Below, in pieces: positions 1 through 64,000 of a stretch of 64,000 nt of DNA; position 1 is the first letter of the stretch; each line of letters begins with the position of its first letter. A program made the translations under genes and the position numbers. This DNA is from Parafrankia irregularis (lineage in GTDB: Bacteria; Actinomycetota; Actinomycetes; Frankiales; Frankiaceae): assembly GCF_001536285.1 (NCBI RefSeq), contig NZ_FAOZ01000001.1, positions 372,001 through 436,000 of the forward strand, in the 5' to 3' direction. The notes beneath the pieces are model-generated. The model was not told the DNA's origin, searched no databases, and saw only the letters and a list, made by a program, of their open reading frames with translations.

Positions 1-918
1 GCAGTCCTCGATGAAGTCGCCGAGGTGAGAGTCCTCCTCCTCACCGATCGGCGTCTCCAGCGAGACCGGCTCCTGGGAGACCTTCAGGATCTCCCGGACC
101 TTGTCCGGCGTGAGGTCCATCTCCTTGGCGATCTCCTCCGGGCTCGGCTCCCGGCCGAGGTCCTGGAGGAGCTGCCGCTGGATGCGGATCAGCTTGTTGA
201 TCGTCTCGACCATGTGCACCGGGATACGGATCGTCCGGGCCTGGTCCGCGATGGCGCGGGTGATGGCCTGCCGGATCCACCAGGTGGCGTAGGTGGAGAA
301 CTTGTAGCCCTTGGTGTAGTCGAACTTCTCGACCGCCCGGATGAGACCGAGGTTGCCCTCCTGGATCAGGTCCAGGAAGAGCATGCCGCGCCCGACATAG
401 CGCTTGGCGATCGAGACGACGAGCCGCAGGTTCGCCTCGACGAGCTTCCGCTTGGCGATCTGCCCGTCCCGCTCGATGGCCTCCAGGTCCCGGCGCATCT
501 GCGGGGAGGTCTTCTTCGTCGCCACCGCGAGCTTCTCGGAGGCGAACAGACCCGCCTCGATCCGCTTGGCGAGGTCGACCTCCTCCTCCGCGGTGAGCAG
601 CGGGACCTTGCCGATCTCCTTGAGGTACATCCGTACCGGGTCGGAGGTCGGGGCCTTGAGCGCGAGCTCCTCCTCCTCGCGACGCCGACGGGCCAGCAGA
701 TCCGCCTCGTCGGCGTTCTCGCCCCCGGCCTCGAGCACCTCGATGCCCTCGTCGTTGAGCACCTGCAGGACCGTCTCGGCCTGCTCAGGGGGCAACTCGG
801 CCGCCTGGATCGCGACCGTGACGTCCTCAGTGGTGAGGAAACCGATCTCCTTGCCACGGGTGATGAGGTCCTTGACCTCGTCCACCTGGGCCTCGCGGGG
901 TAGGACGGTAGGACTCAT
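1..918 (-). CDS. rpoD: RNA polymerase principal sigma factor, RpoD/HrdB type (3' end outside window)
   Basis: This is the group 1 sigma-70 factor that directs RNA polymerase to housekeeping promoters. The visible 306 codons contain an acidic N-terminal part (about 1-90), region 1.2 starting at [17 protein letters not shown] (residue 93), and region 2 with [17 protein letters not shown] and [18 protein letters not shown] (about 163-230). They end in region 3 after [14 protein letters not shown] and [13 protein letters not shown], so region 4 lies beyond the left edge. The ATG at 918 is chosen because AAGGAAG lies about 15 bases upstream and no other start lies between it and dnaG. The N-terminal extension is short compared with Streptomyces HrdB. 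It follows dnaG by 40 bases, the usual primase-sigma pairing, but no rpsU is present. Family assignment is very secure. Confidence 0.96.
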
Positions 919-958
919 GGGCGGAATCTCGTCACTTCCTTCTCGGGATCGACCCAGG

Positions 959-2944
959 TTACGCGGCACCTACGCCCCGCTCCCGGAGTTGGAGCTTGTG
1001 CTGTTCCAAAGCAATCAGCTCGCCGAACGCACGGTTGAAGGCATCAGAGTCGGAGGTGGGGTTCAGCCGCTGCACCCGCGACTTGACTTCCCTGATCCGA
1101 CGGGTCACATGCAGCTCCTGGACACGCGACATCTGATCGTCGACATAACGGTCGTCAACATCGTGGTCGCACAGCACCCCCTCCACCGCGAGCGCGAGAA
1201 CGAACCGCCGCAGCTCCTCGTCGGGCGCCGCGGCGACCACCGCCGCGACCCAGCCCGACGGGTCCCCGGCCGCATACAGGCCCGCACAAACCCCACCGGC
1301 CGTGGCGATCAGTTCACGGACCGCACGGTGCACAGGAACAGTGAACAGCTCCGCGGCGAGGGTGTCGAACATCGGGCCGGCCAGCCCCGGGTGCTGCAGG
1401 GCGAGCTTGAGTGTCTCGCGCTCGACGATGGCGGTTGCCTCGTCGGGCGCGGGTTCGGACCCACGACGCGCCGAGGCGGCCGCCGCCGTGCCGTCCGCCC
1501 CGGAGCCCCCGCGTGCCCTGGTGCTCCCGTGCGCGCCTGAGCTGCCCGGCGCGCTCGAACTCCCCTGTACCCCCGAACTCCCCGGTGCCCCCGGACTCCC
1601 CTGTGCCCGGGAACGGTGCGCGGCTACCCGCTCGACCACGAACCTCTCGTCCAGGAAGCCGAGCCAACGGTCCAGGTTCACCGCGTACCGGTGCCGGATG
1701 CCGGCGTCCTTGAGCCGGTTGACCAGCGGGGCGGCCGCGTCGAGCGCCGCCAGCCGGCCTTCCGTGGTGTTGAGGTCGTAGCGGTCGATCGCACCGCGGA
1801 TCGCGAACTCGAAGAGCGGCTGTCTGGCCGCCACGAGATCACGCACGGCCGCGTCCCCGCGCTGGGTCCACAGGTCGCACGGATCAAGACCGTCCGGCTG
1901 CACCGCGACGAAGGTCTGGGTGACGAACCGCTCCTCGAACTCGAAGGCCCGCAGCGCGGCGGCCTGACCGGCCTGGTCACCGTCGAAGGTGAAGATCACC
2001 TCGCCGGTACGGCTGTCCGAATCCATCAGGAGACGGCGGACGATGGCGACATGGTCGCTGCCGAACGACGTCCCACAGCTCGCGACCGCCGTCGTCACAC
2101 CGGACAGGTGGCAGGCCATGACATCGGTGTACCCCTCGACGACGACCACCTGGTAGCGGCGCGCGATGTCGCGCCTGGCCAGGTCGGCGCCGTAGAGGAG
2201 CCTGGCCTTCTTGAACAGAGGCGTCTCGGCCGTGTTGAGGTACTTCGGCCCGGCGTCGGAACCCTCGGCGAGCCGCCGGCCACCGAAGCCGACGACCTCC
2301 CCACCGAGATCACGGATCGGCCACAGCAGCCGGTGATGGAAGCGGTCGATGAGGCCGCCACGACCACCGCGCTTGGCCAGCCCGCCCAGTTCCAGCTCCT
2401 CCGCGGTGAATCGGCGGGCGAGCAGGTGCCGGGTCAGCGCGTCCCATGACGCCGGGGCGTAACCAAGGCCGAACCGTTCGGCCGCCGACCGGTCGAAGCC
2501 CCGCGAAGCCAGGAACTCCCAGCCCGCGCGCGCATCCGGCGAGGAGTAGAGCTGCTCGACGTAGAACTCGGTGGCCAACCGGTGCGCGTCCAGCAGCCGC
2601 TGCCGCTGGCTCGTGACCGCCCGGCTGGTCGGCCCGCCACCCTCGTAGGTCAGGGTGATCCCGGCCCGGCGCGCGAGCCGCTCCACCGCCTCCGGGAAAC
2701 TGAGACCGTCGATCTTGCGGACGAAGGCGTAGACGTCTCCACCCTCGTTACAGCCGAAACAGTGGAAGAAGCCGACCGATGGTCGCACGTTGAACGACGG
2801 CGACTTCTCGTCGTGGAAGGGGCACAGCCCGACGAGGCTGCCGCCACCGACCGGACGGAGCTGAACATGATCACCGACGATGTCCGCGATGGGTGACCGC
2901 TCCCGGACGAGAGCGATGTCGGCGTCGCGGATGCGTCCGGCCAC
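959..2944 (-). CDS. dnaG: DNA primase DnaG
   Basis: DnaG makes the RNA primers for chromosome replication and works with the replicative helicase. The N-terminal zinc ribbon is complete ([13 protein letters not shown], then [12 protein letters not shown]). The TOPRIM catalytic core shows [11 protein letters not shown] and TFDGDQAG. The C-terminal helicase-binding region follows a low-complexity linker of repeated Gly-Ala-Pro-Ser units, which is an oddity of this copy. The GTG at 2944 (661 residues) is preferred because AGGGAGGG sits just upstream and the protein then begins [16 protein letters not shown]; an in-frame ATG at 2980 would add 12 unconserved residues. It lies directly upstream of rpoD, probably co-transcribed with it. 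Confidence 0.95.
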
Positions 2945-3968
2945 CGAACCCTCCCTGATCACGTCCGGCGGGCCCGCCACCTACGGGCTCCGAGTTCACT
3001 GGATAGACGGCGCCCCCCGCCCTGGGGTTGCGCGAGTCGCGGGCCTCGATGTGTCCGGTCACCTCAGACGACGCTGCCGGCCGCCTGCCCGGCGGGACGG
3101 CGCTGCCGTCGAGCCGGCTAGGCCACCGATGGTGTCGGTGTCAACGGTCCTTTCGCGTGATGGTACTTGTCATCCGGCCGACAGTGTCGATCATGCCACG
3201 CGCTCGCCGGCGAGCGGCCGGGCAAGGGCCGGACGGCCCTAGCCACCCGGGTCACACGGCCCGGCTGGTGCCGCAGCGACGACGACCGGCACCGATCGGC
3301 ACACCCCTGCAGAGTCCATGATGCGACACGGGCCACATCGGAAGCCACCGACGAACCACCCTCATCACTCCAGTGTCGCGCCACGACCCCATCCCATCCC
3401 AAACACAGTCGACAGCGATCACAGCGTACGTCGTTTTTCGCTGGTCACAGTGCCGTTGGTAGCTGTCGGCCCGTCAGTGCCCCGCAACGGCCGACATCGA
3501 CCCCTCGCCGGCAACGCACCGGTGGCCCTCCGATCACACCCGGGGACACCAGCCGGGCCGTGGCGACACAGGAGCACAGGACAGCGCAGACGGGACAGGG
3601 CGGCGCAGACGGGACAGGACAGCACAGGCGGCACAATGCAGCACCTGGATGACGCAGGCAGGGCACCGCCGGGGCAACCCGGCGAGCCGGACGGCCACCG
3701 CACCCAACGACCGGACGACCACACTCCCCCGGAGGGGGCGCGACACGCCGAAGCGGACCTGTGGATCAGCACCGATTCGGGGGGCTACAGACGCTCACCG
3801 ACGGTGACCTTCGGCCTGTTTTGCGAGTTCAGAGGCCCGTGCCAGCGGGTTCATACCACTCACTGACCACGAAGCTATGCGTATCAGGCCGATTCTCGTA
3901 CCTACGTCGATCGCAACAACGATACTTTGGGCGCACCCCGTTCCCCCAACTCGGCCCGGAGGCCCGCC
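2945..3968. other. 1-kb region without a convincing gene
   Basis: Open frames occur on both strands here, but they overlap each other, have no Shine-Dalgarno sequence or recognisable domain, and show mixed codon use. The part next to 2944 presumably carries the dnaG-rpoD promoter. The rest has weak inverted repeats and a short direct repeat at 3584-3618. No RNA gene was recognised. Confidence 0.5.
3584..3618. repeat. short direct repeat, 19-base period
   Basis: The 16-base unit GCGCAGACGGGACAGG occurs at 3584-3599 and again, identical, at 3603-3618. Related ACAGG-rich bits flank it on both sides. It lies in gene-free DNA and has no evident function. Confidence 0.7.
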
Positions 3969-4124
3969 GTGGACAAGATCGTCAAGTACGGTGCGATCGC
4001 ATTCCTTATCTTCTTCGTCGTCACCGCACCGGACAGTGCCGCGAGCATCATCGACCGGGTCATCGGTTGGCTTGAGGACATCGGGAACGGAGCGTCGGAG
4101 TTCGTTACAGACACAGCCCTGTGA
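3969..4124 (+). CDS. 51-residue single-span membrane protein, function unknown
   Basis: The product begins MDKIVKYGAIAFLIFFVV (GTG start). It has one hydrophobic segment at about residues 6-18 and then an amphipathic acidic tail (ASIIDRVIGWLEDIGNG). GGAGG lies about 8 bases before the GTG at 3969, which supports this start over an upstream ATG at 3927. The stop is 40 bases before the PH-domain membrane gene on the same strand, so the two are probably co-transcribed and may act in the same membrane process. No family is recognised. The strong ribosome site and the codon pattern suggest it is real. Confidence 0.7.
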   Translation: MDKIVKYGAIAFLIFFVVTAPDSAASIIDRVIGWLEDIGNGASEFVTDTAL

Positions 4125-4164
4125 ACCCGCACCTGCCGGACCCGGCGTCTGCGAGACTTTGATC

Positions 4165-4704
4165 GTGCCGAGACTCCAGCTTCCCGACCCAGCGCTGCGG
4201 GACACCAAGTACCTGGCTTCCCAGGAGCGCCTGGTCATGATGGTGCGCCTGCACTGGGCGATCATGCTGCCGATCTTCGGGCAGACACTGGGCGCGGTAC
4301 TGCTGGCCCTCGTCGCGAACATCCTCCTGGCCATGCAGGGCATCGACACCGGGCCCATCACCACGGTGCTGTGGTACTTCGCCCTCTTCATGATCCTCCG
4401 GATGCTCTGGAAGATCGCGGACTGGCACTTCGACCACCTGATGATCACAGACAAGCGTCTGCTGAAGGTGTCGGGGATCGTCTTCCGGAAGGTCCAGACG
4501 ATGCCCCTGTCGAAGATCACCGACCTCACCTACAACCGGGACCCGCTCGGGCGGCTCCTGGGCTATGGCGAGTTCGTCGTCGAGTCCGCTGGTCAGGACC
4601 AGGCTCTCTCGAAGATCAGTTTCCTTCCGCGGCCGGACCGGCTCTATCTCACCCTGGTCGACATGACCTTCGGTGGTGGGCCGTCACCGGCCGGTGACGA
4701 CTGA
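4165..4704 (+). CDS. PH-domain (bPH2, DUF304-like) membrane protein
   Basis: A 179-residue protein with two membrane spans at about residues 33-80 (HWAIMLPIFGQTLGAVLLAL and TTVLWYFALFMILRMLW). A bacterial PH-like domain follows, with the typical ITDKRLLKVSGIVFRKVQTM, LSKITDLTY and GYGEFVVESAG strands. Members of this family are membrane proteins of largely unknown role. The GTG at 4165 gives a protein starting VPRLQLPDPALRDTKYL; a TTG two codons upstream is possible, and no strong ribosome site separates them. It follows the 51-residue membrane gene and is closed by the hairpin at 4862-4902. Confidence 0.85.
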   Translation: MPRLQLPDPALRDTKYLASQERLVMMVRLHWAIMLPIFGQTLGAVLLALVANILLAMQGIDTGPITTVLWYFALFMILRMLWKIADWHFDHLMITDKRLLKVSGIVFRKVQTMPLSKITDLTYNRDPLGRLLGYGEFVVESAGQDQALSKISFLPRPDRLYLTLVDMTFGGGPSPAGDD

Positions 4705-4861
4705 GCCGGCTGGGCCGACTGAGTCGACACCGGCGAAAGGTCAGCGCGGACGGCTGGAGCCGGCAGGGCTGACCTGGTACCGGTCCCTCCTGTCACACCC
4801 CCGCATCGCAACGCCCGCATCACAACCCCCGCTCGCGGCCCGTCGCATCACCATGTCCTGA

Positions 4862-4902
4862 CGGAACCGGCCCCTCGTCTCAGCGCCGAGGGGCCGGTTC
4901 CG
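4862..4902. terminator. perfect 16-bp hairpin between convergent genes
   Basis: CGGAACCGGCCCCTCG and its exact reverse complement are separated by 9 bases. It lies between the PH-domain gene (plus) and the transketolase gene (minus), where a bidirectional terminator is expected. There is no T-run on either side, which is common in high-GC actinobacteria. Confidence 0.8.
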
Positions 4903-4932
4903 TGTGCAGCCAGGGTTCCGTGTGCAGCTGGC

Positions 4933-6816
4933 TCAGCGCAGCAGGCCGCGCGCGGCTTCCACGATGTGCGGCGTGGAGATGCCGGCGAAGTCCAGCAGCT
5001 CGTCAGGGGTGCCGGAGCCGGGCAGCTCGGTGACCGCCAGGTGCGCGAGCCGCAGGGACACGCTTCCGTCCCGCAGGACTCCCGCGAGCCCTTCCAGCAC
5101 GGCGCCGCCGATACCGCCCTCGGTGTAGTGGTCCTCGACCACGACCAGCCGCCCGCCGGTCGCCCGCGCGGCCTCGGCGAGCGTGGCGGCGTCGACCGGC
5201 TTGATCGAGTACAGGTCGATCACCCGCGCCGCGACCCCCTCCGACGCGAGGACATCCGCCGCGGCCAGGCAGTGGTGCAGGGTGACGCCGGCACCGATCA
5301 GCGTCACGGTGTCGGCGTCCGAGCTGCGCAGGACCTTCGAACCACCGGGCACGAACTGCTCGTCCGGCCCATAGAGCACCGGGTAGGCACCACGGGTGGT
5401 CCGCAGGTAGCTGATGCCCGAGAGCCCGGCCATCACCTCCACCAGCTTCGCGGTGGACGTCGCGTCACTCGGGTAGAGGACGGTCGAGCCGCCGATCGCC
5501 CGCATCATCGCGAGGTCCTCCAGCGCCATCTGCGACGGCCCGTCGGGACCGATCTCCACGCCGGCGTGCGACCCGGAGAGACGGATGTCGGCCTGCGAAA
5601 TGGCCGCCATCCGGATGAAGTCGTAGGCGCGGGAGAAGAACGCCGCGAACGTCGATGCGAACGGGACGTAGCCGCGCACCGAGAGGCCGACGGCCGCGGC
5701 GACCAGCTGCTGCTCCGCGATGAAGATCTCGAAGAAGCGGTCCGGGTGGACCTTGGTGAAGTCCTCGGAGTAGGTCGAGTTGCTGACCTCGGCGTCGAGG
5801 GCCACCACGTTCTTCCACGCGCCGACCGCGGCCAGTGCCTGCCCGTAGGCCCGCCTGGTGGCGATCTTGGCACCGAGCTCGTAGGTCGGCAGGGTGATCG
5901 CCGGGCGGGGCGCCGGCGTGGGCCGGGGCAGGTCCGCCGACGGCACCGGGCCGCGCACCCGCAGGTTGCGCTCACCGCCCAGCTCGACGATCGCGCGGGC
6001 GGCCATGTCCTCCGGCAGCGGCTTGCCGTGCCACCCCTCGGCGTCGGCCACCTCGGAGAAGCCGTCGCCCTTGCGGGTGCGGGCCAGGATCACCGTGGGC
6101 CGGGCCGCGTCCTCGGCGTCGGCCAGCGCCGCGTCGATCACGCCCAGATCATGACCGTCGATCACGACCGCCCGGGCGCCGAAGGCCTCGACCCGGCGGG
6201 CGTAGGCCTCCATGTCCCAGCCCAGCTCGGTGGGCCCGCGCTGGCCGAGCCGGTTGACGTCCACGATCGCGACGAGGTTGGACAGGCCGTAGTACGAGGC
6301 CTTGTCCAGCGCCTCCCACATGGAGCCCTCGGCCATCTCGCTGTCGCCGCAGACCACCCAGACCCGGTAGGGCGCCTTGTCCAGGAACTTGCCGGCGAGC
6401 GCGACGCCGACCGCGTCGGGCAGGCCCTGGCCCAGCGATCCGGTCGCGACGTCCACCCAGGGCAGGATCGGGGTCGGGTGGCCCTGCAGGCGCTGGCCCA
6501 GACGGCGGTACCCGGTCATGAGCTCCTCATCGGAGATCACGCCGACGGCCTTGAACATCGAGTAGATCAGCGGTGAGGCATGCCCCTTGGAGAAGATCAG
6601 GTGATCGTTCGCGGGGTCGTCCGGGTTGTCCCAGTCGTACCGGAGATGGCGTGTGAGCAGCACCGCCATGACATCCGCGGCAGACATGGAGGAGGTCGGA
6701 TGACCGGAACCCGCCGAGGTGCTGCTACGTACCGAGTCGACTCGCAGCTGCTGCGCGAGTTCCCGAACCGTCTCCAGGTCGGCGACTCCAACCACTTCGG
6801 ACACGGGAGTTGCCAC
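4933..6816 (-). CDS. tkt: transketolase, short (animal-like) type
   Basis: A thiamine-diphosphate enzyme of the pentose phosphate pathway that moves two-carbon units between sugar phosphates. The N-terminal TPP domain has GSGHPTSSMSAADV (about 35), GSLGQGLPDAVG and the CGDSEMAEGSMWEALD metal/TPP motif. The pyrimidine domain has FEIFIAEQQLVAAAVGLS, with the conserved catalytic Glu, and DGPSQMALEDLAMM. A C-terminal domain closes the protein. At 627 residues it is about the size of animal transketolases rather than the roughly 700-residue form common in bacteria. The GTG at 6816 is preferred over the ATG at 6837 because AAGGAGA lies 5 bases before the GTG. It appears to be a single-gene unit. 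Confidence 0.92.
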   Translation of the reverse strand: MATPVSEVVGVADLETVRELAQQLRVDSVRSSTSAGSGHPTSSMSAADVMAVLLTRHLRYDWDNPDDPANDHLIFSKGHASPLIYSMFKAVGVISDEELMTGYRRLGQRLQGHPTPILPWVDVATGSLGQGLPDAVGVALAGKFLDKAPYRVWVVCGDSEMAEGSMWEALDKASYYGLSNLVAIVDVNRLGQRGPTELGWDMEAYARRVEAFGARAVVIDGHDLGVIDAALADAEDAARPTVILARTRKGDGFSEVADAEGWHGKPLPEDMAARAIVELGGERNLRVRGPVPSADLPRPTPAPRPAITLPTYELGAKIATRRAYGQALAAVGAWKNVVALDAEVSNSTYSEDFTKVHPDRFFEIFIAEQQLVAAAVGLSVRGYVPFASTFAAFFSRAYDFIRMAAISQADIRLSGSHAGVEIGPDGPSQMALEDLAMMRAIGGSTVLYPSDATSTAKLVEVMAGLSGISYLRTTRGAYPVLYGPDEQFVPGGSKVLRSSDADTVTLIGAGVTLHHCLAAADVLASEGVAARVIDLYSIKPVDAATLAEAARATGGRLVVVEDHYTEGGIGGAVLEGLAGVLRDGSVSLRLAHLAVTELPGSGTPDELLDFAGISTPHIVEAARGLLR

Positions 6817-7276
6817 ACCAGTCTCCTTCGTCAGCATTGTGCTGTTTTCGGTCGTCCTGGTCAGGCCGGTGCACCTGCCGGCATGCCGGCGTGATGGGCA
6901 GTCGTGAACGTACGGCCCGCACAGGTCGAGTGTCGTATGTACCGCGGGCCGGCCGACCCGGCGTCTGACGCCTGTCGCACTACCCCGTCACTCCGCGATC
7001 CGAACCGTACCAGCACCCCCGCCCCGCCACACCAGCGGAAAGCCGGCCTTCGTCACATACGACGGCCGGCGAGGAGCCCCACGCCGGCGGCGGGCACGTG
7101 CCGGACGGCCCGCGAAGCAGGGCCGCTGGGACCGCCCGGGTGTCGCATCCGTTCCCCGCCGGCCGCCACGCCCGTGGCGTTGATCACCGCCGGCGGAACC
7201 GGCACGAGCCCGGACGGGGGTACCTACCAGGGGGCCCACCGACCCGCCGGCCATCTCGGTGGTTCGCCCGGCGGGC
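6817..7276. other. intergenic region upstream of tkt
   Basis: This gap of 460 bases has no credible gene. It contains a perfect 14-base palindrome, GCCGGCATGCCGGC, at 6877-6890, about 60 bases upstream of tkt, where a regulator could bind. It also holds an imperfect hairpin at 7042-7070 and otherwise GC-rich low-complexity DNA. Confidence 0.5.
7042..7070 (-). terminator. possible hairpin terminator downstream of the YdcF-family gene
   Basis: An 11-bp stem with one mismatch (GCCGGCCTTCG / CGACGGCCGGC) and a 7-base loop. It lies about 200 bases past the stop of the minus-strand gene at 7277, so the link is uncertain. Confidence 0.4.
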
Positions 7277-7963
7277 TCAGACCGCCGGGGTGTGCGCCGC
7301 GGCCGGCGAGGCACGGTGAAAGAGCTGGTAGAAGCGATAGCCGATGCCCTCACGCAGGATGTAGTGGACCTGCGTGCCGAAGCCCCGGTTCGCCGGCCCT
7401 CCGGTCGAGGGCGACGCCACCGCCGCGATGCCGAGATCGGCGGCGATGGTGCGGGACCGGAGGCTGTGCCAGCGGTCGGTCACCACCACCGCCGACCCCC
7501 AGTGCCGGCTGTCCATCAGACTGGCCACCGCGATCATCGACGACAGCGTGTCCCTGCCCTGCGGAACCGCCAGCACGGCACCGGCCGGAACCCCGTGGTC
7601 ACGCAGGTAGGTCGCGGCGACCTCCGCCTCGGTGAAACGGTCGCCCGGCTGGTTCCCGCCCACCGTGATGACGCGCGGCGCCACACCCGCACGGTAGAGC
7701 TCGAGCGCATGGTCCAGGCGCGCGGTGAGGATCGCCGACGGCCGACCGTCGTACTGCGACGCGCCGAGGACGATCAACGTGTCGGAGGCCCGGCGGTCGT
7801 CGCCGCGCCCGACCCACCACACCTGCCCGAAGGTCACAGCAGAGCCCACGAGCAGAAGTGCGACGCCCATCAGGACGATGCGCACCGCCCAGCGCCACCA
7901 CGGCACCCGAAACCAGGCCGCCGAGGGCGGACGGGGCAGAAGCCGCCGAAAGGACAGGTCCAC
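7277..7963 (-). CDS. YdcF/SanA family (DUF218) membrane-anchored protein
   Basis: A 228-residue protein with one N-terminal membrane span (RIVLMGVALLLVGSAVTFG, about residues 28-46) and an extracytoplasmic DUF218 domain. The family signature is clear: DTLIVLGASQYDGRPSAIL, ARLDHALELYRAGVAPRVI, TVGGNQPGDRFTEAE and VVTDRWHSLRSRTIA. DUF218 proteins such as SanA and YdcF are linked to envelope integrity, and YdcF binds S-adenosylmethionine; no reaction can be assigned here. The start is GTG without a strong ribosome site. It is separated from glyS by 57 bases and reads the same way. Confidence 0.85.
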   Translation of the reverse strand: MDLSFRRLLPRPPSAAWFRVPWWRWAVRIVLMGVALLLVGSAVTFGQVWWVGRGDDRRASDTLIVLGASQYDGRPSAILTARLDHALELYRAGVAPRVITVGGNQPGDRFTEAEVAATYLRDHGVPAGAVLAVPQGRDTLSSMIAVASLMDSRHWGSAVVVTDRWHSLRSRTIAADLGIAAVASPSTGGPANRGFGTQVHYILREGIGYRFYQLFHRASPAAAHTPAV

Positions 7964-8020
7964 GCGATATCACGTTAGCCGCAGCGGACCTGCCTAAACC
8001 TTCCGGCCACAGATCGACGC

Positions 8021-11104
<3,084 letters not shown>

Positions 11105-11169
11105 CGGGTCAGCCTCGGCAGCTCGGTGATCGGGTGTTACCCCGCCGAGGCTACCGGGTGGCAGGGCCG

Positions 11170-11643
11170 CTACCGCGCGTCCAGGCTCCACACGCCGTTG
11201 TCGCCTCCGGCGCGGGCCCCCGCGCGGACGCCCGCGCCGGGGGCGATGACCGCCGCGTCCGGCGCGAGGGCCGAGTCGTGGGAGTAGGCCGGCCCGTCGG
11301 CGTCGCGTTCGTACAGGACCTCGAAGGCGCCCGGGGCGTCCTGGGCCCAGACCAGCGTGGGCGTCAGCTCACACCGGACGTCGAAGGCGGACAGCGCCCG
11401 TCGCCAGGCGCCCGGACCAGCCCATTCCGTGACCAGCAGCCAGGCGCCCGGCTCGTCGACGCTGCGGCCGAGCCGGGCGGCGCGGAAGCCGCGCTGCGCG
11501 GCCAGGGCGGCCACCACCCGCTCGCCGGCCGCGGCGAAATCGGACCAGGCCGCTTCAGGCACCTCGAACCGGAGGACCGCGACCACCGGAGCCCCGGCGG
11601 CCACCACAGGCCCCGCGGCGGCCGCCGGCCGGTGGTCAGGCAT
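11170..11643 (-). CDS. ABM-type (antibiotic biosynthesis monooxygenase-like) domain protein
   Basis: A 157-residue protein with a dimeric alpha/beta-barrel ABM-like core at about residues 18-115. The core runs from [20 protein letters not shown] through [20 protein letters not shown] to VLYERD. A poorly conserved Ala/Gly-rich tail follows. ABM proteins include haem-degrading enzymes, quinone monooxygenases and many of unknown role; no catalytic residue allows a choice here. Its first 8 bases overlap the end of uppS, so it is translated from the same message. Function unknown. Confidence 0.75.
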
Positions 11644-12442
11644 GCTTCGCGACCACGCCGCCGTAGCGCCGGTCGCGGCGGGCGTACTCCTCGCAGGCCA
11701 GCCACAGATCGCGCCGGTCGAAGTCAGGCCACAGGGTGGGCACGAAGGAGAACTCCGCGTACGCCGCCTGCCAGAGCAGGAAGTTGCTCAGCCGCTGCTC
11801 GCCCGACGTACGGATCAGCAGGTCGACGTCCGGCATGTCGGGCTCGTCCAGATAGCGGGCGACCGTCTCCTCGTTGATGCGTTCCGGGCGCAGGCGGCCG
11901 TCGCGCACGTCCCGGGCGATCGCCGCGGCGGCGTCCGCCAGCTCCGCGCGCCCGCCGTAGTTCACGCACATCACCAGCGTCAGCCGGTCGTTGTCGCGGG
12001 TGAGCTCCTCCGCCGCCTCCAGCCGCCGGATCACGTTCCCCCACAGGCGGGGCCGCCGCCCGGCCCAGCGCACGCGGACACCGAGCTCGTGCATGTCGTC
12101 GATGCGCCGCCCGAAGACACCGTCGGTGAAGCGCATCAGGAACGCCACCTCGTCCGGCGAGCGCTTCCAGTTCTCGGTCGAGAACGCGTAGACCGACAGC
12201 CAGCGCACGCCCATCTCGATCGCGCCCTCGACGCAGTCGAACAGCGAGTCCTCACCGGCCTCGTGCCCCTTGGTACGGGGCAGGCCGCGCAGCTTCGCCC
12301 AGCGGCCGTTGCCGTCCATGACAATCCCGACATGACGCGGGACAAGGGCCGGTGGCAACGGCGGCGGCTGCGCTCCGGACGGATGCGGACGCGGATCGCG
12401 GAACCGTCTGCCCACCTCTTCACGCAGGCTCACAGCCGACAT
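11636..12442 (-). CDS. uppS: isoprenyl transferase (undecaprenyl diphosphate synthase family)
   Basis: A cis-prenyltransferase that extends an allylic diphosphate with isopentenyl units to make the polyprenyl carrier for cell-wall synthesis. The family landmarks are present: [20 protein letters not shown] with the Mg-binding Asp (about 38-57), [15 protein letters not shown], and [19 protein letters not shown]. At 268 residues it has full length with a proline-rich N-terminus. The ATG at 12442 directly abuts AAAGG, so the in-frame GTG at 12433, with better spacing, may be the real start. It overlaps the ABM-domain gene downstream. In actinobacteria the gene typically sits near recO and era, as here. 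Confidence 0.93.
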
Positions 12443-12621
12443 CCTTTCGTCCGGGCCGGCGCCTCACCGACCGACCCCCGCCGGCCCGAGCCCACCCGGA
12501 CCACCGGTCTCGCAGCACACATCCCGTCCCCGCTCCTCACACGGTCCCCTCGCCCGACGTACACGCCCGTGCCCGGTCAGGCCACCGCCTCCGCGCCCAT
12601 CGGCTCTTCATGCCCGTGGCC

Positions 12622-13353
12622 TCACGTCCGTTCAAGATGCGGCAGGGCCCGCAGCGCCCGTTCGAGATGCCACTGAAGGTAGGCGGCCACGACCCCCCCG
12701 GCCTCCCGTCGGGTGCGGACGCCGGCCGCCTCCGCGCCGTCCCAGTCACCGTGCAGAAGGTCGGCCAGCAGCCGCACAGCGGCCGGAGACGTCGACACCG
12801 CGCCTCGCGGTCGACATTCCGGGCACACTACGCCGCCACTGGCGACGGACAGCGAGTGGTGTGGTCCTGGCTCGCCGCAGAGCGCGCACTCGTCCAACGC
12901 CATCCCGTAGCCGGAGACGGTGAGCGATCGCAGCAGGAAGGCATCCAGGACCAGGGACGGCGTACGTTCGCCCGCTGCCAGCGTACGCAGACCGCCCACG
13001 AGCAGCAGAAACAGCCGGAAGGCAGGTTGGCGTTCCTCGCTGGTCAGCCGCTCCGCGGTCTCCAGCATCACCGCCGCGGCCGTGTACCGCGCGTACTCCT
13101 GGGCGATCGTCGCACCGTAGGCACCCAGGATGTCCGCCTGGGTGACCGTGTCCAGCGACCGGCCCTCGTGGAGCTGGAGGTCGACGTAGGTCCCCGGCTC
13201 CAGCCGGGCACCGAAACGGGAGGACGTCCTGCGGACGCCCTTGGCGACTGCCCTGACCCGACCGTTACGCCGCGTGAGTACCGTGACGACACGGTCGGCC
13301 TCGGCGAAGGGCATCGTCCTCAGGACGACGCCCTCATCGCGATACACCGGCAC
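12622..13353 (-). CDS. recO: DNA repair protein RecO
   Basis: RecO anneals DNA strands and helps RecR load RecA at single-strand gaps. The N-terminal OB fold begins VPVYRDEGVVLRTMPFAEAD and continues with GRVRAVAKGVRRTSSRFGARL. The C-terminal part carries a zinc site made by ECALCGEP and VVCPECRPRG. About 243 residues is the normal length. The GTG at 13353 is used because actinobacterial RecO proteins start at this point; an upstream in-frame ATG at 13380 would add nine residues. It lies between era and uppS, all reading leftward. Confidence 0.92.
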   Translation of the reverse strand: MPVYRDEGVVLRTMPFAEADRVVTVLTRRNGRVRAVAKGVRRTSSRFGARLEPGTYVDLQLHEGRSLDTVTQADILGAYGATIAQEYARYTAAAVMLETAERLTSEERQPAFRLFLLLVGGLRTLAAGERTPSLVLDAFLLRSLTVSGYGMALDECALCGEPGPHHSLSVASGGVVCPECRPRGAVSTSPAAVRLLADLLHGDWDGAEAAGVRTRREAGGVVAAYLQWHLERALRALPHLERT

Positions 13354-13487
13354 GTTCCCATGGTTACATGCCTGCTCCACACGACCAGGTGGGGCCGCAT
13401 CCGTCCCGGCCTGCCGGCACGGCCTGCGACGCCACCGAGCGCTTTCAGACGCCGCCGGAAACCCGGACCCGGCCGGGCCCGGAGCCG

Positions 13488-14405
13488 TCAGAAACCCAAC
13501 CGGCGAAGCTGCTTCGGGTCCCGCTGCCAGTCCTTGGCCACCTTGACGTGCAGGTCCAGGTAGACCGGCGTCCCCAGCAGCGCCTCGATCTGGGTGCGGG
13601 CCCGGGTGCCGACGTCACGCAGCCGGGAGCCCCCGGAGCCGATGACGATCGCCTTCTGGCTCGGGCGCTCGACGAAGACGTTGACCCGGACGTCGAGCAA
13701 CGGCCGGTCCGCGGGACGGCCCTCCCGCGGCAGCATCTCCTCGACCACCACGGCCAACGAGTGGGGCAGCTCGTCGCGCACGCCCTCCAGGGCCGCCTCG
13801 CGCACCAGCTCCGCGACCATCACCTGCTCGGGCTCGTCGGTCAGCTCCCCCTCCGGATAGAGCCGCGGGCCCTCCGGCAGCCGGGCTACCAGCACGTCCG
13901 CGAGCCGGTCGACCTGGAACGCGGACACCGCGCTGACCGGCACGATCTCGGCGAAGTCACCGAGCCCGGACACCTCCAGCAGCCGGGCGCCGACCCGGTC
14001 CGGGTCGGCGACCTTGTCGACCTTGGTGAGGATGGCCACCACCGGCGTCCGCCGCGCCAGCCGACCGAGCTCGTCGGCGATGAAACGGTCGCCCCGCCCG
14101 AGCGGCTCGTCGGCCGGCATGCAGAAGCCGATCACGTCGACCTCCGACAGCGTCGCGCGCACGACGTCGTTGAGCCGCTGGCCCAGCAGCGTGCGCGGGC
14201 GGTGTAGACCCGGGGTGTCGACCAGGATCAGCTGCGCGTCGGGACGATGGATGATGCCCCTGATGGCGTGCCGGGTCGTCTGCGGGCGCCCGGACGTGAT
14301 CGCCACCTTCGTCCCCACCAGCGCGTTCGTCAGCGTGGACTTGCCCGCGTTGGGGCGGCCCACGACACAGGCGAACCCCGAGCGGAATCCCGTCGCCAGG
14401 TCCAC
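13488..14405 (-). CDS. era: GTPase Era
   Basis: Era is an essential GTPase that binds the 3' end of 16S rRNA and helps mature the 30S subunit. G1 is GRPNAGKS (residues 16-23), followed by G2 (a Thr after SGRPQ), G3 DTPGL and G4 LTKVDKV. The C-terminal KH RNA-binding domain contains AIVIGSGGSRLRDVG. The protein has 305 residues, full length. It starts with GTG, whose G is also the last base of the upstream TAG stop (TAGTG), so it is translationally coupled to the cytidine-deaminase-like gene. YbeY and Era lie together here, as they do in many genomes. Confidence 0.95.
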   Translation of the reverse strand: MDLATGFRSGFACVVGRPNAGKSTLTNALVGTKVAITSGRPQTTRHAIRGIIHRPDAQLILVDTPGLHRPRTLLGQRLNDVVRATLSEVDVIGFCMPADEPLGRGDRFIADELGRLARRTPVVAILTKVDKVADPDRVGARLLEVSGLGDFAEIVPVSAVSAFQVDRLADVLVARLPEGPRLYPEGELTDEPEQVMVAELVREAALEGVRDELPHSLAVVVEEMLPREGRPADRPLLDVRVNVFVERPSQKAIVIGSGGSRLRDVGTRARTQIEALLGTPVYLDLHVKVAKDWQRDPKQLRRLGF

Positions 14406-14800
14406 TAGCTCGACGTCCGGGTACGCGCAACGCCGTCCGGCCCGGCGAGGAAGAGGGGAATCCCCGCACCGAACTCGGCGAGCATGGCCAGATCGTCGGC
14501 GGCGGCCGCATCGGCCTCCGTCACCACGGCCGCGGCCTCGAAACGCCGCGCGCCGCTGGACGCCGCGGCCACGACCGCGGCCCGCAGCGCCGACGTCGCC
14601 AGCTCCGGCCGGGCGTGCGCGACCGTGGCGGCCACGTAGGTCCGGCCGTCGGTGTCACGCACCGCCGCGCCCTCCGCGAGCTGGCCGCCGGGCGTGTAGG
14701 CCCGCAGCCGGGCGGCGCGTGCCAGCACCACCAGCTTGGTGTCCTCCGCCTCCAGGACCGGTCCGGCCGGCGGGCTGGAAGGGGGGGTGGAAGACGTCAC
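14405..14800 (-). CDS. cytidine-deaminase-like protein lacking the zinc-binding motifs
   Basis: A 131-residue protein with the fold pattern of small cytidine deaminases: KLVVLARAARLRAYTP, then AVRDTDGRTYVAATVAH and two alternating helix-strand units. In active enzymes the first helix begins with a Cys/His-Ala-Glu motif and a later loop has Pro-Cys-x-x-Cys. Here the matching places read LATSALRAAVVAAASSG and TEADAAAADDLAML, with no Cys anywhere. It is therefore unlikely to be a zinc deaminase. Related genes are often annotated as cytidine deaminase beside era in actinobacteria. The GTG at 14800 has AAAGGTGAC upstream and overlaps the CNNM gene by 4 bases (GTGA). Confidence 0.75.
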   Translation of the reverse strand: MTSSTPPSSPPAGPVLEAEDTKLVVLARAARLRAYTPGGQLAEGAAVRDTDGRTYVAATVAHARPELATSALRAAVVAAASSGARRFEAAAVVTEADAAAADDLAMLAEFGAGIPLFLAGPDGVARTRTSS

Positions 14801-16155
14801 GATGTCACCTTTCTGCTCTGCTCCGGCCCGTCCGCCCCGTCCGTCCCGCCTGGCCCGGCCGGCCCTTCCGGCGCGTCCGGGTCGCGGGTCGACGGGGTCA
14901 GCCGCCGGACGACGACAGTGCCGATCTGGTTGCGCCGACCGGCCGCCCGCTCGGCGGACAGCCGCAGCCCGGCCACGTCCGCGGTCGCGCCGGGGATGGG
15001 CACCCGGCCGAGCGCGCTGGCGAGCAGCCCGCCCACCGTCTCGACATCGCGGGCGCCGGGCACGTCCTCGACGCCGAAGAGCTCGGCGAGGTCGTCGACG
15101 TCCAGCCGTGCCGTCACCCGCGCGGTGTCGTCGTCGAGCCATTCGACCGGGGGCGTGGCGCTGTCGTACTCGTCGGTGATCTCACCGACGATCTCCTCGA
15201 GGATGTCCTCGATGGTCACCAGCCCGGCGGTGCCACCGTACTCGTCGATGACCACCGCCATGTGGGTCCGCGACGCCTGCATCTCGCGCAGCAGGTCGTC
15301 GGCGGGCTTGCTTTCGGGGACGAGCACAGGCGCCCGCATGATCTCGGCGACCCGGCTGTCCTCGCGGCCTTCCCGCTCCCAGCCGACCATGTCCTTGAGG
15401 AAGGCGATCCCGACGACGTCGTCGACGCTCTCGCCGATCACCGGGATGCGGGAGAAACCGCTGCGCAGCGCCAGCGAGATCGCCTGCCGCACGGATTTGT
15501 CGGACTCGATGAAAAGCATGTCCGGGCGCGGCACCATGACCTCGCGGACGAGCGTGTCGCCCAGCTCGAACACCGAGGCGATCATGTCCCGTTCCTCGGG
15601 TTCGATGACCTCGTTCTCCTCCGCGAGGTCGACCAGGTCGCGCAGCTCCGCCTCCGAGGCGAACGGCCCGTCGCGGTAGCCGGGGCCGGGAGTCACCGCG
15701 TTGCCGAACGCGATCAGCAGCCGGGGCAGCGGCCCGAAGATCCGCGCCAGCCGGATGGTGAGCCCCGCGGTGGCCAGCGACACCGCGGGGGCGTGCTGGC
15801 GGCCCAGCGTCCGGAACATCACCCCGACCAGGATGTAGGCCACCAGGGTGGAGACCAGCGAGCCCAGGCCGACCGCGGCGAACCCGGCCCCGTAGGCGTG
15901 GACGGCGAGGACGGTGATGCACGCCGCGGCGACCATCTCGCCGACGATCCGCAGCAACAGCAGCAGCGCGAGGTAGCGCCCCGGATCGGCCACGACCCGG
16001 GCCAGGTTCGCGGCGCCCGCCTTGTGCTGGCGGCCGAACTGCTCGACGCTTACCCGGGAGACCCTGGTGAGGGCGGCGTCCACCGCGCCGAGGCCCGCGG
16101 CGGCGAGGGCGGCCACCGCGGCGATGAAGACCAACAGGAGATCACCGGACTCCAT
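14797..16155 (-). CDS. CNNM/CorC family transporter with CBS domains (hemolysin-like)
   Basis: A 452-residue membrane protein of the CNNM (DUF21) family, linked to Mg2+/Co2+ transport. The N-terminal CNNM domain has three or four membrane spans (about residues 5-25, 60-85 and 90-115). It is followed by GPFASEAELRDLVDLAEENE, which joins the membrane part to a tandem CBS pair (VREVMVPRPDMLFIESDKSV and HMAVVIDEYGGTAGLVTIED). A C-terminal transporter-associated CorC/HlyC domain comes next, and the last 40 residues are a Gly/Asp/Pro-rich tail. GAGGAG lies upstream of the ATG. It starts 15 bases after ybeY and overlaps the next gene by 4 bases. Confidence 0.92.
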   Translation of the reverse strand: MESGDLLLVFIAAVAALAAAGLGAVDAALTRVSRVSVEQFGRQHKAGAANLARVVADPGRYLALLLLLRIVGEMVAAACITVLAVHAYGAGFAAVGLGSLVSTLVAYILVGVMFRTLGRQHAPAVSLATAGLTIRLARIFGPLPRLLIAFGNAVTPGPGYRDGPFASEAELRDLVDLAEENEVIEPEERDMIASVFELGDTLVREVMVPRPDMLFIESDKSVRQAISLALRSGFSRIPVIGESVDDVVGIAFLKDMVGWEREGREDSRVAEIMRAPVLVPESKPADDLLREMQASRTHMAVVIDEYGGTAGLVTIEDILEEIVGEITDEYDSATPPVEWLDDDTARVTARLDVDDLAELFGVEDVPGARDVETVGGLLASALGRVPIPGATADVAGLRLSAERAAGRRNQIGTVVVRRLTPSTRDPDAPEGPAGPGGTDGADGPEQSRKVTS

Positions 16156-16170
16156 GACGGACCGGGCTCC

Positions 16171-16650
16171 TCAGGAGGTGCCGGCGCCGGCCGCGATGTC
16201 CCAGGAGGCCAGCAGGCTGTTCTGGAGCTTCCACATCTCCCGTTCCTCCTCCGGCTCCGCATGGTCGTAGCCGAGCAGGTGCAGGATGCCGTGGGTGCAG
16301 AGGATGTGCAGCTCCCGCTCCATCCCGTGACCGGCCTGACCAGCCTGCCTACGGGCCACCTCGGGGCACAGGACGACGTCGCCGAGCAGGGTGGTCGGGT
16401 CCTCCTCCACCGACTCCGACCAGGACGGCTCGAACGCCTCGTCCTGCGGGAACGCCAGCACGTCGGTCGGCCCGTCCTCGCCCATGTAGCGGACGTGCAG
16501 GTCGGTCATCGCGTCGACCTCGACCAGCATGACCGACAGCTCCGCGAGCGGGTTGACCTTCATGGTGTCCAGCACGAACCGGGCCAGCGCGGCCAGGGTG
16601 ACCTCGTCGAAGTCCGTCACACCCGACTCGTTCGCGACGAAGACCGCCAT
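16171..16650 (-). CDS. ybeY: endoribonuclease YbeY
   Basis: A metal-dependent single-strand endoribonuclease acting in 16S rRNA 3'-end maturation and ribosome quality control. The zinc-binding signature [18 protein letters not shown] (about residues 116-133) supplies three His residues. Upstream [12 protein letters not shown] and [10 protein letters not shown] are also typical. At 159 residues it is full length. AAAGGGAAC lies before the ATG at 16650. It follows phoH by 37 bases; the phoH-ybeY pair is conserved across bacteria. Confidence 0.95.
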
Positions 16651-16687
16651 TACCGTTCCCTTTCCGTGGCGCTCGCTTCCCGGGCGC

Positions 16688-17725
16688 TCACCGGCGGTCC
16701 CGGCGGGTGGCCCGGGCCGGGCGCGAGTCGGCGGCCGGCACCGGGCTCGCCGCGTCCCAGCGGGCGTAGGCGTCGACGATGTCGCTGACCAGGCGGTGGC
16801 GGACGACGTCCGTGCTCGTCAGCGTGGCGAAGTGGACGTCGCCGACCCCGTCGAGGATCTCGCGGACCACGCGAAGGCCACTGTGCGTGCCGGCCGGCAG
16901 GTCGACCTGGGTGATGTCACCGGTGACGACGATCTTCGAGCCGAACCCGAGCCGGGTGAGGAACATCTTCATCTGCTCCGGCGAGGTGTTCTGGGCCTCG
17001 TCCAGGATGATGAAGGCGTCGTTGAGGGTGCGGCCACGCATGTAGGCCAGCGGCGCGACCTCGATGGTCCCGCTCTGCATGAGCCGCGGGATCGAGTCGG
17101 GGTCGATCATGTCGTGCAGCGCGTCGTAGAGCGGGCGCAGGTACGGATCGATCTTCTCGTAGAGCGTGCCCGGCAGGAAGCCGAGGCGCTCACCGGCCTC
17201 GACCGCCGGCCGGGTGAGGATGATCCGGTTGACCTTCTTCGCCTGGAGCGCCTGGACCGCCTTGGCCATCGCCAGGTAGGTCTTGCCGGTTCCCGCGGGC
17301 CCGATGCCGAACACGATCGTGTGCTGGTCGATCGCGTCCACATAGCGCTTCTGGTTCAGGGTCTTCGGGCGGATCGTCCGGCCACGGTTGGACACGATGT
17401 TGAGGGTGAGCACCTCCGCGGGCCGCTCCCCCGCACCGCTGCGCAACATCGCCACCGAATGGTCCACATGTTGCGGGCTGAGCTCCGTCCCGGCGTCCAG
17501 CAGCGCTATGAGCTCGGAGAACAGCTTGGCCGCGAGTTCGTTCTCGGCCGGGTCACCGGTGATGGTGATCTCGTTGCCGCGGACGTGGATGTCGGAGGAG
17601 AAGGCCTTCTCGACCGCACGCAGCAACTGATCCTGGTGGCCGAGCAGACTCACCATGCTGTGCGGGCCGGGAACGACGATGCGCGTGATGGCCCGCGCGT
17701 CTGGGGGAGCGTCGGAATCGGGCAT
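16688..17725 (-). CDS. phoH: PhoH-family ATPase
   Basis: A cytoplasmic P-loop ATPase related to RNA helicase cores and probably involved in RNA metabolism with YbeY. An N-terminal KH-like part (ISSD-like [17 protein letters not shown], about residues 45-62) precedes the ATPase domain. That domain has Walker [14 protein letters not shown], Walker [18 protein letters not shown] and [16 protein letters not shown]. The ATG at 17725 (345 residues) is preferred because AGGCGG lies 9 bases before it; an in-frame GTG at 17752 has no proper spacing. The last residues ([12 protein letters not shown]) are a basic tail. Confidence 0.93.
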
Positions 17726-17916
17726 GTAGTACGGCCGCCTGGGCCGGAGCACCTCTCACATCGAGCGTGAATCACACGAGCGCGAATCACATGGGCTCGC
17801 GCGGACACCAGGCCGCGCAAACACCAAGCCAAGCAGGCCCCCAGGCCACAGGAGCACGGCCACGGAAGCACGATCGTGTCAGCCTGGGGCGAAGGTGGCC
17901 CGCAGACGAACCCAGT

Positions 17917-18741
17917 CTATCCGCCCAGGCGACCGATGTCGGCGAGTACCACCGCTGCCGCGACAACGCCCGCCGTCGACGTCCGCAGCACAGTCGGGCC
18001 GAGCCGCCCGGCGACGGCCCCGGCGGCGGTGAGCGCCGCGAGCTCCTCGTCGGACACACCACCTTCCGGGCCCACCACCAGCAGCACCTCCGGCGCATCC
18101 GGCGCATCCGGTGCCGTGCCGAGCATCCCGGGAGTCCCAGTCGTCCCAGGTGGAGCTGCCGGGGCCGGCACGGCCTGCGGAACGGACAGCCCGCGGGCGA
18201 GACCGGCCACCGGCGTCGACGCCGTCTCATGCAAAACCACGGCGAGCGCGGCCTGCCGAGCGCGCCGCGCGAGCGCGGCGGTGGTGACCAGCCCCCCGAC
18301 CTCGGGCCAGACCAGGCGGCGCGACTGCTTCGCGGCCTCCCGCGCCGTGCGGTCCCACCGGGCCCGGGACCGCTCGCCGCGCTCCCCCTCCCAGCGGACC
18401 ACGCACCGCGACGCCGCCCAGGGCACGATCTCGTCGACACCGGCCTCGGTCATCATCTCGACCGCCAGCTCGCCGCGGTCGCCCTTGGCCAGCGCCTGCG
18501 CCACCACCAGCCGCGGGACCGGTACGGGCACCTCCCGACGACGCAACACCACGCATTCGAGCTCGTCCCGGCCGACCGAGCCGACCTCGCATTCCAGCGC
18601 GGTACCGGCACCGTCGGTCACGTCCAGGCGCTCACCCGACCGCAGCCGGCGGACGGTGGCGGCATGCCGGCCCTCCGCGCCGGAAAGCACGAAGACGTCC
18701 GTCGACGGCAGTGGGTCCAGGTGGAAGACGGGCGCGGTCAG
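17917..18741 (-). CDS. rsmE: 16S rRNA (uracil-1498-N3) methyltransferase RsmE, probable CTG start
   Basis: RsmE is a SPOUT-fold enzyme that methylates U1498 of 16S rRNA. The C-terminal knot has [20 protein letters not shown] and [20 protein letters not shown], and a middle part has [20 protein letters not shown]. The conserved N-terminal PUA-like strand [20 protein letters not shown] is encoded upstream of the only GTG (18690). In that stretch the sole initiator-like codon is CTG at 18741, because an in-frame TAA lies two codons further upstream. CTG overlaps the TGA of dnaJ as CTGA, the same layout as ATGA coupling. A start at 18690 would delete the first strand. An Ala/Pro/Gly insert of about 25 residues precedes the knot. 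Confidence 0.88.
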
Positions 18742-19883
18742 CGGTTACGCCGCCCGCTGCGGCGCCGGGAGAACAGGCCCGAGCCACCGGAGGAACCGCC
18801 GACCGCCACGGCCGGCGACTCCTCCTCCCGCAGCTTCGCCAGCTCCCGCAGCAGGCGTTCCTGCTCGGCGTCGAGCTTCGTCGGCGTCTCGACCACGATG
18901 TGGATGTGGAGGTGGCCCCGCCCGACCGCGCGCAGGTGCGGAACACCGCGCCCGGCGAGCCGGATCACCTCACCGGGCTGGGTGCCCGGCTTCACCGTGA
19001 TGGTCTCGGAGCCGTCCAGCGTCTCGAGCGTCGCCACCGTGCCCAGCGCCGCGGCTGTCATCGGCAGCCGCAGGTCGCAGTGCAGGTCGTCACCCTCGCG
19101 GGTGAACACGGCGTGCTGGCGCTCGGAGACCTCCACGTACAGGTCGCCGGGCGGACCGCCGCCGGGGCCCACCTCGCCCTCGCCGGACAGGCGGATGCGC
19201 ATCCCGTCCTCGACCCCGGAGGGGATCTTCACCGTCAGGGTGCGCCGCTTGCGGACCCGACCGTCGCCGGAGCATTCCCGGCACGGGTGCTCGATGACGG
19301 TTCCGGTGCCGGAGCAGCGCGGACACGGCCGGGACGTCACCATCTGGCCGAGGAACGAGCGGGTCACCTGCTGGACCTCGCCGCGGCCGTGGCAGGTCGA
19401 GCAGGTGGACGGCTGCGTGCCCTGCGCCGCGCCGGCCCCGGTGCAGGTCGGGCACACCACCGCCGTGTCGACGGTGATGTCCCGCGTCGCCCCGAAGGCC
19501 GTCTCGGCGAGGTCCAGCTCGAGACGCAGGAGCGCGTCGTTGCCGCGCCGGACCCGTGAGCGCGGGCCGCGACTGGCTCCGCCCCCGAAGAACGCGTCCA
19601 TGATGTCGCCGAGGCCACCGAAACCCGCACCGAAGGGCGAGCCAGCGCCGCCCCCGCCACCACCAGGCGCGAGCGGGTCACCACCGAGGTCGACGATCTG
19701 ACGCTTCTCGGGGTCGGAGAGGACCTCGTAGGCGTTCGTCACGTTCCTGAAGCGCTGCTGCGCCTCTGGATCCGGATTTACGTCCGGATGCAGCTCGCGG
19801 GCCAGCTTGCGGTAGGCCCGCTTGATCTCGTCACCGGTTGCGTCACGCCGCACACCGAGCGTCGCGTAATAATCCACTGCCAT
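18738..19883 (-). CDS. dnaJ: chaperone DnaJ (DnaJ2 type, linked to hrcA)
   Basis: An Hsp40 co-chaperone that stimulates DnaK ATPase. The J domain (1-65) has [15 protein letters not shown] with the HPD motif. A Gly-rich segment follows (about 70-100). Four CxxCxGxG-type zinc repeats come next ([32 protein letters not shown]; about 140-215), then the C-terminal substrate-binding domains. The tail [14 protein letters not shown] is basic. The ATG overlaps the hrcA stop as TGATG, so the two are co-translated. Actinobacteria usually have a second dnaJ with dnaK-grpE; none of those genes is in the window. Confidence 0.95.
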
Positions 19884-20902
19884 CAGTCGGCACCCAAGAG
19901 TTCACCCACGTACTTGGCGACGGCCCGGACAGCCGCCATCGTTCCCGGATAGTCCATCCGCATCGGGCCGACGACTCCCATTCCGCCCAGTGCAGCCGGG
20001 CCGAGACCGTACCCGGTGGCGACAACAGAGGTCGATCGCAGGGCGTCGACGTCCGTCTCGCGCCCGATGCGCACCGTAACAGTACCGGTCTCACGCGCCG
20101 AACCGATCAGCTTGAGGAGCACCACCTGCTCCTCCAACGCCTCCAGGATGAAGCGCAACGAGTCGGCGAAGTCCACGGACGCCCTGGTGAGGTTGGCCGT
20201 CCCGGCCAGCGCGACGCGCTCCTCCTGGCGTTCCAGCAGGGCCTCCAGCACCACCGTGGTCAGTGTCGTCAGGTAGGGGCGCAGGTCGGGGCGGACCGTG
20301 TCCGGCAGGTCGGCCGCGGCCTCGGTGGCGTCCGCGATCCGCCGGCCGCGCAGGGATCCGTTGAGCAGGCCCCGCAGCTCCCCCACGACCCCGTCGTCGA
20401 CCGGCGCGGGAATGTCCACCACCCGCTGCTCGACCCGGCCGGTGTCGGTGATCAGGACCAGCAACAGCCGGTTCGGGTTCAGCGTGACGATCTCGATGTG
20501 CCGCACGCTGCTGATCGACAGCGAGGGATACTGCACCACCGCCACCTGCCTGGTGAGCTGCGCGAGCAGCCGCACGGACCGGCGGACCACGTCGTCGAGG
20601 TCGACAGCGCCCTCCAGAAAGCTCTGGATGGCCTTACGCTCGGCCCGCGACAACGGCTTCACACCGGACAGTCGGTCGACGAAGAGGCGGTAGCCCTTGT
20701 CCGTCGGGATCCGACCGGCGCTGGTGTGTGGCTGCGTGATGTAGCCCTCTTCCTCCAGCGCGGACATGTCGTTACGCACCGTGGCGGGCGATACCCCCAG
20801 GGCATGACGCTCGGCCAACGTCTTGGATCCCACCGGCTCATTGCTGAGCACGAAGTCCTCGACGATTGCCCGCAGAACCTCCAGGCGCCGTTCTTCCAAC
20901 AC
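19883..20902 (-). CDS. hrcA: heat-inducible transcription repressor HrcA
   Basis: HrcA represses class I heat-shock genes by binding CIRCE operators and is stabilised by GroEL. The N-terminal winged helix shows [39 protein letters not shown] and [19 protein letters not shown]. The GAF-like middle and C-terminal parts include [19 protein letters not shown]. The GTG at 20902 gives 339 residues with GAGGGGG about 11 bases upstream. A longer frame reaches 21031, but it runs through the CIRCE operator and is not conserved. The operator at 20973-20999 implies autoregulation of hrcA-dnaJ-rsmE. Confidence 0.95.
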
Positions 20903-20972
20903 GTGACCACACCCCCTCAGCCGGTTCCCTACGCCAGGCGGGGATGGCGGTGTGCCGGCGCAGTCACCTGCC

Positions 20973-20999
20973 CTGGCACTCTTCCGCCACGAGTGCCAA
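20973..20999 (-). promoter_or_regulatory. CIRCE operator of hrcA
   Basis: Read on the minus strand it is TTGGCACTC, a 9-base spacer, then GAGTGCCAG. This is the CIRCE 9-9-9 layout (consensus TTAGCACTC-N9-GAGTGCTAA) with the core GCACTC/GAGTGC intact. It lies 71 bases before the hrcA start, so HrcA should repress its own operon and release it on heat shock. Confidence 0.95.
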
Positions 21000-21050
21000 G
21001 TGTAGCTTCCCGCCCTGGTCGGAGCAGCCATCGTGACCAGACCCGCGTTC

Positions 21051-21126
21051 GGCGACCGTCACAGCCTGGTCAGGCGACCGTCACAGCTCCGTCAGGCGAC
21101 CGTCACAGCTTCGTCAGGTGACCGCC
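21051..21126. repeat. 22-base tandem repeat, about 3.5 copies
   Basis: Units begin GGCGACCGTCACAGC and end TCA at 21051-21072, 21073-21094 and 21095-21116, followed by a partial diverged copy. Units differ at only a few bases around their sixteenth to nineteenth positions. They lie downstream of hemW and upstream of hrcA. Without unique spacers this is not a CRISPR array. Confidence 0.8.
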
Positions 21127-21220
21127 ACCGCCCAGCCGGGTAGCCGCGCCGCCACCCAGCCGGGCTGGCACCGTGGCCCGGCCGGGTGGCCGCCCCGCCC
21201 AGTCGGGTGAGGGCCACCAC

Positions 21221-22450
21221 TCAGTCGGGCAGCAGCGCACGCACCACGGTGTCGGCCAGCAGGCGACCGCGGCGGGTCAGTGCCACCCTCCCCGCCGCGA
21301 GCTCCCGGTCGAGGATGAGGCCGTCAGCCGCCAGTTCGTCGGCCGCCGCCCGCCCCCGATCGCACAGCGCGACCGTCTCGAGACCCTCGACGAGCCGCAC
21401 CCCCAGCATGACCCGTTCGACCCGCTGCGCGGCGGCGTCGAGCACCTCACGGGCGGCGGCCGGGCTGCGGCCCGCGCCGACCCTCGTCGCGTACTCGGTG
21501 GGGTGGCGGACGTTCCACCACCGGACCTCACCGACATGGCTGTGCGCGCCCGGACCCAGGCCCCACCAGTCGTCGCCCCGCCAGTAGCCCAGGTTGTGCC
21601 GGCACCAGGAGGCCCGATCGCGGGACCAGTTGCTGATCTCGTAGTTGCTCAGCCCGGCGGCCGCGAACGCCTCGTCCGCCTGCAGGTAGCGATCCGCCAG
21701 CAGGTCGTCATCCGGTTCCAGGAGCTCGCCGCGACGGACCCGCCGGGACAGCTTCGTGCCCTCCTCCACCGTCAGCGAGTAGGCGCTGACATGGTTCGGA
21801 GCGAGCTCGATGACCGTCTCCAGGCTGGCCGCCCAGTCTGCCTCCGACTCCCCCGGCGCGCCGTAGATCAGGTCGAGGCTGAGCTGCTCGAAGCCGGCCT
21901 GGCGGGCCCAGCCCACGACCTCGGCGACCCGGCCGGGAGTGTGCTGACGGTCCAGCGCGGCCAGCACGTGCGGGCGGGCGCTCTGCATGCCGAAGGAGAT
22001 CCGGGTGAATCCGCTGGCCCGCAGATGCTCGAGTGCCTCCAGGTCGACGGACTCCGGGTTGGCCTCGGTCGTCACTTCCGCGTCGCCCGCCAGGCCGAAG
22101 GTGTCGTCCAGGATCCGCAGCACCTTCGCCAGATCGGAGGCGGGCAGCAGCGTCGGGGTGCCACCGCCGACGAAGACCGTCGCCACGGGCAGCTCCCGCT
22201 CACCCAGAACCGAACGCGCGAGGCGGGCCTCGGTGGCGATGGAGTCGACGAAGGACGTGGCCCCACCCTGGCCGCCCGCACCGAGCTCGGCCGGGGTGTA
22301 GGTGTTGAAGTCGCAGTAGCCGCAGCGTGCCGCGCAGTACGGGACGTGAACGTAGACGCCGAACGGCCGGGAACCGACCGTGGCGAGCGCGGCGTCGGGG
22401 AGTGCGCCGTCGACGGGCGCCGGCGCCCCTTCGAGAGGCTTGGATGGCAT
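21221..22450 (-). CDS. hemW: radical SAM haem chaperone HemW (formerly oxygen-independent coproporphyrinogen oxidase-like)
   Basis: HemW is a radical SAM protein that binds haem and helps insert it into target proteins. The Fe-S cluster motif VPYCAARCGYCDFNTYTP (CxxxCxxC, near residue 37) is intact. GGGTPTLLPASDL, EANPESVDLEALEHLRASG and RISFGMQSARPHVL follow, then the C-terminal winged-helix HemN domain. The classic coproporphyrinogen oxidase would carry a different N-terminal Cys pattern. The ATG at 22450 (409 residues) has GGGG close upstream; the open frame runs further, to 22663, without conservation. It lies between hrcA and lepA, as in other actinobacteria. Confidence 0.92.
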   Translation of the reverse strand: MPSKPLEGAPAPVDGALPDAALATVGSRPFGVYVHVPYCAARCGYCDFNTYTPAELGAGGQGGATSFVDSIATEARLARSVLGERELPVATVFVGGGTPTLLPASDLAKVLRILDDTFGLAGDAEVTTEANPESVDLEALEHLRASGFTRISFGMQSARPHVLAALDRQHTPGRVAEVVGWARQAGFEQLSLDLIYGAPGESEADWAASLETVIELAPNHVSAYSLTVEEGTKLSRRVRRGELLEPDDDLLADRYLQADEAFAAAGLSNYEISNWSRDRASWCRHNLGYWRGDDWWGLGPGAHSHVGEVRWWNVRHPTEYATRVGAGRSPAAAREVLDAAAQRVERVMLGVRLVEGLETVALCDRGRAAADELAADGLILDRELAAGRVALTRRGRLLADTVVRALLPD

Positions 22451-22680
22451 GACCCCAGTGTGCTCCCAACGCGCGCACAGACCGCAACGCTCTGTTTTGT
22501 CAACAGGCCCCACCACAGTGATTCGATCATCACCTGGCGACATCAGGACCAGTATCGGACAAGGAGGCTCACGGGCCGCCCGAATGCGCCATCCGAGGCA
22601 CCGTCGGCGCCCGCTCGGGGCCGGAATCACATGTTTGCGATCTGTTGACAGTGGCAGGGCCAAACGGTGGGCAACCGGTC

Positions 22681-22884
22681 ATGGCTCAGTCGAGTTGGCT
22701 GCGAAATGATCCGACCATGCAGGAGGAGCTCACCAGTGGAATCGTGACCGTCGAGGAACTGCTACCACCACGAACCACGGAGTACCGGTCAGGATCCGTC
22801 CTGGCGCTCGGCTTCGCGGAGGCGGAGCCGGCCACCGAGCCGATCCGCGTACCCCGGATCGGCCCATCCGCGGACACCGTCTGA
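22681..22884 (+). CDS. small hypothetical protein (67 residues), uncertain
   Basis: A plus-strand open frame lies in the gap between two minus-strand genes. From the ATG at 22681 it reads MAQSSWLRNDPTMQEELTS and then IVTVEELLPPRTTEYRSGS, ending IGPSADTV. A second in-frame ATG at 22717 and an upstream one at 22645 are also possible. There is no membrane segment and no Cys. Codons are G/C-ending in the second half only. AGGAGG at 22721 is not placed for any start in this frame. No family is recognised. A hairpin at 22965-22995 lies 80 bases downstream. It could be a real small gene or chance. Confidence 0.35.
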   Translation: MAQSSWLRNDPTMQEELTSGIVTVEELLPPRTTEYRSGSVLALGFAEAEPATEPIRVPRIGPSADTV

Positions 22885-22964
22885 CCGCGGACACCGTCTG
22901 CCCCACCGGCCCGACCCGCCGGCCCGACCCGCTGACGCGCCGGGCGGCACCGCGACCGGAGCCG

Positions 22965-22995
22965 CCGATGTCCGGCACGTGATGCCGGACATCGG
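22965..22995. terminator. perfect 13-bp hairpin downstream of lepA
   Basis: CCGATGTCCGGCA and its exact reverse complement flank a 5-base loop. It is about 105 bases past the lepA stop (minus strand) and 80 bases past the small plus-strand frame, so it could end transcription in either direction. There is no T-run. Confidence 0.65.
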
Positions 22996-23099
22996 AGCCC
23001 CGGCGGCGGCACCTCACGATGCCAGCCGTGCCTGCCGTGCCAGCCACGCCCGGCGGCCGGCCGGGCCGCTACCAGGCCAGGCCACGCACCCGCGCCCCG

Positions 23100-24959
<1,860 letters not shown>

Positions 24960-25304
24960 GCGGGCTGGTCTCGTTTCGCTGCTCGTCGGTCTGTCTCGCG
25001 TGCTTCATCGTGCCAGGCCTCCATCGTGCCAGGCACAGGCCGCCGCGCCGGGCACAGGCCGGCCGCCCCCTGGCCGCGCCCCGCACCCGGCACCGCTCGC
25101 TCGTTTGATAATGTCGGTAGCGCTTCGCTGTGGGCCCTGGTTGGGGCAGCCTGCGGGTCCTGGAGTTGACCAGTTCATCTGGCTCCGGGGTCCTGAGGCA
25201 GCCCGAGTCGCCGGGACGGTGTGAGATCTCGGGGTGGCTGAGATCTTCTGCACGGCGGGCCTCCACACGTACCATCCCGACTCGACACCCAGAGGTTCTC
25301 CCGC
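24960..25304. other. divergent promoter region between lepA and rpsT
   Basis: This 345-base gap separates two divergent genes, so both promoters should lie in it. A GATAAT near 25108 could be a -10 element for rpsT, but no good -35 is seen. An inverted repeat AGATCTC / GAGATCT (25224-25230 and 25240-25246) sits in the presumed rpsT leader. A duplicated CATCGTGCCAGG occurs near lepA. No gene was seen. Confidence 0.5.
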
Positions 25305-25571
25305 GTGGCCAACATCAAGTCGCAGATCAAGCGCAACCTCACCAACGAGAAGCGACGGCTGCGCAACAAGGCCGTGAAGTCCGAGCTGAAGACCCACGTG
25401 CGCCGCTTCCGCGACGCCGTCGAGGCCGGTGACTCGGAGCGCGCCGACGCCGCCTTCCGTCTCGCCGCCAAGAAGCTGGACAAGGCCGCCAGCAAGGGTG
25501 TCATCCACCCGAACCAGGCCGCCAACCGCAAGTCGGCGATGGCGAAGGCGAACGCGGGCATCAGCGCCTGA
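25305..25571 (+). CDS. rpsT: 30S ribosomal protein S20
   Basis: A small basic protein that binds 16S rRNA early in 30S assembly. The 88-residue sequence is typical: [20 protein letters not shown] at the N-terminus, then long helices ending [20 protein letters not shown]. The start is GTG with AGAGG nine bases upstream. It is a single-gene unit with its own hairpin terminator immediately after the stop. The location next to lepA and holA is conserved in actinobacteria. Confidence 0.98.
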
Positions 25572-25586
25572 CGTCCTGTCGGGTCG

Positions 25587-25621
25587 GGGCCGGGCTTCCC
25601 AGTGGGAAGATCCCGGCCCTT
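25587..25621 (+). terminator. hairpin terminator of rpsT
   Basis: GGGCCGGG CTTCCC, loop AGT, GGGAAG (2-base bulge) CCCGGCCC forms a 14-bp stem beginning 15 bases after the rpsT stop. Only two T residues follow. Confidence 0.85.
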
Positions 25622-25734
25622 GTCATGCCCGGGGCGATGTCATGCCCGGGGCGACCGCGTGCGGCGACCGCCCGCGCTCGGGGGTCCGCTCGGCGTTCTC
25701 AGTGCGGGCCCGCTCGATCTCAGTGCGGGCCCAC

Positions 25735-26025
25735 TCAGCCGTCGCGGTCCAGGGTGCGTTCGAGCACCTCGGCGTAGGCGACCAGTGCCGCAACCGCCAG
25801 CGGGAGCACCAACAGAACCCAGGCGCTGGCCAGGTCACCCATCGCGATGACCAGTGTCACCAGCACGGTGGCGGTGACGACCAGCATGCGCATCCAGCCC
25901 GCCGGCAGCACCCGCAGGCCGAACATGCCACCGGGTGGAACCTGCTCGTGCCCGTCACCGGACGCCCCGGGCCCACCGGAGTCACGGTGCTGCCCTCCTG
26001 GCGGCTGACCTGTCGACGTGTTCAT
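25735..26025 (-). CDS. small two-span membrane protein, function unknown
   Basis: A 96-residue protein. The first 33 residues are hydrophilic (MNTSTGQPPGGQHRDSGG). Two hydrophobic segments follow (MLVVTATVLVTLVIAMG, about 47-63, and SAWVLLVLPLAVAALVAY, about 67-84), with a short charged tail. The ATG overlaps the holA stop as ATGA, so it is translationally coupled to HolA and ends the comEA-comEC-holA operon. No family is recognised. The hydrophobic profile and coupling make it likely to be real. Confidence 0.7.
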   Translation of the reverse strand: MNTSTGQPPGGQHRDSGGPGASGDGHEQVPPGGMFGLRVLPAGWMRMLVVTATVLVTLVIAMGDLASAWVLLVLPLAVAALVAYAEVLERTLDRDG

Positions 26026-27083
26026 CGTGCTCGTCCTCCCCGGCCGGCGAACTCCGCCCGGCCACGCTCCTCGGTGCCGACCGACCGGCCCCGGGCTCGT
26101 GCGACCTCCTGGAGCAGGTGTTCCAGCGCGTACCCCGCATCCACAGCCGCGCCCTTCACGCCCGCGTCGGCCACCGCGACCGCCCGGATCGCCCGGGCCA
26201 GCCCGGCGTCCGACCAGCCACGGGCGGATCGCTGGGCCCGTTCGACCTTCCAGTCCGGCATCCCGAGAGCCTTGGCGATATCCCACTTGGATCCGCCGCC
26301 GGCCGCCGCCACCCGGGCCAGATCTCGCAGGCCACCCGCGATGGCGCTCGTGATCAGCACCGGGGCGGTACCGCCTTCGAGAGCCTGACGCAGCAGGGTG
26401 AGCCCACCCGCGAGATCACCACCGATGATCGCGTCGGCCACCGCGAAGCCGCTGGTCTCGGCACGCCCACGGTGGTAGCGACCCACCGCGGCCTCGTCGA
26501 TCACACCATCGGTGTCCGCCACGAGCTGGTCGCACACGGCCGCGATCTCCCGGAGGTCGCCGCCCACGGCGTCGAGCAGTGCCTGGATCGCGCCGTCGCT
26601 CGTCCGGCCGCCCAGCCGCCGGATCTCGGCGACCGCGAAGTCATGCCGATCACGCGGCCGGGTGATCTTCGCGGCCGGGATGACCTTGGCGCCGGCCTTC
26701 TTCATCACGTCGACGAGCTTGCGGTTCTTCACCGCGCCGCTGTGCACCACGACCAGCGTCACGTCGTCGAGCGGGCGCCCGACGTACGCGAGCAACGCAT
26801 CCCGCAGATCCTCCGGCAGCTCGGCGGCACCACGGACGACCAGAACCCGCCCACCGCCGAACATCGAGGTGGCACCGAGATCGATCATGTCGGCATCGGT
26901 GAGCTCGCCCGGTGCGCGATCGACGATCTCGACCTCGGGGTCGCGGGCCCGAGCGGCGGCGAGGACCTCCCGCACGGCACGCGCGACGAGAAGCTCCTCG
27001 TCACCGCTCACGACGACCAGCGGCGGCGGGGCAGCGGGCTGTGGCACGCGGATCAGCATGTCACGCCGGACCGCCGCCCTCAC
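26022..27083 (-). CDS. holA: DNA polymerase III delta subunit HolA
   Basis: The delta subunit of the clamp loader, which opens the beta sliding clamp. The protein has the RFC-like layout: LVVVSGDEELLVARAVREVL, RVLVVRGAAELPEDLRDALL, VTLVVVHSGAVKNRKLVDVM, an ADP-site-like middle and the helical C-terminal collar ending in ALEHLLQEVARARGR. No Walker motif is expected in delta. The GTG at 27083 is used because a GGGGGTGG stretch precedes it; the ATG at 27059 is an alternative. It begins 16 bases after comEC, in the usual comEA-comEC-holA order. Confidence 0.9.
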   Translation of the reverse strand: MRAAVRRDMLIRVPQPAAPPPLVVVSGDEELLVARAVREVLAAARARDPEVEIVDRAPGELTDADMIDLGATSMFGGGRVLVVRGAAELPEDLRDALLAYVGRPLDDVTLVVVHSGAVKNRKLVDVMKKAGAKVIPAAKITRPRDRHDFAVAEIRRLGGRTSDGAIQALLDAVGGDLREIAAVCDQLVADTDGVIDEAAVGRYHRGRAETSGFAVADAIIGGDLAGGLTLLRQALEGGTAPVLITSAIAGGLRDLARVAAAGGGSKWDIAKALGMPDWKVERAQRSARGWSDAGLARAIRAVAVADAGVKGAAVDAGYALEHLLQEVARARGRSVGTEERGRAEFAGRGGRAR

Positions 27084-27099
27084 GCCACCCCCGCCGCCC

Positions 27100-29592
27100 T
27101 CACATCCGACCGGGCCGACGCGCCACCAGCGCCACCCGGCCGGACGGCTGCCGGACGACCGCCACCGCGCCGTGCAGGTCGGTCCGGCCGACGGTGATCC
27201 CGGCCGCGCGCAGGCTCGCCAGCGTCGCGGCCGCCGGATGCCCGTATGTGTTCCCGGCCCCGACACTGATCAGGGCGGCCCGCGCGCCCGTCCCGGTCAG
27301 GAACTCCGGGATCTGATCAGCGGAGCCGTGGTGGGCGACCTTGAGCACGTCCACCGTCACCGCGCCGGCCCGTGCGACCTGGCGCTGCTCCGGCGGTTCC
27401 GCGTCCCCGCTCAGCAGCATCGTCACGCCACCGACCTCCGCGAGCAGCACGAGACTGGCGTTGTTCGGATCACTGGCCGTGCCACGCAGAACCCGCTGCG
27501 GGCCGATGACCTGCCAGCGGACATCCCCGACCGTGCCGGACGCACCGGCCGAGCCCGAGAGCACCGAGCGGACCGTGACCCCCGCCGCCCGGGCACCGCG
27601 CTCGACCTCGGCCCACTGCTCCGTCGGCTCGGGCAGCGGGCTCACGATCATCTCGCCCACCGGCATCCGGCCCAGCACCCCGCTCAGACCCGCCGCATGG
27701 TCGGCGTGCAGGTGGCTGAGCACCAGAAGCGGCACCCGCCGGACCCCGAGATCGGCCAGGCAGGTGGCCATCAGCTCGGGGTCGGGCCCGACATCGACCA
27801 CGACCGCCGAGCCGGCTCCGGCCCGTAGCACCAGCCCGTCGCCCTGGCCCACGTCACAGGCCACGAGCCGCCAGCCCGCCGGTGGCCAGCCCGCCAGCCT
27901 CGGCACCAGGAAAAGGCGTGCCACCAGCAGGCTCGCGAGCGCCGCGGCGAGCAGCCGGCGGGTCGGCGGACGCCGTGCCAGGGCGATGGCCAGCACGACC
28001 CCGGCGAGCGCAGCCACCGCGCCGAGCGGCCCGGACGGCCAGCCGATCGCCGCCCCCGGAAGGTCGGCCGCCCGGCCGGCGACCAGCACAAGCCACCGGC
28101 ACGGCAGGCCCGCCAGCCGGGCGAACAGCTCGGCCGCGGACGGGTGCAGTGTGGCCACGGCCATGGTGAGCAGGCCGAGCAGGGTGGCTGGCGCGACCGC
28201 GGGCGCCGCGATCACGTTCGCCGGGATGGCGACGAGGCTGATGCCACCGCCGAGCCACGCAAGCACCGGAGTGCACGCCAGCTGGGCCGCCGCCGCGACG
28301 GCCACCGCCTGCGCGATCCGGGTGGCACCGGCGAGCAGGCGGCGCGACCGCTGCGGCCGGCGCGCCGCGAGCCGCCGCTCGATCCCGTCACACCAGCCCG
28401 GCCCCCAGACGACCATCCCGGCGGTGGCGAGCACCGACAGCGCGAAGCCGGCGGAGAGAGCGAAGGTCGGGTCCAGCACGATGACAGCCAGCACCGCCGT
28501 CGCCAGTGCGGCCATAACGGCACGTGGCCGCCCGGCCGCCAGCGCCGCAAGGCCCACCAGCCCCATCGCCGCCGCTCGGACCACGCTCGCGGACGGCCGG
28601 GCCAGGATCACGAAGCCGACAAGCGCCGCCGCGGCGGCGAACGCCCTGCTCCGCGAGCCGAGCCGGGTACGGCCGAGGACGACGAGGACGGCACCGGTGG
28701 CGATGGCGGCATTCGCTCCCGAGACAGCGGTGAGGTGGCTCAGGCCGGCGACGCGGAAGTCGTCCTTCAGCTCCGGGTCGAGCTTCGAGGTGTCACCGAC
28801 GACCATGGCCGGGAGCAGCCCGCCCGCTGGCTGGGCGACCACACTCGCCGCCGCACGCAGGCGCGCGCGCAACCACCCGGCCGCCCGCTGTGCCATGGGC
28901 GGCCGCCCCTGCGGGTGGGGCGGCGCCCGGGCGAACAGGACCGCGGCGATTGTCTCGCCCGGCCCTGGTGGGGCGAGCGTGGCCCGAACCGCCAGCCGCT
29001 GCCCCGGCAGGTAGGCCGCGAGGTAGCCCGCCCGCCCGACCAGCAGCACGGGAACCGCGGCACGTACCCGGTACTCAGGGCCGGTGACCGCCTCAAGACG
29101 GGCTCGCGCCGTGGCCGTTGACGCGGCACCGCCCGGACCTCCCGCACCGGTGCCGGTGGCCCCGGCCGGCGGCCGCGAGACCTTCGGATCGTCGGTGAGG
29201 ACCACGACGGCCTCCACCGTCCGCTCGGCGCGGACCAGCGCGGCGAGCGGCCCGACCGCCCTCGCCCGCCCGGCCGTGCCTCCGATCAGCAGCCCCGCCG
29301 CGAGGAAGGCGACGGCGACGCAGCCGGCGAGCCGCCGCCCGGGCCCGGCAGCCGCGCGGGCCGGCCCGCCGCCCCGTTGCCAGGCCCCGGCGAGCACCGC
29401 GAGCGCGCAGCCGGCCAGAACGACGGCAACGCATCCCAGGAGCTCCCGGCTGGGCACCCAGTAACCGCCCAGCGCCGCGCCGGCCCAGACCGCGCCGGCC
29501 GGCACAGCCAGGCGCAGGTCGAGGCGATCTCGGGGCGCGTCCTTCGCGTCGGCCGGAAGACCGACGCCGACCTCCATGACGACGGAGACCAT
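27100..29592 (-). CDS. comEC: ComEC/Rec2 family membrane protein with metallo-beta-lactamase domain
   Basis: ComEC forms the inner-membrane channel for DNA uptake in competent bacteria. This 830-residue protein has N-terminal membrane spans, a DUF4131-like extracellular part, and the Competence domain (FRVAGLSHLTAVSGANAAI, about 265-285) with about ten spans. The C-terminal MBL-fold nuclease-like domain carries LSHLHADHAAGLSG, ACDVGQGDG and KVAHHGSADQ. The ATG directly follows the comEA stop (TGAATG). Natural competence is not established for most actinobacteria that carry this operon, so its use here is unknown. Confidence 0.93.
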   Translation of the reverse strand: MVSVVMEVGVGLPADAKDAPRDRLDLRLAVPAGAVWAGAALGGYWVPSRELLGCVAVVLAGCALAVLAGAWQRGGGPARAAAGPGRRLAGCVAVAFLAAGLLIGGTAGRARAVGPLAALVRAERTVEAVVVLTDDPKVSRPPAGATGTGAGGPGGAASTATARARLEAVTGPEYRVRAAVPVLLVGRAGYLAAYLPGQRLAVRATLAPPGPGETIAAVLFARAPPHPQGRPPMAQRAAGWLRARLRAAASVVAQPAGGLLPAMVVGDTSKLDPELKDDFRVAGLSHLTAVSGANAAIATGAVLVVLGRTRLGSRSRAFAAAAALVGFVILARPSASVVRAAAMGLVGLAALAAGRPRAVMAALATAVLAVIVLDPTFALSAGFALSVLATAGMVVWGPGWCDGIERRLAARRPQRSRRLLAGATRIAQAVAVAAAAQLACTPVLAWLGGGISLVAIPANVIAAPAVAPATLLGLLTMAVATLHPSAAELFARLAGLPCRWLVLVAGRAADLPGAAIGWPSGPLGAVAALAGVVLAIALARRPPTRRLLAAALASLLVARLFLVPRLAGWPPAGWRLVACDVGQGDGLVLRAGAGSAVVVDVGPDPELMATCLADLGVRRVPLLVLSHLHADHAAGLSGVLGRMPVGEMIVSPLPEPTEQWAEVERGARAAGVTVRSVLSGSAGASGTVGDVRWQVIGPQRVLRGTASDPNNASLVLLAEVGGVTMLLSGDAEPPEQRQVARAGAVTVDVLKVAHHGSADQIPEFLTGTGARAALISVGAGNTYGHPAAATLASLRAAGITVGRTDLHGAVAVVRQPSGRVALVARRPGRM

Positions 29593-30840
29593 TCAGACCG
29601 TCACCAGCGGCAGCAGATCCGCGAGCCGCCGATCCCCGACCCCGGTGACCTCGCCCAGCTGGTCGGCTGACGTGAAGGGCCCGTTCGCGGCGCGCCAGTC
29701 GACGATCCGCTGGGCCAGGACCGGGCCCACGCCTGGCAGCTCGTCGAGCTGGCTCGCTGTCGCGGCGTTGAGATCGAGCGGCGCCTGACCGCCACCCGCA
29801 GCCGAACCTGCCCCACCCGCCGCGCCTGCGGCGGCCTGCCCGCTCCCGGAGAGTGGTGGCGCCGGCCCCGCGCGGCCGTCGACCAGGATCTGCTCGCCGT
29901 CGGTCAGGACGCGGGCCAGCGCGAGCCCGGTCGTGTCGGTACCCGGCAGCGCTCCGCCGGCCAGGGTCAGCGCGTCGACGACCCGGGAGCCGGCCGGCAG
30001 CCGCACCACTCCGGGCCGGGCGACCCGGCCGGCGACGTCGACGACGATCTCCTGCCCGGCCTCGGATTCCGTGCCAGCCGGATGCCCGGACGAAGAGGTG
30101 GGCACGGCCGGCGCCGACGCACCCGAAACCGAGAAGCCCGCGGCCGGCCGCGCGGTCGTCGTGGCCTCCTGCGCCACGAGAGCCGACTGGCCCGGCCCCT
30201 TCGAGGCGAGCTCCACCGGCCGGCCGCGCCAGGCCAGCCAGCCGGCGGTCGCCGCGGCCGCGACGGCTACCACGACCAGCACGAGGGCCGCCCGCGCGCT
30301 CGGCGCGAGGATCGCACCGCGCAGCGAGGGCGGCAGGCGGTCGGACAGCTGGCGGTGCCTCCCGCGCCGGTCGTGGCCCTCCAGGCCGCGGCGACCACCA
30401 GCACCACCAGCGTGGCCGGCGTCGTCAGGATCCCCCGAAGCTTCGGGACCGTCACGATCACCAAGATCCTCAGGATGCGCCTGGCGCCGGTTCTCGATCG
30501 ACCGGCCGCCCGCCCACTCGTCGGACCAGCCGTCGACGTCGAGGTCCGACCAGTCGTCCGACCAGCCGTCGGACCCGTTGTCGGACCCCTTGTCGGAGCC
30601 GCTGCCGGTCCAGCCGGCGTCCAGCTCGCCGAGCGAGCCGGTGCCCCGGCCCGGATGCCGAGTTGACGGCGGGAACGCCGGCCAGGACCGCCCCAGCGGT
30701 TCGGTCACGGCGTCGTCGACGTGGACGGCGGCGGCCTGACTGGCGTGATCGGCGTGGTGGGTGCCACCGCCGACGTGGTGGGTACCACCGCCGGCTGTGT
30801 CACCCCTGCAGCTCCCCTGACGCGATGAGTGCCTGTTCAT
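29593..30840 (-). CDS. comEA: ComEA-like DNA-binding protein (SLBB plus helix-hairpin-helix)
   Basis: ComEA binds incoming DNA at the outer face of the membrane. The 415 residues have an unusually long, cytoplasmic-type N-terminal part rich in Gly, Asp, Ser and His, with repeated SD-G units (GSDKGSDNGSDGWSDDWSD, about 80-98). One membrane span follows (ALVLVVVAVAAAATAGWLAW, about 185-204). An SLBB domain has VDVAGRVARPGVVRLPAGSR, and a C-terminal HhH pair has LDLNAATASQLDELPGVGPV and GVGDRRLADLLPLV. Typical ComEA proteins lack so long a leader. No strong ribosome site precedes the ATG, so the true start may lie further in. Confidence 0.88.
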   Translation of the reverse strand: MNRHSSRQGSCRGDTAGGGTHHVGGGTHHADHASQAAAVHVDDAVTEPLGRSWPAFPPSTRHPGRGTGSLGELDAGWTGSGSDKGSDNGSDGWSDDWSDLDVDGWSDEWAGGRSIENRRQAHPEDLGDRDGPEASGDPDDAGHAGGAGGRRGLEGHDRRGRHRQLSDRLPPSLRGAILAPSARAALVLVVVAVAAAATAGWLAWRGRPVELASKGPGQSALVAQEATTTARPAAGFSVSGASAPAVPTSSSGHPAGTESEAGQEIVVDVAGRVARPGVVRLPAGSRVVDALTLAGGALPGTDTTGLALARVLTDGEQILVDGRAGPAPPLSGSGQAAAGAAGGAGSAAGGGQAPLDLNAATASQLDELPGVGPVLAQRIVDWRAANGPFTSADQLGEVTGVGDRRLADLLPLVTV

Positions 30841-31059
30841 GCACGCAACGTAGGAACAATCCGGCCGCCCGTGGCGCCGGGGCGACTCACTGTGGACATC
30901 CGTTTCTCATCCACAGATGCGGAATGGACCCGCGAACACTTTGGTTGACGGCTCAAGTAACGTACCGAACGAAGCCGGGCCCGCCAGCAGGCTCGGCGGC
31001 ACGGCGAGCGACACCGACACCAACACCAACACGCGACGACCACCACGAGGAGATCCGCG

Positions 31060-31626
31060 ATGACCGCTCCAGCCAGCACCCCCCTGACCGACCTGACCGG
31101 CACCTGGACCCTCGACCCCGCGCACACCCGGATCGGCTTCGCCGCCCGCCACGCGATGGTGACCACCGTGCGCGGCCAGTTCACCGGCGTGCAGGGAACC
31201 CTCGAGCTCGACGGCGCCAACCCGACCGCGTCGACCGCGAACGTGACCATCGAGACGGCCACGTTCGACAGCGGCACCCCCGACCGCGACGGGCACGTCA
31301 AGTCGGCCGACCTGCTCGACGTCGAGCAGTTCCCGACGATCACCTTCGTCAGCACCGGCGCGAAGACCGGCTCCGACGAGGACAGCTACGTGCTGACCGG
31401 AGACCTCACCATCCGCGGCGTCACCCGGCCCGTCGAGCTCGCGATCACGTTCGAGGGCAGCTCCAAAGACCCGTTCGGCAACATCCGGGCCGGCTTCACC
31501 GGCGCGACGAGCATCAGCCGCAAGGACTTCGGCATCACGTTCAACGCCGTGCTGGAGACCGGTGGCGTGCTGATCAGCGACAAGATCAAGATCGAGCTGG
31601 ACGTCTCCGCGATCAAGTCGGTCTGA
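31060..31626 (+). CDS. YceI family protein
   Basis: A 188-residue lipocalin-like YceI domain protein; members bind isoprenoid-type lipids. The pattern is clear throughout: GTWTLDPAHTRIGFAARHAM, VRGQFTGVQGTLELDGANPT, HVKSADLLDVEQFPTITFVS, GDLTIRGVTRPVELAITFEG and DFGITFNAVLETGG. There is no signal peptide, so it is predicted cytoplasmic. GAGGAG precedes the ATG. It is transcribed away from comEA across a 219-base gap and is followed by the very strong hairpin at 31700-31749. Confidence 0.92.
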   Translation: MTAPASTPLTDLTGTWTLDPAHTRIGFAARHAMVTTVRGQFTGVQGTLELDGANPTASTANVTIETATFDSGTPDRDGHVKSADLLDVEQFPTITFVSTGAKTGSDEDSYVLTGDLTIRGVTRPVELAITFEGSSKDPFGNIRAGFTGATSISRKDFGITFNAVLETGGVLISDKIKIELDVSAIKSV

Positions 31627-31699
31627 CGTCGGGCCCGCGGCCACAGCCCACGGACCGTGGGCCGCGAGGGCCACGTCGCAGATCACAGAGCGCGGACGG

Positions 31700-31749
31700 C
31701 GGCCTGGAGCACGGCGCGAGGCGCGCACCTCGCGCCGTGCTCCAGGCCG
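31700..31749 (+). terminator. perfect 22-bp hairpin after the YceI gene
   Basis: The arms at 31700-31721 and 31728-31749 are exact reverse complements around a 6-base loop (CGCGCA). The left arm begins CGGCCTGGAGCACGG. It lies 74 bases after the YceI stop and about 95 bases before the ferredoxin gene. It probably ends transcription, though the length is exceptional. Confidence 0.75.
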
Positions 31750-31844
31750 TGTCGTCGACATGTTGCCGAGAGCGCGGACGCGGGCCGCCGCGCTGTGGGA
31801 CCATCGCTCCCGATCGAGGCCGCGACCAGCCCCGGAGCGAACGG

Positions 31845-32039
31845 ATGAAGGTCCACGTCGACTTCGACCGCTGCGCGAGCAGCGGTACCTGCGTCCAGCT
31901 AGTACCCGATGTTTTCGAGCTCGGAGACGACGGCTACCTCTATCTCCGCGACGAGGAGCCCGACGAGGACCTCCGAGACGATCTTGATGAGGCGGCCGAG
32001 GCCTGCCCGACCGACGCGATCACCGTCCTCGAGGCCTGA
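31845..32039 (+). CDS. small single-cluster ferredoxin
   Basis: A 64-residue acidic ferredoxin of the type that passes electrons to cytochrome P450 enzymes. Cluster ligands are in FDRCASSGTCVQLVPDVF (Cys 10 and 16) and EACPTDAITVL (Cys near 54). Three Cys in this spacing, with Ser at the place of the usual second ligand, suggest a [3Fe-4S] cluster. GGAG lies eight bases before the ATG. No P450 or reductase gene is adjacent, so the partner is unknown. Confidence 0.88.
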   Translation: MKVHVDFDRCASSGTCVQLVPDVFELGDDGYLYLRDEEPDEDLRDDLDEAAEACPTDAITVLEA

Positions 32040-32060
32040 TCGGGCGGCTGGGCGTTCATC

Positions 32061-32077
32061 CCTGGGTTCAGCCCAGG
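32061..32077. terminator. short hairpin between convergent genes
   Basis: CCTGGG, loop TTCAG, CCCAGG lies in the 28-base gap between the ferredoxin and transglutaminase genes and overlaps the latter's stop codon. The 6-bp stem is weak. Confidence 0.4.
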
Positions 32078-32913
32078 CGGGTCACCGCGACCGTCACGCC
32101 GAGGGACGTCGACTCACCGCCCGAGTACACACCCTGCAGGGGCGGCACGTCGTGGTAGTCACGCCCGCGTGCGACGACGACATGCTGTTCACCGGCCGGT
32201 ACCCCGTTGGTCGGGTCGAAGGCCCACCACTGGCCGAGCCAGCCCTCGACCCAGGCGTGGCTCTGCCCGCTGAGGGTCTCCCCCACCTCGGCGTCCGCCG
32301 ACGGATGCTGGTAGCCCGACACGTACCGCGCCGGCAGGCCCGCGGCCCGCATCAGCACCAGGGCCAGGTGAGCGAAGTCCTGGCAGACCCCTACCCCCTG
32401 CTCCCAGGCCTCGACGGCGGACGTGCGCACCTCCGTCGTCCCGGGCTGGTAGGTCAGCTTCTCCCGCACCCAGTCACCGACGGCGGGCAGGAAGTCCGCG
32501 GGGCTGTGGGCGGCGGCGAGCTCGCGGGCCGCCGCGACCAGCTCGGGGTGCTCCGGGGTCGAGGCAGTGGGCCGGACGAACTCGACGAACCTGTCCGCGA
32601 CGGTGTCGTCGGCGAGATCCCGCCAGCTCGGGACGTCCACCGGCGGCTGCGGCGCGGGCGCCGTCTGCACCACCGAACGCCCGGTGACGACGAGCTCGGT
32701 GTGCGGGGTGTGCAGGTCGAAGGCGGTGACCTGGGTCCCCCAGTAGTCCCAGTACCGGTAGGTGGACGAGGCCGGTTCGGTCCGTACCGTGGCTTCCAGC
32801 GTCAGCTGGCGGTCCCCGGTCTGGGGGATGATCCGCGCCTCGTTGTACGAGGAGATCACCGGGCTCGCATACCGGTAGCCCGTCGAGTGCTCGATCCGGA
32901 TCTGCCAGCTCAT
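32068..32913 (-). CDS. transglutaminase-like protein (Bacterial_transglu N-terminal type)
   Basis: A 281-residue cysteine-protease-fold protein. The N-terminal beta domain begins MSWQIRIEHSTGYRYASPV. The papain-like core has the catalytic Cys in EQGVGVCQDFAHLALVLMRA, His in SGQSHAWVEGWL and Asp in WWAFDPTNGV. The ATG at 32913 has GAGGAG about 10 bases upstream; the longer frame to 32997 is Gly-rich and unconserved. Together with the next two genes it forms a conserved trio in many bacteria (transglutaminase, alpha-E, circularly permuted ATP-grasp), which suggests a peptide-bond-forming or modifying pathway with unknown substrate. Confidence 0.9.
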   Translation of the reverse strand: MSWQIRIEHSTGYRYASPVISSYNEARIIPQTGDRQLTLEATVRTEPASSTYRYWDYWGTQVTAFDLHTPHTELVVTGRSVVQTAPAPQPPVDVPSWRDLADDTVADRFVEFVRPTASTPEHPELVAAARELAAAHSPADFLPAVGDWVREKLTYQPGTTEVRTSAVEAWEQGVGVCQDFAHLALVLMRAAGLPARYVSGYQHPSADAEVGETLSGQSHAWVEGWLGQWWAFDPTNGVPAGEQHVVVARGRDYHDVPPLQGVYSGGESTSLGVTVAVTRLG

Positions 32914-33061
32914 CGTCGCGTGTCTCCTCGTCCCCTCAGCTCCGTAACCCCCAGCCCCGTACAGCCCAGCCCCGAGAGGCCCGGCACCGCGGCCCACCGG
33001 ATCCGTGATCGCACAGCGCGGACCCCACAGCGCGGCACACCGGTCGGCCCGGTCGGCCCGG

Positions 33062-34006
33062 TCAGGCCGGCACCTCGCTGGCCCAGGTATGCGGACTCTC
33101 CCGGGCGAAGTAGCGGGCCGTCACGGCCGCGCTCACCGCCGAACAGGTCCGCTGCAGCGCCGCGAGCAGGTCGGGCATCTCCGCGACGAGCTCGTCGATA
33201 CCGCGGAACTCCAGCTCCGTCCGGGCCCGCCCGACGCTACGGCGCGCGGCGTCGTCCACGGTCGCGCGCACCACCCCACGACCGGTGTCCAGCTCGCCCA
33301 GGATCTGTTCGGCGAGCGCCAGCGACCAGTAGATGGACCGTGGGAAGAGCCGGTCCAGCAGCAGGAACTCCGAGACCCGGGCCGCGTCCACGGCCCGCCG
33401 GTAGGTCCGCAGGTAGGCCTCGTGCGCACCGCAGGAACGCAGCAGGCTGATCCAGCTCTGCGAGTTGGGGTCCTCACTGATGCTGGACGACAGCAGCCGG
33501 GCGGTCATGTCGACCCGCTCGATGCTCCGGCCGAGCACGAGGAAGCGCCATCCGTCGTCACGGGCCAGGGTGGCGTCGACCAGGCCGGCGAGCATCGCCG
33601 TGCGATCCCGCACGTAGCGGAAGTAGACGTTCGGCCCCATCCGGCGGGCGAGCTCCTCGGTGTGCGGCAGCTCGTTCCAGGTGGCGTTCAGGCATTCCCA
33701 GACCTCGCTGGAGACCACGACACGGGCACCGCGCGCGTTCTCCCGCGCCGCCGACAGCGATCCTCGGATGCTCGACGAGTTCGTGGCGTCGTAGGCGAGC
33801 ACCTCGGTGACGTACCGTGAGTCCGCGGGTTCGGTGCGGTCGACGACGCCCATGACCGCCAGCAGCTGGGCGCCGGCGGACGTCTCGTCGAGCCACGGGT
33901 CCTCCAGCACCCGGTGGACGTGCACGTCGAGGATGCGCGAGGTGCACTCGGCCCGTTCGGCGTAGCGGCCGATCCAGAACAGCGACTCGGCGATGCGGCT
34001 CAGCAC
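33062..34006 (-). CDS. alpha-E domain protein (DUF403)
   Basis: A 314-residue all-helical protein beginning MLSRIAESLFWIGRYAERAE, the family hallmark. Further helices include ENARGARVVVSSEVWECLN, FRYVRDRTAMLAGLVDATLA, LGRSIERVDMTARLL and LFPRSIYWSLALAEQILG. The biochemical role of alpha-E proteins is not known; they occur next to, or fused with, circularly permuted ATP-grasp enzymes. The start overlaps the end of the ATP-grasp gene by 7 bases, so the pair is co-translated. The transglutaminase gene starts 148 bases further on. Confidence 0.9.
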   Translation of the reverse strand: MLSRIAESLFWIGRYAERAECTSRILDVHVHRVLEDPWLDETSAGAQLLAVMGVVDRTEPADSRYVTEVLAYDATNSSSIRGSLSAARENARGARVVVSSEVWECLNATWNELPHTEELARRMGPNVYFRYVRDRTAMLAGLVDATLARDDGWRFLVLGRSIERVDMTARLLSSSISEDPNSQSWISLLRSCGAHEAYLRTYRRAVDAARVSEFLLLDRLFPRSIYWSLALAEQILGELDTGRGVVRATVDDAARRSVGRARTELEFRGIDELVAEMPDLLAALQRTCSAVSAAVTARYFARESPHTWASEVPA

Positions 34007-35613
34007 GCCTGCGCCTCCTCCCCCATCACGCTCGACCGGGCCTGGTTCTGCTGCTCGGACTGCTGTTGCTGCTGCTCGTCGGACGAGTGCGGGCCGAGGT
34101 CGGGCCCGGGCGCCACCGACGGGGACGGCCCGGAACGCCGGATCGGCGGCGCGGTCTCCCGCCCGAGCCGTTCCGGGGCGAGCACCCAGGTGTCCTTGGA
34201 GCCCCCGCCCTGGCTGGAGTTCACGACCAGGCTGCCGCGGGGCAGCGCGACCCGGGTCAGGCCGCCGGGCAGCACCCAGATCCGGTTCCCGTCGTTGACG
34301 GCGAACGGGCGCAGGTCGACGTGCCGGGGGCCGAGCCGGTCGCCGGCGAGCGTCGGCGAGGTGGAGAGCTTCACGACCGGCTGGGCGATCCAGCCGCGCG
34401 GGTCGCCCAGCACCCGGGCCCGCAGCTCGGCGAGCTCCGCCTCGGTCGCCTGCGGCCCGATGACGATTCCCTTGCCGCCGGAGCCGTCCACCGGCTTGAC
34501 CACCAGCGCGTCGAGGTTGTCCAGGACGTGCGCCCGCTGGTCGGGCTCCTCGAGCCGGAAGGTGTCGATGTTGCGCAGGACCGGCTCCTCACCCAGGTAG
34601 TAGCGGATGAGGTCCGGGACGTAGGTGTACATCAGCTTGTCGTCGGCGACGCCGTTGCCGACCGCGTTGGCGATCGTCACGTTGCCGGCCCTGGCCACGT
34701 TCAGCAGGCCGGCGCACCCGACCATCGACTCCGGGCGGAAGTGCAGCGGGTCGAGCCAGTCGTCGTCGACCCGCCGGTAGATCACGTGCACGGGCTGGTC
34801 ACCCTCGGTGGTGCGCATCGTGACCCGGTTGTTGCGCACCGACAGGTCCCGGCCCTCGACCAGCTCGACACCCATCTGCCGGGCCAGCAGCGCGTGCTCG
34901 AAGTAGGCCGCGTTGTAGACCCCGGGGGTGAGCACGACCACGGTCGGGTCGGCGACCTCGGGCGGCGCCGCCGCACGCAGGGCGTGCAGCAGATGGGTCG
35001 CGTAGTCGGCCACCGGACGCACCCGGTGCGTCGCGAACAGCTCCGGGAAGACCCGGGTCATCGCCCGCCGGTTCTCGATGACGTAGCTCACTCCGGACGG
35101 GACGCGGACGTTGTCCTCGAGGACCCGGAAGTCCCCGTTCTCGTCGCGGACGAGGTCGATGCCGCTGACGTGGGCACGGACACCGTTCGGCGGGTCGACG
35201 CCGTGCGCCGCGCGGTGGAAGTGCGAGCTCGACAACACGAGCCGGCGGGGCACGATGCCGTCCGCGAGCACCTCGGCGGGCCCGTAGACGTCCGCGAGGA
35301 ACGCCTCCAGGGCGCGCACCCGCTGCACGACACCGCGTTCGATGACGTCCCACTCGTCCCCGGAGAGCAGCCGGGGGACCAGGTCCAGGGGGAACGGGCG
35401 TTCCTCCCCGAAGAGGTTGAAGGTGATGCCGGCGTCCCGGAAGGCCCGGTCCAACGCCACCTTGCGGGCAGCAAGGTCGGCGCTGCTCAGCGGCTGGAGC
35501 GCGTCGTGCAGGGCGGAGTACACATCCCGGGGGCGGTGGGTCGGGTCGAAGACCTCGTCCCACGCAGCCGCCGCAACGACCTCCGCCGCATACCCCTCGA
35601 ACAGGTCGGCCAC
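34000..35613 (-). CDS. circularly permuted ATP-grasp protein with glutamine-rich tail
   Basis: A 537-residue enzyme-like protein of the DUF404/DUF407 class, predicted to join a carboxylate to an amine using ATP. Landmarks are GITFNLFGEERPFPLDLVPR, HVSGIDLVRDENGDFRVLED, NVRVPSGVSYVIENRRAM, LMYTYVPDLIRYYLGEEPVL and DALVVKPVDGSGGKGIVIGP, the last being the ATP-binding loop. The C-terminal 50 residues are unlike the family and include SSDEQQQQQSEQQNQARS, coded by CAG-rich repeats. It is the first gene of the trio. Its substrate is unknown. Confidence 0.9.
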   Translation of the reverse strand: MADLFEGYAAEVVAAAAWDEVFDPTHRPRDVYSALHDALQPLSSADLAARKVALDRAFRDAGITFNLFGEERPFPLDLVPRLLSGDEWDVIERGVVQRVRALEAFLADVYGPAEVLADGIVPRRLVLSSSHFHRAAHGVDPPNGVRAHVSGIDLVRDENGDFRVLEDNVRVPSGVSYVIENRRAMTRVFPELFATHRVRPVADYATHLLHALRAAAPPEVADPTVVVLTPGVYNAAYFEHALLARQMGVELVEGRDLSVRNNRVTMRTTEGDQPVHVIYRRVDDDWLDPLHFRPESMVGCAGLLNVARAGNVTIANAVGNGVADDKLMYTYVPDLIRYYLGEEPVLRNIDTFRLEEPDQRAHVLDNLDALVVKPVDGSGGKGIVIGPQATEAELAELRARVLGDPRGWIAQPVVKLSTSPTLAGDRLGPRHVDLRPFAVNDGNRIWVLPGGLTRVALPRGSLVVNSSQGGGSKDTWVLAPERLGRETAPPIRRSGPSPSVAPGPDLGPHSSDEQQQQQSEQQNQARSSVMGEEAQAC

Positions 35614-35894
35614 GGGCTGCAGCGTAGGGGTTCCGTGTTACCTCCGCATGTCGGCATCGTCGCTGGTCAGACGATCTTCAGCACACGACGCTCCGGTGCC
35701 GGTCCGCCGCCTGCCCACTGGCTGCCCACCAGCTGACCGCGGGCTGCGTGCCGGCTGCGTGCCGGCTGCCGAGCGCCCGTCGGCCATCGGGCGACGCGGG
35801 GTGGGCCTCACCGCCGGCCGACGCCGGGCGTAGGCGAGTATGTACCTGCGACCGATGCGACGATGCACCGAATGACGCGGCGAAAGGCGAACGG

Positions 35895-36899
35895 ATGACG
35901 ACTCTGCTGGTGACCGGAGCTGCCGGATTCATCGGGTCCAACTTCGTCCGGTACTGGCTGGGCACGCACCCGGGCGACCGCGTGGTCGCGCTCGACGCGC
36001 TGACCTACGCCGGCTGCCGGGAGAACCTCGCGGACATCGAGGTGGGGATCACCTTTGTCCACGGCGACATCCGCGACCGTGACCGGATCGAGTCCCTGCT
36101 GCGTGAGCACCGGGTCGACATCGTCGTGAACTTCGCCGCCGAGTCGCACAACAGCCTCGCGATCATCCGTCCCGGGGACTTCTTCTCGACCAACGTGATG
36201 GGCACGCAGGCGCTGCTGGAGGCGGCGCGCACGGTCGGTGTCGCGCGCTTCCACCAGATCTCCACCTGCGAGGTCTACGGCGACATGGATCTCGACGACC
36301 CGGGCGCGTTCACCGAGGACTCGCCCTACCTGCCGCGGACGCCCTACAACGCCGCCAAGGCCGGCTCGGACCATGCCGTACGGGCCTACGGGTACACCTA
36401 CGGGCTGCCGATCACGATCACGAACTGCTCGAACAACTACGGGCCCTTCCAGTTCCCGGAGAAGGTCATCCCGCTGTTCGTGACCCGGGCGCTGCAGGGC
36501 GAGTCGCTGCCGCTCTACGCCTCGACGAAGAACCGGCGCGAGTGGCTGCACGTGATCGACCACTGCCGGGCCATCGAGGCGGTACTCGAACGCGGCGCGG
36601 TCGGCGAGACCTACCACGTCGGCAGCGGCATCGAGGCCGACATCGAGACCATCGCGGACATGATCCTCGGCGAGCTGGGCCTGCCGGCGTCGCTGAAGAC
36701 CATCGTGCCCGACCGCCCCTCCCACGATCGCCGCTACCTGCTCGACTCCAGCAAGCTGCGCACCGCGCTCGGGTGGGAGCCCCGGATCAGCTTCGCGGAC
36801 GGGATGAAGGCGACGATCGGCTGGTACCGCGACAACGAGTCCTGGTGGCGCCCCCTCATCGGGCGCTCCCCGGTCACGGAGACCGCCTGGCAGAGCTGA
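35895..36899 (+). CDS. NDP-sugar 4,6-dehydratase/epimerase-like extended SDR
   Basis: A 334-residue protein closest to dTDP-glucose 4,6-dehydratase (RmlB). The NAD-binding motif is VTGAAGFIGSNFVRYWLG. The Tyr-Lys pair is in PYNAAKAGSDHAVRAYGYTY, and TNCSNNYGPFQFPEKVIPLF is typical of RmlB. One key place differs: RmlB has STDEVYG, whose Asp acts as a general acid, but this protein has STCEVYGD with Cys there. It may be a related enzyme with another outcome, or act on a special sugar. AAAGGCG lies ten bases before the ATG. It is followed by a terminator-like hairpin, so it is probably separate from the synthase unit downstream, though it reads the same way. Confidence 0.82.
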   Translation: MTTLLVTGAAGFIGSNFVRYWLGTHPGDRVVALDALTYAGCRENLADIEVGITFVHGDIRDRDRIESLLREHRVDIVVNFAAESHNSLAIIRPGDFFSTNVMGTQALLEAARTVGVARFHQISTCEVYGDMDLDDPGAFTEDSPYLPRTPYNAAKAGSDHAVRAYGYTYGLPITITNCSNNYGPFQFPEKVIPLFVTRALQGESLPLYASTKNRREWLHVIDHCRAIEAVLERGAVGETYHVGSGIEADIETIADMILGELGLPASLKTIVPDRPSHDRRYLLDSSKLRTALGWEPRISFADGMKATIGWYRDNESWWRPLIGRSPVTETAWQS

Positions 36900-36913
36900 G
36901 CATCGCGGCCAAC

Positions 36914-36960
36914 CGCCCGGCCGGCCTGGTCCACAGGGCCTGATCCAGACCGGCCGGGCG
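36914..36960 (+). terminator. hairpin after the dehydratase-like gene
   Basis: CGCCCGGCCGG and CCGGCCGGGCG pair perfectly (11 bp), and the stem extends inward with a few mismatches (CCTGGTCCA / TGATCCAGA). It starts 15 bases after the stop codon at 36899. No T-run follows. Confidence 0.75.
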
Positions 36961-36975
36961 AACGGACGCGAACAC

Positions 36976-36996
36976 GTGGTCACCAAGAGAGACCAC
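36976..36996 (+). promoter_or_regulatory. inverted repeat, possible operator upstream of the synthase unit
   Basis: GTGGTC, 9 bases, GACCAC lies about 175 bases upstream of the thioester-reductase-like gene in the only sizeable gap before the unit. No promoter hexamers are clear, so the role is a guess. Confidence 0.3.
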
Positions 36997-37171
36997 ACTG
37001 TTACCGGCCTATCAAACGGGTATCCCCCCTCGGCAAGAGTGTTCCCGGCTTCTGATCCCGGGTCGGGGGGAACTGCCCCGTTTCCTCGGCCGCGCACGGA
37101 TTCCGCTGCGCGCCCGCACGGATCACCGGGAGGCACGTCCGTATCCCGGCTGGTCAGGGGCGTGATGCGCA

Positions 37172-38377
37172 ATGGCAACCGCGGTAACGGGCCCGACCGG
37201 GTTCCTCGGCCTCCGTCTCGTCCGGGCGCTGCTCGATCGCGATCATGACGATTCGCTGATCCTGCTCGCCCACACCGGATCCACGGCGGCGATCGACCGG
37301 CTCTCCTGTTTCCTGACGGCCGCCGGCGCCGGACCGCGCCGGACCGAGGAGCTGCTGCGCCGGGTCCGGATCGTCGACGTCGACGTCGCACGGCCGCGGC
37401 TGGGCCTGACCGAGGCCGCCTTCGAGGAGCTGGCCGACCAGATCGACGTCCTGTGGCACTCCGCCGCGTCCACCAGCCTCAGCGGCGAGCTCGCGGACCT
37501 GCGGCGGGTGAACGTCGACGGCACCCGGCACGTCCTGGAGCTGGCGGCCGCCGGCGCGCGCCGGCCGGTCGTCCACCATGTGAGCACCGCGTTCGTGGTG
37601 GGCCGCAGGTCCGATCCGGTCATCTACGAGGATGACCTCGCCCGGCCCGCGGACGGCTTCGAGACCGACTACGAGCACACGAAGTACGACGCCGAGGTGC
37701 TCGTCCACGAATGGTCGGCCGCAACCGGCCGCCCGGCCGTCGTGTACCGGCCGAGCATCCTCGTCACGGACCAGCCGCCGCGCCCCGACCTGCCCGAGCA
37801 GACGCTGACGGCCGTCACCCGGGCGATCGTGACCGTCGCCGCGCTGGCCGTCGACCGGGGACTCGGCACCGGCCCGCGGGACCCGGGCCGCGTCCAGACC
37901 ATCCGCATCGTGGGTAACCCCCGTGCCAGCTGGAACATGATGCCGGTCGAGGACGCCGCCCGGGACATGGTCCGGATCGCGCAGCGGGTCCGCCCGCGCG
38001 GGGTCGCCACGTTTCACATCGTGCACGACGAGAACCTGCCGGTCTCGACCCTGTGCGAGCTGCTGGAGAGTCAGCTCGCGGTGCGGATGCAGCTGGTCGC
38101 CGACTACCCACGGGATCCGACCGCGATCGAGGAGCTGATCTACCGAATCCCGGGGTTCCCCAGGTACCTGGAACATCGACACGTCTTCGACGACACCCGG
38201 GCGCGGACCACGCTGGGTGAGCGGACGTCCGACACCCGGGTCGACCGGGACTACCTGCTGTCCGCGATCGGCGCCGCGACCGCCCCGAGGACTCGCGACG
38301 CCCTGGGGGACCAGGATCTCGACCAGGCGCTGTCCGAGCGCCTGCGCGCCGCCCTCGCCCCGGAGGGCGCCCGATGA
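37172..38377 (+). CDS. thioester-reductase-type SDR (NAD_binding_4 family)
   Basis: A 401-residue NAD(P)-dependent protein of the extended SDR class found as terminal reductase domains in carboxylic acid reductases, NRPS/PKS and HglB/HetM. The nucleotide motif is AVTGPTGFLGLRLVRALL (1-20). The Ser/Thr-Tyr-Lys set appears as HHVSTAFVVG and FETDYEHTKYDAEVLVHEW. A substrate part follows (RPSILVTDQPPRPDLP). Such enzymes release an acyl chain from a carrier protein as aldehyde or alcohol, or reduce an acyl-CoA. It overlaps pfaD by 4 bases (ATGA), so it belongs to the synthase unit and most likely off-loads its product. It has no carrier domain of its own, unlike HglB. Confidence 0.82.
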   Translation: MATAVTGPTGFLGLRLVRALLDRDHDDSLILLAHTGSTAAIDRLSCFLTAAGAGPRRTEELLRRVRIVDVDVARPRLGLTEAAFEELADQIDVLWHSAASTSLSGELADLRRVNVDGTRHVLELAAAGARRPVVHHVSTAFVVGRRSDPVIYEDDLARPADGFETDYEHTKYDAEVLVHEWSAATGRPAVVYRPSILVTDQPPRPDLPEQTLTAVTRAIVTVAALAVDRGLGTGPRDPGRVQTIRIVGNPRASWNMMPVEDAARDMVRIAQRVRPRGVATFHIVHDENLPVSTLCELLESQLAVRMQLVADYPRDPTAIEELIYRIPGFPRYLEHRHVFDDTRARTTLGERTSDTRVDRDYLLSAIGAATAPRTRDALGDQDLDQALSERLRAALAPEGAR

Positions 38378-40176
38378 CCGGGCGACCGACGACGGGACGA
38401 CCGACGACGGGACGGCCGACGACGGGACGGCCGACGACCGGGCGACCGACGACCGGCGCGGCGCGAGTCGGCGCACGTGGCACGGCCCCGGTCGGGACCC
38501 GCGGCGCGGCACGGCTCGGGACCCGCGGCGTGGCGCGGCCCGACATCCGCGGCGCCGCACCGGTCGGCCGGCCCTCGTACGGCCCGCCGACCTGGCAGCC
38601 GGGGACCCAGCCGGCCGCGTTCACCGGGCCGGAGCTGGCGGCGGCCGCACGCCTGGTACGCGAGCCAGCGCACCTGCTGTCGGTGCCCGGCCGCGGAACC
38701 GGACTCGGCCTCGGAGTCGGCGGCCGGATCGGTCCCGGACGTGGATCCGGGCCCACGGTCGTCGCGACGCTGCCGCCGCTGTACCCGGAATGGCTGGGTG
38801 ACCGCTCGTTCACCGAGACACACCAGGTGCGCTTCCCTTACATCGCCGGCGAGATGGCCACCGGAATCGCCACCACCGGCCTGGTCACGGCGATGGCCCG
38901 GGCGCAGATGCTGGGGTTCTTCGGCTCGGGCGGGCTGGCTCCCGACCGGATCGAGGACGCCGTCCGCACCCTGGCCCGGGATCTGGCCGACCGGTCGAAC
39001 TGGGGCGTGAACCTGCTGCACTCGCCCGGTATCCCGGCGCTGGAGGAGGCCACCGCGGCGATCCTGCTGCGGCACCCGGTTCCCCGCATCTGCGCGTCGG
39101 CGTTCATGACGATCACACCGGCCGTGGTCCGCTGTGCCGTGGACGGGCTGCGGCGGGCCCCGGACGGGACGGTGGTTCGCGCCCGCCGGATCTTCGCCAA
39201 GATCTCCCGGCCGGAGGTGGCCGAGCAGTTCATGTCGCCCGCACCCGCGGCGGTGCTGCGCACGCTGGCCGCCCGCGGTGAGATCACCGCCGAGGAGGCG
39301 GAGCTGGCCGCCGGGATCCCGATCGCGCAGGACATCACCGTCGAGGCCGACAGCGGCGGGCATACCGACGGGCGCCCGCTGGGCGTGCTGCTGCCCGCGG
39401 TGCAGGCCACCCGGGACCAGGTCGTGGCGCGTTTCGGCTACCGCGAGCCGATCCGGGTGGGCGCGGCCGGCGGGCTCGGCACGCCCCAGGCGGTCGCGGC
39501 GGCGTTCGCGCTCGGCGCGGCCTACGTGCTCACCGGGTCGGTGAACCAGGTGAGCGCCGAGTCCGGGCAGTCCGGGCCGGCGCAGGCGATGCTGGCGTCG
39601 GCCGGCATCGCCGACGTGGCGATGGCCCCGGCGGCGGACATGTTCGAGCTCGGCGCGAAGGTCCAGGTGCTGCGCCGCGGCACGATGTACGCGGCCAGGG
39701 CCGGTGCGCTCTACGACGCCTATCGCCAGCACCCGTCGCTGGAGGCGATCGACGGCCCGGCCCGGGCCAGGCTGGAGCGGGACGTCTTCGGCGCCACGTT
39801 CGACGACGTGTGGGCACGCACCCGCGACTACTGGCAGCAGCGTGATCCCGGCCAGCTCGACCGCGCCTCGCACGATCCGAAACACCGGATGGCCCTGGTG
39901 TTCCGGTGGTACCTGGGCAGCTCCGGGCGGTGGGCGCTCGCCGGCGCCACCGACCGGCGCGCCGACTACCAGATCTGGTGCGGGCCGGCGATGGGTGCCT
40001 TCAACGACTGGGTCCGCGGCAGCCATCTGGCCGATCCGGCCAACCGGTCCGTCGTCCAGATCGCGCTCAACCTGCTCGAGGGCGCCGCCGTGCACACCCG
40101 GTTCCAGCAGCTGCGTGCCTGTGGGCTCCCGATGCCGGTCGCGCGGTTCGCCCCCCGCCCCCTCGAACCGCGATAG
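38374..40176 (+). CDS. pfaD: PfaD-family trans-acting enoyl reductase
   Basis: A 600-residue flavin-dependent TIM-barrel protein of the nitronate-monooxygenase/PfaD family, which reduces the double bond in iterative polyunsaturated fatty acid type synthases. Landmarks are FPYIAGEMATGIATTGLVTA, AQMLGFFGSGGLAPDRIEDA, NWGVNLLHSPGIP, VEADSGGHTDGRPLGVLLPA, VGAAGGLGTPQAVAAAFALG and YVLTGSVNQVSAESGQ. The C-terminal helical part runs to RFAPRPLEPR. The first 60 or so residues are a low-complexity leader beginning with five near-identical TGRPT units encoded by a 15-base tandem repeat; family similarity starts near residue 72. It starts in an ATGA overlap with the reductase gene and ends 71 bases before the synthase. 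Confidence 0.93.
   Translation: MTGRPTTGRPTTGRPTTGRPTTGRPTTGAARVGARGTAPVGTRGAARLGTRGVARPDIRGAAPVGRPSYGPPTWQPGTQPAAFTGPELAAAARLVREPAHLLSVPGRGTGLGLGVGGRIGPGRGSGPTVVATLPPLYPEWLGDRSFTETHQVRFPYIAGEMATGIATTGLVTAMARAQMLGFFGSGGLAPDRIEDAVRTLARDLADRSNWGVNLLHSPGIPALEEATAAILLRHPVPRICASAFMTITPAVVRCAVDGLRRAPDGTVVRARRIFAKISRPEVAEQFMSPAPAAVLRTLAARGEITAEEAELAAGIPIAQDITVEADSGGHTDGRPLGVLLPAVQATRDQVVARFGYREPIRVGAAGGLGTPQAVAAAFALGAAYVLTGSVNQVSAESGQSGPAQAMLASAGIADVAMAPAADMFELGAKVQVLRRGTMYAARAGALYDAYRQHPSLEAIDGPARARLERDVFGATFDDVWARTRDYWQQRDPGQLDRASHDPKHRMALVFRWYLGSSGRWALAGATDRRADYQIWCGPAMGAFNDWVRGSHLADPANRSVVQIALNLLEGAAVHTRFQQLRACGLPMPVARFAPRPLEPR
38377..38451 (+). repeat. 15-base tandem repeat inside pfaD, five copies
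   Basis: Five 15-base units such as ACGGGACGGCCGACG encode Thr-Gly-Arg-Pro-Thr repeats right after the pfaD start codon. Units differ at one to three bases. Such repeats can gain or lose copies without a frameshift. Confidence 0.9.
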
Positions 40177-40247
40177 GCCGACGTTCGCGACCAGACGGTG
40201 GGAACGGAACAGACGGCGACAGGCCGGCGGACAAGGAGGATGACCAG

Positions 40248-43200
40248 ATGTCGGACGCCGAACGCGCCCCACAGCCCCCGATCGCGGTGGTCGGCGTCGG
40301 GGCCATCATGCCGGGATCGACCGACGCCGCGGGCTTCTGGACCTCGATCATCCGCGGTGAGGACCTGATCACGACGGTCCCGCCGTCCCACTGGCTGGTC
40401 GACGACTACTACGACCCGGACCCGACCACGCCGGACAAGACCTACGTCCGTCGCGGGTCCTTCCTGCCCACTGTGGCCTTCGACCCGACCCGGTTCGGCA
40501 TACCGCCCAACATCATCCCCGCGACGGACACGGCCCAGCTCTTCGCGCTGCTGGTGGCCGACCAGACCCTTCGCGACGCCCTGGGCGACCGGTACGACTC
40601 CGCCGACCGCAGCGGCATCGGGATCATCCTCGGCAGCGGGAACCTGGAGCTGCTGACCGAGGTCTCCACCCGGCTGGGCCGGCCCACCTGGCTGCGGACC
40701 CTGCGCGAGCTGGGCTACCCGCCCGAGGAGGCGGAGCGGATCTGCCAGCGCATGCTCCGGGACTATCCGCAGTGGCAGGAGGCCACCCTGCCGGGCGGTC
40801 TGGGCAACATCGTCGCGGGCCGGGTCGCGAACAAGCTTGACCTGCACGCGGTGAACTACACCGTCGACGCGGCCTGCGCGAGTTCGCTGGCGGCCGTCTC
40901 CGCCGGCGTGAACGAGCTGGTCCTGGGCCGCGCCGACATGATCATCGCCGGTGGGGTGGACGCGCTGAACAACCCGACCACCTTCGTCAGCTTCTCCAAG
41001 ACACCGGCGCTGTCCCCGTCCGAGGACTGCCGGCCCTTCTCCGCCGCGGCGGACGGGACGCTGCTCGGCGAAGGGGTCGGCATGGTCGCGCTCAAGCGGC
41101 TCGCCGACGCGCAAAGTGACGGTGACCGGATCTACGCGGTCATCCGGGGCATCGGGTCGTCGTCCGACGGCCAGGGCCAGGCGATCTACGCGCCGGCGAT
41201 CGGCGGCCAGGTCCGCGCGGTGCGGGCCGCCTACGCCGACGCCGGGTACGGGCCGGACACGGTCGAGCTGGTCGAGGCACACGGTACGGGCACACCGGTC
41301 GGAGATCGGATCGAGGTGAACGCGCTGTCCGAGGTGTTCGGGGAGAGCGGGCGTCCCGATCGGCGCTGGTGCGCGCTGGGGTCGGTGAAGTCGCAGATCG
41401 GGCACACGAAGTCGGCGGCCGGAGCGGCCGGCCTGCTCAAGGTCGTGCTCGCCCTGCACCACCGGGTGCTCCCCCCGACCATCAAGGTCGGCGAGCCGAA
41501 CGCCGACCTCGATCTCGAGTCCGGGCCGTTCTACCTGAACACGGTCAGCCGGCCGTGGCTGCGCACAGCCGCCTATCCGCGCCGTGGCTCGGTGTCGAGC
41601 TTCGGCTTCGGCGGCATCAACTTCCACATCGCGGTCGAGGAGGCCCCGGATCCGGTCGACCGGCCGGATGGCGACGCGCCCGCGTCGTTCCGTTCCACCG
41701 AGTCGTCCCGTTCCGCCGCGTCGTCCCGTTCCGCCGCGTCGCCCCGTTTCACGGTGTCGACGTCCACGCATCGGTCCTGGCCCGGTCCCGGCAGCGAGCT
41801 GATCCTGTTCTCCGCCGAATCCCCGGAGGATCTCCTGCGGGCCGTCCGCGCGGTTGAGGCGCGCCCGCCAGCCGAGGTCGCCCGCGAGCGTGCCGCCGAC
41901 TTCGACCCTCGCCACCCCGCCCGGCTCGCGGTGGTCGCGAACACCACCGAGTGCCTCACCGACGCACTCGACCAGGCGGCGAACCTGATCGCCCAGCGGC
42001 CAGGGCAGTCCTTCACCAACCCGCGGGGCGTGCACTACGCGGCCGGCGCGCCACCATCCGCGCGGCCGGTCTTCCTCTTCCCCGGCCAGGGCAGCCAGTT
42101 CAGCGGGATGGGCGTGGACGTGGCCGTGCGCTACCCGGCCGCGAAGGCGGTCTGGGACCGGTTCGGCGACCTGAAGATCGGCGAACCGGCGAACGGCGGC
42201 CCCGCGAACGGCAGCGCGGCCGGCGGCAGCGCGGCGAACGGCTCGGACACGCTGCGGCGGGTCGTCTTCCCGCCGCCGGCGTTCACCACCGCCGAACGCG
42301 CGGCGCACCGGGACGCGCTGACCGCGGCCGCGCAGCCCGCCATCGCCGCCCACTCCCTGGCCCTGCTCGCGGTGCTGGCGTCCTACGGCGTCGAGCCGGC
42401 CGCGGTGGCCGGGCACAGCTTCGGTGAGCTCACCGCCCTGCACGCGGCCGGGGTCTTCGACGCGGACCAGCTCATCCGGCTCGCCCACTTCCGCGGTGAG
42501 CTGATGCGCCGGACCATCGCCACGACACCGGGCCGGATGCTCGCCGTGTCGGCCGCGCGCGACGACGTGATCTCCGTGATCGACGGGGCCAGGCTCTCCG
42601 AGGTGTGGCTGACGAACCACAACGCTCCCCGCCAGGTCGTCCTCTCCGGCTCCGGCGAGTGCCTGGAGGCCATGCGCGAACGGCTCGCCGCCGACGGCGT
42701 CACCACCCGTTGGCTGGACACGGCCACGGCCTTCCACTGCCCGCTGGTCCGCGCGGCCCGCGATCCGCTGCGACGGTTCCTCGACGACGTGCCGATGCGC
42801 CCGCCGCGGATTCCGGTGCACGCCGGGCTCGACGGAAGGCCGCACCCCGACGACCCGGAGCTGATCCGCGACCGGATCGCCGAGCAGCTCACCTCGCCCG
42901 TGCTGTTCCTCGACGAGATCGAGGCCCTGTACACGTCCGGGGCGCGGGTGTTCGTCGAGGTCGGCCCCGGTTCCACGCTGACCGGGCTGGTCGGGCAGAT
43001 CCTCGATGGCCGTGAGCACGTCGCCGTCAGCCTGGACCGCCCCGGGCAGGACGGTGACGCGTCGCTCCAGTCCGCGCTGGGCCTGCTGGCCGTGCACGGC
43101 GTGCCCCTCGACCTGCGTCTGGTCACGGACGCACCGCGACCCGCGACGCCGACCCGGAGGCCGGTGATGACGATGGAGATCGACGGAGCGAACTACGGGC

Positions 43201-46200
43201 ATCTGGGCATGTCGACCGGGTCACGCGAGGCGCAGGTCGCCGCCGGCTCTGTCACGGTGCCATCGAACGGGACCGGTAACGGGCACTATCCGACGCGCGG
43301 CCTGTCCTCGCCGGCACCGGTCACGCCGCCGCGGCCGTCCCCCACCCCGGCGGAACCGACGCCATCGCCGCAGGCCACGGCACCGCGACAGACCACGGCG
43401 TCTCCGGAGGCGATGGCACCGCCCGAGACAACGGCACCGCCCGTGAGCACGGCACCGCCCGCGACCATGGCGTCTCCGGAGCCGATGGCACCGCCGGAGG
43501 CCATGGCACCGCCGGACGCGATGCCGCTACCGGAGCCCGTTTCGACGTCTGAGCCCATGGCGGTGCCCAGGGCGACGCCGGCGCCGGGGGCGATCGACAT
43601 GTCGGGATCGGCCTGGTCGGCCGCACTCGTCGACGTACACCGGCGGACCACGGAGGCGCACACCGCCTTCGCGCAGCTCATGACCGAGGCACACCTGGAG
43701 TTCCTGCGCATGTCGGGCACTGCCTTCACCTGGCTGCTCGCCGGGCAGGACGAAGCGGGCGCCGGGGACGTCCTGTACACCGAGGCTGCGTCCAGCCCGC
43801 CGGCACCGCTCGCCCCCGCCCCTGTCCCTGCCCCCATCGCGGCACCCGTCGCGGCCCCCGCCCAGGTAGCCCCGGGGCCGGCCGCCCCTGCCCAGGAAGC
43901 ACCCAGCCCCGCGCCCGTCAGCGCGCCCTCCGGCACCCCGACGAGCGCGGCACCGGATGTGGCGGTGCAGCCGCCGGAGACCAGCGAGGCCACGCCGCCC
44001 ATGGCCGCACCGGATCCCGAGGAGATCGCACGGCTGCTGATCGACACCGTGGCCGAGCGCACCGGTTATCCGGTCTCGGTGCTCTCGCTGGACATGGAGA
44101 TGGAGAACGACCTCGGCATCGACTCGCTGAAGAAGATCGAGATCCTGTCCGCGCTGCGCCAGCACGCGGGCGACGCGGTGCTCGACATGAGCGAGGGCGA
44201 CAACATCGCCGAGCTGGGCGCGGCCCGGACACTGCGCGACGTGGTGGAGCTGATCCGCCGGCACATCGACGAGGCTGCCGGGGGCGAAGCCGGAGCCGCG
44301 GCCGGTACCGGCCCGACGACGAACGAGGCGACCGGCGACCAGAACATCCAGGTGGGGCAGCCGAACGGGCAGCAGCCGGCCCCCGACGACCCGGCCGCAC
44401 CGGCCGCCGGGGGTGAGGCCCCCTTTCGAGGCGGCGCGCCAACCGGTCAGGGCGGAGGCGGATCCGACGACGCGGCCGGGCTGACCGCCTCGGTCGAGGC
44501 CCTCGTCCGGGCACCGGCTCCCGGACTGGCGCTGCCTGGGCTGGGCCTGGGACCCCTGGTGATCGTCGACGGCGGGAGCGGGGTGGCCGCACCGCTGGCG
44601 GACCGGCTGCGGGCGGCCGGCCTCGACGTGACGGTCCGGGGCGGTGACCAGCCGAAGCCGGACGGCACGTCGCCCCCGGGCGGTGAGCTGTCCCCGGACG
44701 GCATACTGCCCGCCGAGACCGGTGGCCTGATCCTGCTCGGCGCGCTGGCCGAGCTCGGCGCCACCCAGCCGGCGCAGCCGGCAGCGGTGGCGGCCCTGGC
44801 GGTTCAGGAGGAGTCCTTCCGCTGGGTGCGCGCGGCCGCCGCCACCGCCGTGGCCCGCGCCGGCGTCCTCGTGACCGTCCAGGACACCGGTGGCGACTTC
44901 GGGCTGTCCGGCCGCCACGGCGACCGGGCCTGGCTCGGCGGTCTGGCCGCGTTGGCCCGCGCCGCGGGCACCGAGTGGCCGGAGACGTCGGTGAAGGCCA
45001 TCGACTGTGAGCGGGGTGGGCGGGACGCCGGCCAGGTGGCCGCCGCCATCGCGCAGGAGGTGCTCTGGGGCGGCGCCGAACGGGATGTCGGGCTGTCGGC
45101 CGGCGGCACCCGTGTCGCCGCTCGCACCGTGCCGGCCCCGCTCGCGACGTCCGGGGCAGACCGGACCGGGGAGAGCCCGCAGGCGGGGCTGCGCCTCGGC
45201 CCCGACTCGGTGGTGGTCGCCACCGGCGGGGCTCGCGGGATCACCGCCGCCGCCATGCTGGAACTGGCGCGGCGCTACCGCCCGCGGCTGGCGCTGCTGG
45301 GTCGCACCAGGCTGGCGGACGAGCCGGCGGGCCTGGCGGCGGCGACGGACGAGGCCGGGCTGATCCAGTTGTTGGCGTCCCAGCGCGGTCCGGAGGTGGG
45401 ACCGGCGCGGATCCGCGCCGAGGCGCGCGAGGTGCTCGCTGTCCGCGAGGTGCGTGCCACCCTCGCCGCGCTGGCGGAGCTCGGCGTCCCGGCCCGCTAC
45501 CTGGTCGCCGACGTACGCGACGCCGACGCGGTGTCGGCGGCGCTCGGCGAGGTCCGGCGGGAGTGGGGGCCGGTGACCGCGTTCGTCCACGGCGCCGGAA
45601 CACTCGCGGACAAGCTCATCCCCGACAAGTCGGACGAGGCGTTCCACCGGGTGCTCGCCACGAAGGCCGGTGGCCTGCTGACCATGCTCACCCAGCTGCG
45701 TGACGACCCACTCGACCTGATCTGCCTGTTCTCCTCGGTGACCGGCTGGTTCGGGAACGCCGGCCAGTGCGACTACGCGATGGCCAACGCCACTGTGGAT
45801 CAGGTGGCCTCGGTGCTCGCGGCGGGCGGGGATGCCGCGCGCCCCGGCGACGGCCGGGCGGACGATCAGTCGGGTGATCGGGCGGACGATCGCGGCGATC
45901 GGGTGGTCCGGTCGATCGCCTGGGGGCCGTGGGCCGGGGGCATGGTCGACCCGCTGCTCGCCGGCGTGTTCGCCCAGGCCGGTGTCGCGGCCATCCCGGT
46001 CGCCCGGGGCGCCGCCGCCTTCGCCGACGAGATCGCCCGGCACCGGCCGGATCCCCGGATCATGATCGCCGCGTCGGGCCCGAACGCCACCAGCGTTGAT
46101 CATCTGGACGGCCTCGACCGGTCCGACGACAAGGCCGACGGTGACAGCTGGGCGAGGGCCGGGCTGCTGGGGCAGGTCACCGTGCGCCGGCAGACCCATT

Positions 46201-47072
46201 CCTGGCTTTCGGACCACAGCCCGGCCGGCACGGCGGTGGCGCCGCTGGCGCTGGCCCTCGACTGGCTGGCGCGGGGGGCACGGGCCAGCACCCGCGACGT
46301 CGAGTCCGGCCTGCTCCTGCGGGACCTGCGGGTGCTGCGCAAGGCCTCGCTCCCCCACCTGGCCGACCAGGGCCACCACCTGCTTGTCCGCGCCGACACA
46401 GCCGACGCGGCCGGCGCACCCGAGCGGGCGGGCACGCCCGGCCCGCCGGAGCTGGTCCTACGGCTGTACGGCGATGACGGCGCGCCCCGGTACTCCGCGC
46501 GGCTGACCCGCCAGCCCGACCGCGGACGCGGGCCGTCCGGGCCGTCCGGGGCGGCCGGGGCGGCCGGCTCCACCGACGGTTCCTGGCCGACTCCGGACGG
46601 GCTGATCCCCGGCGGCCCGGATCAGGACCAGACCCGCATCTACGCCCAGGACGCCCTCTTCCACGGCCCCCGTTTCCAGGCCATCACCGAGATGACGGCC
46701 ATGTCCGAACAGGGCGCCGAGGCCGTCGTCGTCGGGGTCGACGCGCTGGACTGGGGCGGCGGCGCCGACTGGTATCTCGACGTCGCGGCCTTGGACGGCG
46801 GGATGCAGCTCGCCGGTGTCTGGGCCTGGCGGGTGCTCGGCGGCGCCCTGCCGGTGGCCGTCCGGGAGTGCCGCATCCACCAGCCCGGCCTGCTGACCCG
46901 GCCGGCCCGCGCGGTCGTGCTGGCGGCGGGGATGAACGGCGACAGCGTCACCTTCTGCGATGTCGCGGTCGTCGACGACGACGGTGCCGCCCGGATCGAG
47001 CTGATCGGCGTGGAACTGGTCCTGCGGCCCGACCGGGTGAAAACCGCCCAGGGGGTCCGCCCGCGGGTCTAG
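40248..47072 (+). CDS. PfaA/Hgl-like iterative type I synthase, KS-AT-ACP-KR-DH
   Basis: A 2274-residue multidomain synthase. The ketosynthase (about 10-460) has active Cys 210 in VDAACASSLAAVSAG, His 345 in EAHGTGTPVGD and His 386 in SQIGHTKSAAGAAGL. The acyltransferase (about 600-960) has Ser 724 in AVAGHSFGELTALHAAG and His 830 in ATAFHCPLV. A Pro/Ala/Thr-rich linker and one carrier domain follow, with Ser 1293 in ENDLGIDSLKKIEIL. The ketoreductase (about 1650-1920) has VVATGGARGITAAAMLELAR and Tyr 1843 in GQCDYAMANATVDQ. The C-terminal PS-DH-type hot-dog dehydratase has His 1990 in HSWLSDHSPAG and Asp 2183 in DVAALDGGMQLAG. All catalytic residues are present. With PfaD it can fully reduce each extension. 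AAGGAGG precedes the ATG. A single carrier and no chain-length-factor KS set it apart from PUFA synthases. Confidence 0.93.
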   Translation: MSDAERAPQPPIAVVGVGAIMPGSTDAAGFWTSIIRGEDLITTVPPSHWLVDDYYDPDPTTPDKTYVRRGSFLPTVAFDPTRFGIPPNIIPATDTAQLFALLVADQTLRDALGDRYDSADRSGIGIILGSGNLELLTEVSTRLGRPTWLRTLRELGYPPEEAERICQRMLRDYPQWQEATLPGGLGNIVAGRVANKLDLHAVNYTVDAACASSLAAVSAGVNELVLGRADMIIAGGVDALNNPTTFVSFSKTPALSPSEDCRPFSAAADGTLLGEGVGMVALKRLADAQSDGDRIYAVIRGIGSSSDGQGQAIYAPAIGGQVRAVRAAYADAGYGPDTVELVEAHGTGTPVGDRIEVNALSEVFGESGRPDRRWCALGSVKSQIGHTKSAAGAAGLLKVVLALHHRVLPPTIKVGEPNADLDLESGPFYLNTVSRPWLRTAAYPRRGSVSSFGFGGINFHIAVEEAPDPVDRPDGDAPASFRSTESSRSAASSRSAASPRFTVSTSTHRSWPGPGSELILFSAESPEDLLRAVRAVEARPPAEVARERAADFDPRHPARLAVVANTTECLTDALDQAANLIAQRPGQSFTNPRGVHYAAGAPPSARPVFLFPGQGSQFSGMGVDVAVRYPAAKAVWDRFGDLKIGEPANGGPANGSAAGGSAANGSDTLRRVVFPPPAFTTAERAAHRDALTAAAQPAIAAHSLALLAVLASYGVEPAAVAGHSFGELTALHAAGVFDADQLIRLAHFRGELMRRTIATTPGRMLAVSAARDDVISVIDGARLSEVWLTNHNAPRQVVLSGSGECLEAMRERLAADGVTTRWLDTATAFHCPLVRAARDPLRRFLDDVPMRPPRIPVHAGLDGRPHPDDPELIRDRIAEQLTSPVLFLDEIEALYTSGARVFVEVGPGSTLTGLVGQILDGREHVAVSLDRPGQDGDASLQSALGLLAVHGVPLDLRLVTDAPRPATPTRRPVMTMEIDGANYGHLGMSTGSREAQVAAGSVTVPSNGTGNGHYPTRGLSSPAPVTPPRPSPTPAEPTPSPQATAPRQTTASPEAMAPPETTAPPVSTAPPATMASPEPMAPPEAMAPPDAMPLPEPVSTSEPMAVPRATPAPGAIDMSGSAWSAALVDVHRRTTEAHTAFAQLMTEAHLEFLRMSGTAFTWLLAGQDEAGAGDVLYTEAASSPPAPLAPAPVPAPIAAPVAAPAQVAPGPAAPAQEAPSPAPVSAPSGTPTSAAPDVAVQPPETSEATPPMAAPDPEEIARLLIDTVAERTGYPVSVLSLDMEMENDLGIDSLKKIEILSALRQHAGDAVLDMSEGDNIAELGAARTLRDVVELIRRHIDEAAGGEAGAAAGTGPTTNEATGDQNIQVGQPNGQQPAPDDPAAPAAGGEAPFRGGAPTGQGGGGSDDAAGLTASVEALVRAPAPGLALPGLGLGPLVIVDGGSGVAAPLADRLRAAGLDVTVRGGDQPKPDGTSPPGGELSPDGILPAETGGLILLGALAELGATQPAQPAAVAALAVQEESFRWVRAAAATAVARAGVLVTVQDTGGDFGLSGRHGDRAWLGGLAALARAAGTEWPETSVKAIDCERGGRDAGQVAAAIAQEVLWGGAERDVGLSAGGTRVAARTVPAPLATSGADRTGESPQAGLRLGPDSVVVATGGARGITAAAMLELARRYRPRLALLGRTRLADEPAGLAAATDEAGLIQLLASQRGPEVGPARIRAEAREVLAVREVRATLAALAELGVPARYLVADVRDADAVSAALGEVRREWGPVTAFVHGAGTLADKLIPDKSDEAFHRVLATKAGGLLTMLTQLRDDPLDLICLFSSVTGWFGNAGQCDYAMANATVDQVASVLAAGGDAARPGDGRADDQSGDRADDRGDRVVRSIAWGPWAGGMVDPLLAGVFAQAGVAAIPVARGAAAFADEIARHRPDPRIMIAASGPNATSVDHLDGLDRSDDKADGDSWARAGLLGQVTVRRQTHSWLSDHSPAGTAVAPLALALDWLARGARASTRDVESGLLLRDLRVLRKASLPHLADQGHHLLVRADTADAAGAPERAGTPGPPELVLRLYGDDGAPRYSARLTRQPDRGRGPSGPSGAAGAAGSTDGSWPTPDGLIPGGPDQDQTRIYAQDALFHGPRFQAITEMTAMSEQGAEAVVVGVDALDWGGGADWYLDVAALDGGMQLAGVWAWRVLGGALPVAVRECRIHQPGLLTRPARAVVLAAGMNGDSVTFCDVAVVDDDGAARIELIGVELVLRPDRVKTAQGVRPRV

Positions 47073-49591
47073 TCGACGACGCGCAGCGCGGCCGGGACGT
47101 CCATCCGGCGCACACGCCGCGCGGCCAGCAGGGGGGCTGCCGCCACCGTCAGCACCCCGAGCAGCAGGCTGGTGGCCACCGTCCGCGCGGACAGGGTCGC
47201 CGGGATCCCGAGGTCGGGCAGGGTCTCGGCGACCAGCACCTCGACCGTGTACCGAAGCGCCCAGTAGCCGGCGAGCAGGCCGAGCAGCGTCCCGAGCAGG
47301 CCGATGAGGGCGCTCTCGGCCACGGTCAGGCCGAGCACGGTGCGCGCCGGCAGGCCGAACGCCAGCATGGTCGCGTGTTCGCGGCGGCGTTCCTCCATCG
47401 CGATGGTCATCGCGTTGTAGGCGATGAGCAGGGCGAGCAGGAGCACCACGAGCTCGGCGATCCGCAGGATGCCGACGAAGTTGCGCAGCAGGGAGCGGAT
47501 CTCCTCGATGCTCGCCGTGGCCGGCACGACGGCGCCGGCGCCGGGGACGGTGAGGATCGCCCTCGTCGCCGCCGTCTCGTCGTAGCCGGGCGCGGGCCGG
47601 ACCATCAGCGAGTTCGTCTCGCCGGCGAGGTTGAACGCGCCGGCAGACCCGCTGTCGAGGAACACCACCGAGCGCACCGGGAAGGCGTGGATGCCGGCCA
47701 CCCGCACCGGTGTGTCGACGGACCGCAGCCCGCCGCCCACCCGGGTCGGATGGCGCAGTGTCAACGTGTCCCCGGGCTCGACGCCCAGGTCCTCCGCGGC
47801 CTTCTGCGCGATGAGCAGACCACCGGTCGCAGCGCCCTTGGTCACCCGCGGGGTCCACATCGCGTCGTGGTAGGCGAAGACGTAGGTGATCACATTCACG
47901 CCGTCACCAGCTCCGGGCGCGGCGCCGGCACCCGCGGGCAGCAGTTGTCCCGGCAGTGCCAGGCCGGTGTCGACCTCCGCGACCGCGGGCAGGCGGCGGA
48001 CGGCGGCGACGGTCGGCCCGTCCACCGGCTCCACCGCGGGCAGCGTCACGCGTAGGCGGTCCCGGGCGCCGGTGGTCAGCTCCGCCTCGGCGCGATCGGT
48101 CGTCCCGGTGAACGTGTCGAGCTGACCGGTGAACACGACAAGGGCGGTGATGGCCGCCGCGATGCCCAGGGCGGTCAGCAGCGTCCGGCGCGGGGTTCGG
48201 GCCAGGTTGCGCACCGGCATCCGCCGAATGCTCCCGCCGGGTGACGGCAGCCGCCGCGCGGCCCGCACCAGTGAGCTGGAGCGCGCGGCGACCGCCGTGA
48301 CCCGGATCGCCTCGACCGGCTCCGAGCGCACCACCCGCAGGACCGGCCCGACGGCGGCCAGCAGTGGGAGCACCAGCCCGATCACCGCGGCTCGGGCGAA
48401 GATCGAGGCCTGGAAGTCGGTATGCCAGTAGGGCAGCGGGCCGATGTCGCGCATCAGCGAACCCATGGCGGCGGCGACCAGGAGCCCGACGCCGATGCCG
48501 GCGACGACGCCGAGCACGGCCACCTGCACGCCCAGCAGCAACGGCCGCAGCGCGAGCAGGCCGGGACGCACGCCAAGTGCCATCGCGATGCCGATCTCCC
48601 GGCGCTGGGCGTCGACCGCCCGGCCGACCAGGTTGAACGCGGCGAAGACCGCACCGGCCAGCACGAGGACAGCCAGCACATCCCACAGGCGCTGGTCACT
48701 GTCGATCGCGTCGTAGAGCAGTCGGTAGGACGCCAGTTCGCCCCGGTCCGTGACGGTGGTGCTTACGTCCGGGAATGTCGCGGCCAGCGCGCCGGACAGT
48801 TCCACCCGCACGGTGTCGACATCGGTGCCCGGACGGACGGTGAGCACCACGTCGTTGACCCGGCCAGGCAGGCCAGCCAGGCGCTGCGCGGTCGGGAGCG
48901 AGGTGAACAGCGCGGCGAACCCGGTCTGGGTGATCAGACCCGGCTGATCCCCCGGCAGGACGAAGGACTCGGGCGACTGACCCTGCCCGACGTAGGTGAC
49001 CTCGGCCCCGCCGCTGATCTGGACAGTTCCGCTCGCCGGCAGGTGGTTCGCGTGGCCGAACGTGCGATCCAGCACGCCGACGGGCCGCCCGGGCGCGGAC
49101 ACGCCGCTCGCGGACGCGCCGAGCCCGTGGCCGACCTCGACCGCCACGGAGTCGACCGGCGGTGACGCGGTCAGATCGCTCCCGACGACCTCGCCGCGCG
49201 CGAGGACGTCCCGGTCGCCGGCGGTCACCTCGACCTCGGCCGGGAAGATCAGCCGCTCGACGACGCCGGCCACATCCGGCGCGCTCGGCAGGGAGCGGAC
49301 GAGACCGGCGAGCCGGCCCTGCTCGACCGTGCTCCCGGCGTTCAGGTGCGCGCGCAGGTCGTGGACGTGGAGCTGGGCGAAGCTGGCGTCGTAGGACTGC
49401 CGCCGCCACTGCGAGGAGCTGGACAGCCCGGCGTACAGGCCGGTGCCGAGACCGATCGTGACGGCCAGCGCGAGCACCAGCAGCCAGCGCTGGCGCAGGT
49501 CCCGCCACGACCAGCGCAGCCACAGCGCCACCGACCCGACCGCTGCCGACCGGTTCGCCGCCGACCGCTCCCCCGTCGATCCGACCCCCAC
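47069..49591 (-). CDS. ABC transporter permease, FtsX/MacB-type, two FtsX modules
   Basis: An 840-residue inner-membrane permease. An N-terminal span (WLLVLALAVTIGLGTGLYAG, about 36-55) is followed by a large periplasmic-type domain, an FtsX core (about 300-420, with DAQRREIGIAMALGVRP), a second N-terminal span (LLTALGIAAAITALVVFTG), another external domain, and a second FtsX core near the C-terminus with MEERRREHATMLAFGLPART. This duplicated layout is that of LolE/MacB-like exporters acting on lipids, lipoproteins or peptides. It starts 11 bases after the ATPase gene. Its stop shares CTAG with the stop of the synthase coming the other way. The substrate is unknown. Confidence 0.9.
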   Translation of the reverse strand: MGVGSTGERSAANRSAAVGSVALWLRWSWRDLRQRWLLVLALAVTIGLGTGLYAGLSSSSQWRRQSYDASFAQLHVHDLRAHLNAGSTVEQGRLAGLVRSLPSAPDVAGVVERLIFPAEVEVTAGDRDVLARGEVVGSDLTASPPVDSVAVEVGHGLGASASGVSAPGRPVGVLDRTFGHANHLPASGTVQISGGAEVTYVGQGQSPESFVLPGDQPGLITQTGFAALFTSLPTAQRLAGLPGRVNDVVLTVRPGTDVDTVRVELSGALAATFPDVSTTVTDRGELASYRLLYDAIDSDQRLWDVLAVLVLAGAVFAAFNLVGRAVDAQRREIGIAMALGVRPGLLALRPLLLGVQVAVLGVVAGIGVGLLVAAAMGSLMRDIGPLPYWHTDFQASIFARAAVIGLVLPLLAAVGPVLRVVRSEPVEAIRVTAVAARSSSLVRAARRLPSPGGSIRRMPVRNLARTPRRTLLTALGIAAAITALVVFTGQLDTFTGTTDRAEAELTTGARDRLRVTLPAVEPVDGPTVAAVRRLPAVAEVDTGLALPGQLLPAGAGAAPGAGDGVNVITYVFAYHDAMWTPRVTKGAATGGLLIAQKAAEDLGVEPGDTLTLRHPTRVGGGLRSVDTPVRVAGIHAFPVRSVVFLDSGSAGAFNLAGETNSLMVRPAPGYDETAATRAILTVPGAGAVVPATASIEEIRSLLRNFVGILRIAELVVLLLALLIAYNAMTIAMEERRREHATMLAFGLPARTVLGLTVAESALIGLLGTLLGLLAGYWALRYTVEVLVAETLPDLGIPATLSARTVATSLLLGVLTVAAAPLLAARRVRRMDVPAALRVVD

Positions 49592-49602
49592 GGCAGGCCC
49601 GC

Positions 49603-50430
49603 CTACCAGCGCAGATCGGACACGGGGATGGACCCGTCGGGCGGCGGGCCGTCCGCCACGACGTGGCCGCTGGACAGTTCGACCACCCGGTCGGCGACCC
49701 GGGCGATCTCCCGGTTGTGGGTGACCACCAGGACCGTGCGGCCCGCGTCGGCCTGTGCTCGCAGCAGGGCGAGGATCTGCACACCGGTACCGAAGTCCAG
49801 CTCACCGGTGGGCTCGTCGGCGAGCAGGATCGGGTTGCCGGTCGCCAGGGCGCGCGCGATGGCCACCCGCTGCTGCTCACCGCCGGAGAGCTGGTGGGGG
49901 AAATGGTCGGCCCGATGGCCCAGGCCCACCTCGGCCAGCAGCCGCTCGGTGGTCTCCCGGGCCTGGCCGCGACCGGCCGCGTCGGCGCCGAAGCGTACGT
50001 TCTCCCCCGCGGTCAGCGCCGGGAACAGGTTGAACGACTGGAACACGAAGCTCACGGTCCGGCGCCGGACCTCGCGGCGGCGGCGGCGGGAGGCACCGGC
50101 CAGGTCGGCCCCGTCCAGCGTCACCGTGCCGCAGGTGGGGGTGTCGAGGGCGCCGACAAGGTTGAGCAGTGTCGTCTTCCCACAGCCCGACGGACCGAGG
50201 ATGACGATGAAGGCGGCGCCCTCCACCCGCAGGCTCACCCCGGACAGCGCGGTGACCGCCGACTCACCGGCCCCGTAGCGCCGGCCGACCCCGTCCAGCG
50301 CCAGCCGGGCGCCGGACGTGCCACTCCCGGGGATGTCCGCGTGATCCGCAGAATCCACGGAATCCGGGTGATCAGCGTCGCCACCGTTCCAGCGCACCGG
50401 CCCCCCATCGCCAGCCTGCGAACCACTCAC
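49603..50430 (-). CDS. ABC transporter ATP-binding protein, MacB/LolD type
   Basis: A 275-residue ATPase. Walker A is LGPSGCGKTTLLNLVGALD, the Q-loop is in SFVFQSFNLFPALTAGENV, the signature is HQLSGGEQQRVAIARALA, Walker B is PILLADEPTGELD and the switch His is in VLVVTHNREIARVADRV. These match the MacB/LolD subfamily that pairs with FtsX-type permeases, and the next gene is such a permease. The first 40 residues are a hydrophilic Asp/Gly/Ser/His-rich extension not usual for the family. The start is GTG. Confidence 0.93.
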   Translation of the reverse strand: MSGSQAGDGGPVRWNGGDADHPDSVDSADHADIPGSGTSGARLALDGVGRRYGAGESAVTALSGVSLRVEGAAFIVILGPSGCGKTTLLNLVGALDTPTCGTVTLDGADLAGASRRRRREVRRRTVSFVFQSFNLFPALTAGENVRFGADAAGRGQARETTERLLAEVGLGHRADHFPHQLSGGEQQRVAIARALATGNPILLADEPTGELDFGTGVQILALLRAQADAGRTVLVVTHNREIARVADRVVELSSGHVVADGPPPDGSIPVSDLRW

Positions 50431-50535
50431 AGCTAGCAGACTTTACGTCACGCAGGGTAGTCGATGTTCGGGTGTGACGGCCGGCTGTCGTCCCAGCCGG
50501 GTCAGGCCGCGGCTCAGCCGGGTCGGACCGTGGGC

Positions 50536-51726
50536 TCAGCCGGGTCGGGCCGCGACCTCGGCGTAGAGGCGGGCGGTCCGCTCGGCCACCGCGGCCCAGC
50601 CGAACTCGGCGACGGCCCGCTCCCGGCCCGCCCGGCCCATCGCGGCGGCGCGGGCGGGGTCCGCGAGCACCTCGTTGACGGCTCCCGCCAGCGCCGCGGG
50701 GTCATCCGGCGGGACGAGCAGGCCCGTCGAACCGTCCGCGACGACCTCCGGGATGCCGCCAACCCGGGAGGCGACCACCGCGGTGGCGCAGGCCATCGCC
50801 TCCAGGTTGACGATGCCCAGCGGCTCGTAGACCGACGGGCAGACGAACACGGTGGCGTGCGAGAGCAGCTGGATGACCTCGGGCTTGGCGAGCATCCCCG
50901 ACAGCCAGATCACGCCGCCGCGGCTGGCGCGCAGGCCGTCGACCAGCTCGGTGACCTCGCGGTGCAGGTCCTCGGTGTCCGGGGCGCCGGCGCAGAGCAC
51001 CAGCTGGGCGGCCGGGTCGATCGCCGCGGCGGCGCGCAGCAGGACCGGCAGGCCCTTCTGCCGGGTGATCCGGCCGACGAAGACGACATACGGGCGGTCG
51101 GGGTCCACGCCGTACCGTTCGAGGACGTCGGTGCCCGGGTCGGGGGCGTACTCGTCGGTGTCGATGCCGTTGCGGATGACGTGGACCCGCGCCGGCTCGA
51201 CCGCGGGGTAGGCGTCGAGGATGTCGGTGCGCATGCCGTCGCTGACCGCCACGACGGCCGCCGCGGACTCGATCGCGACCCGCTCGCACCAGGACGACAG
51301 CGCGTACCCGCCGCCGAGCTGTTCGGCCTTCCACGGCCGGCGCGGTTCGAGCGAGTGCGCGGTCATCACGTGCCCGATGCCCTCGACCAGCGAGATCAGG
51401 TGCCCGGCGAGGTTGGTGTACCAGGTGTGGGAGTGCACGACATCGGCGCCACCGGCCCGGTTGACCGCCGCGGCCATCGACAGGTCCATCGACGCGATCC
51501 GCAGCGCGTCGTTCGCCCCGTCGAGGGCGGGCCAGGGCCGGTGCGCCCGCACCGCGGCCGCGCCGCCACCGCCACCGTCAGCGGCGGCGGACGGAAGCTG
51601 GTCGCCCTCGTAGTGGACGGTCAGCTCCACCAGCCGGGCCAGCTCGCGGGCGAGGTACTCGACGTGTACCCCGGCACCGCCGTAGACGTTCGGCGGGAAC
51701 TCCCGGGTGAGCAGCGCGACGCGCAT
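50536..51726 (-). CDS. glgA: glycogen synthase, actinobacterial GlgA/GlgM type
   Basis: A GT4-fold glycosyltransferase of 396 residues that uses ADP-glucose to build glycogen, or maltose-1-phosphate in the GlgM pathway of mycobacteria. The N-terminus MRVALLTREFPPNVYGGAGV is typical, followed by DVVHSHTWYTNLAGHLISL, VHVIRNGIDTDEYAPDPGTD and VVFVGRITRQKGLPVLLRAA. The donor-site motif is SVYEPLGIVNLEAMACATAV, with the E-x7-E pattern. It lies downstream of glgC on the same strand, so it is very likely a glycogen or alpha-glucan unit. Nothing in the sequence decides between the two products. Confidence 0.9.
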   Translation of the reverse strand: MRVALLTREFPPNVYGGAGVHVEYLARELARLVELTVHYEGDQLPSAAADGGGGGAAAVRAHRPWPALDGANDALRIASMDLSMAAAVNRAGGADVVHSHTWYTNLAGHLISLVEGIGHVMTAHSLEPRRPWKAEQLGGGYALSSWCERVAIESAAAVVAVSDGMRTDILDAYPAVEPARVHVIRNGIDTDEYAPDPGTDVLERYGVDPDRPYVVFVGRITRQKGLPVLLRAAAAIDPAAQLVLCAGAPDTEDLHREVTELVDGLRASRGGVIWLSGMLAKPEVIQLLSHATVFVCPSVYEPLGIVNLEAMACATAVVASRVGGIPEVVADGSTGLLVPPDDPAALAGAVNEVLADPARAAAMGRAGRERAVAEFGWAAVAERTARLYAEVAARPG

Positions 51727-51773
51727 CCGCTTCTCGATCCTCCGCAGGCTCTGCGGGTATGGCAGGTTTCTTC

Positions 51774-51848
51774 GACAGGACGACAGGACGACAGGACCAC
51801 AGGACGCCGGGGCGACAGGGCGGCGGGGCGACAGGGCGGCGGGGCGGA
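51774..51848. repeat. short GC-rich tandem repeats between glgC and glgA
   Basis: Copies of an 8-base unit (GACAGGAC type) are followed by two exact 16-base units, GGGGCGACAGGGCGGC, at 51809-51824 and 51825-51840, and a partial third. They fill most of the 128-base gap between the two genes. Confidence 0.8.
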
Positions 51849-51854
51849 CGCCGG

Positions 51855-53093
51855 TCAGTCGGCGATCGTGACGCCCTTACCGACGACGGTCACGCCACCC
51901 GCGCTGACCTGGTAGCCACGATCCAGATCGTGCTTCTTGTCGACCCCGACACTCGCACCCGGAGGTACCACGACGTTCTTGTCGAGGATCGCGTCCCGGA
52001 CCACGGCGCGCCGGCCGATGACCGTGTTGTCCATCACGACCGCGTTCTCCACCGATGCCCAGGAGTTCACCCGGACACCGGGTGACAGCACCGAGCGCCG
52101 CACGGTCCCACCGGACACGATCACACCGTTGCTGACGACGCTGTCGATGGCGACACCCACCCGCCCGGGCGCGTCGTGGACGAACTTCGCCGGCGGGACG
52201 GGCGGGACGTTGGTGTAGATCGGCCAGTCGCGGTTGTACAGGTTGAACACCGGGTCGAGCGCGCACAGATCCATGTGCGCCTCGTAGTAGGAGTCGAGCG
52301 TGCCGACGTCGCGCCAGTAGCCGCGATCACGGGCGAGCGCTCCGGGCACCTCGTTGGAGGCGAAGTCGTACACCGCGGCCATGCCCCGCTCGACCAGCAT
52401 CGGGACGATGTTCCCGCCCATGTCGTGCAGGCTGTCGGAGTTCGCGGCGTCGGCGCGCAGGACGTCGATCAGCACGTCGGTGGTGAACACGTAGTTGCCC
52501 ATGGAGGCGAAGATCTCGTCCGGGCTGCCCGGCAGCCCCGGCGGATTCGCCGGCTTCTCGAGGAACTCGGTGACGGTGAGCCCGTCCGGCGCCGTGCTGA
52601 TCACCCCGAACTCGCTGCCCTCCGAGCGGGGAACCCGCAGGCCCGCGACGGTGACACCGGCTCCGGTCTCCAGATGCTGGGCGACCATCTGGCGCGGGTC
52701 CATCCGGTAGACGTGATCGGCGCCGAAGACGACGACGATGTCGGGTGACTCGTCGTGGACCAGGTTGAGCGACTGGTGGATGGCGTCGGCGCTGCCGGCG
52801 TACCACTGCGGGCCGAGGCGCTGCTGCGCCGGCACCGGGGTCACGTAGTTGCCGAGCAGGGTGCTCATCCGCCAGGTGGTGGTGATGTGCCGGTCCAGGC
52901 TGTGGCTTTTGTACTGGGTCAGCACCGCGATGCGCAGATACCCGGCGTTGACCAGGTTCGACAGCACGAAGTCGACCAGACGGTAGATGCCACCGAAAGG
53001 CACAGCCGGCTTCGCCCGGTCAGCGGTCAACGGCGCCAGCCGCCGCCCCGCGCCACCTGCCAAAACAAGACCCAGCACCCGCGGGCTGCGCAT
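51855..53093 (-). CDS. glgC: glucose-1-phosphate adenylyltransferase (ADP-glucose pyrophosphorylase)
   Basis: GlgC makes ADP-glucose from glucose-1-phosphate and ATP, the committed step of glycogen synthesis. The N-terminal nucleotidyltransferase has [20 protein letters not shown] and [20 protein letters not shown], with [16 protein letters not shown] and [12 protein letters not shown] further on. The C-terminal left-handed beta helix includes [16 protein letters not shown] and [20 protein letters not shown]. The ATG at 53093 gives 412 residues with GGGGAAG upstream; the longer frame to 53249 is not conserved. glgA follows after the repeat-filled gap. Confidence 0.95.
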
Positions 53094-53260
53094 TTTTCGG
53101 CCCGGCTTCCCCTCGTACGCCCGGATCCGGGATGGATCCGACCCGGCAGGGACCGGCCGTTCGGCAACCGGACAGGTGCTCTGGTTATGCCGAATTCCGG
53201 TCATCCCGGAGCCTACAAGGGCGCGAGGCCGCCAGTAGCTACACGTCAAAAGAGTTAACC

Positions 53261-53302
53261 GATCCAGCCGTCCCCTGTCATCGACGGGAGGACGGCTGGA
53301 TC
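53261..53302 (-). terminator. intrinsic terminator of the suf operon
   Basis: GATCCAGCCGTCC and GGACGGCTGGATC form a perfect 13-bp stem 16 bases after the sufT stop. Read on the minus strand it is followed by GGTTAACTCTTTTG, which contains a T-run. This is the most classical terminator in the window. Confidence 0.88.
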
Positions 53303-53317
53303 ACACCGGCGGGGAGA

Positions 53318-53812
53318 TCAGACGTTGAAGCCGAGCGCCCGCAACTGCTCGCGACCGTCGTCCGTGATCTTGTCCGGACCCCACGGCGGCATCCAGACCC
53401 AGTTGATCCGGACGTCGTTGACCAGGTTGTCGGGCCCGTCGACCAGGGCCGAACGGGTCTGGTCCTCGATGACGTCGGTCAGCGGGCAGGCCGCCGAGGT
53501 CAGCGTCATGTCGAGGGTGACGGTGTTGTCGTCGGCGATGTCGATGCCGTAGACGAGGCCGAGGTCGACGACGTTGATCCCCAGCTCGGGGTCGACGACG
53601 TCGCGCATGGCCTCCTCGACGTCGTCGAACGACGCCTTCTCCACGACCAGGGCCCGCTCGGCGGCCTGCGCTGCCGCAGGTGCCTGCACCGACTCGGCGG
53701 CCGCGGGCGCCTCGCTGGCAGGCGCCTCACTCACGGGCGCCTCGCTGGCGGACGCCTCGGCCGCGGACGCCGCTTCCACGGTCTCCTCGGCGGTGGCGAC
53801 GGAATCACTCAT
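53318..53812 (-). CDS. sufT: SufT-like MIP18 (DUF59) iron-sulfur assembly protein
   Basis: A 164-residue protein whose C-terminal 105 residues form a MIP18/DUF59 domain: DDVEEAMRDVVDPELGINVV, DLGLVYGIDIADDNTV, and TLTSAACPLTDVIEDQTRSA with the conserved Cys. Such proteins help mature Fe-S proteins. The N-terminal 50 residues are a low-complexity Ala/Ser/Glu/Pro stretch with repeated SEAP units and no family counterpart. AGGAG precedes the ATG at 53812. It is the last gene of the suf operon, two bases after sufU. Confidence 0.92.
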   Translation of the reverse strand: MSDSVATAEETVEAASAAEASASEAPVSEAPASEAPAAAESVQAPAAAQAAERALVVEKASFDDVEEAMRDVVDPELGINVVDLGLVYGIDIADDNTVTLDMTLTSAACPLTDVIEDQTRSALVDGPDNLVNDVRINWVWMPPWGPDKITDDGREQLRALGFNV

Positions 53813-53814
53813 GG

Positions 53815-54282
53815 TTACTTCTCCTGCTCGGGGACGGTGGCCTGAGCGGCGCCGGTGGCCTGAGCGGTCGCATCCTTCCAGGCCATCCAGGACAGCAGCG
53901 CGCACTTCACCCGGGCGGGGTACTTGGACACACCCGAGAACGCCACCGCGTCCTCCAGGACGTCCTCGTCACCTTCCTGGGTGCCGCGCGACTGCATCAG
54001 GGCCAGGAACTCACGCTCGAGCTCCAGCGCCGCCGCCACCGACTTCCCGATCACCAGGTCGGCCATCACGCTGGCCGAGGCCTGGCTGATCGAGCAGCCC
54101 TCGCTCTCGTAGGAGACGTCCGCCACGACACCGTCGGCGACGCGGACCCGCAGGGTCACCTCGTCGCCACAGGTCGGGTTGACGTGGTGCACCTCGGCGT
54201 CGAACGGGTCGCGCAGTCCACGGTGGTGCGGGTTGCGGTAGTGGTCCAGGATGATCTCCTGGTACATCGAGTCGAGCTTCAC
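53815..54282 (-). CDS. sufU: Fe-S assembly protein SufU
   Basis: SufU is a zinc protein that accepts sulfur from SufS in the Gram-positive and actinobacterial SUF system. It begins MKLDSMYQEIILDHYRNPHH. The three conserved Cys are in VNPTCGDEVTLRV, YESEGCSISQASASVMADL and RVKCALLSWMAW, with the SufU-specific insert (about 95-115) before the last. The 155 residues end in an Ala/Gln-rich tail. It overlaps sufS by 4 bases. Confidence 0.95.
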   Translation of the reverse strand: MKLDSMYQEIILDHYRNPHHRGLRDPFDAEVHHVNPTCGDEVTLRVRVADGVVADVSYESEGCSISQASASVMADLVIGKSVAAALELEREFLALMQSRGTQEGDEDVLEDAVAFSGVSKYPARVKCALLSWMAWKDATAQATGAAQATVPEQEK

Positions 54283-55604
54283 CTCAGGAAGAACCTCCTG
54301 ACCTGGTCCAGGCCTTCCACCAGGGCGTCGACCTCGGCGGTCGTCGAGTAGAGGTGGAAGGACGCCCGGGTCGTCGCGGGCACGCCGTAGCGCAGGCAGA
54401 CCGGGCGGGCGCAGTGGTGCCCGACCCGGACGGCGATGCCCTGCTCGTCGAGGATCTGACCGACGTCGTGCGGGTGCAGCGGGCGGTCGTCGGAGTCACG
54501 CAGGACGAACGAGATCGCCCCACCGCGGTCCTGCGCCGTCGGCGGGCCGATGATCCGCAGGCCCGGAACGGCCGACAGGGCGTCGATGGCGTAGGCGGTG
54601 ACCTCGTGCTCGTGCGCGGCGATGGCGCCCATGCCGAGCCCGGTCAGGTAGTCGACCGCCGCGCCGAGCCCGACCGCCTGGGAGATCATCGGCGTGCCGG
54701 CCTCGAAGCGGTGCGGCGGGGCCGCGTAGGTCGAGGCCTCCATGGTGACGACCTCGATCATCTCGCCGCCGCCGAGGAACGGGGGCATGACCTCGAGCAG
54801 CTCGCGCCGGCCCCACAGCACACCGATGCCGGTGGGCCCGCACATCTTGTGCCCGGTGAAGGCGAGGAAGTCCACCCCGAGCTCGACGACGTCGATCGGC
54901 ATGTGCGGCACCGACTGCGAGCCGTCGAGCACGGTGAGCGCACCGACCTCGCGGGCCCGGGCGACGATCTTCGCGACCGGGTTCACCGTGCCCAGGATGT
55001 TGGACTGGTGCACGAACGAGACGACCTTCGCCCGCTCGGTGATCACCTCGTCGAGGTGCGCGATGTCCAGCCGGCCGTCCTCGGTCAGCCCGATCCAGCG
55101 CAGCGTCGCGCCGGTGCGCGCGCACAGCATCTGCCACGGCACCAGGTTGGAGTGGTGCTCCATCTCGGTGATGACGACCTCGTCGCCGGGGCCGAGACGG
55201 AACCGCTCCGCCTCCGCCCCACCCGACACCGCGTTGCTCATCGCGTAGGCGACGAGGTTCAGCGCCTCGGACGAGTTCTTCGTGAACACGATCTCGCGCC
55301 GGTCGGGAGCCCCGACGAACGCGGCGATCTTGTCCCGGGCGTCCTCGTATAGGGCGGTGGCCTCTTCCGCGAGCACGTGGATGCCACGGTGGACGTTGGC
55401 GTTGTGCCGCTCGTAGTAGGCCCGCTCGGCGTCGAGGACGGCCAGCGGCTTCTGCGACGTCGCGGCGCTGTCGAGGTAGACCAGCGGCAGCCCGTCGTGC
55501 ACGGTCCGGGCCAGGATCGGGAAGTCGCGACGGACCCGCTCGACGTCGAAGCCCAAAGTGCTCGCCGCGACGGTGCCCGGCTGGCGGGTCTCGATGATCG
55601 TCAT
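54279..55604 (-). CDS. sufS: cysteine desulfurase SufS
   Basis: A PLP enzyme that removes sulfur from cysteine for Fe-S cluster assembly. The PLP-binding Lys is in FLAFTGHKMCGPTGIGVLWG (about residue 235). Substrate and active-site motifs are LVYLDSAATSQKPLAVLDA, NANVHRGIHVLAEEATALYE and the catalytic Cys in RVGHHCARPVCLRYG. The protein has 441 residues, type II (SufS) length. The ATG overlaps sufC by 4 bases and the end overlaps sufU. Confidence 0.96.
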   Translation of the reverse strand: MTIIETRQPGTVAASTLGFDVERVRRDFPILARTVHDGLPLVYLDSAATSQKPLAVLDAERAYYERHNANVHRGIHVLAEEATALYEDARDKIAAFVGAPDRREIVFTKNSSEALNLVAYAMSNAVSGGAEAERFRLGPGDEVVITEMEHHSNLVPWQMLCARTGATLRWIGLTEDGRLDIAHLDEVITERAKVVSFVHQSNILGTVNPVAKIVARAREVGALTVLDGSQSVPHMPIDVVELGVDFLAFTGHKMCGPTGIGVLWGRRELLEVMPPFLGGGEMIEVVTMEASTYAAPPHRFEAGTPMISQAVGLGAAVDYLTGLGMGAIAAHEHEVTAYAIDALSAVPGLRIIGPPTAQDRGGAISFVLRDSDDRPLHPHDVGQILDEQGIAVRVGHHCARPVCLRYGVPATTRASFHLYSTTAEVDALVEGLDQVRRFFLR

Positions 55605-56401
55605 GACACCGCCGCCGGCTGCGCGATGACCTCCGTGGCCTTGACGTACTTGTCGTAGCCGGACTCCTCCAGCTTGGCCGCGAGCTCCGGGCCACCCGCG
55701 TCGACGATCCGCCCGCCCGCCATGACGTGCACGAACTCGGGCTTCACGTAGCGCAGGATGCGGGTGTAGTGGGTGATGAGCAGGATGCCCGTCTCCCCCT
55801 TGGCCCGCACCGCCTCGATGCCACCGGAGACGATACGCAGCGCGTCGACGTCCAGGCCGGAGTCGGTCTCGTCGAGGATGGCGATCTTCGGCGCGAGCAG
55901 CGCCATCTGCAGGATCTCGTGGCGCTTCTTCTCACCGCCGGAGAAGCCCTCGTTGACGCTGCGCTCGGCGAACGCCGGGTCCATCTCCAGCCCGGCCATC
56001 GCCTCCTTGACCTCCTTGACCCACAGCCGCAGCTTCGGCGCCTCGCCGCGCACCGCTGTCGCCGACGAGCGCAGGAAGTTCGACACCGAGACGCCGGGCA
56101 CCTCGACCGGGTACTGCATCGCCAGGAAGATCCCGGCCCGCGCCCGCGCGTCGACGGACATCGCCAGGACGTCCTCGCCGTCGAGGGTCACGGTGCCCTC
56201 GGTGACGGTGTACTTCGGGTGGCCGGCGATCGAGTAGGAGAGCGTGGACTTGCCGGAGCCGTTCGGCCCCATGATCGCGTGGGTCTCGCCCTTGCGGACG
56301 GTGAGGTCGACGCCGCGCAGGATCTCGCGCGGGCCGTCCGTGTCGGTCTCGACCGACACGTGCAGGTTGCGGATCTCGAGAACAGACACCGCTGTCGTCA
56401 C
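55601..56401 (-). CDS. sufC: SUF system ATPase SufC
   Basis: The ABC-type ATPase of the SufBCD scaffold. Walker A is MGPNGSGKSTLSYSIAGHP, the signature is NEGFSGGEKKRHEILQMALL and Walker B is PKIAILDETDSGLDVDALRI, with VLLITH-type switch GILLITHYTRILRYV. It is 266 residues long. The GTG start overlaps the Rieske gene by 4 bases (GTGA) and the end overlaps sufS. It acts in the cytoplasm with SufB and SufD. Confidence 0.96.
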   Translation of the reverse strand: MTTAVSVLEIRNLHVSVETDTDGPREILRGVDLTVRKGETHAIMGPNGSGKSTLSYSIAGHPKYTVTEGTVTLDGEDVLAMSVDARARAGIFLAMQYPVEVPGVSVSNFLRSSATAVRGEAPKLRLWVKEVKEAMAGLEMDPAFAERSVNEGFSGGEKKRHEILQMALLAPKIAILDETDSGLDVDALRIVSGGIEAVRAKGETGILLITHYTRILRYVKPEFVHVMAGGRIVDAGGPELAAKLEESGYDKYVKATEVIAQPAAVS

Positions 56402-56781
56402 CCTCGCTTCGGGTTCGTGTGAAGGTCGACGAGGACGTCGTCGCCGTCGATGGTCACTGGGTAGGTGGGCACCGGTTCGATCGCCGGCAGGCTGGTCGGC
56501 TCACCCGTGGTCAGGTCGAACTGGGAGCCGTGCAACCAGCATTCGATGAGGCCGTTCTCGACCTCGCCCTCGGAGAGCATCACGTCGGCGTGCGAGCACT
56601 CGTCCCGCACGGCGTAGAACCGGCCGCCCGACCGGACGACGCACACCGGCTGGCCGTCGATCTCCACGCCGAGCGCGGACTCGTCGGCCAGGTCGGAGGC
56701 GGCGCAGGCCCGCCGCCAGCCGGTGGTGCCAGTGTCGGTGCTGGTGCTGGCCGTGCCGGCCGGGCTGTTCGACGGGGTCAT
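56398..56781 (-). CDS. Rieske-type ferredoxin of the suf operon
   Basis: A 127-residue Rieske [2Fe-2S] protein. Ligands are in RDECSHADVMLSEGEVENG and LIECWLHGSQFDLTTGEPT (CxH then CxxH). The first 25 residues are Ser/Thr/Gly-rich. Actinobacterial suf operons often carry this gene between sufD and sufC; it may supply electrons for cluster building or reduction. It overlaps both neighbours by 4 bases. Confidence 0.93.
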   Translation of the reverse strand: MTPSNSPAGTASTSTDTGTTGWRRACAASDLADESALGVEIDGQPVCVVRSGGRFYAVRDECSHADVMLSEGEVENGLIECWLHGSQFDLTTGEPTSLPAIEPVPTYPVTIDGDDVLVDLHTNPKRG

Positions 56782-57923
56782 ACGCCCACCGCCGCCAGCT
56801 CCGCCTCGACTCTCGCCATGATGCGCTCACGCAGCTCGGGGATGTCGATCCGGTCCACGATCTCGGCGAAGAAGCCGCGGACCACGAGCCGGCGCGCCTC
56901 GTCGGCGGGGATGCCGCGCGACATCAGGTAGAACAGCGACTCGTCGTCGAACCGGCCGGTGGCACTCGCGTGGCCCGCGCCGACGACCTCGCCGGTGAGG
57001 ATCTCCAGGTTGGGCACCGAGTCGGCGCGCGCGCCGTCGGTGAGCACCAGGTTGCGGTTCAGCTCGTAGGTGTCGGTGCCGACGGCGTCGGCGCCGATCA
57101 TCACGTCGCCGATCCACACCGCGTGCGCCCCGTCGCCCTGCAGCGCGCCCTTGTAGGCGACCCGGCTGCGGCAGTTCCGCGCCTGGTGGTCGACGTACAG
57201 GCGGTGCTCCTGGTGCTGGCCGGCCTCGGTGAAGAACAGGCCGTAGAGCTCGGCGTCACCGCCGGGCCCGCGGTACTCCACCGTCGGGTTGAGCCGAACC
57301 AGGTCGCCGCCGAGGGTCACGGTGAACGAGCGCAGGCGGGCGTCGCGCCCCACCGAGTAGGCGTGCGCCCCCAGGTGGACGGAGTCGTCGGCCCAGTCCT
57401 GGACGGTGACGAACGTCAGCGCGGCGCCGTGGCCGATGTACACCTCGACGTTGCCGGCGAAGGTGGCGCTGCCGACATGGTCGAGCACGACGGTCGCGGT
57501 GGCGAACGGGCCCAGCTCGACGAGCACGTGCTCATAGCTGACCCCGCCGTTGCCACCGAGGCGGATGACGACCGGCTCGGTCAGCGCCGCCTCGGCCGGG
57601 ACGGTGACGGACAGGCCGCCGTCGGACCGGGCCATGGCGAACGCGGCCGGTCGGTCGGCCGGGGTGAGCACGCGGCCGATCCGGGAGTCGGTCGGCGCCA
57701 GCCGCTCGATCTCCACGCCTTCCGGCGCGGAGACCTTCACGTCGATCCTGCTGTCGGCGGCCGGGCCGTTCAGCAGGCCGCGCAGGCGGCGCAGCGGGGT
57801 GAACCGCCACGCCTCCTCACGGCCGCCGGGTACTGCGTGGTCCTCGGGGTCACGGGACCGGACGGGACGCGGAGCTGCGCCAGCCTGCGCGGGAGGGCGT
57901 CCCGTGGCATCGATGACGGCCAT
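56778..57923 (-). CDS. sufD: Fe-S assembly protein SufD
   Basis: A beta-helical scaffold subunit that pairs with SufB. The SufBD signature regions are YTHAY-type LGAHAYSVGRDARLRSFTVT, VEYRGPGGDAELYGLFFTEA, GQHQEHRLYVDHQARNCRSR, KGALQGDGAHAVWIGDVMI and [20 protein letters not shown]. The 381 residues fit the family. Its ATG overlaps the sufB stop as TGATG. Confidence 0.95.
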   Translation of the reverse strand: MAVIDATGRPPAQAGAAPRPVRSRDPEDHAVPGGREEAWRFTPLRRLRGLLNGPAADSRIDVKVSAPEGVEIERLAPTDSRIGRVLTPADRPAAFAMARSDGGLSVTVPAEAALTEPVVIRLGGNGGVSYEHVLVELGPFATATVVLDHVGSATFAGNVEVYIGHGAALTFVTVQDWADDSVHLGAHAYSVGRDARLRSFTVTLGGDLVRLNPTVEYRGPGGDAELYGLFFTEAGQHQEHRLYVDHQARNCRSRVAYKGALQGDGAHAVWIGDVMIGADAVGTDTYELNRNLVLTDGARADSVPNLEILTGEVVGAGHASATGRFDDESLFYLMSRGIPADEARRLVVRGFFAEIVDRIDIPELRERIMARVEAELAAVGV

Positions 57924-59335
57924 CAGCCGACTGCGCCTTCCATCTGGAGCTCGATGAGCCGGTTGAGTTCGAGGGCGTACTCCATGGGCAGCTCGCGCGC
58001 GATCGGCTCGATGAAGCCACGCACCACCATCGCCATGGCCTCCTCCTCGGACAGACCACGGCTCATCAGGTAGAAGAGCTGGTCCTCGCCGACCTTGGAG
58101 ACACTGGCCTCGTGCCCGATGGAGGCGTCGTCCTCACGGACGTCGACATACGGGTAGGTGTCGGAGCGGCTGACCGTGTCGACCAGAAGCGCGTCGCACT
58201 TCACCGTCGACTTCGCGGAGTGCGAGCCCTCGTTGATCTGGACCAGGCCACGGTACGAGGTCCGGCCGCCGCCGCGGGCGACGGACTTCGACACGATGGT
58301 GGACGACGTGCGCGGCGCGGCGTGCACCATCTTGGCGCCGGCGTCCTGGTGCTGGCCCTCACCTGCGAAGGCGACCGAGAGCACCTCGCCGTGGGCCTGC
58401 TCGCCGAGCATCCACACGGCCGGGTACTTCATCGTCACCTTGGAGCCGATGTTGCCGTCGATCCACTCCATGGTGGCGCCCTCGTGGCACGCGGCCCGCT
58501 TGGTCACCAGGTTGTAGACGTTGTTCGACCAGTTCTGGATGGTCGTGTAACGGCAGCGCGCGTTCTTCTTCACGATGATCTCGACCACCGCGGAGTGCAG
58601 CGAGTCGGACGAGTAGACCGGCGCGGTGCAGCCCTCGACGTAGTGGACGTACGCGCCCTCGTCGACGATGATCAGCGTCCGCTCGAACTGGCCCATGTTC
58701 TCGGTGTTGATCCGGAAGTAGGCCTGCAGCGGGATCTCCACGTGCACGCCCGGCGGCACGTAGATGAAGGAGCCACCGGACCACACGGCGGTGTTCAGCG
58801 CGGCGAACTTGTTGTCGCCGACCGGGATCACCGAACCGAAGTACTCCTGGAAGATCTCCGGGTGCTCACGCAGGCCCGAGTCGGTGTCGAGGAAGATGAC
58901 ACCCTGCTCCTCGAGGTCCTCACGGATCTTGTGGTAGACGACCTCGGACTCGTACTGCGCCGCCACACCGGCGATCAGGCGCTGCTTCTCCGCCTCGGGG
59001 ATGCCGAGCCGGTCATAGGTGGCGCGGATGTCCTCGGGCAGCTCGTCCCAGTCGGCGGCCTGCTTCTCCGTCGAGCGGACGAAGTACTTGATGTTGTCGA
59101 AGTCGATGCCGGACAGGTCGGCGCCCCAGGTCGGCATGGGCTTGCGCTCGAACAGCTTCAGCCCCTTGAGCCGCAGATCCGTCATCCAGGACTGCTCGCT
59201 CTTCTTTGCCGAGATGCTGCGCACGACTGCTTCGGAGAGGCCGCGTTCCACGTCGACGGCGTAGGCGTCCGTGTCTGCCCAGCCGAACCGGTAGGAGCCA
59301 AGGCCCTCAAGGGCGGTCTCGGCAGAGGTGGTCAT
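57923..59335 (-). CDS. sufB: Fe-S assembly scaffold SufB
   Basis: The main scaffold on which the cluster is built in the SufBC2D complex. It is highly conserved: [80 protein letters not shown] and [20 protein letters not shown]. The ATG at 59335 (470 residues) has GGAAGG ten bases upstream and overlaps the sufR stop by 4 bases; a longer frame reaches into sufR and is not used. Confidence 0.97.
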
Positions 59336-60165
59336 AGAGAACCTTCCGAAATATTGGATGGTTGTGATGTCTGCCCGGACGGGGCCATGTCGGGCGATAC
59401 ACCCTGTGCTGACCTGGCCGGCGCCGACCCGGGCTCGGCGGCCACGGCGCCCCCCGCTGACGGTGGGGGAAGCACCGTGATCGCCTCCACGGGGATCACC
59501 GGGATGTGCGTGGTGCAGACGCCGTCGCCATGGGCGATCGTCGCCAGCCGCTGCACGTGGGTGTCGAGCAGGCGCGACAGCATCGCCGTCTCGGCCTCGC
59601 ACAGGGCCGGGAACTGCTCGGCCACGTGCTGGACGGGGCAGTGATGCTGACAGATCTGGGTGCCTGACGGCAGCTCGGAGACGCTGGCGGTGTACCCGGC
59701 CTGGGTCATGGCCGCGGCGATCGCCTCCGGGCGGTCCGCCGGCGGGACCGCGACGACCTCGTCGCGGATCTGGCGTTCCAGGTCGACTCCGCGAGCCCGG
59801 GCGAACTCGGCCACCGCGTCCGGGCCGCAGGCCTTCGCGAGGAAGCTCAGCGCGTTGGCCGCGAGATCGGAGTAGGCCGTCGGCCCGGCCCGGTGCCCGG
59901 CCTCGGTCAGCGCGTAGCGCCTGGCCGGACGACCCCGCCCGCGTGGGCCACGTGCCACGGCCGAGGCGGTCGTGATGGTGCCGTCCGAGGTCATCGCGTC
60001 CAGATGCCGCCGGACGGCCGCGGGTGACAGGCCGAGCTCGTGGGAGAGATCGGCGGCCGTCGACGGGCCGCGCTCAAGCAGAAGGCGCACGACACGATCA
60101 CGGGTGCGACCGTCGGTCACACCCGTGGACGCCGCACCCGTAGGGGCCTCCTGCTCGGATTTCAC
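59332..60165 (-). CDS. sufR: SufR-like Fe-S-sensing transcriptional repressor
   Basis: A 277-residue winged-helix regulator that should control the suf operon it heads. The ArsR/DeoR-like DNA-binding domain (about 20-85) has [35 protein letters not shown] and [18 protein letters not shown] cluster-binding region shows [20 protein letters not shown], and a further Cys is in [10 protein letters not shown]. The Cys spacing (x3, x12, then one more) matches a SufR-type [4Fe-4S] ligand set. The C-terminal 50 residues are a loose Ala/Pro/Ser tail. The stop overlaps sufB by 4 bases. Autoregulation is expected from the family. Confidence 0.92.
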
Positions 60166-60381
60166 AACACCAGTGTGCCCTATTTCCGTGACGCGGTCGA
60201 ACCGAGGAGCCCGAGATCACCCGTCGCCCTCGCGACGTCCTTCATGACGCCGGATCACCAACAGCTGACAGGGCGTCTCCGTCGCAAAGGGACCGATCGC
60301 CCGGTACCCACCCAGAACCGGCCCATCCGGGGGATGGGAGACTGCGCCTCGCACGCCACGGCACAGGAGGGCGACCTGCAG

Positions 60382-61314
60382 ATGCGGACGATTCGCGCTA
60401 TTGACCTCGACCGTGACCCCGATGACCGCGGCGGCGACCTTGACAGCGCGCCGCGGCCAACCGCCCCGCGGCCGGCGGCCTCACGACCCGCCACCCGGCG
60501 GCCGGCCGGGCCGGCCGGATCGGCCGCACTGCGACCTGTCCCACAGCGAACAGCCACACTTCGGGTGGGCACGGACTGGCCGGGCCCAGGCCAGGCGGGC
60601 ATCGGCCGGGCGGGCATCGGCGGGACCGGCCTGGGCGCCCGGCGAGCCGCCGGCCGAGTCGTGGCCGTCGTCGCGGCGATGGTCCTGGCCCTGGCGGCCT
60701 GCGGTGGCGAGGAGACCAACGGCCTGCAGGACGCGTCCGCGGCCGAGGTGGGAACGCGCTCTGTCGATGCGTTGAACTCCGCCGGCAGCGTGCACGTCGT
60801 CGGCACCGCCCAGGACCCGTCCGCCGAGGGGTCGACCCGCTACGACCTGGTGTTGTCGGGCTCGTCGGCCCGGGGCACCATCACCTCCGGCTCCGTCGTC
60901 ACCGAGATCGTGAAGGTGGCGGACGACACCTACACCAAGGGCAGCCGCGCCTACTACGAGTCGATCGGCGAAGGTGACGCGGCCGACCTGCTGGCCGACA
61001 AATGGGTACGGCTCCCGGCGGAGGACGCCGAGCAGTACCGCCTCTTCACGATCGAGGGCTTCGCCATGGCCATCGGCGAGTACGTGGCGGCGCTGGACGG
61101 CAAGGTCACCACCGAGGACCTCGCCGGCCGCCAGGCGGTCGCGGCGGGCAGCGCGGAGGGAACCCGGCTGTGGGCGGCCAACACCGGCGACCCCGTCCCG
61201 CTGCGCCTGGACATGCTGAACGGTGAGCAGGGCCGGATGGAGTTCTCCGACTACGGCACCAAGGTCTCGATCACGGCACCGGCCGGCGCCGTCGACCTCG
61301 CCTCGCTCTCCTGA
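60382..61314 (+). CDS. LppX/LprAFG-like lipoprotein with long N-terminal extension
   Basis: The C-terminal 200 residues form a secreted domain with ARGTITSGSVVTEIVKVADD and YTKGSRAYYESIGEGDAADL, resembling mycobacterial LprG/LppX-type lipid-binding lipoproteins in layout. A signal segment with a lipobox (VVAVVAAMVLALAACGGEE, modified Cys about residue 107) precedes it. It sits after 88 residues of Pro/Arg/Ala-rich sequence, which is odd because lipoprotein signals are normally at the very N-terminus. AGGAGGG lies 11 bases before the ATG at 60382, supporting this long start; a shorter internal start cannot be excluded. It is transcribed away from sufR. The family link is tentative. Confidence 0.72.
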   Translation: MRTIRAIDLDRDPDDRGGDLDSAPRPTAPRPAASRPATRRPAGPAGSAALRPVPQRTATLRVGTDWPGPGQAGIGRAGIGGTGLGARRAAGRVVAVVAAMVLALAACGGEETNGLQDASAAEVGTRSVDALNSAGSVHVVGTAQDPSAEGSTRYDLVLSGSSARGTITSGSVVTEIVKVADDTYTKGSRAYYESIGEGDAADLLADKWVRLPAEDAEQYRLFTIEGFAMAIGEYVAALDGKVTTEDLAGRQAVAAGSAEGTRLWAANTGDPVPLRLDMLNGEQGRMEFSDYGTKVSITAPAGAVDLASLS

Positions 61315-61358
61315 TCCGTATCCGGTAGCCCGGTAGCCGGTAGCCCGGTTTGGCGGGT

Positions 61359-61412
61359 CGCAAGAGTGAAGGATTTCGGTTGTTCCGACGACCAAAATCC
61401 TTCACTCTTGCG
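61359..61412. terminator. perfect 18-bp inverted repeat with structured 18-base loop
   Basis: CGCAAGAGTGAAGGATTT at 61359-61376 is the exact reverse complement of 61395-61412. The loop itself contains TCGG...CCGA, which can form an inner stem. It is AT-richer than its surroundings and lies 45 bases after the lipoprotein stop, with T-runs 25-40 bases further on. A terminator is likely, but a mobile or repeated palindromic element is possible. Confidence 0.6.
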
Positions 61413-61631
61413 GATCACCAGGCGAATCTGCGTCCCTTTTTGGCCCTTTTGAGGTGAATTGCTGGTGCTGTCCGAGGGCTCGGGGTCCCGGGCGGGTCGC
61501 CGTGCGGCTGGTTGGCACCGACCGACAGCACATCCCGACATCACACACCGTCACCAGATGTGGATAGGGAGCCACTGAGGCGCATTGCTGGATCCGTCGT
61601 CTACCGTGGTCGTCCGGCGTGGTGGGGCCGT

Positions 61632-61679
61632 CCGGCTCAGTGACTGGCCGGCTCAGTGACTGGCCGGCTCAGCGACTGG
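61632..61679. repeat. 16-base tandem repeat, three copies
   Basis: CCGGCTCAGTGACTGG occurs twice, followed by a third copy with one change (GCGACT). It ends 50 bases before the glpK start, in its presumed leader. Confidence 0.88.
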
Positions 61680-61729
61680 CCGCGGTCTGCTGGACCCGGC
61701 TCGCGGATCGGCCTCGGAGGAGCGCGACG

Positions 61730-63223
61730 ATGCTCGTGGCGGCAGTGGACCAGGGGACCAGCGGGACCACGGTCTGCCTGCTCGACGACGAGGCAGACGT
61801 CGTCGGCCGCGGCCACCGCCCGATCGGTGTCTCCTTCCCCCGCCCCGGCTGGGTCGAGCAGGACCCCCAGGAGCTGCTGGGCAGCGTCGTCGCGGCGGTC
61901 GCCGACGCGCTGGCCGACGCGGGGCGGCGCCCATCCGACCTGGCCGCGATCGGCATCACCAACCAGCGCGAGACCACCGTGCTGTGGGAGCGCAGCACCG
62001 GGCGGCCGCTGTACCCGGCCATCGTCTGGCAGGACCGGCGCACGGCGGGGGCCTGCGAGCGCCTGGCCGCGGCCGGTCACGGCGAGCTCGTCGGGGAACG
62101 CACCGGCCTGGTGCTCGACCCGTACTTCTCCGGGACGAAGGCCGCCTGGGTGCTCGACCATGTGCCCGGCGCCCGGCGGGAGGCCGCGGCGGGCCGGGTC
62201 GCGTTCGGGACGGTCGACTCCTGGCTCGTCTGGCGCCTGACGGGCGGCCGGGCCCACATCACCGACGTCACCAACGCCTCTCGCACGATGCTGTTCGACC
62301 TGGCCCGCGGCGACTGGTCACCCGAGCTGCTCGAGCTGCTGGACGTGCCGCCCGAGCCGCTGCCGCGGATCGTGCCCAGCTCGAAGGTCTACGCCCACAC
62401 CGACCCCGAGGTCTTCCTCGGTGTCGAGGTGCCGATCGCCGCGGTCGTCGGTGACCAGCAGGCGGCGCTGTTCGCCCAGGGCTGCTTCGACCCCGGGCAG
62501 GCCAAGAACACCTACGGCACCGGGTCGTTCGTGCTGGTGAACACGGGCCCGGTGCTGCCGCCCCCGCAGTCCTCCCTGCTGCGCACCGTCGCCTTCGGCC
62601 TCGACGGTGAGCCGCCGGCGTATGCGCTGGAGGGTGCGATCCTGTCGACCGGGTCCGCGGTGCAGTGGCTGCGGGACTCCCTCGGCGTGATCTCCGACAG
62701 CGCCCAGACCGCGCCGCTGGCCGCGTCGCTGGAGAGCAACGACGGTGTCTACTTCGTCCCCGCGCTCGCCGGGCTCGGCGCGCCGCACTGGGATCCACGG
62801 GCCCGCGGGATGATCATCGGCCTCACCCGGGCCACCGGCCGGGCGCACCTGGCCCGGGCGGTGCTCGAGGCCATCGCCTACCGGACCAGGGACGTCGTCG
62901 AGGAGATGGCCGCCGGCGCCGGCGTGACCGTCACCGAGCTGCGGGCGGACGGCGGCGCGGCGAGCAACCCGTGGCTGATGCAGTTCCAGGCCGACATCCT
63001 CGGGATCGAGGTGGACGTCCCGGAGAACACCGAGACGACCGCGCTCGGCTCGGGCTACCTGGCGGGACTGGCGACCGGCCTGTACTCGGGGCGCGACGAA
63101 CTCGACGCCCGGCGGCGCACCGCGGTCAGGTACCAGCCGTCCATGAGCGCCGACCGGCGCGAGGAGCTGTACGGCCAGTGGCTGCGCGCCGTCGAGCGCT
63201 CCCGGGGCTGGGACCGCGACTGA
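61730..63223 (+). CDS. glpK: glycerol kinase
   Basis: GlpK phosphorylates glycerol to glycerol-3-phosphate with ATP. FGGY-kinase landmarks are complete: LVAAVDQGTSGTTVCLLDD (phosphate loop), GITNQRETTVLWERSTGRPL, AIVWQDRRTAGACERLAA, TDVTNASRTMLFDLARGDW, VVGDQQAALFAQGCFDPGQA, NTYGTGSFVLVNTGP and LRADGGAASNPWLMQFQADI. At 497 residues it is full length. GGAGG lies nine bases before the ATG at 61730. No glpF or glpD neighbour is present in the window. Confidence 0.95.
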   Translation: MLVAAVDQGTSGTTVCLLDDEADVVGRGHRPIGVSFPRPGWVEQDPQELLGSVVAAVADALADAGRRPSDLAAIGITNQRETTVLWERSTGRPLYPAIVWQDRRTAGACERLAAAGHGELVGERTGLVLDPYFSGTKAAWVLDHVPGARREAAAGRVAFGTVDSWLVWRLTGGRAHITDVTNASRTMLFDLARGDWSPELLELLDVPPEPLPRIVPSSKVYAHTDPEVFLGVEVPIAAVVGDQQAALFAQGCFDPGQAKNTYGTGSFVLVNTGPVLPPPQSSLLRTVAFGLDGEPPAYALEGAILSTGSAVQWLRDSLGVISDSAQTAPLAASLESNDGVYFVPALAGLGAPHWDPRARGMIIGLTRATGRAHLARAVLEAIAYRTRDVVEEMAAGAGVTVTELRADGGAASNPWLMQFQADILGIEVDVPENTETTALGSGYLAGLATGLYSGRDELDARRRTAVRYQPSMSADRREELYGQWLRAVERSRGWDRD

Positions 63224-63527
63224 CCGGCCCGGCTCGCGGCTGACCGGCTCGGCCCGGCCCGGCCCGGCCCGCGACCGACCTGGCCGGCCCGCGGGCGGTC
63301 GGGCCATGAGCTGGTGGGTGGACGGGCGATCCGCCCGCGTTTAACCGAGTTCCCTCACGACGGACCATCATGTCCCACACCCGGACAACGCCGCAGGACC
63401 ACTTAAAGCCAACGGTAGATCGCGCCGAATTGAGAAAAGCGGCTGTCCGGCGACGGGATTTTTGCCAACCTGTAACAGGGGGCGGTTGGCGTCTCCTCGC
63501 CGCGCACCTAACCCCCGGACGGAGACC
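63224..63527. other. intergenic region between glpK and the BldD-like gene
   Basis: This gap of 304 bases begins with low-complexity GGCCC-rich DNA after glpK. It then becomes less GC-rich (near 63340-63480, including GGGATTTTTGCCAACC), as expected for a promoter region of the regulator. No clear operator or promoter hexamers were recognised. Confidence 0.5.
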
Positions 63528-64000
63528 GTGACCGACGCGGACTACGCCCTGGAACTCGGCCGCCGCCTGCGGGCGGCCCGCAACCGACGTGGCCTGTCCC
63601 TCCTCGACGTCCAGGAACGTACCGAAGGCCGGTGGACCGCCGGGACCCTCGGCGCCTACGAACGCGGCAGCCGCACCCTGCGGGTGCACCGGCTCGTCGA
63701 GCTCGCGGAGCTCTATGACGTGCCGGCCACCCTGCTGGTCCCGCCGCCGGTCGAACGCCGCGAGACCGACGACCTGCCCCCGCTCGTCATCGACCTGCGC
63801 AGGCTGCGGAAGCTGCCCCCGACGCGGACCGGCCCGCTGCGCCGGTGGATCGCGATCGTGCAGGTGCTGCGGTCGGACAGTTCCCGCGATGTGCTGCGCC
63901 TGCGGCGATCGGACCTGCAGTCGCTGTCCCGCCTGTACAGCACCACCCCGGCCGTCCTCTACGAACGCCTCGGCGCCTGGGGCACGTTGATCGAGCCCGA
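63528..64000 (+). CDS. bldD: BldD-like developmental transcriptional regulator (3' end outside window)
   Basis: The visible 157 codons start with GTG and read TDADYALELGRRLRAARNRR, followed by an XRE-type helix-turn-helix with GRWTAGTLGAYERGSRTLRV and RLVELAELYDVPATLLVPP (to about 75). The C-terminal domain has LVIDLRRLRKLPPTRTGPLR, DVLRLRRSDLQSLSRLYST and VLYERLGAWGTL. Layout and length match Streptomyces BldD, the cyclic-di-GMP-responsive repressor of development, across both domains. The RxD-x8-RxxD ligand motif of BldD is only partly matched here (RSDSSRDVLRLRRSDLQ). CGGAG lies just upstream of the GTG. Confidence 0.88.
   Translation, partial: MTDADYALELGRRLRAARNRRGLSLLDVQERTEGRWTAGTLGAYERGSRTLRVHRLVELAELYDVPATLLVPPPVERRETDDLPPLVIDLRRLRKLPPTRTGPLRRWIAIVQVLRSDSSRDVLRLRRSDLQSLSRLYSTTPAVLYERLGAWGTLIEP

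Follow-up and report, generated by a model that had tools for sequence, protein, structure and literature searches.

In PUFA synthases, labour is thought to be split between two halves, in which KS_A, the PKS-type dehydratase (DH) and the enoyl reductase (ER) carry out the saturated steps, while KS-CLF and the FabA-type DH account for cis double bonds and certain elongations. According to previous studies, the PKS-type DH hands over to the ER, which leads to saturation, and the FabA-type DH isomerises, which yields cis double bonds; the substrates are C2-C6, C10, C16 and C18 for KS_A, and C10 and C20 for KS-CLF (PMC9702510). The myxobacterial Pfa1-Pfa2-Pfa3 systems (Sorangium, Aetherobacter and Minicystis; Type L) encode PfaD and then PfaA, with Pfa2 arranged as KS-AT-ACP-KR-PKS-type DH with several ACPs, together with Pfa3/PfaC (KS-CLF-AT-FabA-type DH-AGPAT). 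Their PPTase is found at a separate locus (PMC8436480). The zeamine FAS/PKS Zmn10-Zmn14 of Serratia plymuthica combines a single-ACP PfaA, a PfaD and a stand-alone thioester reductase, and is without PfaB (PMC3547906). In addition, it includes PfaC and an NRPS partner, and its PfaD carries an aminotransferase domain. Type M secondary-lipid clusters are likewise Pfa-like, with a fused PfaD-PfaA and a PfaBC bearing DH and PPTase. As well, the heterocyst glycolipid synthase (Hgl, Type F) is Pfa-like, and its thioester-reductase release is associated with HglB/HetM. Type F includes a KS-CLF-AT protein, HglC (PMC3098273).

The window analysed here, a 64,000-nucleotide stretch of the Parafrankia irregularis (Frankiaceae) genome, carries at positions 37172-47072 an operon of a thioester-reductase-type SDR, a PfaD and a 2274-aa KS-AT-ACP-KR-DH synthase, which is followed by two ABC transporter genes on the other strand. 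The features are as follows (window coordinates, catalytic residues in synthase numbering):

37172..38377, + strand: stand-alone thioester reductase-type SDR, 401 aa, predicted chain-release enzyme (Pfam NAD_binding_4, fold, motifs)
38374..40176, + strand: trans-acting PfaD-family FMN enoyl reductase, 600 aa (TIGR02814, PDB matches)
40248..47072, + strand: PfaA-type synthase KS-AT-ACP-KR-DH, 2274 aa (Pfam, TIGR02813, catalytic residues)
40269..41645, + strand: KS, with C210, H345 and H386 (Pfam PF00109/PF02801, KS tree, motifs)
42048..43145, + strand, limits approximate: AT, with S724 in GHSFGE (Pfam PF00698)
44034..44195, + strand: single ACP, with S1293 in GIDSLK (Pfam PF00550)
45198..45845, + strand: KR, with Y1843 and N1847 (Pfam PF08659, 2.1e-28)
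46158..47015, + strand, limits approximate: PKS-type DH, with H1990 in an H-x8-P motif (Pfam PF21089, weak at 1.3e-4)
47069..49591, - strand: convergent FtsX/MacB-type ABC permease (Pfam FtsX, MacB_PCD)
49603..50430, - strand: ABC transporter ATPase paired with the permease (Pfam ABC_tran, 1.7e-34)

All three operon genes show a strong coding signal, the pfaD start is coupled to the end of the reductase gene through an ATGA overlap (38374 versus 38377), and the synthase starts at ATG 40248 with an AAGGAGG site just upstream. Open reading frames, profile matches and motifs thus bore out the three genes, the ATGA coupling and the full set of catalytic residues described in an earlier note on this DNA. 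The PfaD, which has a repetitive N-terminal extension, scored 637 bits against TIGR02814 (pfaD_fam; cut-off 449) and matched the PDB entries 6lkc and 4yx6 at about 1e-141, while the synthase reached 1038 bits against TIGR02813 (omega_3_PfaA; cut-off 1010). The earlier note had also found no phosphopantetheinyl transferase in the window, in agreement with our search, in which the only PF01648 match of the genome sits on another contig (C7).

In quick trees with SH-aLRT support only, the operon KS formed a clade with the PUFA synthases of Sorangium (So ce26) and Minicystis (99 SH-aLRT), and PfaD gave the same grouping. The KS of a second Frankia pfa-like cluster (cluster b), of Type M-like clusters, of ArsA-type and of enediyne synthases all fell outside this clade; sampling for the KS tree did not extend to the canonical Type A/B or the Hgl synthases. 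Based on KS clade, domain order, the TIGR02813 score and the adjacent pfaD, the synthase is a PfaA-type, PUFA-like secondary-lipid synthase of the Type L clade of Shulse & Allen, and its nearest characterised relatives appear from sequence to be the myxobacterial PUFA synthases. KS phylogeny, named beforehand as a possible refutation, therefore left the Pfa-type assignment standing. Type M identity was suspected since Type M has been reported in Frankia, and was rejected: the fused PfaDA/PfaBC-PPTase locus sits elsewhere and the operon KS belongs to another clade. Enediyne PKSs have the same domain order, KS-AT-ACP-KR-DH, and one cluster annotated as enediyne (L154) turned up when KS-AT matches were retrieved. 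However, an enediyne-type or a mycocerosic/modular PKS with a coincident order is scarcely credible here, given the position of the KS in the PUFA-synthase clade with enediyne KS far outside, the adjacent PfaD, the TIGR02813 score above cut-off and the absence of enediyne accessory genes beside the operon. The synthase also bears no PPTase domain in Pfam searches, and thus is without the C-terminal PPTase of enediyne PKSs. For modular PKSs, none of whose KS domains passed the threshold for extraction, exclusion rests on where the operon KS falls in the tree and on the score against the Pfa-specific model.

Similar to the myxobacterial systems, the Frankia operon has PfaD followed by PfaA with the domain order of Pfa2, and the PPTase is at a separate locus, but the operon differs in the absence of Pfa3/PfaC, in its one ACP and in the additional thioester reductase and linked ABC transporter. 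A closer arrangement is common in Streptomyces, where the same reductase-PfaD-PfaA order with one ACP is followed by a fourth gene, PfaC, comprising KS-CLF-AT and two to three FabA-type DH domains (e.g., loci L101, L120 and L146); no product of these clusters was found in the literature consulted. CLF was clear in 28 of the 29 reductase-linked non-Frankia loci with enough downstream sequence and in none of the six Frankia loci with enough flank, and the best match across five whole Frankia genomes reached 70 bits, compared with 206-584 bits for true CLFs of the family. Neither an HglC-like KS-CLF gene nor PfaB is present in the operon, just as the earlier note had stated for KS-CLF and PfaB. 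Since the synthase gene terminates at the convergent permease gene and no CLF was found, the operon is not a complete PUFA synthase, which includes a PfaC with KS-CLF and FabA-type dehydratase/isomerase. One carrier domain, which had been proposed as a distinguishing mark, turned out not to be one: the ACP is single in all Frankia orthologues examined and also in 29 of 29 non-Frankia reductase-linked relatives counted. The novelty of the operon is the missing PfaC, and the reductase-linked family normally has one carrier domain.

The operon was found in eight sampled Frankia/Parafrankia genomes (8/20 in the family), and its conservation in seven further Frankiaceae genomes, with reductases 52-95% and PfaDs 69-98% identical, means that it is not a chance arrangement. 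Against EUN1f, dN/dS was 0.05 for KS and 0.12 for PfaD, and the operon is under purifying selection. A decaying, non-working remnant of a four-gene PUFA synthase after PfaC loss might be imagined from the absence of PfaC, from apparent frame breaks in a low-complexity linker of the draft EUN1f and P. soli synthases, and from one genome (G005) in which all that is left is a PfaD-like fragment containing three stops. Nevertheless, the catalytic residues of the synthase, including the DH motif, are kept in all orthologues examined, dN/dS is low, and operon and transporter are retained together across two genera despite changed upstream flanks, so that decay seems very improbable. We also considered a KS-specific burst of change following PfaC loss, as the KS stem looks long, but domain distances revealed that the Frankia operon has sped up in general, with KS just slightly ahead, and we do not claim such a burst.

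The permease gene has exactly the same distribution as the operon (8/20 family genomes) and adjoins it at all Frankia loci whose downstream flank is long enough, P. soli being the exception because its contig ends there. The ATPase gene beside it is conserved in ACN14a, CpI1, F. gtarii and EUN1f, and no close counterpart of the permease was found at the Streptomyces four-gene clusters. Both transporter genes seem to be part of the operon's unit. The three genes of the earlier note are present, but, as the FtsX-type permease is strictly co-inherited, they probably do not make up the whole unit.

The best Pfam match of the reductase is NAD_binding_4 (1.8e-43), and all five matches in a PDB sequence search were R domains or carboxylic acid reductases. 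The five best folds in a structure search came from MxaA and an S. coelicolor PKS, in each case a terminal reductase domain (TM 0.65-0.70), and GxxGxxG and Y167xxxK171 were invariant among 11 homologues. By fold and active-site motifs, it is a terminal R-domain-type thioester reductase. Its score against the NCBIfam thioester reductase model TIGR01746 (145 bits) is below the 213-bit cut-off, other extended SDR families also match, and many sugar-nucleotide SDRs share the fold, which would suit a tailoring reductase (e.g., ketone reduction as in OleD-like SDRs) with release by hydrolysis or transfer. This role is improbable, considering that terminal thioester reductases and carboxylic acid reductases account for every top match in sequence and structure, that no thioesterase or acyltransferase release domain exists in the operon, and that the reductase is the first gene in every complete copy.

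Taken together, the operon probably represents a reduced Type L-like PUFA-type secondary-lipid synthase, iterative without PfaC, with full reduction, reductive release and probable export. The single ACP would receive malonyl from AT, and decarboxylation and condensation would fall iteratively to the one KS. KR, the PKS-type DH and PfaD as trans enoyl reductase would then fully reduce each two-carbon unit, the stand-alone thioester reductase would free the chain from the ACP to give an aldehyde or, if a second reduction follows, an alcohol, and the convergent FtsX-type ABC transporter would probably carry the product or a derivative across the membrane. The sequence itself shows the genes with their domains and catalytic residues, the family placement, the lack of PfaC/CLF, the conservation, the selection and the co-inherited permease. 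Iteration, saturation, reductive release and export are all inferred, saturation in particular because the unit contains no FabA-type dehydratase/isomerase. For a thioester reductase and a single-ACP PfaA, the zeamine system offers a precedent (PMC3547906). Points against this explanation are the TIGR01746 score below cut-off, the weak DH Pfam match and the draft frame breaks, to which a FabA-type DH that could act in trans from cluster b has to be added.

The search for other clusters suggested by the earlier note recovered two; five Frankia genomes yielded no CLF of the type searched for. In P. irregularis, these are cluster b (contig C3), which bears pfaD and a FabA-type DH, and a Type M-like cluster (C10; also in ACN14a and CcI3) with fused PfaDA/PfaBC-PPTase and a second KS. 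If the operon borrowed the FabA-type DH of the former or the second KS of the latter, an unsaturated or longer chain would result, and cluster b does occur in each of the eight operon genomes. However, both clusters come with PfaA and ER parts of their own and with KS in separate clades, and CcI3 and others carry cluster b but not the operon, so its co-occurrence with the operon may only mirror its wider spread; we regard borrowing as rather unlikely. CcI3 likewise makes a general role in vesicle-envelope lipids unlikely, since it lacks the operon yet makes a vesicle envelope (PMC12501873), and papers dealing with mutants of the envelope or with the nodule proteome of F. alni offered no link to the operon. 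Under the reduced-synthase reading, the saturated product and reductive release proposed earlier for a reduced long chain remain the best interpretation, whereas "long" is questionable: KS-CLF handles C10 and C20 in PUFA synthases (PMC9702510), and elongation by KS_A alone may stop at a medium chain length.

A bolder and distinctly tentative proposal is that this is a PUFA synthase pared down to its saturating half, in which the single KS performs all elongations of KS-CLF, and a long-chain saturated aldehyde or alcohol reaches the Frankia cell envelope through reductive release and a dedicated FtsX-type exporter. If true, this would be a bacterial type I lipid synthase that is both minimal and self-sufficient, a kind that we have not found described. 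The Streptomyces four-gene family points to PUFA-like synthases with reductive release as a group that has been little explored. The Frankia unit is a natural experiment, with the second half of the PUFA synthase gone and the first half kept under selection.

The Frankia operon consists of three genes, as claimed in the earlier note, and their reality is borne out by coding statistics that favour all three and by Pfam and NCBIfam matches.

37172-38377: gene 1, thioester-reductase-type SDR (reductase), 401 aa, ATGA overlap with gene 2
38374-40176: gene 2, PfaD, 600 aa
40248-47072: gene 3, PfaA-type synthase, 2274 aa; frame open from 39906, likely start ATG 40248 with AAGGAGG a few bases upstream

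PfaD lies far above its NCBIfam cut-off (637 vs 449 bits), the synthase narrowly above that for PfaA (1038 vs 1010 bits), and the reductase under that for thioester reductases (145 vs 213 bits). The synthase carries, in this sequence, KS, AT, ACP, KR and PKS-type DH domains in Pfam, the DH match being weak, and the start at 40248 gives the 2274 residues read earlier, with the catalytic residues present as claimed (here numbered KS C210/H345/H386, AT S724, ACP S1293, KR Y1843/N1847, DH H1990). The motifs of the KS cysteine and first histidine, AT, ACP, KR and DH are present in every Frankia orthologue examined, while the literal IGHT pattern at the second KS histidine is unmatched in some, which we read as a probable change in the neighbouring residue. 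As well, 15-bp and 24-bp tandem repeats (38371-38456 and 38454-38568) give PfaD an N-terminal extension of TTGRP repeats, absent from shorter orthologues, and 18/36/72-bp repeats (43347-43523) encode the Pro/Ala-rich AT-ACP linker of the synthase, near which the EUN1f orthologue is split, possibly by an assembly error.

The reductase is likely a chain-release enzyme. Every PDB sequence match is to a terminal R domain or a carboxylic acid reductase, and for its AlphaFold2 model (mean pLDDT 76) the R domain of MxaA and the thioreductase of the S. coelicolor PKS make up the five best folds (TM 0.65-0.70), ahead of sugar-nucleotide SDRs, whose query TM is lower. Moreover, GxxGxxG and YxxxK are invariant among reductase homologues.

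A GTDB genome scan recovered 80 loci, eight from Frankia/Parafrankia and the remainder mostly from Streptomyces and other actinomycetes, and myxobacteria. In the KS tree (73 rows), a check suggested by the earlier note, the Frankia operon KS forms a single clade (SH-aLRT 100) nested in a larger one (99) shared with Sorangium So ce26, Minicystis rosea and Azospirillum. Outside this lie an annotated enediyne PKS, a second Frankia cluster with Rhodococcus, and the KS of Type M-like clusters and of Beijerinckia (Type P); the PfaD tree is concordant. According to a previous study, the Minicystis and Sorangium clusters comprise pfa1 (PfaD), pfa2 (KS-AT-ACP-KR-PKS-type DH) and pfa3 (KS-CLF-AT-FabA-type DH-AGPAT), with pfaE elsewhere (PMC8436480), and therefore the Frankia operon corresponds to pfa1-pfa2 plus a reductase, minus pfa3.

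In non-Frankia actinomycetes, a PfaC gene lies downstream of reductase-PfaD-PfaA and encodes KS, CLF (chain-length factor) and AT plus two to three DH domains of FabA type. Among the non-Frankia loci that carry the reductase and whose downstream sequence was long enough, the CLF probe found CLF in 28 of 29, the remaining one (L115) giving a weaker match, while none of the six Frankia loci probed had it. The absence of a KS-CLF protein stated earlier thus held, also in the suggested genome search: the best match in the source genome, EUN1f, P. soli, ACN14a and CcI3 was 70 bits, against 206-584 bits for true family CLFs, scores from two different programs of which only the large gap counts. The single carrier domain, which had been held to mark the operon as unusual, did not prove distinctive, because all 29 counted non-Frankia relatives with the reductase have one ACP, which is normal in the group. 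It is the absent PfaC rather than the single ACP that distinguishes the Frankia operon. Loss of KS-CLF is not confined to Frankia, since five loci of Actinomadura, Kibdelosporangium and Amycolatopsis (L110, L132, L138, L139, L144) retain PfaD-PfaA and an AT/FabA-type DH protein with no KS-CLF seen, as confirmed by Pfam for Actinomadura. A four-gene PUFA-like cluster with upstream thioester reductase and single-ACP PfaA is also widespread in Streptomyces-type loci (L101, L120, L146 and about 30 others), for which no product description was found.

The source genome (9.5 Mb) possesses further pfa-like clusters. Contig C3 carries a PfaA (KS-AT-ACP2-KR), a protein with C-terminal FabA-type DH, and PfaD; this middle protein has about 750 residues without Pfam match before the DH, and the cluster (L037/L054) also occurs in ACN14a and CcI3. 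Contig C10 and its ACN14a and CcI3 counterparts encode an ER fused to PfaA, together with another protein containing KS and AT (in CcI3 also DH and PPTase). We take the C10 cluster as probably Type M in the classification of Shulse & Allen (PMC3098273), because its layout fits the account of Renibacterium, a Type M member (PMC13291983). Contig C16 encodes a multi-KS PKS that includes a TR domain, as well as an AT-PfaD protein.

Among 40 related genomes, operon-class PfaD (69-98% identity) is present in eight Frankiaceae genomes including the source, with the order reductase-PfaD-synthase preserved (PfaD of AgB32 and F. gtarii was placed by tblastn), and a second PfaD class (about 50% identity) is more widespread, CcI3 included. 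The closest named relative is Parafrankia sp. EUN1f (PfaD 98% identical). The dN/dS values against EUN1f (KS 0.05, PfaD 0.12, reductase 0.25), and for KS against CpI1 and AgB32 (0.23), indicate purifying selection. In EUN1f and P. soli the synthase is interrupted within low-complexity AT-ACP or ACP-KR linkers, which is not taken as decay because both assemblies are drafts. One same-genus genome without the operon contains a short PfaD-like piece interrupted by three stops (G005:C6:43080-43292), perhaps a remnant.

The upstream flanks vary among Frankia loci, and a convergent FtsX-type permease lies downstream in the window, EUN1f, ACN14a, CpI1, QA3, F. gtarii, AgB32 and another relative (G003), accompanied by an ATPase at several loci; in P. 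soli it is on another contig. Across 20 family genomes the permease has a distribution identical to that of the reductase, both being present in eight and absent from the other 12. Both genera include genomes lacking the two alike, so the match is not due to one shared ancestor alone. No close permease copy was found in ten relatives outside Frankia. The transporter may export the synthase product. A parallel is L158 on a Methylosinus plasmid, with an ABC permease, an ATPase and an RND adaptor downstream of an ArsA-like lipid PKS. Elsewhere in the window, 32068-35613 holds consecutive transglutaminase-like, Alpha-E and circularly permuted ATP-grasp genes, and a tight minus-strand block (53815-59602) resembles a SUF iron-sulphur operon by size and order, protein assignment covering its class V aminotransferase (54279-55604) alone.

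In characterised prokaryotic PUFA synthases, KS_A extends C2, C4, C6, C10, C16 and C18 substrates and KS-CLF extends C10 and C20, while PKS-type DH passes the chain on to ER, yielding a saturated unit, and cis double bonds come from FabA-type DH (PMC9702510). Compared with these, the Frankia operon retains only the KS_A/PKS-type DH/ER set, and it is most simply read as an iterative saturating synthase that releases its chain reductively. The observation in the earlier note of a compact three-gene synthase is confirmed, and its Pfa/Hgl-like lipid interpretation is supported in part only. Either the specificity of the lone KS would have widened to take in the medium-chain steps, or the chain would be short. 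Activation of the ACP would fall to a PPTase encoded outside the window, for which a 289-aa protein on contig C7, the sole PF01648 match in the source genome, is a candidate. Zeamine biosynthesis provides a precedent for a single-ACP PfaA, absent PfaB and stand-alone thioester reductase, but differs in having PfaC (PMC3547906). Finally, a role of the operon in the envelope of nitrogen-fixing vesicles is attractive, yet weakened because CcI3, which is without the operon, forms vesicles (PMC12501873).
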